Shown: positions 1-45,154 of the stretch, in pieces | Layout: every line of letters starts with the position of its first letter | Position numbering within the stretch: position 1 is the stretch's first letter | Origin: Acidobacteriota bacterium | Lineage (GTDB): Bacteria; Acidobacteriota; B3-B38; Guanabaribacteriales; JAGGZT01 | Assembly (NCBI GenBank): GCA_021161905.1 | Contig: JAGGZT010000045.1 | Coordinates: forward strand, 1 to 45,154 | Direction of reading: 5' to 3' | Length of the DNA stretch: 45,154 nt | Program-made: the position numbers and the translations under genes | The notes under the pieces: model-generated | What the model saw: the letters and a program-made list of their open reading frames with translations, nothing else | The model's database searches: none | What the model was told of the DNA's origin: nothing

Positions 1-25
1 CCTTTAGTATAGGGAGGGAAGGTAG

Positions 26-361
26 ATGAAGAAGGGAGTAAAGTTTATCTTTCTAACCGTCCCTCTTGTTTTTCTTGTTGCTGGGTTATCGTTTGGGCAA
101 TACCCCGAGTTTAGCTTTGGGAAGAAGGCGGTCGAGGAAACCGCTGTAGCGACCTCCTATGGGATATTGAAATCCTCCTTCATTTCGAGTAAGGGTAGAT
201 ATTACATCTTGTGGGAACTTCGGGGAGGGGATGAAAACTATTCTCTACTCCTTCGCGTATCCGAGGATGATTGGTATGTGAGGATAAGAGCAGGAAGGGT
301 TAAAGCCAAGCTACACTTAGAAAAAAAGGGGTGCCTTAAGAAGGCACCCCTTATTTTTTAG
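26..361 (+). CDS. Short secreted protein of unknown function, stop codon beyond a terminator
   Basis: I do not recognise a family. The 111-residue product starts with a clear Sec signal peptide (Lys-Lys, a hydrophobic run to about residue 20, then LSFGQ), so it should be exported. The rest is rich in beta-prone residues with no motif. The ATG is preceded by a GGGAGGGAAGG ribosome site. The oddity is the 3' end: the last ten or so codons run through a perfect 12-bp GC-rich hairpin and its T-tract, and the stop codon TAG (359-361) sits at the very end of the T-tract. Either an upstream frameshift removed the true stop (a TAG at 318-320 lies in another frame), or the mRNA ends before a stop. Expression as a full 111-aa protein is uncertain. 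The promoter lies outside the window. Confidence 0.55.
   Translation: MKKGVKFIFLTVPLVFLVAGLSFGQYPEFSFGKKAVEETAVATSYGILKSSFISSKGRYYILWELRGGDENYSLLLRVSEDDWYVRIRAGRVKAKLHLEKKGCLKKAPLIF
326..360. terminator. Bidirectional intrinsic terminator
   Basis: Perfect 12-bp inverted repeat AAGGGGTGCCTT / AAGGCACCCCTT (326-337 and 341-352) with a 3-nt loop. It is followed on the plus strand by ATTTTTTA and preceded by a run of seven A, so the minus-strand transcript also ends in a U-tract. It can stop transcription from the short gene on the left and from the leftward peptidase operon whose last stop codon is at 375. It lies inside the reading frame of the left gene. Confidence 0.88.
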
Positions 362-374
362 CCCTATTCCTCTG

Positions 375-2477
375 CTACTTCTTTTTTTCTATGGTCACGA
401 ATTTCGCCTTCTCGAGGAGTTTGATGTACTTTGTTACCTCGGCGAGTGGTACTGGCTCATATTCTGCAGAGACCGCATTTCGGATGTCGAGGATGCTCCT
501 CTTTCCATTGATGAAGTTTCTTATCTCAAATGTCGCCATCCTCGGAAGCCTGAGCTGGGGCATCTTTCCTATCCTCATATAGAAGAGGAAGGAGTCGAAA
601 TAGCCCTCGAAGTCCTTTGTTCTCTTAGGTATCAACCGCGCCGCCTTTCTCTCCTCGAGGCTTAGCTTCGGCAGGATCGGCTTCATCCCGAACCTGACTG
701 CTAAGGAGCGATATAAAGCGAAGAGATCCCTCCGCGCTATCCTCTCCCGGGCGGTAAGGTTCCTCGAGAGAGAGTTGATTAGGGACGATACCTTGGGGCT
801 GTTCTTGGCGAAGAAGGAGACTGAGGCGATGGTTTCTTTCTCCCTGAGGACGGATTGATGCACGATGTTGACCGCTTCCTTATAGTTGGTGGCAAGTTCC
901 TCCTTTTTGCTCTTTGCCAGGAGCATCGTTGCCCTTTTCATATCGCAAGCGATGCGGGAAAGCCCCTGGGAGAGGATGTAGGGGGCGAGGGCGAGCGCTT
1001 CTTTCTCCCCCGCATTCGCAAGGAAGAGGGCGGAAACGGTGGAGAGGAAGCAAACCCTTCTCAGCTGGGTGGAATCCGATTTATCCGGACGATCGCGATC
1101 GGTATGGTACCACATATCGGGCCAAACGATGAGCATCACGCCGGGGATCCCCACCCCTCCATCGTCGAATACCGCATGATCGCTCGCTCCAAAGTAACGA
1201 TCGATGCTGTAATAGAAGGTATCACGGCTTCCATGGGGGGAGTATATCGGATTGAGGATCCCATGGGGTCTTCCCTCGATATCATCACGGTTGGTCATCC
1301 CCACATATTCGATTGCATTCGCCACCACATCGTTCAGGAAGCTGGGACGGGACCAGGGGGTGCACTTGAGCCGGAAGATGCCGTTGTTCATCCTCAGTCC
1401 TTCCCCCACCATATCCTCATTGATCACCGCAAACGCTCGCTTAAGGAGTTCCGGATGTTTCTTGATGTAGGCGATGGTTCCGGAGAACTCGTTTATCCAG
1501 AGGAAGCGGATAGAGCGCTTCGGAGGAGGTATCTTCCCCTCACGGACGAGCTTGGTTATCGTCCGCGCCACCTCGAGGATAGCAACGCTTCCCGAGATGT
1601 TGTCGTTCGCCCCTTGTTTGGCGAATCCCTCGAAGAGATGGGCGGTGAACCATAGCTCCTCCTCAGGATGCTCAGTTCCCTTGATGAGGGCTACCACCAC
1701 CTCGTTGTTTTCAGGATAACTGGTGGTTTTGCACTTGGCGTGGAGGGTTATCTTCACTCCCCGCTCAAGCATCCGCCTGAGCTCGTTCCCCATCCGGGAG
1801 GAGACGACGAAGGCGAAGGTACTGCTCATCCCTCCACCCCATCCTCCCAGCCAGTTCCAGCCGACCTCATCGGGGTCGTACTCAGGATGGGATGAGGAGA
1901 AGCAGATTATACCTGCTGCCTTGTACTTCACTATCCCCAGGCGGAGGGCGGAGAAGGGAGAGCCGTCAACGAGGAGAAGCTTTCCCGCTACATCCTTACC
2001 TTTATAGAACTCCTCCCTGTTTCCCGGTCCTACATAGATGAGCTCGGCAGTAACATCAGCGGAGGCGCTTCCCGGAGCGAGGCAGGCGGGGACATCATCG
2101 AGGCAGGTGAGCTTGACCAGCTTCGGCTTAACCATCCACAGCTCAGCGGAGACAGCATCCCAGGTTTTTCTCCCTTTGTTAGAGGGAAGCTTCTCTATTT
2201 TCCCTTCGATCCCATACTCCTTGAGCTTCTTCAGCATATATTCCGATTCGTAGAAATGGTTCAGGTATTCGGAAGCGGGGCGATTGTGATTGATGCCAGC
2301 GAGCATTATCTCGTTGTTTAAGGGGATCTCCCCTGAGACCTCGTTTAGGATTATCGGCACCAGCTTGTCCGGAATGAGGAGGGGCGGTGCTTCCCCTGCT
2401 CGCTTCTCCCCGTACGAAGGGATGAAAGCGGCGAGGGCGATGATTAGACCAATGACTATTACCCACTTCTTCCTCAT
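375..2477 (-). CDS. Secreted M28-family metallopeptidase with PA domain and PqqD-like C-terminus
   Basis: Probable zinc aminopeptidase acting outside the inner membrane. The 700 residues have a signal peptide (1-23), a protease-associated (PA) region at about 145-250, and an M28 catalytic domain at about 255-490. Likely zinc ligands are H280 (FTAHLFEG), D292 (GANDNISG), E330 (INEFSGT), D355 (INEDMVG) and H458 (WYHTDRDR). The usual M28 Glu-Glu pair is Asn-Glu here, so the general base is not obvious. The last 50 residues (NGKRSILDIRNAV ... YIKLLEKAKFV) read like a PqqD/winged-helix module; that assignment is inference. The start has a good AAGGAGGG site 7 nt upstream. The gene lies 14 bp downstream of an M14 peptidase gene in the same direction, so the two form an operon that ends at the bidirectional terminator. 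Confidence 0.88.
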   Translation of the reverse strand: MRKKWVIVIGLIIALAAFIPSYGEKRAGEAPPLLIPDKLVPIILNEVSGEIPLNNEIMLAGINHNRPASEYLNHFYESEYMLKKLKEYGIEGKIEKLPSNKGRKTWDAVSAELWMVKPKLVKLTCLDDVPACLAPGSASADVTAELIYVGPGNREEFYKGKDVAGKLLLVDGSPFSALRLGIVKYKAAGIICFSSSHPEYDPDEVGWNWLGGWGGGMSSTFAFVVSSRMGNELRRMLERGVKITLHAKCKTTSYPENNEVVVALIKGTEHPEEELWFTAHLFEGFAKQGANDNISGSVAILEVARTITKLVREGKIPPPKRSIRFLWINEFSGTIAYIKKHPELLKRAFAVINEDMVGEGLRMNNGIFRLKCTPWSRPSFLNDVVANAIEYVGMTNRDDIEGRPHGILNPIYSPHGSRDTFYYSIDRYFGASDHAVFDDGGVGIPGVMLIVWPDMWYHTDRDRPDKSDSTQLRRVCFLSTVSALFLANAGEKEALALAPYILSQGLSRIACDMKRATMLLAKSKKEELATNYKEAVNIVHQSVLREKETIASVSFFAKNSPKVSSLINSLSRNLTARERIARRDLFALYRSLAVRFGMKPILPKLSLEERKAARLIPKRTKDFEGYFDSFLFYMRIGKMPQLRLPRMATFEIRNFINGKRSILDIRNAVSAEYEPVPLAEVTKYIKLLEKAKFVTIEKKK

Positions 2478-2491
2478 TTCGTCAACCCTCC

Positions 2492-5032
2492 TTATTTAAG
2501 AGTGGAAAGATATATTGAGTTGAAGAGAAGACGGAAGGTGGCGTAAGCCTGTGCCCGATAGAGGACATCGAAGCCGATCAATACCACCTTTCCCTTCCCA
2601 TAAGGAACGACCATCAGAGCAGATCTTTCTGCCAGGTGTCCCTCTCCAAGGATGAACCCGCTTGCCAATATATCCTTTGCCGGGTATCTTGCCACTGTCT
2701 CCCCTTTATCCCCTGAGAAAGCCTGGCTGAAGCGGAACATACAATAGGTCCTTCGCGGGGAACCGTATCCTATGGGATGGGTGTTGTCCACCTCGAGCCT
2801 GAGGATGGAGCCAGGGATAAAGAATTCCTTCGAGGAAAGCCCAGCTAAGGTATTTCTTACCGGTAGAGGGAAGTACTTGATGGGAAGCTCGGTAGCTGAA
2901 CCCATAGCGATGAGGACACCCCCCTCCTCAACGAAGGAGGAAAGGGCTTTTATACCCTCATTGCCGATACCACCGGTGTACTTCGGAGGGTATTTCCCTT
3001 TAGGAAGCCCCTTTATTATCGTTTCTGCTCTTTGGTCCGGGAGGATGATGGCGTCGAACCTTGAGGCAAGTCCTCCTCTTCTTATATCCCTGTTGAAAAT
3101 GCTCTTATAGGGGAACTCGAACTGCTCGAGGACGAACCGGGTCCAGCCCTCGGATATCGAGGGGACATAGCTTTTATATATCCCCACTCGAGGGGAAACC
3201 TCCCTCATCAGAGGCACTTTGGGAAGCCTTCTCAAGCGGTAAAAGGTGATGGGAAATTTTTCGCTCATTCTCGCTATATCCCCTGCTACTTTTTTCTCAT
3301 TTTTTACAATGATGCTTCCCGGAGGGAGGCTCTCCTTTCCTATGACAAGTTTTCCTTTGGTACGGTAGATGGTTACCCCTTTTTTGAGCAGGCGGTTCAT
3401 CACGATGAAACTTACATTCGTCTCCGGCGAGAAGGCGAAGTACCTGCCTCCTCTCCCAACTATTCTCCCTTTGGGTGGTTTTATCTTATCTACGAGAACA
3501 AGGTCGGCGGTAAAAGGCTTTTTCACCTCGACCGTCCTCACCCCCATAAGGAAGGGGAGGGTTTGAGCGGTGACATCATAGGGTCTTTTCGGCGGTCCTC
3601 CTGGATACTGGGGGATGTAGGGGTAATGTTGCACCTCGAGCAGGGTCTTGGCAAAGGAGCCGTAGGGCTGGGCAAGTCTTATCACATAGCTACCCGCGGG
3701 ATAGCGTATCCCATCGGCGAGGAATGGGGAGATGGCTTTTTCCACTTCGACCATACCCATTCGGAGCACATTGAGCAATTTTGCGGTTGTTGCTGGGTCC
3801 TTTTGGCCTCGGGGGATTATGTAAGCGTAGGGTGGGACTTTTCTCGTAACCGCCCGTTTCCCTATGAGATAGAAATTCCTGAGCCAGCGGGTGCGGAAGT
3901 TCGCTGCATGGTTTAAGCAGGCGAAGGCAGCTATCTCTTCGTATTTGATGATGTCCCTGATATGCCATTCACCACCTTCCCAGGGAAGAGGGAACTTCCA
4001 GGATGATTGGAGGTAGTTCCTTCCCCCTCTTCCCCGTTTTAGCCTCTCCCTGGGGACGACTATTGGAGTAGCTATCCGCACACTGGCTAACTCCGAAAGG
4101 ATGCGTACTCCAGCATGGTAATGCTGATAGGAGCGGGCTGGGGTCCAGGCATCGAATATGTCGTTGATGAGTACCCCCTTCTTCCCCTTTCCGATGAGCG
4201 CTGCCGCCATTGAGGTGCCGAGGTCGTTTATCTCCGCCACCAGGATGGGGTCCACATTGGGGTCGATCGGGTCGATAAACGGAGGGAGAAACATCCGGGC
4301 ACCGGAGGAGCCCATCTGGTGCATATCGTAAACTATCTGAGGATGCCACACATTGTGGATCTTTCCCACAGTGAGCCTCGTTTCCTTCTGGCTGAAGAAG
4401 TACCAATCCCGGTTGTTATCGTGTCCCACATACTTGTGGTAGAGGAACGGAGGCGAGGTTCCTTCGTAAGGTGTTCCCAGGGTCTTTTTGTACCAGTTCA
4501 CCACCAGCACCTGTCCGTCTGGGTTGAGCGAGGGGACGAGAAGTAGGATCACATTGTCGAGGATGTGGCGCACCTCGGGACTGTTCTCCGATGCCAAGCG
4601 ATAGGCGAGCTTCATCGCCAATTGAGTGCTCGCTATCTCGGTAGAGTGGATGGTGCAGGTGATGAGGACGATCGTTTTTCCTTCTCGGATAAGTTTTTCT
4701 GCTTCCTTTTTACCTATCGTTCTGGGGTCGGCGAGTTTCTCCTGGATTCTCCGATAATAATCGAGATTGGCGATCGTTTTCGGGGAGGATATGATAGCCA
4801 AGATGAACGGATTTCCCTCGGTGGTTTTTCCCAACTCCATTACCTTCACTCGGTCCGACGCTTTGTCCAGGAGATTGAAGTACTTAACCACCTGGTTCCA
4901 TTCCGGTAGTTTCCTGTCCTCGCCAATGGTGAAGCCGATTACCTCGCTCGGCTTCGGAACCTGAGCAAGACTGATAAGTGAAATTCCAAAGACGATAAAA
5001 AGTAGGAATGACAAAACACCTTTTCTTTCCAT
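2492..5032 (-). CDS. Secreted M14-family zinc carboxypeptidase-like protein
   Basis: 846 residues with a signal peptide (1-23, ending SLAQ) and an M14 carboxypeptidase fold in the N-terminal half. Visible motifs are the HxxE zinc site IHSTE (H129, E132), NPDG (170-173), the HDNNRDW segment (204-210) and a third zinc-ligand candidate H238 in DMHQMG. The C-terminal half (about 480-846) has no recognised motif until about 640-840, which resembles a class I amidotransferase-like or other alpha/beta fold (for example GGVLIAMGSATEL, and VVPYGKGKVVLIGFD near the end). That pattern is common in large secreted M14 proteins of this bacterial group. The start follows an AGAGGGAAGG site. First gene of a two-gene operon with the M28 peptidase; both products are exported and probably degrade peptides together. 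Confidence 0.88.
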   Translation of the reverse strand: MERKGVLSFLLFIVFGISLISLAQVPKPSEVIGFTIGEDRKLPEWNQVVKYFNLLDKASDRVKVMELGKTTEGNPFILAIISSPKTIANLDYYRRIQEKLADPRTIGKKEAEKLIREGKTIVLITCTIHSTEIASTQLAMKLAYRLASENSPEVRHILDNVILLLVPSLNPDGQVLVVNWYKKTLGTPYEGTSPPFLYHKYVGHDNNRDWYFFSQKETRLTVGKIHNVWHPQIVYDMHQMGSSGARMFLPPFIDPIDPNVDPILVAEINDLGTSMAAALIGKGKKGVLINDIFDAWTPARSYQHYHAGVRILSELASVRIATPIVVPRERLKRGRGGRNYLQSSWKFPLPWEGGEWHIRDIIKYEEIAAFACLNHAANFRTRWLRNFYLIGKRAVTRKVPPYAYIIPRGQKDPATTAKLLNVLRMGMVEVEKAISPFLADGIRYPAGSYVIRLAQPYGSFAKTLLEVQHYPYIPQYPGGPPKRPYDVTAQTLPFLMGVRTVEVKKPFTADLVLVDKIKPPKGRIVGRGGRYFAFSPETNVSFIVMNRLLKKGVTIYRTKGKLVIGKESLPPGSIIVKNEKKVAGDIARMSEKFPITFYRLRRLPKVPLMREVSPRVGIYKSYVPSISEGWTRFVLEQFEFPYKSIFNRDIRRGGLASRFDAIILPDQRAETIIKGLPKGKYPPKYTGGIGNEGIKALSSFVEEGGVLIAMGSATELPIKYFPLPVRNTLAGLSSKEFFIPGSILRLEVDNTHPIGYGSPRRTYCMFRFSQAFSGDKGETVARYPAKDILASGFILGEGHLAERSALMVVPYGKGKVVLIGFDVLYRAQAYATFRLLFNSIYLSTLK

Positions 5033-5083
5033 CCTTCCCTCTCTAAATGGTTATTGGGTTATAAGCACCCTTATTACCAAGAA

Positions 5084-5607
5084 CTACATTTTAAATCTAT
5101 AACTGAATTTTGCCAAGAGGATATCGCCCTGAGGGACGATGGAAACGCCCCAGGGTTCGTTGAGATAGTCCAAATAGGGGACAAGGGAATGGTTTTGGAT
5201 CCAGACAAAGGAGAAAACAGACCCTGGTTTATACTTGAAGAGCGGAGTAACGGTGCTATACTTGGGTGGGGGTTTGTTCTCCTTATAGAGCGTTTCTCCA
5301 TTTGCTTCCACCTCAGCATGCTTCTGGGAGGTGAGGGCGCTTATGATCCCAATATCCCAGCCACCACTGATCATTCCTTATAATCTTAGCGGCTGCCAAG
5401 ATGGTTGTTTGCGCAGGAAAGTCGGTATATCTTTCGTCCGGGAAATAGCCCTGGGGTGCCTTCCCTATGCGACGGCTGTAGAAGAAGATGCTCTTTCCCC
5501 TTAACATTCCAATACCTGGTAGCGCCCTTATTCCCCAGCTGGAATATACTTCCCCTATCGATGAAAAAGAGCCTTTCTTCATATGATGATCCCTTGAAAA
5601 GGCAATA
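5084..5607 (-). pseudogene. 3' relic of a DUF5916 outer-membrane-barrel protein gene
   Basis: The minus strand carries the last quarter of a DUF5916-type protein, broken by at least two frameshifts. In order, and in three frames: a piece reading ERLFFIDRGSIFQLG (family form: EKRPFFLEG.xIFxFG) at about 5577-5533; then FFYSRRIGKAPQGYFP followed by TTILAAAKI at about 5500-5385; then, from about 5374 to the stop at 5084, GGWDIGIISALTSQKHAEV and a C-terminal end LLAKFSYRFKM, typical of a last barrel strand. An intact member is several hundred residues longer and starts with a CBM9-like domain. Nothing of that remains, because the next gene ends only about 50 bp upstream. Family recognition is from memory of DUF5916 sequences; the frame breaks are visible directly. 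Plus-strand open frames here are antisense shadows. Confidence 0.75.
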
Positions 5608-5657
5608 AAATCCCCCCTTTTCCCTATAGGGGAGAAATTAAGAAAGAGTTGGTTTGT

Positions 5658-6599
5658 TTATTTGTTGGGTGGTTGATCCTTAAACTGCTCTAAAAGCTGT
5701 TTCGCCACCGGAGCATCGGGACCATCAGGAGCGACCTCAAGATATTTCTTGAAATAGGTTACCGCTTTCGGGATGTCGTTTTTGTTCAAGTAGGCATAAC
5801 CGAGCTTGATTATTGCGGGAGGCCAGTCTGGCTTTAACTCGAGCGCCTTCTGGTAGTTTTCGATGGCGTCGTCCACTGCGCCAGCGTTGAAGTAGATCTC
5901 AGCCAGATTGTAAAAGACAACGGGATCGTTGGGGCTTTGAGCGGTTACCTTTTCAAAGTATTCCTTCGCTTTATCCAGGTGTCCCTCCTTGGCGTAGCAT
6001 TCACCGAGGTTGGTCAGTGCCTGGACTGAAGTGGGTTCATATTTCAGAACCTCTTTGTATTCGGCTATTGCCTCCTCATACTTGTTAAGCTTCCGATAGC
6101 AGTTGCCGATGTTGATATGAGTTTGGTAAAGGGTGGGGTTCTTCTCCAAAAATTTCTGAAAACCGGCTAACGCTTCATCGTACTTTCCCGCATTATAGGC
6201 TTCGAGAGCGGTATCGAATATCTTCTTGGAACCAGGAGCAAGGGCAGCCTTGCCTGGCTCACCCTTTTTGAGGGTGAATGTGATCAAGGGGTTTCTTGCA
6301 AGCTGGGTAAGGCGTACGAGTTTGGTTTTGGGGGCATAACCCGGGGCGGAGGCGGTTATCTTCCACATCCCACCGGAGAACCCCATTATCGCCCATTCTC
6401 CATTTTTATCGCTCACTGCACTAAAGGTGGCGGTGAACTCGTCGCTGACCATAGTTATGTTGGCACCTACGATCGGCTTTCCCTTCTCATCGAGAACCTT
6501 TCCCCTGACCCTTCCCGTGCCTCTTCCTTCCTGAGCCGCTACACTAAGTGCACCAAGTACGATGATGGCTATCGCAAGGAAAATTACGCTTTTCTTCAT
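5658..6599 (-). CDS. Exported carboxypeptidase-regulatory-like plus TPR protein
   Basis: 313 residues. Signal peptide (about 1-23), then a carboxypeptidase-regulatory-like beta-sandwich at about 28-112 (GRVRGKVLDEKGKPIVGANI ... GYAPKTKLV), a short linker, and five or six TPR units from about 120 to 300 (repeats with the NPTLYQTHINIGNCYRKLNK pattern). Probably a periplasmic scaffold; no enzymatic motif is present. An in-frame GTG lies two codons upstream (6605), but the AGGAGG site sits 2 nt from that GTG and 8 nt from the ATG at 6599, so the ATG is chosen. A TTGACA promoter lies just upstream. Downstream is the DUF5916 relic, possibly once in the same transcript. Confidence 0.88.
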   Translation of the reverse strand: MKKSVIFLAIAIIVLGALSVAAQEGRGTGRVRGKVLDEKGKPIVGANITMVSDEFTATFSAVSDKNGEWAIMGFSGGMWKITASAPGYAPKTKLVRLTQLARNPLITFTLKKGEPGKAALAPGSKKIFDTALEAYNAGKYDEALAGFQKFLEKNPTLYQTHINIGNCYRKLNKYEEAIAEYKEVLKYEPTSVQALTNLGECYAKEGHLDKAKEYFEKVTAQSPNDPVVFYNLAEIYFNAGAVDDAIENYQKALELKPDWPPAIIKLGYAYLNKNDIPKAVTYFKKYLEVAPDGPDAPVAKQLLEQFKDQPPNK

Positions 6600-6635
6600 C
6601 GACACATCCTCCTTAAAAATTTCAAGCTCCTTTTA

Positions 6636-6664
6636 ATTGTGCTCCTCCGGCGGGTTTTTGTCAA
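6636..6664 (-). promoter_or_regulatory. Sigma-70-like promoter of the TPR gene
   Basis: On the minus strand, -35 TTGACA (6664-6659), a 17-bp spacer, and -10 CACAAT (6641-6636). The -35 is perfect and the -10 weak. The start codon is about 35 bp downstream. Confidence 0.6.
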
Positions 6665-6714
6665 GGAGTAGAGAGGGAATTCCGTCTTAAAAAGGTAGGG
6701 CTGATGCTTAGAGA

Positions 6715-6743
6715 TTGAAACGGTCTCCTGTTTCAGGTATTTT
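6715..6743 (+). promoter_or_regulatory. Promoter of the MFS-S9 operon with embedded inverted repeat
   Basis: -35 TTGAAA (6715-6720), 17-bp spacer, -10 TATTTT (6738-6743). A perfect inverted repeat TGAAAC-N8-GTTTCA (6716-6721 and 6730-6735) overlaps the -35 and most of the spacer, exactly where a repressor would block polymerase. No regulator gene is adjacent, so the operator role is inference. Confidence 0.55.
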
Positions 6744-6770
6744 AAGAGGATAAATGGTTGAGGTGATACC

Positions 6771-7937
6771 TTGGAACAGCGGGCTTTTTCTATATTAGGG
6801 TTATCCATATTCACCTCGATGATTGGTATCGGTTTAATCTCACCCCTTCTCCCCATCTATGCGGTGAAGCTTGGGGCGAGTGGGTTCCTCATCGGGGTGA
6901 TCTTCTCCGGTTTCTCCATCTCCCGGGCGATATTCCTCCCCATAATCGGTTCTGCCTCCGACCGGGTTGGGAGGAAGATGTTCATCGCTCTGGGGCTCTT
7001 CATCTATAGTTTGGTGTCATTGGGTTATGTGATCGCTGAGAGTGGAGAGGCGCTCGCCTTAGTCCGTTTCCTTCAGGGTTTCGCTGCGGCGATGGTCGTT
7101 CCCATCTCTATGGCTTATGTGGGAGATATGGCAAAGAGGGGGAAGGAGGGGGCTCTTATGGGGAGGATGAACCTCTTCCTTTTTGCCGGTTTTGGCTTTG
7201 GACCATTGATGGGCGGGGTGGTAGCCCATCTCTTCGGCTTCAGGATGGATTTTTATCTGATGGGAGGGTTATCCTTCTTCGCTTTCCTCCTCGTTCTCTT
7301 CTTTCTTCCCGAACTCGGCTATCATAAAAAGGTGGAGAGGAGCCATCTTTCTTATAGGAAATTACTCATCCATCCTACGATCCAAGGGGTGATGGCATTT
7401 CGCTTCACCAACTCGATCGCCCGGGGGATCGTTGCCTCCTTTCTCCCCATCTTTGCTAGCAGAAGGGCGGGAGTGGCGGAGATGGGGATTGGTGTTCTGG
7501 TAGCGGTGAACATACTTCTTACCTCGTTTCTTCAGGATTACTTCGGGAGATTATGCGACAGGAAATCACGGAAGAAGCTCGTCTTTATCGGGGCTTCGCT
7601 TGTTTCTTTAGCTCTCTTTCTTCTCCCTTTAGCCCATACCTTCCTTACCCTGTTTCTCGTAAGCGTTGTTTTCGGTGTTGCTTCAGCGATCGCCCTTCCC
7701 GCGGCTACCGCGATGATGGTAGAGCCGGGGAGGAAGCAGGGGATGGGACAATCGATGTCCCTGTTCAATTTGGCGATGAGCCTCGGTTTGGCAAGCGGTC
7801 CCCTCATTGGAGGGAAGCTCCTTGATTCTTACAATATCTCCGCCCCCTTCCTATTTGCTGGGGTGGTGAGCATTTTAGGAACTTGGCTCTTTCTCAAACT
7901 TGTAAAGAGGAGTGTAGGGATATCTTTGGGAGGGTAA
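6771..7937 (+). CDS. MFS transporter, DHA1-like drug or solute exporter
   Basis: 388 residues with about twelve hydrophobic segments and no signal peptide. The motif A loop between TM2 and TM3 reads SASDRVGRKM (family form GxxxDRxGRR), and a motif-C-like GLASGPLIGG occurs in the second half, typical of proton-coupled DHA1 antiporters. The substrate cannot be read from sequence; multidrug or peptide/sugar export are both possible. The start is a TTG at 6771, with a GAGGTGA site 4-5 nt upstream. The nearest upstream ATG (6754) is out of frame. The gene ends 1 nt before the S9 peptidase start, so the two are translated from one mRNA. This pairing hints at export or import of peptide products, but that is inference. 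Confidence 0.87.
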   Translation: MEQRAFSILGLSIFTSMIGIGLISPLLPIYAVKLGASGFLIGVIFSGFSISRAIFLPIIGSASDRVGRKMFIALGLFIYSLVSLGYVIAESGEALALVRFLQGFAAAMVVPISMAYVGDMAKRGKEGALMGRMNLFLFAGFGFGPLMGGVVAHLFGFRMDFYLMGGLSFFAFLLVLFFLPELGYHKKVERSHLSYRKLLIHPTIQGVMAFRFTNSIARGIVASFLPIFASRRAGVAEMGIGVLVAVNILLTSFLQDYFGRLCDRKSRKKLVFIGASLVSLALFLLPLAHTFLTLFLVSVVFGVASAIALPAATAMMVEPGRKQGMGQSMSLFNLAMSLGLASGPLIGGKLLDSYNISAPFLFAGVVSILGTWLFLKLVKRSVGISLGG

Positions 7938-7938
7938 A

Positions 7939-9927
7939 ATGAAAAGGCGATTTCTTTTCTCGTTTCTTTTAGTTAGTGTTGTCTTCTTCTCCCTCTCCGG
8001 ATTATCTGAGGAGAAGAAGACGATCACCATCGAGGAGATGGTGGGGGTGAAGACGATAAGTTCCTTAGCATTTTCCCCTGAGGGTGAGAGCGCGGTCTTT
8101 GTTTTAAATCGGGTCAATTTTGCCAAGAACCACTACAACCCCGATCTCTACCTCATAAGGTTCAAGAAAAACGAGATTATAAGGTTGACCACCTCGGAGA
8201 AACGGGACAGTTCCCCCAAGTGGTCACCGGAAGGGGGGCTTATCGCCTTCCTCTCAAACAGGGTAGGAAAGAAGAATCAGATATTCCTCATCAGGGATGA
8301 TGGAGGGGAGGCCTGGCAGTTGACCAAGGAGAAGGAAGGGGTGATCAGCTTCTCCTGGCTATCTGGAGACACCATCGTCTATACCACTCGGGAGCCCCTT
8401 CCGAAGAAGGAACGGGAGAGGAGGGAAAAGGAGAAAAAGAAGGGGTTTGATGCCCGGGTGGTGGGAAAGGACAAAAGGAAGATCCTGTTTTTCAGCATCG
8501 ATGTGAAATCGGGAAAGAAGAGGAAGATAACCACCGCTGACTACGGGGTAGGGGAGATAGTCGCTTCGCCGAAGGGTGATTTGGTCGCTTATACCACTAA
8601 CTATACCGGAGATAGGGATGATTATTTGAACTACGATATCTTCCTCCTTGATGTGAAGACAGGTAAGGCGAGAAAGCTTACCGGCTTTCCTGGTCCTGAG
8701 CGGATGCCCCGTTTTTCCCCTGATGGAAGGTTCATCGCCTACCTTGCCCCGGTTGATCCCACCTTTGCCGCCTCCATCGAGAGGATCTACATAATCCCGG
8801 TAGTTGGGGGTAAAGCGAGACCGCTCACCTCCTCCTTCGATCGGACGATAAGCAGATTCCGCTGGAGTGCTGATGGCAAGTTCATCTACTTTGAAGCACC
8901 ACTTGGCACCGAGACCCATATCTTCCGCGTCCCCGCACCAGGGGGAAAGGTGGAGCGGATAACCAGGGGGAAGGCGAACTATTACGGCTTCGATATCGAT
9001 CGGATGGCTAAGAGGATGCTCCTCGTTCGTGAGGATGAGAAAAGCCTTCCCGAGGTCTTCCTCCTGCCGCTTTCCGGAAAGGGAGCAGAGAGGAAGATCA
9101 CCGCCCTGAACCTTGATCTTTCCAAGAGGAAGATAGGGAAGCAGGGGGTGATAAGCTGGCGCTCCTCGGACGGGCTTAAGATAGAAGGGGTCTTGGTCAA
9201 ACCGGTGGACTATAAGCCGGGGGTGAGATACCCCCTTATCGTCATCGTCCATGGAGGACCTCATGGTAGGGTGCGGAATGTGTTTCGGGATAGGGGAATG
9301 CAGATATTTGCCGCTTCCGGTTATGCGGTTTTGGCTCCGAATTTCAGGGGGAGCTCGGGATATGGAAATAGGTTCGGCACCATCAACCGGGGCGATCTCG
9401 GCGGAGGCGATTTCCGCGACATTATGGCTGGAGTGGATAAGGTGATTGAGCTGGGGATCGCCGATCCTGATAGATTGGGGATAATGGGAGGAAGCTATGG
9501 CGGTTATATGACCAACTGGGCGATAACCCAGACCAAAAGGTTCAAAGCAGCGGTATCGATGTACGGCATCTTCAACTTCATCACCGATTTCTCCAATTCG
9601 AACATCCCCACCTTCGAGAAGGAGTATTTAGGTTACTATTACTGGGAGAAACTAGATCCTTATCTAAGGCGCTCTCCCTTCTATTATGTGAGGAACATTG
9701 AGACCCCGGTGCTCATCCTCCACGGGGACGCGGACGCTAATACCTTCATCAGCAACTCACTTGAGATGTACACCGCCCTGAAGAAGCTCAAGAAAAGGTT
9801 TGAATTTGTGAGATATCCCCGGGAGGGACATGGTATCTCCCGGGAGCCCGCTCATCGGATAGATGTATTAAGGCGTGCTCTTTCCTGGTTCGATAATTAC
9901 CTTGAAAGGGAGAAAGTTGGCAATTAG
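7939..9927 (+). CDS. Secreted S9 prolyl-oligopeptidase-family peptidase
   Basis: 662 residues with a signal peptide (1-24). An N-terminal beta-propeller (about 30-400) contains several WD40/TolB-like repeats (for example SPKWSPEGGLIAFLS and RMPRFSPDGRFIAYL). An alpha/beta hydrolase domain follows (about 410-660). The catalytic triad is visible: S519 in GGSYGGYM, D599 in HGDADANTF, and H631 in REGHGIS. The GGSYGGY motif fits dipeptidyl- or acylaminoacyl-peptidases of family S9. It should cleave short peptides in the periplasm or outside the cell. The start has a GGGAGGG site. Its 3' end overlaps the stop of the convergent corrinoid-activation gene by 4 bp. Confidence 0.93.
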   Translation: MKRRFLFSFLLVSVVFFSLSGLSEEKKTITIEEMVGVKTISSLAFSPEGESAVFVLNRVNFAKNHYNPDLYLIRFKKNEIIRLTTSEKRDSSPKWSPEGGLIAFLSNRVGKKNQIFLIRDDGGEAWQLTKEKEGVISFSWLSGDTIVYTTREPLPKKERERREKEKKKGFDARVVGKDKRKILFFSIDVKSGKKRKITTADYGVGEIVASPKGDLVAYTTNYTGDRDDYLNYDIFLLDVKTGKARKLTGFPGPERMPRFSPDGRFIAYLAPVDPTFAASIERIYIIPVVGGKARPLTSSFDRTISRFRWSADGKFIYFEAPLGTETHIFRVPAPGGKVERITRGKANYYGFDIDRMAKRMLLVREDEKSLPEVFLLPLSGKGAERKITALNLDLSKRKIGKQGVISWRSSDGLKIEGVLVKPVDYKPGVRYPLIVIVHGGPHGRVRNVFRDRGMQIFAASGYAVLAPNFRGSSGYGNRFGTINRGDLGGGDFRDIMAGVDKVIELGIADPDRLGIMGGSYGGYMTNWAITQTKRFKAAVSMYGIFNFITDFSNSNIPTFEKEYLGYYYWEKLDPYLRRSPFYYVRNIETPVLILHGDADANTFISNSLEMYTALKKLKKRFEFVRYPREGHGISREPAHRIDVLRRALSWFDNYLEREKVGN

Positions 9928-10577
9928 CCTTCCTTCTGATGAAAGGGACAATGTTTTAGGTGACAAGTATCGCAGAGGGAGGGTTTTGTAGGATAGGGGT
10001 AGGGTTTCTTCATCAATCGTACCGCAAAAGAGAGCGACTTCCGGGGAGCCATTATCAGCCCTGGGGTCAGCATTACTTCGATTTTCTCCACCGGGAGAAA
10101 GGAGAAGATGATCCGCTGTTGTTCAAGCTCCCATTTACCATAGCCTGGGCTTATCCTCGGGTAAGGGTGGAGGTGAGCAATATCCTCTCGATGGCAGATA
10201 TGGGCGTTGGTGTAGTCAGCTGTCCGCTCCAATGCTTCGGAACCGAGAGCATCAAGAATGAGGGTTTCGAGCATCCTACCCTTCTCCGAAAGCTTGGTTA
10301 TCTCCTCATCGAGTTTCTCCCCTACGGTGCAGATGGCGAGGCCAATTACCTCTGTTTCCCGGAAGAGGGTATGTTTTGGGTACTCCTTTTTAGGTATGAG
10401 GCGATAGACCGCCCGGGGGAAGATTAGCTCCGAAGCTCTGGCTACCACCTCTTCCACCAATTTAAGCACCCGTGGGGGTGGTGTCTTGGCTCTCCGATAG
10501 CCGAGGAGGTGGAGGATGTCCCTCTCTTTTATCTCCATAGGGAAATCAGCTAAAATAACGGGTGAGGTGTCCATCAT
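9924..10577 (-). CDS. Stand-alone MetH-type B12 activation-domain protein
   Basis: 217 residues resembling the C-terminal reactivation domain of cobalamin-dependent methionine synthase (AdoMet-binding), as in short stand-alone homologues of thermophiles and anaerobes. The SPGYGKWELEQQ segment at about residues 143-154 matches the RxSPGY core, and the later MLTPGLIMAPRKSLSF matches the (L/M)xPxKSxS signature. The C-terminus adds a cysteine cluster CDTCHLKHCPF (about 202-212), not part of E. coli MetH, which could bind iron-sulfur or another metal. The expected role is reductive remethylation of an oxidised corrinoid on a partner. No corrinoid protein or methyltransferase is in this window. No good ribosome site precedes the ATG at 10577, so the start is uncertain. 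Confidence 0.8.
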   Translation of the reverse strand: MMDTSPVILADFPMEIKERDILHLLGYRRAKTPPPRVLKLVEEVVARASELIFPRAVYRLIPKKEYPKHTLFRETEVIGLAICTVGEKLDEEITKLSEKGRMLETLILDALGSEALERTADYTNAHICHREDIAHLHPYPRISPGYGKWELEQQRIIFSFLPVEKIEVMLTPGLIMAPRKSLSFAVRLMKKPYPYPTKPSLCDTCHLKHCPFHQKEG

Positions 10578-10782
10578 ATTTGGTAATCAGTTGTTCTTCT
10601 TCAGGTAAATACCTCCCTCTGAAGGAGGTTCCATTATCTTTATATCGACATACCGAGGTAAAAATTTATAGTTTAGACCAAAAAACAGCAAAAGCGAGCT
10701 TTCTTGCTTGGATACCGTACTTCAGGGGGAAGATATCCTTGATTTTTTTTTTAAAATATCTCTCTTTTATATTCAACAGAGC

Positions 10783-12138
10783 TCATCTGGTAAGCCAGGA
10801 GGTGTCCCTGAAGGTGATTATCGCATAAGGAACGGTCCAGATAAGGACAAATACATGGAGATAGGGATAAAGCATCCCGAAGACAAAGTCAGTGTTTTTC
10901 TCGAACTTTATGTAAAGAAGGATATAGATGGAACCCATTATGCTTATCATAGCGAGAAAGCGAAGGATAAGGACGGGGTCGATAAAGAAATATCTCATCG
11001 AGTAGAAGAGAACATAGAACTGGAAGGGGATGAGGGTTACCGAAAGGACGAAATCGAATATAGGTAATATCCGGTTTCTGGGGCGATAGCGCTTGAACAT
11101 AAAGGTGGCGAAAATAATGCTCTCCCTAATGAAGCTCTTGTGCCATCTGGTTAACATCTTGGCGAGCTTCTTCAGGTTGTTGGGCACTGTGGTATAGACC
11201 ACCGCGGTCTTCTGATAAACGGTGTCGTACCCTGAGCGAAGGACGAAGTTGGTGAGGGAACGATCATCCCCATAGGTGCACCGTTGGTTTAAGAATATCT
11301 GGTTCACCCAAGGCTCGAGTATCTTATCGATCACCGTCTTCCGGTAGGCGGAGAGCACGCCGGAACAGCAGAAGACCGTTCTAAAGGCAGAGCGGGAGGC
11401 ACGGAAGAATTCAAAAGCCAAGGTATAGCGGACGGCGAGCATCCTGGTTAAGAGATTTTCCGTTTTGTTATATACCTTTACCTTGGCGGTGGCAGCGCCC
11501 ACCCTGGGATCATCGAAGGGGGCGACAATCGCCCTCAAGGCGTCCTTCTCCATCACGCTGTCGGAGTCCATAGTGACGATGATATCGCCCTTAGCGATCC
11601 TCATTCCCGCAGCAAGTGCCTCCCTCTTTCCTTTGTTCTCTTTGAACCTTATCGTCTTCACCAGATCGGGATAGCGTTTTCTCGCCCGGTCGATGTAATA
11701 CCAGGTGTCGTCCTTGGAGGCATCATCGATGCAGATTATCTCCTTTAGCTCCTTGGGGTAATCGGCGGCGACAGCGGAGAGGATCGATTTCTCCACCATC
11801 TCCCCTTCGTTGTAAGCGGGGATTACCACCGTCACTCGGGGAAGTCTCTTTTTCTCCTTTATGGGGAAGGAACGGTAACGGAAGCAGAGGAAGGCGCGGT
11901 AAGGGAGATGTATCGCCACCATACAGGCGTAGAGGAATAGGGGAAGGGTGAAATAGCGTGGGACATAGCGAAGGTGATACCAATAGTCCGCCTTCTGAAA
12001 TGAGCCAGTTACCACCGCAAGCAGGATAATGAGACTAATGAACATAAAAATAGAGAGCTTGAGGAGGTTCTCGTAGCTCCCCTCCTTTACCAGCTCTAAC
12101 TTCTTTACCGTCGGTTCAGTGGTTAATCGATGATTCAT
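10783..12138 (-). CDS. Membrane family-2 glycosyltransferase (NodC/hyaluronan-synthase-like)
   Basis: 451 residues: two N-terminal membrane segments (about 24-46 and 62-86), a GT2 catalytic domain (about 98-330), and three or four C-terminal membrane segments. Motifs in order are VVIPAYNEGE, the nucleotide-binding Asp in CIDDASKDD, the metal-binding TMDSDS, an acceptor-site TYGDD, and LTRWHKS, which matches the Q/RxxRW motif of processive synthases. This suggests synthesis and perhaps export of a beta-linked polysaccharide, but the polymer cannot be named. It has its own TTGACA promoter just upstream. There is no clear terminator downstream; the 205-bp gap to the next gene has one weak GGAGGT inverted repeat and no gene. 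Confidence 0.88.
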   Translation of the reverse strand: MNHRLTTEPTVKKLELVKEGSYENLLKLSIFMFISLIILLAVVTGSFQKADYWYHLRYVPRYFTLPLFLYACMVAIHLPYRAFLCFRYRSFPIKEKKRLPRVTVVIPAYNEGEMVEKSILSAVAADYPKELKEIICIDDASKDDTWYYIDRARKRYPDLVKTIRFKENKGKREALAAGMRIAKGDIIVTMDSDSVMEKDALRAIVAPFDDPRVGAATAKVKVYNKTENLLTRMLAVRYTLAFEFFRASRSAFRTVFCCSGVLSAYRKTVIDKILEPWVNQIFLNQRCTYGDDRSLTNFVLRSGYDTVYQKTAVVYTTVPNNLKKLAKMLTRWHKSFIRESIIFATFMFKRYRPRNRILPIFDFVLSVTLIPFQFYVLFYSMRYFFIDPVLILRFLAMISIMGSIYILLYIKFEKNTDFVFGMLYPYLHVFVLIWTVPYAIITFRDTSWLTR

Positions 12139-12208
12139 TGCCCCCTTCTTCCTTTATATTCTTAAGGGGAAAATTAAGTGAGTTAAGGATTATCCTCTCA
12201 TATGAACC

Positions 12209-12237
12209 CTTATATATAAGGAAACCCCCCTTGTCAA
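12209..12237 (-). promoter_or_regulatory. Promoter of the glycosyltransferase gene
   Basis: Minus strand: -35 TTGACA (12237-12232), 17-bp spacer, -10 TATAAG (12214-12209). About 70 bp separate it from the start codon at 12138. Confidence 0.7.
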
Positions 12238-12263
12238 GGAATAAACAGATTTTTCCCTCATCT

Positions 12264-12785
12264 CTATCCTTCCACCTTATGGACGATCTCCTCGAGTCTT
12301 CTCCTTCTTGTAGGATGTGGCTCCTCCGCAGGATAACCCAGGGGAAGAATGATTATCGGCCGCTCCGTCCTTGGCAGGGAAAGGGCTTTTCCCACCTCCT
12401 CTTCATTGAAGGCACCGATCCATACGGTGGCGAGTCCCAAGGCGACAGCAGCGAGCTGAGCATAGCTGGCAGCAATGGTGGCGTCCTGAAGGCTGTAGAG
12501 TTCCGCTCCCCGCGAGCCGTACCGCGCTGCAGAACGTCTTCTATTGGCGGTGAAGACGAGAACCACCGGGGCAGAGGCGATGAAAAGTTGTCCGTAGGCA
12601 GCATCAACGAGCTTTTCCTTCAACGCCTCGTCCCTAATTAGATAGATTTCGTAGGCTTGGAGGTTGCCCGCTGAAGGGGCAGCGTTTGCCGTCTCAAGGA
12701 CCTTTGTCAGCTTATCCTCCTCCACCCCCTTGGCGAGAAACCTTCGCACAGAACATCTCTTAGCCACTACCTCGAAGAATTCCAT
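12264..12785 (-). CDS. Nitroreductase-family FMN oxidoreductase
   Basis: 173 residues of the short nitroreductase fold. The N-terminal FMN-phosphate signature RCSVRRF is at 10-16, NAAPSAGNLQAYE at about 34-46, and the C-terminal half has LGLATVWIGAFNEEEV and IILPLGYPAEE, typical of FMN-dependent NAD(P)H oxidoreductases of this family. It acts in the cytoplasm; the substrate is unknown (quinone, flavin or nitro compound reduction are all possible). An in-frame ATG lies eight codons upstream, but a GGGGGGAG site directly precedes the ATG at 12785, which starts MEFFEVVAKR as homologues do. A single gene, with its own promoter divergent from the histidine phosphatase gene. Confidence 0.88.
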   Translation of the reverse strand: MEFFEVVAKRCSVRRFLAKGVEEDKLTKVLETANAAPSAGNLQAYEIYLIRDEALKEKLVDAAYGQLFIASAPVVLVFTANRRRSAARYGSRGAELYSLQDATIAASYAQLAAVALGLATVWIGAFNEEEVGKALSLPRTERPIIILPLGYPAEEPHPTRRRRLEEIVHKVEG

Positions 12786-12820
12786 CTCTCCCCCCTTAAG
12801 GAAAAACAATAGACCTTCTC

Positions 12821-12850
12821 TTTTTACCCAATATATACTCTTCCTGTCAA
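12821..12850 (-). promoter_or_regulatory. Candidate promoter of the nitroreductase gene
   Basis: Minus strand: perfect -35 TTGACA (12850-12845), 18-bp spacer, -10 TAAAAA (12826-12821, four of six consensus bases). Back to back with the rightward promoter at 12863. Confidence 0.45.
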
Positions 12851-12862
12851 GATGGATAGTGG

Positions 12863-12892
12863 TTGTTTTTCCCCTTCGTTTTGTCGTAGAAT
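12863..12892 (+). promoter_or_regulatory. Candidate promoter of the histidine phosphatase gene
   Basis: -35 TTGTTT (12863-12868), 18-bp spacer, -10 TAGAAT (12887-12892). The start codon is about 37 bp downstream. Confidence 0.5.
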
Positions 12893-12928
12893 TAAACTTC
12901 GATAAGTTATGAAGGAGGTTGGTTGGTA

Positions 12929-13561
12929 ATGACGGTTACCATTTTCTTCCTTGTCCGCCACGGAGAGACCGAATTCAATCGACAGAAGAGGTTTATGGGT
13001 TGGATAGATGAACCCATAAATGAGGTTGGAAGGAAGCAGGTTGCTCTCCTCGGGAAACGGCTGGCGAATGAGGAGATAGATTTCTTTGCCAGCAGTCCCT
13101 TAAGACGAACAAAGGAGACGGTGGAGGCGATACTGGGACATCATCCTGGAGGAAGACTCGAGCTTTATCCCGAGCTCGGAGAGATAAGGCTTGGTCCTTG
13201 GGAGGGACTTACTTGGAAAGAGGTGGGAGAGAGATATCCCAAGGAGAAGGAGCTTTGGGAGACGGAGCCGGCTAAGGTTCATCTTCCCGGGCTTGAGACG
13301 GTGGATATGGTACGGGACCGGGTGGGGAGGAAGATCGATGAACTCCTCTCCACTCATAGAGGAGAGAGGATCCTCATCGCCACCCATGATATGGTGGTCC
13401 GACTCGCCATCTTCCATCTCTTGGAGATCGATAACAGACATTATCGGTCATTTCCGGTAATGAACGCCTCTTTATCCATCGTTCGGGTGAGGGAGAGGTT
13501 GAGAGAGCTCATCTTATTCAACGATACCTCCCACTTAGCTCCTTTAGGGAAAAATTTTTAG
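12929..13561 (+). CDS. Histidine phosphatase (phosphoglycerate-mutase-like)
   Basis: 210 residues of the histidine phosphatase superfamily. The phosphorylated His is in LVRHGETEFN (RHGE at 10-13). An SSPLRRTKETVE segment (about 56-67) and a second catalytic His in ATHDMVVR complete the pattern. Candidates for its reaction include cofactor-dependent phosphoglycerate mutase-like activity, alpha-ribazole phosphatase or broad phosphatase activity; sequence alone does not decide. An in-frame TTG at 12923 is only 3-4 nt from the AAGGAGGT site, whereas the ATG at 12929 is 9 nt away, so the ATG is preferred. Monocistronic; a new promoter begins immediately after the stop codon. Confidence 0.9.
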   Translation: MTVTIFFLVRHGETEFNRQKRFMGWIDEPINEVGRKQVALLGKRLANEEIDFFASSPLRRTKETVEAILGHHPGGRLELYPELGEIRLGPWEGLTWKEVGERYPKEKELWETEPAKVHLPGLETVDMVRDRVGRKIDELLSTHRGERILIATHDMVVRLAIFHLLEIDNRHYRSFPVMNASLSIVRVRERLRELILFNDTSHLAPLGKNF

Positions 13562-13918
13562 GGTTGACAGGAGAGGGTGAGTTGATATAACAATCTCCTC
13601 TTTTGTTTAATGGAGAAAGAGGAAAAAGGATATTGTAGTTTGAGACGGAGGACTCATGGAGTTTTTACTACCTTAAATTTTAGGTTTCCTCTCCTTTCAA
13701 GCCTCCAGGGATTTTAATCCATAAGAATTTTGAAAAAGAGGCTTTTTGTTGACAAACGGTTTTTGGGGGACTAAGAGAAGGGGGAATTTCGGGTGTAATT
13801 TATTGTAAAAAATGGAGTAATAGGAGGTGAGGCCCAAAGAGCAAAATAATTTAGGCGAGGAAGTAAATCCTTGTTTTAAAGGCTTAATAAATAAACCGAT
13901 GTAATGAGGTGGTAAAAG
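13562..13918 (+). promoter_or_regulatory. Gene-free region with two TTGACA promoters
   Basis: No convincing gene. Promoter A: TTGACA (13564-13569), 16-bp spacer, TATAAC (13586-13591). Promoter B: TTGACA (13749-13754), 17-bp spacer, TAAGAG (13772-13777). Both point at the glutamate synthase relic that follows. The stretch has only weak A/T-rich inverted repeats (such as AAAAAG-AGG-CTTTTT at 13733-13747) and no riboswitch I recognise. It is probably the surviving control region of the dead gene. Confidence 0.5.
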
Positions 13919-14490
13919 ATAACTTTTCAGAGACCCAATGCAAGCTTGGCTACGGGAACAAAGAACCGCATTCCTGATGTAGCTCCCATATCCGGTCTTT
14001 GTCCCGTTTGTTTGGGATGGCTGCCCCGGTGGCTGCGAGGTGTGAACCTCTTCGCTCCGGGGACGAGAGGTGCTCTATCCTCAGCCGTATTCTAAAGTGA
14101 CCGCTGGTGCCACCAAGGATTATCCGGTAGATTACTCTCATCTCAATATCCAAGGGAATCGATAAGGGGATCAGGGAGGGCAAGTTTCCTCCTTCCGTCT
14201 CCAAGTACGGCAACAACATCGAGCAGATCTATGTCAAGGCTGCTGAGCTCAAGGCGAAGTACGGGAAGGACTTCGAGCGGCTACCCGTTGGTGCCATTGG
14301 AATGTATACCTACGCCGATCGGCTGGCTACCGGTCTCAGGCAGTTGATGGCTGGTGCTCGGAAGTTCACCTTGGATAGCATAGGGCGTGATGATCTCATC
14401 GCCCTTACCAAGGAGGCTGCCGAGGTCACTGGTATCCCCTATGTGAGGGAACACGATTTGGAAGAGGTGGACAAGATCCTCGGGGTGTAA
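13919..14490 (+). pseudogene. Decayed FMN-dependent glutamate synthase (large-subunit-like) gene
   Basis: Three frame blocks in order. Block 1 (from 13919) reads IPDVAPISGLCPVC. Block 2, one frame on, reads DGCPGGCEV, then a stop, then LRGREVLYPQPYSKVTAGAT and DYPVDYSHLNIQG to about 14150. Block 3, in the third frame, reads GKFPPSVSKYGNNIEQIY through FERLPVGAIGMYTY, RLATGLRQLMAGARKF and AAEVTGIPYV to the stop at 14490. Blocks 1-2 match the N-terminus and block 3 the C-terminus of FMN-binding glutamate synthase-family proteins as I remember them. The FMN-barrel core between them, several hundred residues, is missing, so a large internal deletion joins the ends near 14150. The likely start codon is now ATA (13919), placed correctly after a GAGGTGG site. 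Not expressed as a working enzyme. Confidence 0.72.
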
Positions 14491-14507
14491 TTTCTTCCCG
14501 AACTTTT

Positions 14508-14546
14508 GGGGCTCGGGTGGCTTCTTTACCCGAGCCCCCATTTTCC
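14508..14546 (+). terminator. Intrinsic terminator of the relic gene
   Basis: Perfect 11-bp stem GGGGCTCGGGT (14508-14518) / ACCCGAGCCCC (14528-14538), 9-nt loop, followed by CATTTTCC. It lies 18 bp after the relic's stop codon and isolates the redox operon downstream. Confidence 0.85.
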
Positions 14547-14613
14547 TTAGCCGATCCCCTCCTTCCCCTTCCCAGAGAGGGGGAGGTTTCTTTTGTCCCA
14601 TTGAAATAAAATC

Positions 14614-14642
14614 TTGACCTTTTCTTCATTAAGGGATATAAA
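14614..14642 (+). promoter_or_regulatory. Promoter of the Hdr-like redox operon
   Basis: -35 TTGACC (14614-14619), 17-bp spacer, -10 TATAAA (14637-14642). It drives the three genes up to 19598, which have no other promoter or terminator between them. Confidence 0.65.
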
Positions 14643-14782
14643 ATAAGGTTCCGTTTTCTACTTTTTGCCCAATCATCAGGGTGAGCGATGGGCTTTCGAA
14701 AGAAGAGGAGGTTCTATCTCTGTGTTTTTCAGCTGAGGCACTTAAGGAGATGGTTTTTGATCCTGAAGGGGAGGAGAGTTCA

Positions 14783-15517
14783 ATGGAGAAAAAGGTAGTC
14801 GTTTTTGCCCCTACTTGGGGAATAGGGAAGAGGGAAAAGTTCCCCTCATCGGTGGAGCTTTGGCTTGAGGATACAATGGCAGAGCTTCCTCCTGCCTCTC
14901 TTCTTGAGCCATTTCTCAGGGGAGTAGATGGTATCTTTTTGGGGGATGTGTTGTCAACTGAAGACCCTGAAGGGAAGAGAAGCGAAGGCTTGGCTGATCT
15001 TATCTCTGCAGTTATCTCTTGGTTGGGGATATCTCCCCTTAGGTTCTTCTTCTGTCAAGTTTCTCGTAAGGGTGGGGAGAAGGTCGATCGGTTCGTTATG
15101 GATTTTTTGGAGAGGATTGAACCTCTCCCTTCGCTTTTTGAGGAGATTTCTGAGGAGAGGCTCAAGAGGAAGATCGAGGCGGCGAAAAAAGGGCTTTCTG
15201 CACGGAAGCTCCCCTTCCTTTTAGGAAAACGGGATGAGCTTTCAGAAAAGGGCAATCTCTTTGGTGAGCGATTCACCCAACTCGAGCTCAAACGGATGTT
15301 TTATAGCGTCATCTCTGATGAGCTTACCGCTTTCGAGCTTCTCTCCTTATTGGCGGAGAGGGCGTATTCTGTTCCCGAACTGGCTAAGCTCACCGCTTTA
15401 CCCCGCCCCCAGGTTTTGGGGCAGCTCTCTAATCTAAGAAGGCTAAACCAGGTTGATATAGTTGAGATAGAGGGTACTACCCCGAAGTGGGGTAGAAAAG
15501 GGATTAACCGGAAGTAG
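14783..15517 (+). CDS. MvhD-like protein without iron-sulfur cysteines, with C-terminal winged helix
   Basis: 244 residues from the ATG. Residues about 3-125 (KKVVVFAPTWGIGK ... FLRGVDGIFLGDVLSTEDPE) follow the layout of MvhD/FlpD, the [2Fe-2S] subunit linking hydrogenase or other donors to HdrA. The cysteine positions of that family (FxCNWC, CxGRVD, GCxxGDC) carry other residues here, so no cluster is expected. Residues about 175-235 (FELLSLLAERAYSVPELAKL ... PQVLGQLSNLRRLN) look like an ArsR/MarR-type winged helix. An in-frame GTG at 14681 would add 34 residues but lacks a ribosome site, while GGGGAGGAG precedes the ATG. It sits 8 bp before the flavoprotein genes. It may be a structural adaptor or a redox-linked regulator; neither is proven. 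Confidence 0.68.
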   Translation: MEKKVVVFAPTWGIGKREKFPSSVELWLEDTMAELPPASLLEPFLRGVDGIFLGDVLSTEDPEGKRSEGLADLISAVISWLGISPLRFFFCQVSRKGGEKVDRFVMDFLERIEPLPSLFEEISEERLKRKIEAAKKGLSARKLPFLLGKRDELSEKGNLFGERFTQLELKRMFYSVISDELTAFELLSLLAERAYSVPELAKLTALPRPQVLGQLSNLRRLNQVDIVEIEGTTPKWGRKGINRK

Positions 15518-15525
15518 GAGGAAAG

Positions 15526-17214
15526 ATGGAGAAAAAGGGTGTATTAGTCGTCGGCGGAGGCATCGCCGGGCTGGAGGCAGCGCTCGATTTAGCTGAGCTC
15601 GGCGTGGATGTCTATCTACTTGAGCGGGAGGAGAGGCTTGGGGGAAGGGGAGAAAAGCTTTCCCTTGTCGCTCCCTCCGAGCTTCCTGCCCGTCTTCTCC
15701 TTGCGAGGAGGGTGGCTAAGGCTGTTCTTAACCCCCGGATTCATATCATCTCTAATGGGTCTATAGAGGAGGTGAAGAAGGAGGAGGATGGGTTTATAAT
15801 CTCCCTTTCCAAGGAGCCCACCTTGGTTAATGACGATTGTATCTCCTGTGGCGCTTGTGCTCGGGTTTGTCCCATCAAGCCTTACTCCCAGTTTGAGGAA
15901 GGGCTTCTCCAGCGCTCCGCAGTGGATAGGGAAGACAGAGCAAGCTACCCCCCCTATTTCGGGATCGTAAGGGAGACCCCGCCCTGTTCCCTTGCCTGTC
16001 CTGCGGGGATCGATGTGAGGCGTTATGTGAGTCTCATCGCTGAAGGGAAGTTCGCCGAGGCGATCGCTGTGGTTAGGGAGAGGAACCCCCTTCCCTCGGT
16101 TTGCGGCAGGGTCTGTCCTCATCCCTGTGAAGCCGCTTGCAATCGAGGTTTGGTCGATGAGCCGATAGCGATAGAAGCCCTGAAGAGGTTCGTCGCCGAC
16201 TACGAGATAGCGTTGAGAGAAAGGGGGGAATTTACCTACCCCAAGCCAAAGGAAAAGAACGGGTTTAAGGTGGCGGTGGTTGGATCTGGTCCTGCCGGTC
16301 TTACCTGTGCCCATGACCTCGCCCTTATGGGCTATCAGGTGGTTATCTTTGAGAAGGAGAAGGTGGCTGGTGGTATGATGTATCTCGGCATCCCTGAATT
16401 TCGGCTCCCCCGTGATGTCCTTGCCCACGATATCGAATATATCGAGAAGCTGGGGGTTGAGATAAGGCTCAATACCCCCATCGGTCCTGATCTCAGCCTG
16501 GATGATCTTTTCGAGCAGGGTTTCTCCGCTATATTCATCGCCACCGGTGCCTATGAGGGATATAAACTTGGAGTGCCTGGCGAGGAGGAGTATTCGGGAG
16601 TGGTCGATTGCATCAAGTTCCTCCGTGAGGTGAATTTGGGGAGAAAGGAAAAGCCCGGGGATAAGGTGGTCGTTATCGGGGGCGGAAATTCAGCGATCGA
16701 TGCCGCTAGGGTGGCGCTTAGGCTTGGTGCTTCCGAGGTTACCATCCTCTACCGTCGTTCCCGGAAGGAGATGCCTGCTAACCCCTGGGAGGTGATTGAG
16801 GCGGAGCGGGAGGGTGTTCGTATCCATTTTCTCGCTGCACCGACCAGGATACTGGGGAGAGATGGGAAGGTTACTGGGATGGAGTGTGTGAGGATGGAGT
16901 TGGGCAAACTTGACGCCAGCGGAAGAAGGCGTCCCGTCCCCATCCCGGGTTCTGAATTCACCATTTCCTGCGATTTCATCATCCCGGCTATCTCCCAACA
17001 GCCGGATGTCTCCTTTCTCGGGGAGGATCACGGGCTTGAGATATCCCGTTGGAACTCCATCGAGGTCGACCCGGGGACGATGGCTACTGCACGTCCAGGT
17101 GTATTCGCTGGAGGCGATGTGGTTACTGGACCAAGAACGGTAGTCGAGGCGATAGCCGCAGGCCATAAGGCGGCTAAGGGCATCGACCGTTATATAAAGG
17201 AGGGCGTGAGATGA
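15526..17214 (+). CDS. HdrA N-half fused to a GltD/NfnB-type NAD(P)H flavoprotein
   Basis: 562 residues, cytoplasmic. Residues 6-45 form an HdrA-type FAD Rossmann motif (VLVVGGGIAGLEAA, then EREERLGG). A [4Fe-4S] ferredoxin motif CISCGACARVCP (C105, 108, 111, 115) follows and runs into the HdrA-like QFEEGLLQRSAV and PPYFGI. From about 150 it becomes a full GltD/NfnB module: two cysteine groups (C154, C158; C193, C197, C201, C205), a second FAD motif VAVVGSGPAGLTCA (about 249), and an NAD(P)H Rossmann motif VVVIGGGNSAIDAAR (about 384). It ends with GVFAGGDVVTGPRTVVEAI. The second half of the HdrA FAD domain is absent here and appears in the next gene, whose ATG overlaps this stop by 4 bp. The layout recalls HdrL-type proteins. 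Predicted role: electron transfer between NAD(P)H and ferredoxin or Hdr partners. An AGGAGG site precedes the ATG. Confidence 0.85.
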   Translation: MEKKGVLVVGGGIAGLEAALDLAELGVDVYLLEREERLGGRGEKLSLVAPSELPARLLLARRVAKAVLNPRIHIISNGSIEEVKKEEDGFIISLSKEPTLVNDDCISCGACARVCPIKPYSQFEEGLLQRSAVDREDRASYPPYFGIVRETPPCSLACPAGIDVRRYVSLIAEGKFAEAIAVVRERNPLPSVCGRVCPHPCEAACNRGLVDEPIAIEALKRFVADYEIALRERGEFTYPKPKEKNGFKVAVVGSGPAGLTCAHDLALMGYQVVIFEKEKVAGGMMYLGIPEFRLPRDVLAHDIEYIEKLGVEIRLNTPIGPDLSLDDLFEQGFSAIFIATGAYEGYKLGVPGEEEYSGVVDCIKFLREVNLGRKEKPGDKVVVIGGGNSAIDAARVALRLGASEVTILYRRSRKEMPANPWEVIEAEREGVRIHFLAAPTRILGRDGKVTGMECVRMELGKLDASGRRRPVPIPGSEFTISCDFIIPAISQQPDVSFLGEDHGLEISRWNSIEVDPGTMATARPGVFAGGDVVTGPRTVVEAIAAGHKAAKGIDRYIKEGVR

Positions 17215-19598
17215 AGAGGCGGAAGTTCATCCCGGATTATAAAGATATTCCCAAAAAGAGAGAAGCTATTCCTCACCTCTCAATTGCCGAACGAAGAGGT
17301 AATTTTAACGAGGTTGAGCTTACCTTTCCTGAGGAGCGGGCGGTATCCGAAGCCTCTCGCTGCCTTACCTGCAGGAAGTGCATTGGTTGTGGTTTATGCG
17401 CCACTGTCTGTCCTGTTTCCGCCATAGATTATAACCGGGAAAAGAAGAGGATAACACTCGCAGTTGAGGCGGTGGTGCTTGCCCCTGGCGCTTCTGAATT
17501 CGATGCGGGAAGGAAAAAGGAATTTGGCTACCGGGAGTTTGCCAATGTTTTTACCTCGTTGGAGGTGGAGCGTATGCTCGATCCCGACGGTCCTTACGGA
17601 GGGTTGTTCCTCCGAGCCTCAGATGGAGAGATTCCGGCTAAGGTGGGGATCGTCCTCTGCGTTGGTTCGCGCGAAGAGGGTATTGGTGCCCCCTATTGCT
17701 CCACCATATGTTGTAATAGTGCTTTGAAGCAAGCACGGACAATAATAAGGAGATACCCCAAAGCTGAGATAACTATCTTCCACCGGGATATAAGGACCAA
17801 TGGCTTTGGTTCCGAGGCCTATCTCCGTTCTCTTGAATCCCTCAGTAAGGTAGATTTTATATACGGGAGGATCACCTCCCTTGAGGAGGATGAGAGGAAT
17901 CAGGATATCATCATTCGCTATGAGGATGGGGAGGGTAGAAAAGAACGAGCTCGATTCTCGGCGGTGGTGCTTGCGACTGGGCTCCGTGCCCCAGATGATG
18001 CGAGGAAGCTCGCCTCTTTATTCGGCATCAAGCTAAATCGGTATCGTTTTGCCGAGACTACCTCTTTCTCCCCGATCGAGACCGATAACCCCCGGGTAGT
18101 GGTGGCAGGGACATTCACCGGTCCCAAAGGGGTGGAAGAAGCGGTGCGGGAAGGAACAGCGGCAGCTGCGGTGGTTGCTCCTCGCCTTGCTCGAGAGGAG
18201 ATACCTTCAACCAAAGCCACGGGGGAGGAAACGGTTGGAGAAGGAGGGGTGGGCGTCTTTATATGCGAGCATTCCCTCCGTCATCTTAAACTCGATCCCA
18301 GGGTGATTTCGGGGAGGATCAGGTCTGTTTCCCAGGTCTCCTATGTGAGGAGTTTCCCCTTCCTTGGAGATTTCCTCTCCACTAAGGAGATAAAGAAGGT
18401 GGTGTCTACTAAGGGGTTCTCCCGGTTGATCCTTATCACCGTCCTTCCTGAAGCTGTATTCGAGAGGAGGCATTTCGCCAAGGGGGTAGGATTTTTGGAA
18501 GAGGCGATCTTTTTCGTCAACCCCTCCAAATTGAGGGACGAAGAGGAGATAGTAGCTAAAGTGGAGGAGAGCCTTCACCTTGATCCTCGAAAGGAAAGGA
18601 AGATGCCCAGTTCCTCCTCCGCATTGGTTGTCGGAGGTGGGGTGGCAGGGCTTGAGGCTGCCCTGACCCTCTCTTCATTAGGACATCCGGTGCATCTGGT
18701 TGCTGAGGCTGAAGAGTTAGGAGGTCTCTTTAAGGATAGTTACTTCACCCTTTATGAAGAAGATGTACAGGCTGCTGTCTCAAAGCTAATATCCGCTGTT
18801 GAGGAGGACCCAAATATAAAGATCTATCTGAGATCAGAGGTGGCGGATGTATCAAAAAGGGAGGGGGATTTCCTCGTCAAACTCTCTCAAAGTGACGAAC
18901 CCCTTACCGTAGGCGTCATCCTCGTAGCTACCGAGGGGAAGGTCTGTACCCCAACCGTCTGTGGTTATGGAAAAGACCCTCGGGTGATCACCCAATGGGA
19001 GCTTGAGGAAAAGCTTGCTAAGGGGACCTTTTCCGCTCGCCGGGTGGCGATGATCCAGTGCATCCGCGGTAGCGAGGATTATACTCTTTCCTACTGTAGC
19101 AGGCTTTGTTGCCCCTCGGCAGTAAAGAATGCGCTTAAGATTAAGGAGCTCTCTCCAGATACCGATGTATCGATAGTCCATTCTGGTCTTCGCCTCTTTG
19201 GCTTTGCCGAGGATTATCTCGAGAAGGCGAAGGAAAAGGGGGTGCGTTTCTTCCGGGTTTCGAAATTCCCTACCTTTGACTCCGCCGAGGTGCTTAAGCT
19301 CAGGTTTAAGACGATCGCTGGTGAGGAGTTGAATCTCTCCCCGGATGTGATAGTTCTTGCCACCGGAGTCCTTCCCAGCCCAAGGAATGTGGAGCTTGCC
19401 CACATCCTCGGACTAACGACCACCAAGGAGGGTTTCATCAAACCTGAAGCGCCACTTTTCCCCTCTCTTTCCGCTTCCTCCGGTGTTTTCTTTGCTGGTT
19501 TTGCCGAGGCTCCGATGGAGGTGCGAGATGCGGTGGTCTCAGGACGGGCAGCGGGGATGAAGGCTGGGTTATTCCTTAGGGGAAAAGATAAACCCTAA
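17211..19598 (+). CDS. HdrA C-half plus a second, iron-sulfur-poor HdrA-like flavoprotein
   Basis: 795 residues. The start (about 20-50) resembles a GltD C-terminal tail. A cysteine-rich ferredoxin region CLTCRKCIGCGLCATVCP follows (C51, 54, 57, 60, 63, 67), then the second half of an HdrA FAD domain: VVLAPGASEFD, VGIVLCVGSRE, PYCSTICCNSALKQA, a FHRDIRTNGFG segment, and VVVAGTFTGPKGVEEAV. After about residue 340 a second HdrA copy starts with VGVFICEHS and a fresh FAD motif VVGGGVAGLEAA (about 470). It continues through AMIQCIRGSEDY and YCSRLCCPSAVKNAL to a C-terminal SSGVFFAGFAEAPMEVRDAV. This second copy lacks the CxxCxxCxxxCP insert and the C-terminal ferredoxin pairs of true HdrA. It is translationally coupled to the upstream gene. 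Together the two proteins would form one flavin-rich electron-bifurcation-like complex; the partner subunits HdrB/C are not in the window. Confidence 0.83.
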   Translation: MKRRKFIPDYKDIPKKREAIPHLSIAERRGNFNEVELTFPEERAVSEASRCLTCRKCIGCGLCATVCPVSAIDYNREKKRITLAVEAVVLAPGASEFDAGRKKEFGYREFANVFTSLEVERMLDPDGPYGGLFLRASDGEIPAKVGIVLCVGSREEGIGAPYCSTICCNSALKQARTIIRRYPKAEITIFHRDIRTNGFGSEAYLRSLESLSKVDFIYGRITSLEEDERNQDIIIRYEDGEGRKERARFSAVVLATGLRAPDDARKLASLFGIKLNRYRFAETTSFSPIETDNPRVVVAGTFTGPKGVEEAVREGTAAAAVVAPRLAREEIPSTKATGEETVGEGGVGVFICEHSLRHLKLDPRVISGRIRSVSQVSYVRSFPFLGDFLSTKEIKKVVSTKGFSRLILITVLPEAVFERRHFAKGVGFLEEAIFFVNPSKLRDEEEIVAKVEESLHLDPRKERKMPSSSSALVVGGGVAGLEAALTLSSLGHPVHLVAEAEELGGLFKDSYFTLYEEDVQAAVSKLISAVEEDPNIKIYLRSEVADVSKREGDFLVKLSQSDEPLTVGVILVATEGKVCTPTVCGYGKDPRVITQWELEEKLAKGTFSARRVAMIQCIRGSEDYTLSYCSRLCCPSAVKNALKIKELSPDTDVSIVHSGLRLFGFAEDYLEKAKEKGVRFFRVSKFPTFDSAEVLKLRFKTIAGEELNLSPDVIVLATGVLPSPRNVELAHILGLTTTKEGFIKPEAPLFPSLSASSGVFFAGFAEAPMEVRDAVVSGRAAGMKAGLFLRGKDKP

Positions 19599-19640
19599 AA
19601 TTTTACTTGATTTCAGGAGTGGAGGGAGATAGAATAAACT

Positions 19641-19674
19641 GCTTCCCCAAAGGGGGGAAGCAGGTTAATTTTTA
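19641..19674 (+). terminator. Terminator of the redox operon
   Basis: Stem GCTTCCCC (19641-19648) / GGGGAAGC (19654-19661), 5-nt loop, followed by AGGTTAATTTTTA. The T-run is slightly displaced, so efficiency may be moderate. Confidence 0.65.
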
Positions 19675-19721
19675 TGGGAGGTCTTTATCGTTAACTTTAT
19701 AGTAGTAAGGAGAAGGGTAAA

Positions 19722-21038
19722 ATGAAAATTAAGCCTGTAAAGTATACCGTTGAAGAGGCGTTAGCTTATCATGCTAATAACTTCAGCGGTGGCGGAAAAA
19801 TAGAGGTTATAAGTAAGGTTCCGGCACGGAACGCCTATGATCTCACCCTTGCTTATACCCCTGGCGTTGCTGAACCATGCAAGGTCATCGAAAAGGATCC
19901 GGAGAAGGTCCACGACTACACCGCCAGGGACAATTTGGTGGCGGTGTTGACCGATGGAACTGCTATTCTCGGTCTGGGTAATATTGGTCCCCAGGCGGGG
20001 ATGCCGGTTATGGAAGGTAAGGCGGTTCTCTTCAAGATGCTCGCCGGTGTCGATGCCTTCCCCCTTTGTATCGGCACCACCGATACCGAGGAGATCATCA
20101 AGTTCGCAAAGTGGATCGAGCCCACCTTCGGTGGGATCAATCTGGAGGATATCTCTGCTCCTCGGTGTTTTGATATCCTTAGCAGGTTGAGAAAAGAGCT
20201 CGATGTCCCCGTATTCCATGATGATCAGCAGGGGACGGCGGTAGTGGTTCTCGCCGGTCTTATCAACGCCTTGAAGATCGTGGGAAAGAAACTTGAGGAT
20301 ATTAAAGTCGCTGTCTCCGGTGCCGGAGCTTCCGGTATTTATGTGACCAAGCTGATTATGGGCGCTGGCGTACGGGATGCGGTTCTCGTTGATACCAAGG
20401 GGATCATCTACGAGGGAAGAAAGGAGAATATGAACCCCTACAAGGAGGAGATCGCCCGTACCACCAATAGGGAGAAGAAAAAAGGCGGTATTGCTGAGGC
20501 CCTTGAGGGTGCCGATGTGTTCCTCGGCCTTTCGGTTGCCGGGCTGGTGACCAAGGATATGGTGAAGCGGATGGAGAAGGATCCGATCGTGTTCGCGATG
20601 GCTAACCCGGTACCCGAGATCATGCCTGAGGAGGCGCTCGAGGCAGGTGCCAAGGTTATCGCTACCGGCAGATCCGACTATCCCAACCAGATCAACAATG
20701 TTCTCGGCTTCCCTGGTATCTTCCGCGGCGCCCTCGACGCGAAGGCTACCGATGTGAACGAAGAGATGCTCTATGCTGCCGCCCATGCCCTTGCTAATCT
20801 GATTCCCGATGACGAAGTCCGTGAAGACTACATCATCACCCACCCGGTCGATCCCAAGGTGATGCCCGCTGAGGCAGCAGCGGTTGCCGAGGCAGCGGTG
20901 AAGACTGGTGTTGCCCGGAAGAAGGTCACCTATCAGGAGGTTTACGAGCACACCAAGAAGCTGGTCGAGGTGAACCGCGAGCGTTACGATATGATGGAGG
21001 AGATCTGGAAGAAGCACGGAATACTCCCGAAGAAATAA
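19722..21038 (+). CDS. NAD(P)-dependent malic enzyme
   Basis: 438 residues of the short bacterial malic enzyme, converting malate to pyruvate and CO2 with NAD(P)H formation. Motifs: LAYTPGVAEPC (about 44), the catalytic-lysine segment PVMEGKAVLFK (about 91-101), the metal-binding FHDDQQGTAVVV (about 166), and the nucleotide-binding VSGAGASGIY (about 194). The C-terminal phosphotransacetylase domain of MaeB is absent, and the length matches the short form. The start has an AAGGAGAAGG site. It lies between two terminators and so is probably monocistronic; I could not identify its promoter with confidence in the 60 bp available. It would supply pyruvate and reducing power next to the NAD(P)H-linked flavoproteins, but there is no sign of shared control. 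A long antisense open frame is a shadow. Confidence 0.95.
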   Translation: MKIKPVKYTVEEALAYHANNFSGGGKIEVISKVPARNAYDLTLAYTPGVAEPCKVIEKDPEKVHDYTARDNLVAVLTDGTAILGLGNIGPQAGMPVMEGKAVLFKMLAGVDAFPLCIGTTDTEEIIKFAKWIEPTFGGINLEDISAPRCFDILSRLRKELDVPVFHDDQQGTAVVVLAGLINALKIVGKKLEDIKVAVSGAGASGIYVTKLIMGAGVRDAVLVDTKGIIYEGRKENMNPYKEEIARTTNREKKKGGIAEALEGADVFLGLSVAGLVTKDMVKRMEKDPIVFAMANPVPEIMPEEALEAGAKVIATGRSDYPNQINNVLGFPGIFRGALDAKATDVNEEMLYAAAHALANLIPDDEVREDYIITHPVDPKVMPAEAAAVAEAAVKTGVARKKVTYQEVYEHTKKLVEVNRERYDMMEEIWKKHGILPKK

Positions 21039-21056
21039 AAAGGGGTGGAATCAGAA

Positions 21057-21092
21057 GGGGAGGAAGATCTTCTTCCTCCCCTTTTTCTTTTG
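21057..21092 (+). terminator. Terminator of the malic enzyme gene
   Basis: Perfect 11-bp stem GGGGAGGAAGA (21057-21067) / TCTTCCTCCCC (21071-21081), 3-nt loop, followed by TTTTTCTTTTG. It may also slow transcription arriving from the leftward operon, though the minus-strand T-tract is poor. Confidence 0.88.
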
Positions 21093-21105
21093 ATGTTTTA
21101 GAAAA

Positions 21106-21216
21106 CTAAGACTTCTTCCCCTTCTCCAGTTGCTCCCTCAAGGCGGCCAATTTCCTTTTTCTCGCCTTTTCCTTTCGATGGTGTTTTTTGAGCACCATCT
21201 TCTTCTTTTTGTTCAT
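21106..21216 (-). CDS. Tiny very basic protein (36 aa)
   Basis: A 37-codon frame with a strong GGGGAGGTG ribosome site, placed 14 bp after the stop of the giant M14 peptidase and in the same direction. The product starts MNKKKKMVLKKHHRKEKARK and ends in a short amphipathic helix with LAALREQLEKG. About half the residues are Lys, Arg or His. Its size, charge and helical character resemble small ribosome-associated basic peptides, but I cannot assign a family. The good ribosome site and operon position argue that it is translated. It ends about 25 bp before the malic enzyme terminator. Confidence 0.6.
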   Translation of the reverse strand: MNKKKKMVLKKHHRKEKARKRKLAALREQLEKGKKS

Positions 21217-21230
21217 ACATTCACCTCCCC

Positions 21231-24200
21231 TTAATATTTTAGCTTGATCTCACCGGATATTATCCACGGTTTTTCTGGAAGGTTCGCCGGAATGACCGGA
21301 CGCCTTCGATATATGGTAAGCCTCCCCCCGTTTCGATACTCCTCTCCCTCCCTCTTTATCTCAAAGGAGGAGGTAGCAAGCATCCTCGCCGTTGCCTCAT
21401 CGCAGATGAGATGTGCCCTCGAGGCGAGCTCACAGTAGGCTCCGTAAGGGGTTTCATCCGCTGTCTCCGTTACCCATTCGAGACCGGTGATGTTGGGGAA
21501 GCGAGCCATAAAGGAGCGTGAGCTTGGGCTCTTGTTCTTCGCCGGGAAGTAGACGAGGAGATGGTTATAGTAGGCGGTTTCGAAGTGCTTGGGAAGTGGT
21601 TTCTCTCCGTATTTCAGATATACCTTCCGGAACTCCTCGTTCCACCAGTCGATCGTCCTGCCCGCCGGATCACGGAAGCGGTTGTTTGCCAGGAGGGTGG
21701 TGATCATCTCTCGATGCCCCACCGCAAGGGCGAGTGTCTCCGGGTAGTCCGGGTCGGGTATCGCTATCTCGATCATCTTCCCCGGGTGTGCCGGATCATC
21801 TATCCTTCGCTTCGTTCCCAGAAAGCCATGGAAGGTGTAGAAGAGGGCGCGAGGGATCAGATAACTGGGAAAGTCCGGTGGGGCATAACCGGCGAATGGC
21901 TGAACCCACTCGTGGGAGGGAAAGGTATGGTTGTTGCCGAAGACATCGGGAAGGAAAAGACGGAACATCTTGAGCCTCGCCAGCCCTTCGCGATACTTGG
22001 GCGGTTTGGAGAAGACGAATCTCCCGTTTTCCACGGTAAATTTGGGATAGGAGACATTTACCCCAACCGAGTTGTACCTTCCCGCATGGAGCATCCATAG
22101 CGGGGTAATCTTTCGCAGTTGGTCGTGGATCGCTGTTCCATCTACATTCTCTATGGGGATGGCGACGAGGTTTATCTTTTTGAGGAGCTTCAGGTAATCT
22201 TTATCGCTGGTAATAAGCTCAATAAGCTTGAGGATGGCGTTGGTCGAGGTTACCTCGTTCGCATGTTGTCTTCCTAAGGCGAAGTAGGTCGGTTTATAGG
22301 TAATCAGCTTCGGTATCGAGCGAAGCATCCCCACCTTGGGCAGGGTAACCGTCATCCCATAGACCTTTCTCCCCTGGTAGGATTCCGAGAGGGGGAAGAG
22401 GATAACTCCGGGGTGGCGAGCGAGCTTCCTCATTATCCCTACCGACTCCTCATAGCCGATGGGGCGATCGAGAGGGACGGGGTATTCCTCCTCTTCCTTT
22501 TTGGATTGAACCACGCTTTTTACCTTTTGCGCTACCTTTATGCCTCTCGTTAACATCTTTTTCCCGTCCAGGATGAGGAACTCCATCCGGGATAGATCGG
22601 GATAATTGAAGACCTCCTGGGCTATCCCCTGCTTTTTGAGGAGGTTAAGAGCGTCCACCATTTCTCCTCCCTTTTCCGCATCATCTACCAAGAGCCGGAG
22701 AAGTAGGGAGTGTGCCTTCTCCCCCTTGATCACCAAGCCGATGGTGGAGGGCCTTCTAAGCCGTAAGGAAAGCTTACGCCCCTCAAGGTCGGTATCCCGG
22801 AACTTGACCCCGGAGAGCTTTACCTCTTTTTGCCCGACGACCATCTTGGGGAAGTCCGCCTGGTTCACATTGAACGATACCGAAAATCTCCCCGCTCTTC
22901 CTAAATATCTCTCGTCAGGATGGACTACCGGTAGCACCAGCCCCGGGGTGGTAAAGGGTTTTTGGGGACCCAAGAGCTCCTCGCCGAGCGCCTTGAAGAA
23001 ATCCAGGGTGACGAAGTAGAGGTCCTCCGAGATCGCCTCGAGGGAGGAGATCCGTTCCTGCCTTATCCCCTTTGGGTTTTCCGGGGCTAAATCGCGGTAG
23101 GTGTAGTTCATCTTCCCACCCAGGGGATAAACGGGGAAATCGCTTTCGCTTAAGGCGAGATCGAACCTGAGGAGGCTGAAGAAGGGCTGTTTCTCCTTTA
23201 TCTTTGAATCGCGGGGGAAACCGGTGATCTTGAGGACGAGGTTTCTGAAGGTGGGGAGAAGCTCCCTCTGGTAGATCTCCCACACCCGCTCCAAATCGGT
23301 TTTGATCCTCTTCTTTAAGATCGATCTTTCCCCTTGTTTCACCTCAACGAATCCGGTGGGGACGCGGACCCTCCCATAGTATCGGTTGCGAGAAAGAAAT
23401 GGGGGAAGGAGTTCTCCTGGGGCATCAGGGTAATCGCGGAAATAATCCTGCTCCTTTAGGGGTGGGGAGAAGGAATCGATGGTGATCTCCTTTTTTCTCT
23501 CATCTACCACCTTTATCTGGTAGATGGGTTTATTTTTATCGTACCTTTTTTCCTTGAATACTACCTGATCCCGGCTTATCCCAAGTTCTTGGGCGAAGAC
23601 ATCGTCTATCGGATAGAGCTCAGCCAGGAAGCGGTTGGGAAGCTCCTTGTCATAACGGCGTGCTCTTTTGTTCTCATAGGGCTCCCTTACGCTGGGGAAC
23701 TTCTGGTAGCTTATCACTATCTTCTTTATTTTTCCTTTATATCTCTTGAGCTTGGGAAGTACCCCGTAAGCCAACCAGCTGAAGCCGGGTTTATAGGCAT
23801 TCAGGATGGTGATCTTTATTTTATCCTTCTTTATCCCCTGTTCTAACAATATCCTTTCTATCCTTGAGGATAGTTCAGCCCTCACCTTCGGTGGTTCACT
23901 CACCAATGCGAAGATGAGAACCGGTTTCTCCGGGGAGAGCTTTGAACTCACCTGAGAGACGAGCCTGATTAATTCGTTTCCCTCCCAGGGTATTTGGAAG
24001 CTCTTTTTGAATATCGGTTTCGGGTCTTTCCTCCTTATCGTGGAGACCTTTACCTTTTGCCCGAATCTTTCCTCGATGAGGGTGGATAACTTCTCCGGAA
24101 GCCCCTTTCCTGGCGCCTCAAGATATAGTTTTATTTGAGGTTTCCCCGAGAGAGGAAGCTTTTTAAGGTTTATTATTGCCGAGGCGAGCTGTCCCGCGGT

Positions 24201-25631
24201 CGCTCCCTTGCCTCCTATCTCGTCGGCAGTGAAGAAGCGAAGCGCTTCCTCTTCCACATCCTCGAGGGTGGTCCCACCGAGCTCAGCCTTCCCCAGGTAG
24301 GGGAGACGGTGGGCGAGGAAATAGCAGGCGCTTCTCACCCCCTTATCCGTTTTCCCGGTTGCGATGAGCACTGTCTCCTTCTTCCTCCACCCCTTGGGAA
24401 CGATGCCGAGGAGCCCCTCATCCCCTTTAAGGGTGAGAAGGTTCAATCTGCCCTTTTTTATAAGGGATTTTATAAGTGGCTCATCCCTCTTCCCCACAAT
24501 GATCGGGTTGGTGATGGGTTCACCCTCTTTAAGCTCCTCCTTGAAGGTGGCGATGGGGAAGATGATCCCGGTTGCTGAAAGCCCGATGCGGGAGGCGATG
24601 GCGAGAACCCCCTGGGCTATCTCAAGGGAGGTTTCGGTGAAGATTATCCGGGTATCGGTTCTTTCGGGAAGGAGACTTCCCCTTCCTGTTTTATCCTTGG
24701 TATCGCTGTAGATACCCTCGAGGCTATAGAAGGTGGAAAGATCGAAATCCTTTTTCCCTTCGCTCGCCTCAAGTGGAGGAAGCACCCGCTTCTTGGAACC
24801 TCCCACTCGAGGGATGACGATCGATACCTCTTTTCCCTTGGTAGAGAGCATCAGCTCGAGCTCGGAAAGACGGGGAAACGAAAGCTCCTTTTCCCTTTTC
24901 CCCTTAAAATGGGAGGAGACGAGCTCCCTTAAAATGATGTTTGCCCTTTTAAGATCCTCCTCATCCTTAAGCGATACCTCGAGCGATAGCCGGCGGAGCT
25001 CATCCCCCTTTCCATAGATCGCCTTGACCGTTCGAACCGTCTTAGGGGCGATCTTCTCCTTTTTGAGGAAAGAGGAGACCTCTTTCTCTACCTCGCTTAT
25101 TTTTCCCTTCTTCGGAGAGAAGAGATAGGGGAGGCGGAAGGAGAGACCGCGCCCCGCCCGCCTCAAACCCTCTTCATCCCGCCCGATAATGAGGATGAAA
25201 GGTTTTCCCTTGGATTGGAGAAGGCGCACCATCCCCTCGCCGGGGGAGAGCTTCTCCAACTCTTCCTTCACCCCGAGTGAGGAGAGGAGCGTGTTGGGAG
25301 GGGATATGATTATAGGGATTTTCCTCCCCCTAAGCCCCTCGTCAAGAGTGGCGCTAATGGGGAGGTCGAGCTCCGTTGTCTCAAAGCCGAGTCGTAAAGC
25401 GACCTCAGCACCTGTTGCTATCTCCGCTGGGGATGGTTTTTCAGGGAGCACGATCACCCCATTTATCCCGTCTGGGACATCATCGTTGTTTCTGTCCTGA
25501 AGGAGGTTCCCTATCCGGTAAAGGGAGGAGAGGGAAAGAGGAGCTTTCCCCTCTTCAGAGGAAGACGCTTTTACCCCGAAAGAAAGGAGGGCTATCACAA
25601 GTAGGATCAGAGATATCCTTAGGTTTCTCAT
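21231..25631 (-). CDS. Giant exported M14-type peptidase with duplicated N-terminal modules
   Basis: 1466 residues, far longer than ordinary M14 enzymes. Signal peptide at about 1-23. Two related alpha/beta modules follow, at about 30-195 and 300-470; both end in a phrase like RRAGRGLSFRLPYLF / RSACYFLAHRLPYLG preceded by a hydrophobic strand. A middle region of unknown fold follows. The M14 domain is near the C-terminus (about 1050-1400), with HxxE in GRQHANEVTST (H1123, E1126) and the IENVDGT motif about 30 residues later. The third His cannot be fixed by eye; YTFHGFLG is a candidate. The start codon overlaps the stop of the HEAT-repeat gene by 4 bp (ATGA), so the two are translationally coupled. 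Likely acts in the periplasm or at the surface on peptides or peptidoglycan-like substrates. Confidence 0.85.
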   Translation of the reverse strand: MRNLRISLILLVIALLSFGVKASSSEEGKAPLSLSSLYRIGNLLQDRNNDDVPDGINGVIVLPEKPSPAEIATGAEVALRLGFETTELDLPISATLDEGLRGRKIPIIISPPNTLLSSLGVKEELEKLSPGEGMVRLLQSKGKPFILIIGRDEEGLRRAGRGLSFRLPYLFSPKKGKISEVEKEVSSFLKKEKIAPKTVRTVKAIYGKGDELRRLSLEVSLKDEEDLKRANIILRELVSSHFKGKREKELSFPRLSELELMLSTKGKEVSIVIPRVGGSKKRVLPPLEASEGKKDFDLSTFYSLEGIYSDTKDKTGRGSLLPERTDTRIIFTETSLEIAQGVLAIASRIGLSATGIIFPIATFKEELKEGEPITNPIIVGKRDEPLIKSLIKKGRLNLLTLKGDEGLLGIVPKGWRKKETVLIATGKTDKGVRSACYFLAHRLPYLGKAELGGTTLEDVEEEALRFFTADEIGGKGATAGQLASAIINLKKLPLSGKPQIKLYLEAPGKGLPEKLSTLIEERFGQKVKVSTIRRKDPKPIFKKSFQIPWEGNELIRLVSQVSSKLSPEKPVLIFALVSEPPKVRAELSSRIERILLEQGIKKDKIKITILNAYKPGFSWLAYGVLPKLKRYKGKIKKIVISYQKFPSVREPYENKRARRYDKELPNRFLAELYPIDDVFAQELGISRDQVVFKEKRYDKNKPIYQIKVVDERKKEITIDSFSPPLKEQDYFRDYPDAPGELLPPFLSRNRYYGRVRVPTGFVEVKQGERSILKKRIKTDLERVWEIYQRELLPTFRNLVLKITGFPRDSKIKEKQPFFSLLRFDLALSESDFPVYPLGGKMNYTYRDLAPENPKGIRQERISSLEAISEDLYFVTLDFFKALGEELLGPQKPFTTPGLVLPVVHPDERYLGRAGRFSVSFNVNQADFPKMVVGQKEVKLSGVKFRDTDLEGRKLSLRLRRPSTIGLVIKGEKAHSLLLRLLVDDAEKGGEMVDALNLLKKQGIAQEVFNYPDLSRMEFLILDGKKMLTRGIKVAQKVKSVVQSKKEEEEYPVPLDRPIGYEESVGIMRKLARHPGVILFPLSESYQGRKVYGMTVTLPKVGMLRSIPKLITYKPTYFALGRQHANEVTSTNAILKLIELITSDKDYLKLLKKINLVAIPIENVDGTAIHDQLRKITPLWMLHAGRYNSVGVNVSYPKFTVENGRFVFSKPPKYREGLARLKMFRLFLPDVFGNNHTFPSHEWVQPFAGYAPPDFPSYLIPRALFYTFHGFLGTKRRIDDPAHPGKMIEIAIPDPDYPETLALAVGHREMITTLLANNRFRDPAGRTIDWWNEEFRKVYLKYGEKPLPKHFETAYYNHLLVYFPAKNKSPSSRSFMARFPNITGLEWVTETADETPYGAYCELASRAHLICDEATARMLATSSFEIKREGEEYRNGGRLTIYRRRPVIPANLPEKPWIISGEIKLKY

Positions 25632-26884
25632 TTTGTTTCTCCCCCGGTTAGGGCAATGGCTTTGATGATTAGGGATGAGGAGATGATCTGCTCCTCCTTG
25701 TTTCCTTTAGTAAGGAGGTTGTTTAGCCTCCTCATCCCCTTCTCATCGCCGAGAAGGGCGAGGGCTACTGATGCCTTTATCCGTACCTCTCTCTCCCGGT
25801 CGGAGAGAAGCTCCCTTAATTGGGGTATCTTCTCTTTGGCGCCGATTACCCCCATAGCAAAAGCGGTTTCCCCCCTTACCAAGGGTGAGGGATGGTTCAA
25901 GAAGGGGGTTAGAGCTTTCACCACCATGGGAGAGGGAAAGAGAGAAAGTGCTTTTATCGCTTCGGTTATTATCCTCCACTCAGGATCGGCTAACGCCTTG
26001 TTGAAGAGAGGTATGTCCTCTTTCCTCTTCAGGGAGGAGAGGGAGGAGATAGCAGTAAGCCTTACCTCAGGCTTCTTATCGCTGATGAGGAAAGCCAATA
26101 TCTCCGCCCGGCGTTTCGCTGTCTCCTTTCCCCAACGCCCATTTTCCTTGAGGGCTGAGGCAAGGGCTTCCCTTACTCGAGCCGATTTATCCTTCTTCAT
26201 ATTCTCTATTAGATTAAGTCCCTTTTCTCCACCCCTTTCGCCGATTAATAGGATCACCACCCTTCTTACCTCTGGCTCTTTCGAAGAGAGGAGTTTTTTA
26301 AGCTCCGTTTCCGCTTTTTTATCCCCTGCCTCAAGGAGGGCTGAATAAGAAGCAGTGCGAACCCGGAAGTCGGGGTGCTTTATGAGTTTTTTAAGAGGGG
26401 CAAGGGGATACTTCCCCTTGTTCGGGGAAAGGGTATAGCAGGAGGCGATCTTCAACTGATATTCTGAACTCCTGGCAAAAGATCGGGCGATGGGAAAGCC
26501 AATACCAGGAGAAAGCTTGGATAAAGCAAGAAGCGCGTGATAGCGGACAAGCCAGCTACCGTCGTTTTTCGCGAGCAAAGAAAGCCGGGGGATGACCTTT
26601 TCCTCCCCCGGTTCAAGATAGGAGAAAACGCGCACCGCCTCCGCCCTTACCACCTCTTCTCTATCCTCGGTCATCCTGAGGAGGAAGGGGAGAAATAAGG
26701 AGGGAAGCGGGGAAACCGCCCTAACCGCGCTGAGCCTTATCCTGAAATCTGGCTCCCCCCCTGCCTTTTCTATCACCTTCTTCGCTTTATCAAAGGGGAG
26801 CCTCTCTTTCTCTACTTTTTCCCCCATCAGCGGCAGGGAAAGAAAAAGTATAAAAAATAATGATAAGAAGATCCTTCCTTTCAT
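25628..26884 (-). CDS. Exported HEAT-repeat protein
   Basis: 418 residues: a signal peptide (1-21, ending LPLMG), then nearly continuous HEAT-like helical repeats from about 35 to 410. The recurrent phrase is a (D/N)xxxxVRxxAxxAL pattern, for example REEVVRAEAVRVF, PEVRLTAISSLSSL and REVRIKASVALALLG. It is probably a periplasmic binding scaffold and lacks enzymatic motifs. An ATG at 26917 is in frame, but it lies inside the TATAAT box of the promoter (TATAATG) and so cannot be in the mRNA. The ATG at 26884 follows a GGAG site and begins the signal peptide. First gene of the operon with the giant M14 peptidase, which it may help bind or position. Confidence 0.85.
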   Translation of the reverse strand: MKGRIFLSLFFILFLSLPLMGEKVEKERLPFDKAKKVIEKAGGEPDFRIRLSAVRAVSPLPSLFLPFLLRMTEDREEVVRAEAVRVFSYLEPGEEKVIPRLSLLAKNDGSWLVRYHALLALSKLSPGIGFPIARSFARSSEYQLKIASCYTLSPNKGKYPLAPLKKLIKHPDFRVRTASYSALLEAGDKKAETELKKLLSSKEPEVRRVVILLIGERGGEKGLNLIENMKKDKSARVREALASALKENGRWGKETAKRRAEILAFLISDKKPEVRLTAISSLSSLKRKEDIPLFNKALADPEWRIITEAIKALSLFPSPMVVKALTPFLNHPSPLVRGETAFAMGVIGAKEKIPQLRELLSDREREVRIKASVALALLGDEKGMRRLNNLLTKGNKEEQIISSSLIIKAIALTGGETK

Positions 26885-26915
26885 CGGTAGGCTCCATCCG
26901 GATGGTTTTCGTCCC

Positions 26916-26945
26916 ATTATAGTTAGGAAGATGTCCCCTGGTCAA
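26916..26945 (-). promoter_or_regulatory. Strong sigma-70-like promoter of the HEAT-M14 operon
   Basis: Minus strand: -35 TTGACC (26945-26940), 18-bp spacer, perfect -10 TATAAT (26921-26916). The expected transcript start is near 26909, about 25 nt before the chosen ATG. Confidence 0.8.
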
Positions 26946-26972
26946 GGAGGGGATCTGCCTTAATCTGCTTAG

Positions 26973-27137
26973 CCTCCCGAGGTGTATCTCCTGAGATACA
27001 AGAATCATCGGTTAAGGGATTTCGAGAAGGCGAAGGAGATGTTTGAGCTCTCCTTGAAGGAGGATCCTGACCAACTGCTCGCCCTTAAAGAGCTTGAGGT
27101 GGTAAAAGCCAGGCTTAGGAACCCTGCTATCGGTTGA
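26973..27137 (+). pseudogene. 3' relic of a second GWxTD-TPR gene
   Basis: A 55-codon open stretch bounded on the left by a TAG (26970-26972), with no start codon or ribosome site that fits a gene. It encodes PEVYLLRYKNHRL, FEKAKEMFELSLKEDPDQ and LEVVKARLRNPAIG, then TGA. The last TPR and tail of the neighbouring intact GWxTD protein read GEVYQKSGNLKKAKEIFELS and KLEEIKKKLNSG, so the two are clearly paralogous. It is the tail of a lost upstream copy, left about 95 bp before the surviving gene. A small hairpin after the relic (GGACCT-TTAG-AGGTCC, 27153-27168) may be its old terminator. Confidence 0.7.
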
Positions 27138-27177
27138 TCCCTATCATTATTTGGACCTTTAGAGGTCCTTATTGGGT

Positions 27178-27206
27178 TTGCTCTTCGCTCACTTTTCAAT
27201 TACAAT
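27178..27206 (+). promoter_or_regulatory. Promoter of the GWxTD gene
   Basis: -35 TTGCTC (27178-27183), 17-bp spacer, -10 TACAAT (27201-27206). The start codon at 27231 is about 18 nt from the expected transcript start, with the ribosome site between. Confidence 0.55.
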
Positions 27207-27230
27207 TGATATTTGGAGGAGGAAGTTAAG

Positions 27231-29366
27231 ATGAGGCGTTTTTGGGTCTTCGTTGGTGCGTTATTAATCATTATCTCGTTTGTGCTTTCCCCTGTTTGTT
27301 TGGCATCTCCCGCTGTTTCGGGTGAGAAGGAGGCGATTAAGAAACTTCCCAAGAAGCACCGGAAGTGGCTGGAAGAGGTGACCTATATAATCACCAAGAA
27401 GGAGAGGGAAGCGTTTCTCTCCCTGAAGAGTGATAAGATGCGAGACAAGTTCATCGAGTTATTCTGGAAGATGCGAGATCCCACTCCGGGGACGAAGAAA
27501 AACGAGTTCAAGGAGGAGTTTTACAAGAGATTTGAGTACGCCAATAAGTTCTTGGGGCGGGAGACCTATAAGCCGGGCTGGAAGACCGATAGGGGGAGGA
27601 TATATATCCTTCTTGGTCCCCCGCGGGACATCCAGCGGTTTGATAATACCCAGTACACCTACCCCATTGAGCTTTGGCACTACGATTCCGGTGGGCTTCC
27701 TGGGTTACCTGCATTTTTCCACCTTATCTTCTTCAAGCGTAACGGGGTGGGGGAGTTTGTCCTCTACGACCCTATACGCGATGGAGTTGAGGAGCTATTG
27801 CTCCCATCGATGACCTTAGACCGGGGACTGGGGGCGGCTTATCAGCTTCTTCGTCAAGTGAGTCCGGAGCTCGCCCGAGCTGCCCTTTCTCTCGATGATG
27901 GGGAGCCGGTTGATTTCTACTCCCTTCATCCGAGCTTAGCATCGACCGTACTTTTGGGTAAGATAGCTACCCTGCCCGAGAGGTTGATCCATTCGGATTA
28001 TGTGGACAATTTTTTGAAAGGAATACCAACCGTTCGAGTAGAGTACAGCTATCGTCTTATCACCCTTTCCTCCTCTCTGAACACCTTCCGGGATGAGTTG
28101 GGGAATTACTTCTTACACTTCGCTTTAGGAGTTGAGCCGAAGAATGTATCGCTTGGCAAATATAAAGATAAGTATTATGGCGCTTTTGAGATCGTTGGTG
28201 ATATTTCCGATCTCAATGGCAAGATAATAGCGAAGATAAACGATGAGGTAGAGCTCAATCTTAGTGAGGAGGAGTTTAAGAAGGTGAGAAGCTCCTCCTT
28301 TGTATTTGAGGGGAAGAAGGTAATTCTTCCCGGAAGGTACAGGGTTAAGCTGTATCTCAGGAACAATGTCTCCCGGGAATACGGTGTGGTTGAAGGTACT
28401 ATAGATGTACCTGAGCCATCGTCCGACCTGGTACAGGTCTCAACCCCTCTTCTTGCCTTCAAGGTATTAAAGCCAAACCGGCGGTATTCCGATAAGCGGA
28501 AGCCATTTGAGATGGGTAACTTCCTGTTTCTTGCCAATCCCATTAGCCTTTTCCCTCAGGGAAGTAAGCTCTATCTTTTCTATCAGGTGTATCTGCCCCG
28601 TGAGGGGAGCATCTCTCCTTATTCCCTTTCCGCCCGTTACGATATCCTGCAGCAGAAGAAGCTCATCTCCTCTGAGGAGGAGTTTCTGGGTAGCTACTAT
28701 TCGGGTAAGGAGAAGGTGTTCAATATTGTAAAGCCGATACCCCTTTCTTTTCCTCCAGGTGAGTACCAATTGAAGGTGGTCGTTATCTCCGGGGGGAAGG
28801 AGATTGCTGAGACGAAGCCAATATCGTTCACCATATCCCCTTATCCCAAGCTACCTGCTCCCTATATCTATGCCAAGGATTTTCCCCCGGGGTTCTCCTC
28901 CTTATACAATTACCAGAGGGGTAAAGAGTACTTAGCCCTTGGTAAAAGAGAAGAGGCAGAGCGAGAGTTCCGCGAAGCGCTGAAGAAAAACGGCGATTTC
29001 GTGGCGGCGAGAAAGGAGCTTGTTCAGCTTTACCTCGATGGCAAGAAATATAAAGAGGTGATAGACCTCCTCGAGCCAGTGGTGCTCAAGTCGCCGAATG
29101 ATTATGAGATACTGATGGCGCTTGGCCTATCCTATAGAGGCCTCGGAGAATACTATGATGCCATCCGCTATTACGAACGGGCGCGGATGGTAAAGGGCAG
29201 GGATGCTCCGGTTGGTTTGCTTAATCAATTAGGAGAGGTGTATCAAAAATCGGGAAACCTTAAAAAGGCAAAGGAGATATTTGAACTTTCCCTGAAGAAG
29301 AAAGCTAATCAACCACTGATTACAAAGAAGCTGGAAGAGATAAAGAAGAAACTAAATAGCGGTTAG
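27231..29366 (+). CDS. Exported GWxTD-domain protein with C-terminal TPRs
   Basis: 711 residues. Signal peptide (about 1-26), then the GWxTD domain (about 45-185) with FIELFWKMRDPTPGT and the name-giving PGWKTDRGRIYILLGPP (GWKTD at about 116-120). Beta-rich domains follow (about 200-560), then two or three TPR units (about 565-690). GWxTD proteins are common in Acidobacteriota, Bacteroidota and relatives and have no settled function. An in-frame TTG at 27213 lies inside the GGAGGAGGAAG ribosome site, so the ATG at 27231 is the start. The gene converges on the sulfatase-fold genes with only 4 bp between stops. All three neighbouring products are exported or membrane-bound TPR proteins, which hints at a shared envelope complex (inference). 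Confidence 0.9.
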   Translation: MRRFWVFVGALLIIISFVLSPVCLASPAVSGEKEAIKKLPKKHRKWLEEVTYIITKKEREAFLSLKSDKMRDKFIELFWKMRDPTPGTKKNEFKEEFYKRFEYANKFLGRETYKPGWKTDRGRIYILLGPPRDIQRFDNTQYTYPIELWHYDSGGLPGLPAFFHLIFFKRNGVGEFVLYDPIRDGVEELLLPSMTLDRGLGAAYQLLRQVSPELARAALSLDDGEPVDFYSLHPSLASTVLLGKIATLPERLIHSDYVDNFLKGIPTVRVEYSYRLITLSSSLNTFRDELGNYFLHFALGVEPKNVSLGKYKDKYYGAFEIVGDISDLNGKIIAKINDEVELNLSEEEFKKVRSSSFVFEGKKVILPGRYRVKLYLRNNVSREYGVVEGTIDVPEPSSDLVQVSTPLLAFKVLKPNRRYSDKRKPFEMGNFLFLANPISLFPQGSKLYLFYQVYLPREGSISPYSLSARYDILQQKKLISSEEEFLGSYYSGKEKVFNIVKPIPLSFPPGEYQLKVVVISGGKEIAETKPISFTISPYPKLPAPYIYAKDFPPGFSSLYNYQRGKEYLALGKREEAEREFREALKKNGDFVAARKELVQLYLDGKKYKEVIDLLEPVVLKSPNDYEILMALGLSYRGLGEYYDAIRYYERARMVKGRDAPVGLLNQLGEVYQKSGNLKKAKEIFELSLKKKANQPLITKKLEEIKKKLNSG

Positions 29367-29370
29367 CTTT

Positions 29371-31914
29371 TTACCGATTGCTTCCTCCTCCCGTTTCCAG
29401 TTTACGAGCGAGGGCTACCTCACGGCGAGCCTCTTCGTATCTTCCCAAGCGATTGTAGATATCCGCTAATATGTAGTGACCTAAGGGAGCAAGTGATGAG
29501 GGCGGGTTGAGAGAGAGCCCCTTCTTGGCTAAGGATATCGCTTCCTTTAAGTTTTCTCCTTTATCGAGGTATGCTTTAGCGAGGAAGAGATAGCCCACAG
29601 CCAAATCGGGGGATAGCTCAATAGATTTCTTAAGCTCTGCGATCTCTCCTTCCCTGTCTCCGAGCTTCCCTAACAATCTTCCTAAGTTGTAGTGGGCTTT
29701 GTAGTTATCGGGATAATATTCTATCTCCTTCTCGTATTCCTTCTTCGCCTCCTCGTAGGCTCCTTTGTCTTCATAGAGCTGTGCCAAATTGAAGTGGACC
29801 TTGGGGAACTTGGGGGCGAGTTCGATCGCCCTTTTAAACTCCTTCTCCGCCCGTGCTAAATCCCCTCGTTTGTAGTAAATGACGCCAAGCCCATTGTGGG
29901 CTAAAGGAAGTTCCTCCTTCAGGGAAAGTGCCTTTACGAAATATTTATAGGCTGACTGATGATCCCCCTTCTCCATATAGATATCCGCTATCTGGACATA
30001 GGAGGTATATTCCTTTGGATTGAGTTGGGAGAGTCGGAGGAAGCCGGCGAGCGCCTCATCCAGTTTTCCCATTTGGCGATAGGTGTTTGCTAGGTTGAAG
30101 ACGGCGATGGAATAGTCGGGTTTTAGTTTTAATGTCTCCTTGAACTCCGCGATCGCTTTATCCATCTCCCCGAGGTCCTTATAAACCGTCGCCAGGGTGA
30201 AGTGGGCATCGACGATGTTTGGATCCTCCGCTATTATCTCCTTAAGCTTTTCCTCTGCCAGTTGGTATTCTTTATTGTTGAGGAATTCCCGGGCAATGCC
30301 CATTGCCCGGAAGAGGTGGATCTTGTCCTTGGGGTCGGGTGGCTTCCCTTCATAGGAGCCGACCGGTGCCCCAGCACCGACATAGCCAAGTGCCCGAAGT
30401 CGAGCGATTGTTTCCGGATCAAGTTGCTCCACCCGTTTTGCCTTTCCCTTTTGGGAGTAACGCTTGATCACCGTCTCCAGGGTGAGCTTAAGTTTTCTCG
30501 CAATATCCTTTTTCTCCTCGATGAGGTTATTAAGCTCCATAGGATCGGTGATAAGGTCGTAGAGCTCTGGCTTTGGAGCATCGATGTATTTATACCTTCG
30601 GGTCTGGATCGCTTTCAATTCGCTCCAACCGTAATGGAATCTGGGAAAGTAGCTTTCGGAGTAGGCGGTTATTGTACCTTTAGCTTTCTTTCCAACCATT
30701 AGGGGGATAAGGCTTCTCCCCTCTATCTCTTTAGGTATAGGGATACCGAGAGCGTTGAGGATGGTGGGGGTGATGTCGATCGTCCTCACAAGCTCCGATA
30801 TTCTTTCCCCTCGATATTTCCTCCCCGGGAAGCGAAAGATGAGGGGAACATGGGTGGTCGCTTCGTAGATGAAGAAGCCGTGAGTCGCCTCCTTATGTTC
30901 TCCCAGGCTTTCCCCATGGTCTCCTACCACTACAATTATCGTTTTGTCGAGGAGATCGTTCTTTTTGAGATAGTCGATAGCCTTTCCCACTAACATATCG
31001 GTGTAGGCTATCTCTCCGATATAGGGTCTTCCCATATACTCGCTCTTGAACGGCTCCGGAGGATCGTATGGGGTATGGGGGTCGTAGAAGTGGAGCCAGA
31101 GGAAGAACCTTTCCCCTTTATTTTTATCGAGCCAGGAGATGCCGTGTTTCAGAACTTCATCCCCTCGCCGCTGAATATCCCCTAAGCTGAATGACTTGAA
31201 CTTCTTAATATCGAAGCTATCATAGTAGAAGTCAAACCCCTGAGCTAACCCCCATTTGGAGTCAAGGACATACGCACCCATTACCGCTCCGGTAGTGTAC
31301 CCCTTCCCCTTCAGGATCTCAGCCAGGGTGGTCGCTTCATCTGGGAGGAAGTAGTAGCCGTTATCCTTCATCCCATGGTGGAGGGTATAGGTACCGGTCA
31401 TTATAGAGGTGTGGGAAGGGAAGGTTAAGGGGACATCGCAGTGGGCGTCCTCAAATAATATCCCCTCCTCAGCCAGTTTATCCAGGTTTGGCGTCTTTAT
31501 TTCGGGGAAGCCGTAACAAGCCAGTCGGTCCGCTCGAGTGGTATCCAGAGTGATGAGGAGGACATTGAGCTTTGACCGATCGACAGAGCCAATGAGCCCC
31601 TTTAGTTCCTTTTTAGAGATACCCGACTTTCCGGGTAGAGAAGGGAGGATGGCGAAGATGAGGAGGAGTACCAGCGCTACTCCCCCGGCGAGAATGAGGA
31701 TGGTTTTTCGGGGAATAGGGAAAGCTTTTTCTTTCTTTTCTACTACGGCTTTTTCTTTCTTCGGGGAGCTTTCTTTATCCCGGATGAGGTTTAGCTCGGA
31801 AAGGGCTTTCCGTACCTTCTTCCTCGGGATGCCAAGGTGGGAGGCGAGCTCCTCATCCGACATCTTCTTGAAATTCTTCTTTAAGAATTTCCTCTGTTTT
31901 TTCGTCAGATTCAT
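29371..31914 (-). CDS. Membrane-anchored sulfatase-fold/TPR protein with N-terminal HTH
   Basis: 847 residues in four parts. Residues 1-45 look like a small helix-turn-helix (DEELASHLGIPRKKVRKALS). A single hydrophobic segment (about 71-91) predicts a cytoplasmic N-terminus. An alkaline-phosphatase/sulfatase fold spans about 115-530, and about eight TPRs fill 540-830. Metal-site motifs are ITLDTTRADR (D124) and VVVGDHGESLGEHKE. At the formylglycine position of sulfatases (CxPSR) it reads TFPSH, with T164 replacing Cys. So it should use Thr, like phosphodiesterases and phosphoethanolamine or phosphoglycerol transferases of the same fold, or be inactive. Its ATG directly follows the stop of the upstream paralogue (TAGATG), so the pair is co-translated. 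The combination of HTH and periplasmic enzyme is unusual. Confidence 0.85.
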   Translation of the reverse strand: MNLTKKQRKFLKKNFKKMSDEELASHLGIPRKKVRKALSELNLIRDKESSPKKEKAVVEKKEKAFPIPRKTILILAGGVALVLLLIFAILPSLPGKSGISKKELKGLIGSVDRSKLNVLLITLDTTRADRLACYGFPEIKTPNLDKLAEEGILFEDAHCDVPLTFPSHTSIMTGTYTLHHGMKDNGYYFLPDEATTLAEILKGKGYTTGAVMGAYVLDSKWGLAQGFDFYYDSFDIKKFKSFSLGDIQRRGDEVLKHGISWLDKNKGERFFLWLHFYDPHTPYDPPEPFKSEYMGRPYIGEIAYTDMLVGKAIDYLKKNDLLDKTIIVVVGDHGESLGEHKEATHGFFIYEATTHVPLIFRFPGRKYRGERISELVRTIDITPTILNALGIPIPKEIEGRSLIPLMVGKKAKGTITAYSESYFPRFHYGWSELKAIQTRRYKYIDAPKPELYDLITDPMELNNLIEEKKDIARKLKLTLETVIKRYSQKGKAKRVEQLDPETIARLRALGYVGAGAPVGSYEGKPPDPKDKIHLFRAMGIAREFLNNKEYQLAEEKLKEIIAEDPNIVDAHFTLATVYKDLGEMDKAIAEFKETLKLKPDYSIAVFNLANTYRQMGKLDEALAGFLRLSQLNPKEYTSYVQIADIYMEKGDHQSAYKYFVKALSLKEELPLAHNGLGVIYYKRGDLARAEKEFKRAIELAPKFPKVHFNLAQLYEDKGAYEEAKKEYEKEIEYYPDNYKAHYNLGRLLGKLGDREGEIAELKKSIELSPDLAVGYLFLAKAYLDKGENLKEAISLAKKGLSLNPPSSLAPLGHYILADIYNRLGRYEEARREVALARKLETGGGSNR

Positions 31915-34317
31915 CTATTCCTCCCTCTTTAAGAGGTAGTAAGCCCCCCTTGCCTTGATTATTCCGCTTATCTCGCCCACCTTTAGGGAGAAGGCGACTT
32001 TCGAGAGTTCGGGAAGGAGGTCTTCTGGTGCGATAAAGCCGATATCCCCTCCCTCTTCGCTCGATGGATCAACCGAATACCTCCGAGCGAGTGAGGAAAA
32101 GCTTTTTCCCCCTGCCAGTTCCTTCCTTATTTTTTCCGCCAGAGCAAGATCGTTCACCTTTATCAGTCTGATCCTAATGTACCCTTCTTCCTTTTTCTTC
32201 ATTATCTCTTTGATTTCGGAAAGAAGTGCCCTCGCCCTTGCCGAAGCGGGATCGAGCTTCAAGGCGAGTGTAAGTTCCTTCTTTGCCCCGGGGTAGTCCT
32301 TCATCCTTTTCTTATGTTCTGCCAGTTCTATGTGGGTGATGGGAGAGTTGGGGGCGGTATGCAGTAGCTCAGTCAGTTTCTTTTCCGCTAATTTATGTTT
32401 TCCTTCCTCATCATAAAGGCGAGCAAGGTTGGCTAAAGCGAGCTCCTTTCTGAAGCCGACCGCCACCGCCCGTTCGAGGATTGGGATCGCTTCTTTTTTT
32501 CTTCCCGTTTCGAGGAGGAGATCGGCTAAGTTGCCCAAGGTGGCGGGGTCGTTTGGGGCAAGCGTTAGCGCTTTTTTAAAGGTGGCAATTGCTTCTTCTC
32601 GCTTTCCATTATTACGATAGATCACTCCCAGGTTGAAATAGAGAAGGTGGGAGTTGGGGAAAATAGCGAGCCCCTTCTTTATCGTCCGAACCGCCTCGGC
32701 GAAGTCCCCCATCTCGGCATAGGTTCTCCCGATCTGGTAATAGGTATTGATGAAACCCGGAGATAGCTTTAGGGCAATTGCGTACTGCTCAAGTGCCCTC
32801 TTATACTGTTTCAGTTGACGGTAGGCGTTTCCTAAGTAATATCTGAGCTCGAAGCTGTTTTCGTTTATCTTGAGAAGGGGAAGGAGCCTTTTTAGTGCTT
32901 TCCTCGCCTCTCCCCTACCTAACTCCTTACTCGCGAGGATGAGGTTTCGCTCGTATCGATTGTAATCCTCAATCTTATCCTTTGGGTCAGCTAATGGTCC
33001 TTGTTTTTTCTTTAGGTTTTTTCGGACCACGGTACCACTTATGTAGCCCAAGGAGATCATCCTTTTGAGCGTCTCCTCGTCGGGAACAAGTCTTATCGCC
33101 CCTGCCCCCTCATCGTAGCCCGCGGTGAGCTTCTTGAGCTCATTAGAGAGCCTCCTTGCTACCGCTCGATACTTGGTGAAGAGGTTGTTTTTCTCCTTTG
33201 GATCGAGTGCCAGATTGTAAAGCTCCGGCTTCGGCGCCTCAATATATTTCCAATTCCCTTTTATGAGGCAGCGGAGCTTCCCCCAGCCGAAGTGGAGCCA
33301 AGGGTAGTAACTCTCCCCATACGAGGAGAGGTTTATCTTCTTACCTTTTATTAATGGAAGAAGACTTATCCCCTGAGCCCCTGTTTCCTTTCTGTAGTCT
33401 ATTCCGAGGAAGTCGAGGATGGTGGGGAGGATGTCAATGCTCCGTACCAGTTCTGGGACTACTTTTCCCTGAGGGAGAACGCCTGGTAGAGAGATTATGA
33501 GGGGGATGTGCATTGCCCCCTCATAGACGAAGAAGCAGTGGTAGATCTCCTTATGCTCCCCAAGCATCTCCCCGTGGTCGGCGGTTAGGACGATCAGGGT
33601 GTTTCTCCTCAGTCCCATCGCCTTGAGCTGAGAGAGGAGTTTTCCCAGCTCGTGATCGGTATAGGCTATCTCCCCATCATAAGGGGTGTCTTTATAGAGT
33701 TTATCGTAGGGCGAAGGCGGGTTATAAGGGGCGTGAGGGTCGAAAAGGTGGAGCCAGAGGAAGAAGCGGTTCTCCCGATTCTCCTTTATAAAGGATAACC
33801 CCCTCTTCACTACCTCTGAAGCAGGTCGTTCCATCGAGAAGATATGGGTATAGGTAGCCCCTCCTGTTCTTTTAAAATTGTCGTAGTAATAATCAAATCC
33901 TTGGTCCAAGCCGAATTCGGAATCGAGAAGGAAGGAACCCACCACCGCTCCTGTTTTGTAGCTATGTCTCTTTAGCACTTCCGCTAAGGTGATGAGAGAG
34001 GGAGAAGCATGGTAAATAATGTTATCCCTCACTTGGTGGACGAAAGGGTAGGTTCCGGTCATTATCGAGGTATGGGAGGGAAGGGTGATGGGTACCTGGC
34101 AGTAGGTTCGGGCGAAGCGGATTCCGGAGGAGGCGAGTTTGTCGATGTTAGGGGTTTTTATCTTTTGGTATCCATAACAGCCGAGGTGGTCTGCCCTCAG
34201 GGTGTCAATGGTTATAAGAATGAGATTATATCTTGGTGGAGGTGTTTTCTCCTCCTGAGCGAGGATAAAAGGGGAGAGTAAGAAGCCGATTACCAGAGGT
34301 AAAACAATCCTTTTCAT
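31915..34317 (-). CDS. Exported sulfatase-fold/TPR protein with C-terminal parvulin domain
   Basis: 800 residues. Signal peptide (1-20, ending ILAQ), sulfatase/alkaline-phosphatase fold (about 30-430), six to eight TPRs (about 455-690), and a C-terminal parvulin-type prolyl isomerase domain (about 703-800: AEKIRKELAGGKSFSSLARR, SEEGGDIGFI, FSLKVGEISGII). Metal-site motifs ITIDTLRADH (D38) and LTADHGEMLGEHKE are kept. The nucleophile segment is TLPSH (T78) instead of CxPSR, so it is probably not a formylglycine sulfatase. Clearly a paralogue of the downstream protein, which carries an HTH instead of the isomerase. The AAGGAGGCGATCA site and a TTGACT promoter support the start. Function unknown; an envelope phospho-transfer or hydrolysis role with a folding module is inference. 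Confidence 0.87.
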   Translation of the reverse strand: MKRIVLPLVIGFLLSPFILAQEEKTPPPRYNLILITIDTLRADHLGCYGYQKIKTPNIDKLASSGIRFARTYCQVPITLPSHTSIMTGTYPFVHQVRDNIIYHASPSLITLAEVLKRHSYKTGAVVGSFLLDSEFGLDQGFDYYYDNFKRTGGATYTHIFSMERPASEVVKRGLSFIKENRENRFFLWLHLFDPHAPYNPPSPYDKLYKDTPYDGEIAYTDHELGKLLSQLKAMGLRRNTLIVLTADHGEMLGEHKEIYHCFFVYEGAMHIPLIISLPGVLPQGKVVPELVRSIDILPTILDFLGIDYRKETGAQGISLLPLIKGKKINLSSYGESYYPWLHFGWGKLRCLIKGNWKYIEAPKPELYNLALDPKEKNNLFTKYRAVARRLSNELKKLTAGYDEGAGAIRLVPDEETLKRMISLGYISGTVVRKNLKKKQGPLADPKDKIEDYNRYERNLILASKELGRGEARKALKRLLPLLKINENSFELRYYLGNAYRQLKQYKRALEQYAIALKLSPGFINTYYQIGRTYAEMGDFAEAVRTIKKGLAIFPNSHLLYFNLGVIYRNNGKREEAIATFKKALTLAPNDPATLGNLADLLLETGRKKEAIPILERAVAVGFRKELALANLARLYDEEGKHKLAEKKLTELLHTAPNSPITHIELAEHKKRMKDYPGAKKELTLALKLDPASARARALLSEIKEIMKKKEEGYIRIRLIKVNDLALAEKIRKELAGGKSFSSLARRYSVDPSSEEGGDIGFIAPEDLLPELSKVAFSLKVGEISGIIKARGAYYLLKREE

Positions 34318-34338
34318 TGATCGCCTCCTTATTTTTTT

Positions 34339-34368
34339 AATATATCAGAAAAGGAAGGACTTAGTCAA
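34339..34368 (-). promoter_or_regulatory. Promoter of the sulfatase-fold gene pair
   Basis: Minus strand: -35 TTGACT (34368-34363), 18-bp spacer, -10 TATATT (34344-34339), about 22 bp before the start codon. Confidence 0.7.
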
Positions 34369-34383
34369 GGAGACAAAAAGGGG

Positions 34384-34413
34384 TTGACTGAGGTTGATAT
34401 CACAGTTTAATAT
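34384..34413 (+). promoter_or_regulatory. Candidate distal promoter of the TonB receptor gene
   Basis: -35 TTGACT (34384-34389), 18-bp spacer, -10 TAATAT (34408-34413). It would give a leader of about 270 nt, with no convincing coding content. Back to back with the leftward promoter at 34363. Confidence 0.4.
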
Positions 34414-34566
34414 ATAATTGTTCTATGAGAGGTCCCTTTTTGATTCGGATTTTTGGATTTTTTATCCAAATTTTTGGATTGAAGGGGGAAGAGGAAAGGA
34501 GGAGAAGGAAAGAAGGTTCCTTAAGTTTTGTATTTCCAGAGGATAAAAAAAGGGGATTCTGGCTAC

Positions 34567-34594
34567 TTGGTGGCACGAAATTTGTTTGTATAAT
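34567..34594 (+). promoter_or_regulatory. Candidate proximal promoter of the TonB receptor gene
   Basis: -35 TTGGTG (34567-34572), 16-bp spacer, perfect -10 TATAAT (34589-34594), about 90 nt before the start codon. Confidence 0.5.
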
Positions 34595-34691
34595 AGAGAT
34601 GGATTAATATTTTAAGAAAGGGGGTAGAGAAGCAGTTAAAAGATATCTAATGTTAACCCAAAACCTTTAAGAAAGGGAGGGATGTGAAGTT

Positions 34692-37361
34692 ATGAAAGCC
34701 AAATTATTGGTCGTTCTGGTGGCGGTGGGGCTTCTTTTCTCCGCCGTTGCCTATGGCCAGATGGCTAAGATCACCGGTACCCTGCGTGGTGTGGTGAAAG
34801 ACACCTCTGGTGCTGTTCTTCCTGGTGTGACCATTACCATCAATTCTCCAGCCTTGATCACACCGGACCTTACTGCTACCACTGACTCTACTGGCGTTTA
34901 CCGTTTCCCCTCGCTTCCACCGGGCGTATATGAGGTGAAGGCAGAGCTCGAGGGCTTTCAGACGGTTATCCGTAAAGGGGTGGAGATCCACGCTGGTGTT
35001 ACCACCACGGTCAACTTCACCCTGAAGGTGGCGGCGGTGGCGGAGACGATCACCGTTACTGCGGAGAGCCCGCTGGTCGATGTGAAGGAGTCGTCGGCGA
35101 GCGTAACCCTTAGTAAGAACCTGCTTGAGAACCTGCCGAGGCCTACCTTCGCCCTTGATGTGGAGGACTACGCGCCTGGCGTTAGTGGAACCAGTGCTTT
35201 TGGTGGTGCTGGTTCCGCAGCCAGCTCCTATCAGCTCGATGGCGTCGATGTTACCGATACCGAGGGTGGAACCCGCTGGGTCTTCCCCAACTACGACTGG
35301 TTCGAGGAGGTGCAGTTCGCTGGTATCGGCTTGAACGCCGAGTACGGGATGTTCACCGGGCAGGTATTCAACATCGTCACCAAGTCCGGTGGTAACGAGT
35401 TCCATGGGACCTTAACCGGCTACTTCGAGGGTGATGATTACCTCCCCGATGCCCTCACCTGGTCGAACTGGACCGATCCCAGCCTCGAGCCCCGTACCGT
35501 CCGTAAGCGCTACGAGGCGAGTGCTTCCGTCGGTGGTCCTATTATAAAGAACAAGTTCTGGTTCTTCGGTTCTGCGGAGAAGTACTACGAGAAGGTCTCC
35601 ATCCTCTCTGTCGAGGGGAGTCAGCGGGAGCAGTGGAGCCCCCGTTACTTCATCAAGGGCACCTATCAGCTCAACCGGAACAACAAGGTATCCGGTTTCT
35701 ACGAACGGGATATCTATGATGTAAGCGGTCGTGCTGCCAGTAGGTATAACCCGCCCGAGACCACCGTTACTGAGGATTCGCCCTCCAACTCCTGGAACGC
35801 TACCTGGACCTCCATCTTCAGCCAGAACACCCTGCTCGATGTCCGCTATGGTGCCTTCAAAGGGTACTATTACCTCACTCCAAACGGTAGCGGTTATCCT
35901 CACTACGATCTCGTCACCAACTATTACTCTGTTAACGCTATCTACTACTACTATGCTGATAGGAGAAGGGACCAGGTGAACGCTTCGCTCACCCACTTTG
36001 CGGACAACTTCCTGTTGAAGGGCGATAACCACGACTTCAAGTTCGGTGCCGAGTTCGAGCGGAGCTGGATGAGAGACAGAGGTGGTTACCCTGAGGGTAA
36101 AGCCTATTTCGATTGGAATGGTGCTCCCTATCTGATGTACGAGGGTGGAAGGTACGATATCGAGCCGAGGGTCCTTCGGTGGAGCTTCTTCGCTCAGGAT
36201 TCCTGGACCATTAAGGAACGGCTTACCCTGAACCTTGGTATCCGCTTCGACTATGATACTGCTGGTTTCCCCGGTGAGAACCGGGATAAGCTGATGGTAA
36301 CCAAGAACCCGGCGCCCAGGCTCGGCTTCGCCTATGACCTCTTCGGCGATGGCAAAGGCGCGGTGAAGGGTGGTTTCTTCCGCTACTACGCTCCCATCTT
36401 CAACGACTACATCTATGCGCTTTCTACTAATGTTGAGGACATCTACGGCTACTATTGGGATGGCGCTGATTGGCAACAGTTCCTCTACATACCCCATGTT
36501 CTTACCCGGGATATCGATCCCAACATCAAACAACCCTATGTCGATGAGATAAACTTCTCCTTCGAGCGCCAGCTACTCCCCGATCTTTCCCTGCGGGTGA
36601 CCTATGTCCATCGCTATGAGCACAACATCATCTCCGATGTCGATCGGAGCATCCCCGATAACTACCAGGCGATGACCATCACTGATCCCGGCGAAGATGG
36701 GGTTACTGGTACTTCCGATGATCAGCAGGTCACCGTTTATAACTGTATTGACCCCAGCGAGCGGTTCTGGATAACGATGAACGCTCCTGGTGCCTATCGG
36801 AAGTACGATGGGTTGATCATCGTCGCCAACAAGAGGATGAGCAACAACTGGTTGATGATGGGTTCGGTCACCATCTCCCGGGCGAAGGGGAACATCACTA
36901 CCGCAAGGGGTGGTGGCTCCGAGTGGGATGATATGAACTATGATCCCAGGTACAACAAGAACTACGACGGGAACACTGGCCTCACCCGGACGGTGATGGT
37001 GAAGGTGAACGCCACCTACTTCGCTCCTTGGGGGATCAACCTGAGCGCCTACTTCGATGTGAGGACCGGTGCCTTCTGGACACGGAGGCTCCGGGTTACC
37101 GGGCTGAACCAGGGTACGAGAACCATCTATGTCGAACCGCGTGGTTCCCACACCCTTGATACCGGCTACAACCTCGACCTCAGGATCGAGAAGCAGGTCG
37201 CCATCGGACCGGGCAATCTCCGCATCTCTGCTGACTTCTTCAATGTGTTCAACTCCGATCGGGTTACCGGTATTAATACCCTCACCGGCGCCTACTTCGG
37301 TGAGACTACCAACCTGGTCTATCCGCGTCGGCTCAGGCTCGGTGTCCGCTACATCTTCTAA
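34692..37361 (+). CDS. TonB-dependent outer-membrane receptor with carboxypeptidase-regulatory domain
   Basis: 889 residues. Signal peptide (1-22, ending AYGQ), then a carboxypeptidase-regulatory-like domain (about 27-115: GVVKDTSGAVLPGVTITI ... TLKV). A TonB plug follows (about 115-245: ITVTAESPLVDV, SSYQLDGVDVTD, EYGMFTGQVFNIVTKSGGNE), and a 22-strand-type barrel runs to the end, closing with the aromatic terminal strand RLRLGVRYIF. This SusC/OmpA-related layout is characteristic of Acidobacteriota-like receptors. The ligand is unknown; oligosaccharides or peptides are usual. No SusD partner is adjacent. A GGGAGGG site precedes the ATG. G+C and codon use look more biased than in the neighbours (many GGT/GAC/TAC codons), consistent with high expression. 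Long antisense frames are shadows. Confidence 0.93.
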   Translation: MKAKLLVVLVAVGLLFSAVAYGQMAKITGTLRGVVKDTSGAVLPGVTITINSPALITPDLTATTDSTGVYRFPSLPPGVYEVKAELEGFQTVIRKGVEIHAGVTTTVNFTLKVAAVAETITVTAESPLVDVKESSASVTLSKNLLENLPRPTFALDVEDYAPGVSGTSAFGGAGSAASSYQLDGVDVTDTEGGTRWVFPNYDWFEEVQFAGIGLNAEYGMFTGQVFNIVTKSGGNEFHGTLTGYFEGDDYLPDALTWSNWTDPSLEPRTVRKRYEASASVGGPIIKNKFWFFGSAEKYYEKVSILSVEGSQREQWSPRYFIKGTYQLNRNNKVSGFYERDIYDVSGRAASRYNPPETTVTEDSPSNSWNATWTSIFSQNTLLDVRYGAFKGYYYLTPNGSGYPHYDLVTNYYSVNAIYYYYADRRRDQVNASLTHFADNFLLKGDNHDFKFGAEFERSWMRDRGGYPEGKAYFDWNGAPYLMYEGGRYDIEPRVLRWSFFAQDSWTIKERLTLNLGIRFDYDTAGFPGENRDKLMVTKNPAPRLGFAYDLFGDGKGAVKGGFFRYYAPIFNDYIYALSTNVEDIYGYYWDGADWQQFLYIPHVLTRDIDPNIKQPYVDEINFSFERQLLPDLSLRVTYVHRYEHNIISDVDRSIPDNYQAMTITDPGEDGVTGTSDDQQVTVYNCIDPSERFWITMNAPGAYRKYDGLIIVANKRMSNNWLMMGSVTISRAKGNITTARGGGSEWDDMNYDPRYNKNYDGNTGLTRTVMVKVNATYFAPWGINLSAYFDVRTGAFWTRRLRVTGLNQGTRTIYVEPRGSHTLDTGYNLDLRIEKQVAIGPGNLRISADFFNVFNSDRVTGINTLTGAYFGETTNLVYPRRLRLGVRYIF

Positions 37362-37376
37362 GACCCGAGATATTCC

Positions 37377-37409
37377 GGGGGAGCGGCTTCGCTCCCCCTT
37401 TTCTTTTTT
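37377..37409 (+). terminator. Terminator of the TonB receptor gene
   Basis: Perfect 9-bp stem GGGGGAGCG (37377-37385) / CGCTCCCCC (37390-37398), GCTT loop, then TTTTCTTTTTT. Confidence 0.9.
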
Positions 37410-37434
37410 TGTCCCCTCTATAGGTAAAAGGCGA

Positions 37435-37463
37435 TTGACATAATCGCCATTGTTCGATAAAAT
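37435..37463 (+). promoter_or_regulatory. Promoter of the chemosensory operon
   Basis: -35 TTGACA (37435-37440), 17-bp spacer, -10 TAAAAT (37458-37463): a housekeeping-type promoter, not a sigma-28 flagellar one. No further promoter or terminator is evident before the window end, so nine che genes appear to share it. Confidence 0.75.
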
Positions 37464-37502
37464 AAAAAAGGTAATTATGTTTTTTTATGACCTTTGCGAG
37501 TG

Positions 37503-38321
37503 ATGAAGGTGGTGGTTGATGAGGCTGGTTTTGCCGAACTTAAGGAGAGGATCCGAAGGTATATCGGGTTCAATTGCAACCTTTATAAGCCAAAGTGCTT
37601 GAAGAGGCGGATAGCCACCAGGCTTCGGGCAAGAGGGGTGAGAAGCTACCGGGAGTATGCAGCGCTTCTTGCTAAGGAACCGGCAGAGCTTCCTCTATTG
37701 GAGGAGGCGCTTACTATTAATGTTTCCAAGTTCTTCCGCAACTATGAGCTTTTTTCCCTCCTTGAGCGGGAGGTTTTCCCAAGACTTGGGGCTTTAGCGG
37801 AGGAGAGGAAGCTACCCCGCCTTTTTTTCTGGAGTGCTGGTTCCGCTACCGGAGAGGAGCCATATACTTTGGCGATAATGGCCAAGGAGCTATTGCCTAA
37901 GAAGATCGATGTCAGGATTTTGGGCACTGATATAAGCAAGAAGAGCCTTGAGGCGGCGAGAAGGGGTATATACCCCCCAGCGAGTCTGGATGAGACGCCG
38001 GAGAGGATAAAGGAAAAGTATTTTGTTTTTGAGGAGGGACGCTATCATCTTGCTCCGGAGATAAAGGAGATGGTTACCTTCCGTAAGCTCGATCTTCTTG
38101 CCGATCCTTATCCTCAGAGGGTAGATTTGATCCTATGTAGAAATGTACTTATCTACCTTACCAAAGAGGCACAGGATATCATCCTCTCTGGCTTCTTCGG
38201 TAGCCTTGTTCCCCGGGGGGTGCTCGTTCTGGGAAAGGTGGAGGCGCTCTCTGGGGAGGCGCGTAAGCTTTTCTCCCCTATAGATGTTCGGGAACGGGTT
38301 TATAGCCGTCCTTTTAGGTAG
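37503..38321 (+). CDS. cheR: CheR, chemoreceptor glutamate methyltransferase
   Basis: 272 residues. An N-terminal helical CheR domain (about 5-70, with CNLYKPKCLKRRIATRLRAR) is followed by a class I AdoMet methyltransferase domain. Motif I FWSAGSATGEEPYTLA is at about 104-119, FRKLDLLADPYP at about 186-197, and VDLILCRNVLIYLT at about 200-213. It methylates receptor glutamates with AdoMet during adaptation. The start is uncertain: TTG (37494), GTG (37500) and ATG (37503) are in frame, and none has a good ribosome site. First gene of the operon. Confidence 0.92.
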   Translation: MKVVVDEAGFAELKERIRRYIGFNCNLYKPKCLKRRIATRLRARGVRSYREYAALLAKEPAELPLLEEALTINVSKFFRNYELFSLLEREVFPRLGALAEERKLPRLFFWSAGSATGEEPYTLAIMAKELLPKKIDVRILGTDISKKSLEAARRGIYPPASLDETPERIKEKYFVFEEGRYHLAPEIKEMVTFRKLDLLADPYPQRVDLILCRNVLIYLTKEAQDIILSGFFGSLVPRGVLVLGKVEALSGEARKLFSPIDVRERVYSRPFR

Positions 38322-38341
38322 ATAGCGAGGAGGGGTAATTG

Positions 38342-38824
38342 ATGGAGAAGCTCGTAGTAGGGATTGGTAATTATGGTATAGCGAAGAAGAAACCTCCATT
38401 GGTCGCTTATGGTCTTGGCTCCTGTGTGGCGGTCATTATGTATGATGAAGAAAAAGGGATAGGGGGGATGGCACATATTATGCTCCCCAACGGCAATCTC
38501 AATTCGGCGAAGAAGCATCCCTACCGTTTCCCTGAAACCGCTATCCCTAAGTTGTTAGCCGAGCTCCTCGATGGAGGGGCAAGGAGGGAGAAATTGAGGG
38601 CGAAGTTGGTCGGTGGAGCCAATATGTTCTCGCTCCTTGCCTCAAAGGAATCCCAAGAGATAGGAAAAAGAAACATCGAAGCCTGTAGGCGGGTTCTTTC
38701 AGAGCTGGGGATACCCATCGTGGGAGAGGATGTGGGCGGAGATTATGGGAGAACGGTGTTTTTCTTCCCTGAGGGAGGGAGGGTTCTTGTCCGTTCCTTT
38801 AAGGTAGGTGAGAAGGAGATATGA
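38342..38824 (+). CDS. cheD: CheD, chemoreceptor glutamine deamidase
   Basis: 160 residues of the CheD family. The catalytic Cys is in YGLGSCVAV (C28) and the His in GMAHIMLP (H45); GGDYGRTVFF near the C-terminus is also typical. It deamidates receptor glutamines and, in species with CheC, binds CheC and raises its phosphatase activity; a cheC gene is in the same operon. A GAGGAGGGG site precedes the ATG (a TTG one codon earlier is also in frame). It overlaps cheB by 4 bp (ATGA). Confidence 0.93.
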   Translation: MEKLVVGIGNYGIAKKKPPLVAYGLGSCVAVIMYDEEKGIGGMAHIMLPNGNLNSAKKHPYRFPETAIPKLLAELLDGGARREKLRAKLVGGANMFSLLASKESQEIGKRNIEACRRVLSELGIPIVGEDVGGDYGRTVFFFPEGGRVLVRSFKVGEKEI

Positions 38825-39894
38825 GTGGCAGGAAGATAAGGGTATTGGTGGTGGATGATTCCCCGTTTATGCGGGAGCTTATATCCGACATCATAAATTC
38901 AACCTCTGATCTCGAGGTGGTAGGGAGGGCAGCGAACGGTAAAGCTGCTTTGGAGAAGATGGCGGAGCTTGCTCCCGATGTGATCACCCTGGATGTAGAG
39001 ATGCCGGTCCTCGATGGTTTGTCCACCCTCTCTCGACTGATGAGACGCCATCCTCTTCCGGTGATAATGCTCTCCGCCTATACCACTGAGGGGGCTCGGG
39101 CTACCATCCGGGCGTTGGAGCTCGGTGCGGTCGATTTTATAGCCAAGCCATCAGGAGAGGTCTCATTCGATCTGGAGAAGATAAGGGACGAGATCATCAC
39201 CAAGATAAGATTGGCAGCTGGGGTGGAGGCGATAAAGATCCACCCGCTTGAGAAGAAGAAAGAGAAAGAGCTCTCCCCTGGAGCAAGAAAGGGTGGTTTC
39301 TTCGGTATCGGTATCGCCGCTTCTACTGGGGGTCCTCAGGCGTTATTGAATCTTCTCCCCACCTTTCCTAAGGATCTCCCGGGGGCTTTGTTCATCGTCC
39401 AGCATATGCCTTCTGGTTTCACCCGGCAGTTTGCCGAACGGCTTGACGCGGTTTGTAAGTTGAAGATCAAAGAGGCGGAGGACGGGGAGGAGATCCATCC
39501 GGGTTATGGTTATGTGGCTCCGGGAGGGTATCATCTTTTGATCGAAAGGGATGGAGAGAGAAGTTTTCTCCGCTATTCTTCAGAGCCTCCCCTTTGGGGG
39601 GTGAGGCCAGCAGCGGATCATCTGTTTACCTCTTTGGCGAAGGCTTTTGGGGTTAGTGCCATCGGGGTAGTTCTCACCGGTATGGGTCGTGATGGAGCTG
39701 CTGGTCTTCTTGCCATAAAGGAGAAAGGGGGGATGACCATCGCTCAGAGCCGGGATTCCGCTCTCATCTTCGGTATGCCCCGATCAGCGATTGAACTTGG
39801 TGCTGTCTCCCATATTCTTTCCCTCGACGAGATAGATAGTGCAATCCTCAGGCATCTCGGCTATGGGGTGAGAAGGGAGGCTGCTGGTGGCTGA
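38821..39894 (+). CDS. cheB: CheB, response-regulator methylesterase
   Basis: 357 residues. Receiver domain (1-125) with acidic pocket D12/D13 and phospho-acceptor D58 in VITLDVEMP; linker; CheB methylesterase domain (about 160-350) with S168 in GIAASTGGP, His in IVQHMPSGFT and Asp in LTGMGRDGAAG. All catalytic residues are present. It removes methyl groups (and deamidates) on receptors and is activated by phosphorylation from CheA. Translation is coupled to cheD upstream and overlaps cheW downstream by 8 bp. Confidence 0.95.
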   Translation: MSGRKIRVLVVDDSPFMRELISDIINSTSDLEVVGRAANGKAALEKMAELAPDVITLDVEMPVLDGLSTLSRLMRRHPLPVIMLSAYTTEGARATIRALELGAVDFIAKPSGEVSFDLEKIRDEIITKIRLAAGVEAIKIHPLEKKKEKELSPGARKGGFFGIGIAASTGGPQALLNLLPTFPKDLPGALFIVQHMPSGFTRQFAERLDAVCKLKIKEAEDGEEIHPGYGYVAPGGYHLLIERDGERSFLRYSSEPPLWGVRPAADHLFTSLAKAFGVSAIGVVLTGMGRDGAAGLLAIKEKGGMTIAQSRDSALIFGMPRSAIELGAVSHILSLDEIDSAILRHLGYGVRREAAGG

Positions 39895-40432
39895 GCGAGG
39901 GATAAAGGGCGAGATTGCTCTTCTTTGTTATCGAGTGGGGAAGCAGGAATTCGCTGTTCCTCTCTCTGAGGTGGCTCGTATTCTTCCCTTGCTTCCTGTG
40001 GCAAATATCCCTCATACCCCGGAGTTTCTCGAAGGGGTGGTGGAGTACGATGGCATTCTCATTCCGGTGATCGATTTGAGAAAGAGGTTTGGGCTAGGAG
40101 AGGGAGGAGCTGCAGAGGAGGCTCGGATCGTGGTGGTGAGGATCAATGGGGAGAAGGTGGGGATGGTAGTTGATGAGGCTAAGGATATGGTTCAGATCAA
40201 GTCTTCGGAGGTAAAGAAGCCTCCTACCATCTTCCCAGGGCTTGATGCCCCTTACCTCACTGGTGTGGTTAAGCGGGGAGAGAGGTATCTCGTTCTTCTC
40301 GATCTCCGCCGGGTGCTTACCACCGAGGAGAGATTGGAACTCTTCGGTTTAGAGGGGCTTCTTTCTGGAGAGGAGCCTCTGAGGAAGAAGAGGAGGAGAA
40401 AGGGAGAGAAAGGTGGTCGAGCAAAGAAGTGA
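39887..40432 (+). CDS. cheW: CheW coupling protein 1
   Basis: 181 residues. A CheW domain (about 8-150: VGKQEFAVPLSEVARIL, EGVVEYDGILIPVIDLRKRF, VGMVVDEAKDMVQI) is followed by a Lys/Arg-rich tail (KKRRRKGEKGGRAKK) not usual in CheW. It links receptors to CheA. GTG start with a GGGAGG site 6 nt upstream; the gene overlaps cheB by 8 bp and the second cheW by 20 bp. The basic tail could bind nucleic acid or membrane, or may be a by-product of the overlap. Confidence 0.9.
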   Translation: MAERGIKGEIALLCYRVGKQEFAVPLSEVARILPLLPVANIPHTPEFLEGVVEYDGILIPVIDLRKRFGLGEGGAAEEARIVVVRINGEKVGMVVDEAKDMVQIKSSEVKKPPTIFPGLDAPYLTGVVKRGERYLVLLDLRRVLTTEERLELFGLEGLLSGEEPLRKKRRRKGEKGGRAKK

Positions 40433-40868
40433 TTTGATGATGAGGCTCCTTGCGGGAGGGGAGCAGTTTATGGTGGAGAGTCATTTTGTTCAAGAGGTTA
40501 TCTCCTTTGAGAGGGTATATCGTGTCCCTGGCACTCCTCCCTATCTTGCTGGACTGGCTAATTTTCGAGGAACGGTACTTCCTTTGGCGAAACTCTCGGT
40601 TCTGCTTGGGCTTCTCGCCGGTGCTTCAAGGATGGGCTTGGTTATCTCCTTAGCGGGGCTTCAGCTTGGGCTTCTCGTCGAAGATGTCCTTGATGTGATT
40701 CCCTCCTATAAAATTGTGCATGAAGAGAAGGCGAAGCTTCCTGAAGAGGTGAAGCCAGAGTTCATCAAAGGGGCGGTCAGGGTTTCAGGGGAGCTTCTTT
40801 TCCTTCTTGATCTTCCAGCTATTATCGGGGAGGTCTTCCCCGGTTCCTTAGCAAGCAAGGGGGCGTAG
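40413..40868 (+). CDS. cheW: CheW-like coupling protein 2
   Basis: 151 residues of a single CheW-like domain: QFMVESHFVQEVI, LAGLANFRGTVLPLAKLSVL, LGLLVEDVLDVIPS. It is more divergent than the first CheW; in particular its second subdomain is shorter. GTG start at 40413 with a GGGAG site inside the end of cheW1; the ATGs at 40437/40440 lack one. Two CheW proteins beside two CheA proteins suggest each kinase may have its own coupler. Confidence 0.85.
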   Translation: MVEQRSDLMMRLLAGGEQFMVESHFVQEVISFERVYRVPGTPPYLAGLANFRGTVLPLAKLSVLLGLLAGASRMGLVISLAGLQLGLLVEDVLDVIPSYKIVHEEKAKLPEEVKPEFIKGAVRVSGELLFLLDLPAIIGEVFPGSLASKGA

Positions 40869-40899
40869 CCATTTTAAGACATAATTAGCGAGGTGAGAG

Positions 40900-41262
40900 A
40901 TGGGGAAAAGGGTTTTAATTGTTGATGATGCGATGTTTACCCGCACCTTGATCTCGGATATTTTAGCCAAAGCCGGCTACGAGATCGCGGGAGAGGCGGG
41001 GAGTGGTGTCGAGGCGATCGAGAAATACAAGGAGCTTTCACCCGATGTAGTGATAATGGACCTTATTATGCCCGATATGGGAGGGATAGAGGCGATAAAG
41101 AAGATAATAGCAGAGGACCCCAAGGCGAATATCATCGTTTGCAGTGCGATGGGACAGCAGGCGTTGGTTGTTGAGGCGATCGAAGCAGGAGCAAAGGATT
41201 TCATTGTGAAGCCCTTCCAGCCAGCGCAGATCCTCGACACCCTCTCCAAGGTGGTCAAATAG
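40900..41262 (+). CDS. cheY: CheY, single-domain response regulator
   Basis: 120 residues, a receiver domain only: D9/D10, phospho-acceptor D54 in VVIMDLIMP, the switch Ser in IIVCSAMGQQ and Lys in DFIVKPF. It resembles CheY of Thermotoga and Bacillus. It carries phosphoryl groups from CheA to the output; no flagellar genes are in view, so that output is unknown. GAGGTGAGAG ribosome site. Confidence 0.95.
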   Translation: MGKRVLIVDDAMFTRTLISDILAKAGYEIAGEAGSGVEAIEKYKELSPDVVIMDLIMPDMGGIEAIKKIIAEDPKANIIVCSAMGQQALVVEAIEAGAKDFIVKPFQPAQILDTLSKVVK

Positions 41263-41281
41263 ACAGAGCGGGTAGGAGGGG

Positions 41282-43231
41282 ATGGATATCTCCAAGTATC
41301 GAAAGCTGTTTTTTGAGGAGACGAGGGAGCATCTCTTAGCCCTGAACAACCTTCTTCTCGATCTGGAGAAGGACCCAGGGAGGAGGGATAATATCTCCGA
41401 GATCTTCCGCCTGGTGCACACCATCAAGGGAATGGCGGGGACGATGGGTTATCAGCCGATCGTCCAGCTCACCCATGAGCTGGAGAGTCTCCTTCTTCTC
41501 CTCAGAGAAGGAAGAGCCGATCCCACCCCGGAGATCGTGGAGATGCTCTTTACCGGTTTCGACCTTCTCCAAGCGCTGGTCGAGGCAGAGGCTAAGGGGA
41601 AAAAGGCTCCCGATATCAGCAGTTTCCTCTCTCGACTTACCCCTCTCATTGAGGGGTTGACTCGAGAAAGGGAGGAAGGAACCGCTGCCCCTGATTCTGT
41701 TAGGAGTTATGAAGCAGTTCCTTCTAAGGCGAAGGAGAGGAGGGTCTTTCAGGTCTCGGTCCGCATCTCTCCCAAGGCTCCGCTTAAAGGGGCGAGGGCA
41801 GGGGTGGTGATCACCCGCCTTAAGTCGGTTGGTGAGATAGTAAGCTCCTCTCATCCCCTCCCCGAGCTTATGAAGGGGGGGTTCGACCTTTCCTTCGAGA
41901 TCGTCATCGCTACCGGTTCCCAAAAGGGCGAAATAGAAGAGGTTCTCTCCACCGTGCCCGAGTTGGATGAGGTTCGGGTGGTTGAAGTGCTCCCTGAAGA
42001 GCCTTCTACCGAAGAGAGAGCTGAAGAAGAGAAAGAGGCTGGTTTCCTTCCCTTCTTCCATGAGGAGACCACTTCCATAAGGGTGGATATGAGCCGGTTG
42101 GACAGCCTGCTGAACCTGGTTGGTGAGCTTACCATCGCCCAAGGGAGGATCAGCAGGTTGGCGAGGGAGCGGGGTCTTTCCGAGCTTGAGGAAGCGGTGG
42201 TTCATCTGAGCCGGCTTACCTCTTCCATCAGGGAGGAGGTGATGGAGGCACGGATGGTTCCTGTTGCTCAGGTGTTCGATCTCTTCCCCCGATTCATCAG
42301 AGAGGCTTCCCGAGCTATGGGCAAGGAGGTGCAGTTGGTGCTCGAGGGTCGAGAGATGGAGCTGGACCGGATGCTTCTGGACAGGATCACCGAGCCGTTG
42401 GTCCATTTGATGCGGAATGCGTTAAGCCATGGGATAGAGCCACCGGAGGAACGGTTAAAAAGGGGAAAGCCAAGGGAAGGGACGGTTAAGCTTTCTGCGG
42501 AGAGAAGGAGGAACTTCTTCCACATTGAGGTGGCAGATGATGGAAGGGGGATTGATGTTAACCAGGTGGGAGAGGTTGCCCTTAAACTGGGGTTGGTTAG
42601 TGAGGAGGAGCTTGCCGGGATGAGCGAGAAGGAGCGACTTATGCTCATCGTCAAGCCCGGTTTCTCCACCTTGACCGAGGCTACTGAGGTCTCTGGTCGT
42701 GGTGTGGGTCTCGATGTAGTTATGAAGCAGGTGAGGTCCCTTGGAGGGGATTTCCTGATAAAGAGCGAATTGGGAAAGGGGACGAGTTTCACCATTATTC
42801 TTCCTCTTACCTTGGCTATTACCCGGGTTCTTCCGATAACGATAGGGGGTGAGAATTACCTTATTCCCCTCTCCTATATCGAAGAGATGGTAGAGCGTTC
42901 TGATGTAGATATAAAGAGGACCAAGGGACGGGATTTCCTATCCCACCGGGGGGAGTTGGTTCCCCTGCTCGAGCTTAGGGAGCTCCTCGGTATCCCCCCG
43001 GCTGGCAGTGATGATGGAGGGTTCATCCTGATAGTCGGTGCCGAAGGGAGAAAGGGAGCCTTTTCCATCGATTCCTTTGGCTCCCAGGAGGAGGTGATGG
43101 TCAAGCCGTTGCCTCCACTAAGGACCGCTCTTCCCTGTTTTTGCGGAACCACCATATTGGGGGGAGGGGAGGTTGTCCTTCTCTTCGATGTGATGGAATT
43201 AATATCGTTAGCAGTTTCCCCCCAGAAATGA
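41282..43231 (+). CDS. cheA: CheA histidine kinase 1 (complete)
   Basis: 649 residues with the classical order: Hpt/P1 (1-105, phospho-acceptor H46 in LVHTIKGMAG); a P2-like response-regulator-binding domain (about 158-245); dimerisation P3 (about 258-325, SIRVDMSRLDSLLNLVGEL); ATPase P4 (about 325-510, N-box LMRNALSHGIEPPEER, G1 VADDGRGIDV, G2 SGRGVGLDVV); and a CheW-like P5 (about 515-645). One N-box residue differs from the usual RNAxDHG (Ser for Asp), but the Asn is kept, so activity is expected. AGGAGGGG site. It phosphorylates CheY and CheB in response to receptor arrays. Confidence 0.95.
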   Translation: MDISKYRKLFFEETREHLLALNNLLLDLEKDPGRRDNISEIFRLVHTIKGMAGTMGYQPIVQLTHELESLLLLLREGRADPTPEIVEMLFTGFDLLQALVEAEAKGKKAPDISSFLSRLTPLIEGLTREREEGTAAPDSVRSYEAVPSKAKERRVFQVSVRISPKAPLKGARAGVVITRLKSVGEIVSSSHPLPELMKGGFDLSFEIVIATGSQKGEIEEVLSTVPELDEVRVVEVLPEEPSTEERAEEEKEAGFLPFFHEETTSIRVDMSRLDSLLNLVGELTIAQGRISRLARERGLSELEEAVVHLSRLTSSIREEVMEARMVPVAQVFDLFPRFIREASRAMGKEVQLVLEGREMELDRMLLDRITEPLVHLMRNALSHGIEPPEERLKRGKPREGTVKLSAERRRNFFHIEVADDGRGIDVNQVGEVALKLGLVSEEELAGMSEKERLMLIVKPGFSTLTEATEVSGRGVGLDVVMKQVRSLGGDFLIKSELGKGTSFTIILPLTLAITRVLPITIGGENYLIPLSYIEEMVERSDVDIKRTKGRDFLSHRGELVPLLELRELLGIPPAGSDDGGFILIVGAEGRKGAFSIDSFGSQEEVMVKPLPPLRTALPCFCGTTILGGGEVVLLFDVMELISLAVSPQK

Positions 43232-43245
43232 ATAAGGAGGGTTAG

Positions 43246-43872
43246 ATGAAGGATAAATTTAGTCCCACCCACCTCGATGCGATCAGGGAAGTCGCCTCCA
43301 TTGGTGCTGGTCATGCCGCTACCGCTCTTTATAACCTCGCTAAGCGGAAGATAATGATCGAGGTTCCCCAGGTGGGTTTTTATACTGTGGAGCATATAGT
43401 AGAGGCAATTGGCAATCCTGAGGAGGTGGAGACAGCGGTTATCTTTATCCTAAATGGCGGTATCGATGGAGCGGCGATGTTTATGCTTCCCTACCGCTCT
43501 GCTTTAAGGATGGTTAACCTGCTGGCTAAGAAGGAAGAGAGTCCCAATTTTGATGATGAGATAAACATCTCCCTATTGAAAGAGGTGGGTAACATCGTGG
43601 TTTCCTCCTGTCTTACTGGCCTCGGCGATTTTCTCCGCCTGAGGGTGCTCCCCTCCATCCCGATGTTGGTGGTGGACCAGGCAGCTGCCATCCTTACCTC
43701 GACCTATATCAGTTTTTTGAAAGAGGACGATACCTTCCTCCTTATAAAGACCAAGTTCGAGATGCAGGGGGAGAGTTCCCCATTTTTCGCTTACCTTATC
43801 CTTATCCCCCAGAAGGCTTCCCTTGAGGTCTTGGTGAATAAGCTCGAGGAGATCGTGGGCAAAGGGTTGTAG
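43246..43872 (+). CDS. cheC: CheC, CheY-phosphate phosphatase with one altered site
   Basis: 208 residues of the CheC/CheX/FliY family with two pseudo-symmetric active-site motifs (D/S-x3-E-x2-N-x22-P). The first reads DAIREVAS then, 22 residues on, P: the Asn is replaced by Ser. The second, SLLKEVGN-x22-P, is complete. It should dephosphorylate CheY-P through the second site and be stimulated by CheD, encoded in the same operon. AAGGAGGG site. The next gene starts immediately after its stop (TAGATG). Confidence 0.92.
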   Translation: MKDKFSPTHLDAIREVASIGAGHAATALYNLAKRKIMIEVPQVGFYTVEHIVEAIGNPEEVETAVIFILNGGIDGAAMFMLPYRSALRMVNLLAKKEESPNFDDEINISLLKEVGNIVVSSCLTGLGDFLRLRVLPSIPMLVVDQAAAILTSTYISFLKEDDTFLLIKTKFEMQGESSPFFAYLILIPQKASLEVLVNKLEEIVGKGL

Positions 43873-45154
43873 ATGGGAGAGGAGAAGAGGGGGGATAGGT
43901 CCTTTTTTCTTGAGGGGGAAGAGATCCTTGACCGTCTGCTCTCCCTCCTTTCCCAGTGGGAGAAGGGAGTTTCTCCTTCTCTCCTCTCAAAGATAATTGA
44001 GGAGCTCTTTCGTGAACTTCATACACTGAAGGGGACAGCAGGGAGCCATGGGTTTGCCGAGATAAGTGACCTCTGCCACTTGATGGAAAGGCTTATCGCC
44101 CTTGCTCGGGGAAGGATCGAAGCACTGGATGAGGGGGTTCGCTCTCTCATCCTCGATGGGGTGAATGTCCTCTCTCGGATGTTCGAGGGGGCTTCTAAAG
44201 GCAAGGTGGTGGAGGAGGGCGACCTTCCCCAGCGGATCTCCGCCAAGATAAAGAAGCTAAAGAAGATCAAGCCCAATACCTCCTCCCTTTCTCAAATAGA
44301 TGAGCGGATCATTTCTCCCCTTACTGAAGGAGAGAGGATAAGGCTTTCCACTGAGCTTTCTCGGGGCAGGCTCCTTTTCCGGGCGCGATATGAGTTCCCT
44401 CAAAAGAGATTGCGGAGTTTCCTTACCTTGGTCGAGGAGAGGGTGGTTTCTCCCCTCGTTAAGATAGCTCTGGTGCCAAGTGCGCTGACCGGGGGGAGGA
44501 TGGCGGTGGAGCTCTTCCTCTCCGCCCCTTCCGAGTATTCAGTAGAAAAGCTGGCAAAGGAGCTTTCCCTTGGGGGAAAGGCCCCTTCTGAACTCCTTCC
44601 CCTGATCCCTGGAAAAAGGGAGCCCATATTTCGAGGAGCCCCAAGGACAATACGAGTGGAGATCGCCCGACTTGACGAGCTTCTCAATCGGCTGGGCGAG
44701 CTGATGGTGGAGAAGGAGAAGCTTCGCGACCGATTCTCCGCCCTCATCAAGAAGGTTGGCTTTACCCAAGAGGTGAGGGAGATGGAGCAAGTTCTCCTCC
44801 GACTTGAGCGGAGGGTCTCCTCCCTCTTCGACCAGATGGTGACCGCGAGGATGATACCCATCTCGCAGATATTTGCCAAGTTGAAACGGCAGGCAGGAGC
44901 GATCGCCTCCCAGCTCAATAAGAGGGTGGAGGTGGCTATTAAAGGAGGAGAGACCGAGGTGGACGGGGTGCTCATCGAGCGCCTCTCTGATCCTTTAATC
45001 CACCTCATAAGGAACGCCATCGATCATGGGATCGAGGAGGGAGAGGAGAGGAGGAAGCGGGGCAAGCCGGAGAGGGGGAGGATTACCCTATCCGCGGAGC
45101 CCAAGGGGGGAAAGATCATCATCGAGGTGGCAGATGATGGGAGGGGGATCGATC
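43873..45154 (+). CDS. cheA: CheA histidine kinase 2 (partial, cut by window end)
   Basis: At least 427 residues; the frame stays open to the last base. An Hpt domain (about 10-120, H50 in FRELHTLKGTAGSHGF) is followed by a divergent middle domain (about 150-240: LFRARYEFPQKRLRSFL) in the place of P2. P3 is at about 255-335 (TIRVEIARLDELLNRLGELM), and the beginning of the ATPase domain shows LIHLIRNAIDHGIEEGEER and VADDGRGID. All expected kinase motifs up to the cut are canonical. It differs widely from the first CheA, so it is not a recent duplicate. The ATG abuts the cheC stop and has only a weak ribosome site, so it is probably translated by coupling. The rest of the ATPase and any P5 domain lie outside the window. 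Confidence 0.9.
   Translation, partial: MGEEKRGDRSFFLEGEEILDRLLSLLSQWEKGVSPSLLSKIIEELFRELHTLKGTAGSHGFAEISDLCHLMERLIALARGRIEALDEGVRSLILDGVNVLSRMFEGASKGKVVEEGDLPQRISAKIKKLKKIKPNTSSLSQIDERIISPLTEGERIRLSTELSRGRLLFRARYEFPQKRLRSFLTLVEERVVSPLVKIALVPSALTGGRMAVELFLSAPSEYSVEKLAKELSLGGKAPSELLPLIPGKREPIFRGAPRTIRVEIARLDELLNRLGELMVEKEKLRDRFSALIKKVGFTQEVREMEQVLLRLERRVSSLFDQMVTARMIPISQIFAKLKRQAGAIASQLNKRVEVAIKGGETEVDGVLIERLSDPLIHLIRNAIDHGIEEGEERRKRGKPERGRITLSAEPKGGKIIIEVADDGRGID

Follow-up and report, generated by a model that had tools for sequence, protein, structure and literature searches.

An HdrA flavin domain apparently divided over two genes by an inserted GltD/NfnB module

HdrA is a central flavin-bifurcating protein of anaerobes, and forms with an inserted GltD module were recently proposed to link HdrA directly to NAD(P)H. 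A stretch of 45,154 nucleotides from an Acidobacteriota bacterium (contig JAGGZT010000045.1; hereafter the window) carries two overlapping genes, here called A and B, which raise the question of whether a single HdrA flavin domain can be divided over two polypeptides. The initial annotation read A as the first half of an HdrA FAD domain followed by a GltD/NfnB module, and B, overlapping A by 4 bp, as a GltD tail with cysteines from which HdrA resumes.

Domain layout of the two chains

This layout was borne out by profile matches for both genes (Table 1). In A, residues 3-147 matched positions 139-285 of the NCBIfam profile HdrA2, and residues 147-558 matched positions 43-446 of the GltD-like PRK12771. 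In B, residues 15-84 matched the C-terminal tail of PRK12771 and residues 49-354 matched HdrA2 positions 282-587 (1.8e-117 over the whole B protein). The HdrA2 positions end at 285 in A and restart at 282 in B, so that HdrA picks up where it was interrupted, and the E-values of the two chains exclude chance matches. When PDB sequences were compared, A 4-133 corresponded to 144-274 of 9sfi_A and B 54-328 to 290-567. For 6tjr, an HdrA-like flavoprotein without the ferredoxin insertion, A 4-95 corresponded to 2-95 and B 87-328 to 104-341. The segments of A and B are therefore complementary on solved HdrA-type structures and cover one HdrA flavin domain once, with no overlap. A complete thioredoxin-reductase-like FAD domain of the split HdrA was obtained only by combining the A and B sequences. 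The split domain, originally read from motif order, is thus well supported.

The GltD module is placed between the two cysteine motifs of the HdrA ferredoxin insertion, motif 1 (C105, C108, C111 and C115) being in A and motif 2 in B. The chain break is not at the HdrA/GltD border; it is inside the inserted module, where a linker leads up to the cysteine tail. The module in A has the Fer4_20 domain and two dinucleotide-binding domains that define NfnB/GltD (PF14691, PF07992, PRK12771), and its Fe-S ligands are C154, C158, C197, C201 and C205. The closest solved chains were NfnABC (9bov/9n5u), StnC (8oh5) and NfnL (4ylf/5jca). In the structure comparison these NfnB/NfnL, NfnABC and StnC proteins were homologous to the module, with 42-50% identity, but they have no HdrA halves and have other partners.

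The second half of the split domain, in B, carries E120 (equivalent to E356), K173 (equivalent to K409), the FAD-proximal cluster cysteines C150, C163, C167 and C168, and the C-terminal segment GPKGVEEAV. Two further parts of B were not mentioned in the initial annotation. One is a degenerate HdrA N-terminal domain, in which C352 is the sole survivor of the canonical cysteine set. The other is a further HdrA FAD domain, the second of B, which is complete, has no ferredoxin insertion and retains CX11CX3CC and K639. B ends after this domain, and no Pfam match to a C-terminal ferredoxin domain was found in the window B or in the orthologous B of genome G001. AF2 models of the single chains A and B, made from alignments of 5 and 7 sequences (pLDDT 54 and 66), gave weak support only. 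The B model matched 6tjr_A over 341 columns (TMt 0.83), in a segment that, judged by its length, would be the second FAD domain.

Table 1. Features of the A/B locus, in positions of the window.
Feature	Position	Strand	Evidence
MvhD/FlpD-like protein, 278 aa, extended at the C-terminus, every cluster cysteine lost	14681..15517	+	Alignment with the MvhD-like gene that relatives have at the corresponding position
Gene A, HdrA first half and GltD/NfnB module, 562 aa	15526..17214	+	NCBIfam, Pfam, PDB sequence matches
HdrA first half in A: GGGIAG ADP-binding part of FAD domain (aa 3-95) and ferredoxin motif 1	15532..15966	+	HdrA2, 1.4e-30; 9sfi_A 144-274, 5.6e-24
GltD/NfnB module in A, with its own FAD and NAD(P)H sites	15967..17199	+	PRK12771, 1.4e-147
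A/B stop/start overlap, ATGA, 4 nt, frames differ	17211..17214	+	
Gene B, 795 aa	17211..19598	+	NCBIfam, Pfam, PDB sequence matches
GltD C-terminal tail in B merged with HdrA ferredoxin motif 2 (C51, C54, C57, C60, C63, C67)	17253..17462	+	PRK12771 472-541; cysteine table
Split HdrA FAD domain, second half, in B	17469..18194	+	6tjr_A 104-341 (2.3e-37), 9sfi_A/5odc_A
Degenerate HdrA N-terminal Fe-S domain in B (about aa 345-460)	18243..18590	+	Comparison with the 1475-aa single chain, in which this domain is intact
Second, complete HdrA-type FAD domain in B (about aa 469-790)	18615..19580	+	Pyr_redox_2 472-763
Malic enzyme, downstream neighbour	19722..21038	+	PF00390/PF03949, PRK12861

Distribution and history of the gene pair

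The gene pair is conserved in the window's class and in a second group. The split locus was present in all four genomes of the class, with the B gene of G002 cut off at a contig end and intact B frames of 795-806 aa. Identity between the two families of the class was 60-61% for A and 40-41% for B. The second group, the order of G398, was reached via contigs titled Desulfobacterales. At least 18 of its genomes had a full-length A, in a frame of 544-585 aa, and in the loci fetched a short B of 245-296 aa was usually found directly after A.

Single-chain homologues with the same domain order were also found, in line with the earlier remark that HdrL-type fusions of HdrA and NfnB occur as single chains. 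They were 1475 aa long in G001, G002 and G003 of the window's class, and 908-1519 aa long beyond it. In the rest of the window's phylum (396 genomes, with the best three candidates per genome scored), full-length A-like matches among those listed were in frames of at least 845 aa.

For A, dN/dS between G001 and G003 was 0.06-0.08. It was 0.23 for the first part of B, 0.14 for its second FAD domain and 0.44 for the degenerate domain. Purifying selection in these relatives is strong on A, moderate on the two FAD parts of B and weaker on the degenerate domain.

In a tree of the whole A region (a quick search, with a midpoint root for drawing only), a single branch (SH-aLRT 96) separated the 22 split sequences from all others, and the split sequences adjoined the 1475-aa single chains of the window's class. 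When only the GltD columns were used, the single chain of the class grouped with its own split forms (96). Rooting of the fission with HdrA-less GltD proteins was dropped because this outgroup was scattered and did not form one clade. This GltD-only grouping and the scattered outgroup leave room for either direction and for more than one fission; one fission would be the simplest, though not a proven, reading.

Flavin-site residues and neighbouring genes

The window's class retains the K409 and E356 equivalents, the four FAD-cluster cysteines, and the G-x-G-x-x-G, GG and PK segments. In the Desulfobacterales-type split forms, B has lost K409 and the FAD cluster as well as the C-terminal FAD segment, and many of these forms also have an altered GGGxxG/GG in A. 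This joint alteration of A and B matches the prediction of one shared site. The complete Cys197 motif of HdrA (A54/A57) is absent from all split forms: the window has P/L there, and one of the two cysteines persists in G001 and G003. Ferredoxin motif 1 was present in 16 of 18 split forms, motif 2 in 17 of 18, and the GltD cysteines in all.

K409 and E356 have been proposed as markers of bifurcating HdrA, and a GXGXXA nucleotide-binding pattern has been associated with NADP (PMC12054007). The GGGNSA motif of A fits this pattern, so that NADPH is slightly favoured over NADH as the probable substrate of A. The NAD(P)H-linked bifurcation suggested in the initial annotation found partial support. 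The K409/E356 equivalents and the FAD-proximal cluster were kept, but the Cys197 motif, the C-terminal ferredoxin domain, the cluster cysteines of MvhD and an HdrB/HdrC partner were missing. No HdrB candidate beyond a GlcF-like CCG protein was found, hence no evident high-potential acceptor, and we therefore treat bifurcation by A and B as a plausible hypothesis.

The MvhD-like protein of the window had no Pfam or NCBIfam match. Its ortholog in G397 matched FlpD (PF02662, 3.5e-31) and had a weakly HTH-like C-terminus. The MvhD-like genes of relatives carry cysteine/selenocysteine cluster motifs, for example CNWU and GGU..ECH, none of which occurs in the window gene. In loci L023 (~6740-7540), L030 (~4150-4940) and L100 (~15670-16434), the MvhD-like protein has a long extension at its C-terminus and, at positions of cluster ligands, one or two TGA codons in frame. 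The in-frame TGA in the genes of relatives is likely to encode selenocysteine, and these genes escaped ordinary ORF calling. With a cut-off of 47 bits, tRNA-Sec was clearest in G002 (71.9) and was also above the cut-off in G001 (47.9); the window genome (45.2) and G003 were below it. Absence of tRNA-Sec from the window genome is likely rather than proven.

In G001 and the second group, the genes upstream of A and B are hdrCB-like (CCG), an HdrA with an in-frame TGA, an HdrA with N- and C-terminal domains, and the MvhD-like gene; G397 and G398 additionally have HdrC/HdrB-type genes downstream of the split genes. The window locus is reduced to the MvhD-like gene, A and B, and looks like a stripped-down version of this operon, without hdrCB, hdrA(Sec) and hdrA. 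In the window genome, no other HdrA, no FlpD match and no HdrB candidate were found, except for one CCG ORF that was GlcF-like by its sequence. A malic-enzyme-like gene was recognized by sequence inspection downstream of B in G001 and G003 as well, and is thus conserved in both families of the class.

Several other observations were made in these genomes. A widespread operon in the order of G398 (L065, L067, L099-L116) comprises hdrCB-like genes, HdrA pieces with in-frame TGA, HdrA, MvhD-extension, A and a short B; it suggests a GltD-driven docking module from which the HdrA flavin site appears to have been lost. Locus L038 of G037 has a 2399-aa frame (5892-13091), with TGA read through, that contains HdrA/GltD modules. 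Just upstream of the window operon, an open, coding-looking frame of 110 aa (14158-14490, +) has a stop but no obvious start. It had no Pfam, NCBIfam or convincing PDB match and is possibly a gene remnant. A GWxTD domain protein (TIGR04514, 2.6e-34) was found at 27213-29366 of the window. By inspection, L042 (G000:C50, 1613-4887) has a glycyl radical enzyme-like protein of 790 aa with an activating-enzyme-like neighbour, near a GlcF-like CCG protein, which would fit a fermentative anaerobe.

A probable two-subunit HdrA and its alternatives

A 'type III' HdrA, in which the GltD/NfnB module is inserted in the ferredoxin domain, has probably undergone fission here to give A and B as its two subunits, and we infer that these associate physically. 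The shared FAD pocket would then take its ADP-binding part from A, which would also bring ferredoxin motif 1. Ferredoxin motif 2 would come from B, together with the residues K173/E120 at the isoalloxazine ring, the FAD-proximal cluster and the FAD segment of the C-terminal part. NAD(P)H, for which the neighbouring malic enzyme is a plausible source, would be oxidized at the GltD FAD of A. The electrons could then travel along the GltD clusters, and along ferredoxin clusters to which both chains contribute, until they reach the shared HdrA FAD; their next stop would be ferredoxin or the second, complete HdrA FAD in B.

The most serious alternative is decay, with the HdrA part surviving as a relic. 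A would then be mainly an NAD(P)H dehydrogenase of the NfnB/GltD type, the HdrA halves would serve as an FAD-less docking and Fe-S relay piece, and B would be in the course of disappearing now that HdrBC, the MvhD cluster and the other HdrAs have gone. The missing upstream genes, HdrB and MvhD cysteines in the window would agree with this, as would the degenerate N-terminal domain of B with its faster evolution in relatives, the residue losses in the Desulfobacterales-type forms, and the identity of only 41% for B against 60-61% for A between the window and G001. However, every key FAD residue of the split domain, and every cluster ligand, is present in the window, G001 and G003, both ORFs are intact with B frames of 795-806 aa, and the two FAD parts of B are under purifying selection in relatives. 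We therefore regard decay as rather unlikely. That A and B are independent enzymes, with the first 150 residues of A folding by themselves, is very unlikely. Complete and independent FAD domains do exist in both chains, namely the GltD domain of A and the second HdrA domain of B. The split domain itself is incomplete in each chain: A 1-95 matches only the N-terminal part of 6tjr, and B 87-328 only the remainder. Among the homologues met, none has A 1-150 as a stand-alone fold, and the two genes adjoin in the class genomes as well as at the loci fetched from the second group.

The break could also result from an assembly or sequencing error in a single ORF, or one protein could be made by stop readthrough or frameshifting. 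Several relatives do have B in the frame of A after one stop. However, the stops at the junction are real, being mostly TAA and otherwise TAG or TGA, followed by a start codon (ATG after TAA). In the window, A and B overlap but are read in different frames, the genomes examined share the linker in which the break falls, and nothing unusual was seen in the RNA structure at the window junction (z = 0.54). Selenocysteine readthrough joining A and B was rejected since the stops were mostly TAA, and a programmed frameshift at the window junction since there was no structural signal. We give error or recoding almost no weight. Conservation of the cut pair in two or more groups of anaerobic bacteria marks it as a real two-chain variant, not an error.

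The proposed fissioned type III HdrA can be compared with known systems. In methane/alkane-metabolising archaea, nine sequences of type III HdrA containing GltD have been described, in classes A9, A9-TRX-C and A10 (PMC12054007). Like these, A and B have GltD in the HdrA ferredoxin domain (A 105-115, A 147-558, B 51-67) and the K409/E356 equivalents; A9-TRX-C, by its name, would have an extra thioredoxin-reductase-type domain and so resemble A plus B. Unlike these single polypeptides, A and B are bacterial, encoded by two genes, and without the Cys197 motif or C-terminal ferredoxin domain. HdrA9-11 of ANME-1 has an NfnB-like insertion of about 500 aa in the ferredoxin domain, with NADPH suggested as the carrier and, in the parts of that report consulted, no break between two genes as in A/B (PMC9012536). 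HdrL of Desulfobacterium autotrophicum, an HdrA/glutamate synthase fusion, forms single large polypeptides and shares with the locus the joining of HdrA to an NADH-binding GltD-type module, an adjacent mvhD and selenocysteine use (PMC2702500). Methanogen HdrA (5odc, 9sfi, 8rvu) has the same FAD domain, ferredoxin insertion, FAD-proximal cluster and flavin Lys/Glu, but in A/B the domain is interrupted and split, without intact N- and C-terminal Fe-S domains and without HdrBC. In contrast to the HdrABC-MvhD complex, the window genome has no HdrB/HdrC partner and its MvhD-like neighbour is cysteine-less.

No description of a chain break inside the HdrA flavin domain was found in the literature searched, which was mostly outside subscription journals. 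The GltD/NfnB insertion in HdrA is already known from single chains, and the two-chain version appears to be new. It is doubtful, though conceivable, that the break is functional, the NAD(P)H-oxidizing chain being detachable and the flavin assembled or gated by subunit association; in the window's class, NAD(P)H would then drive a minimal enzyme that does without HdrBC and may bifurcate. The two-chain lineages, one keeping and one losing the shared flavin site, provide a natural comparison of the need for the HdrA flavin. A and B would form a two-subunit system that is smaller than HdrABC-MvhAGD and testable by co-expression.
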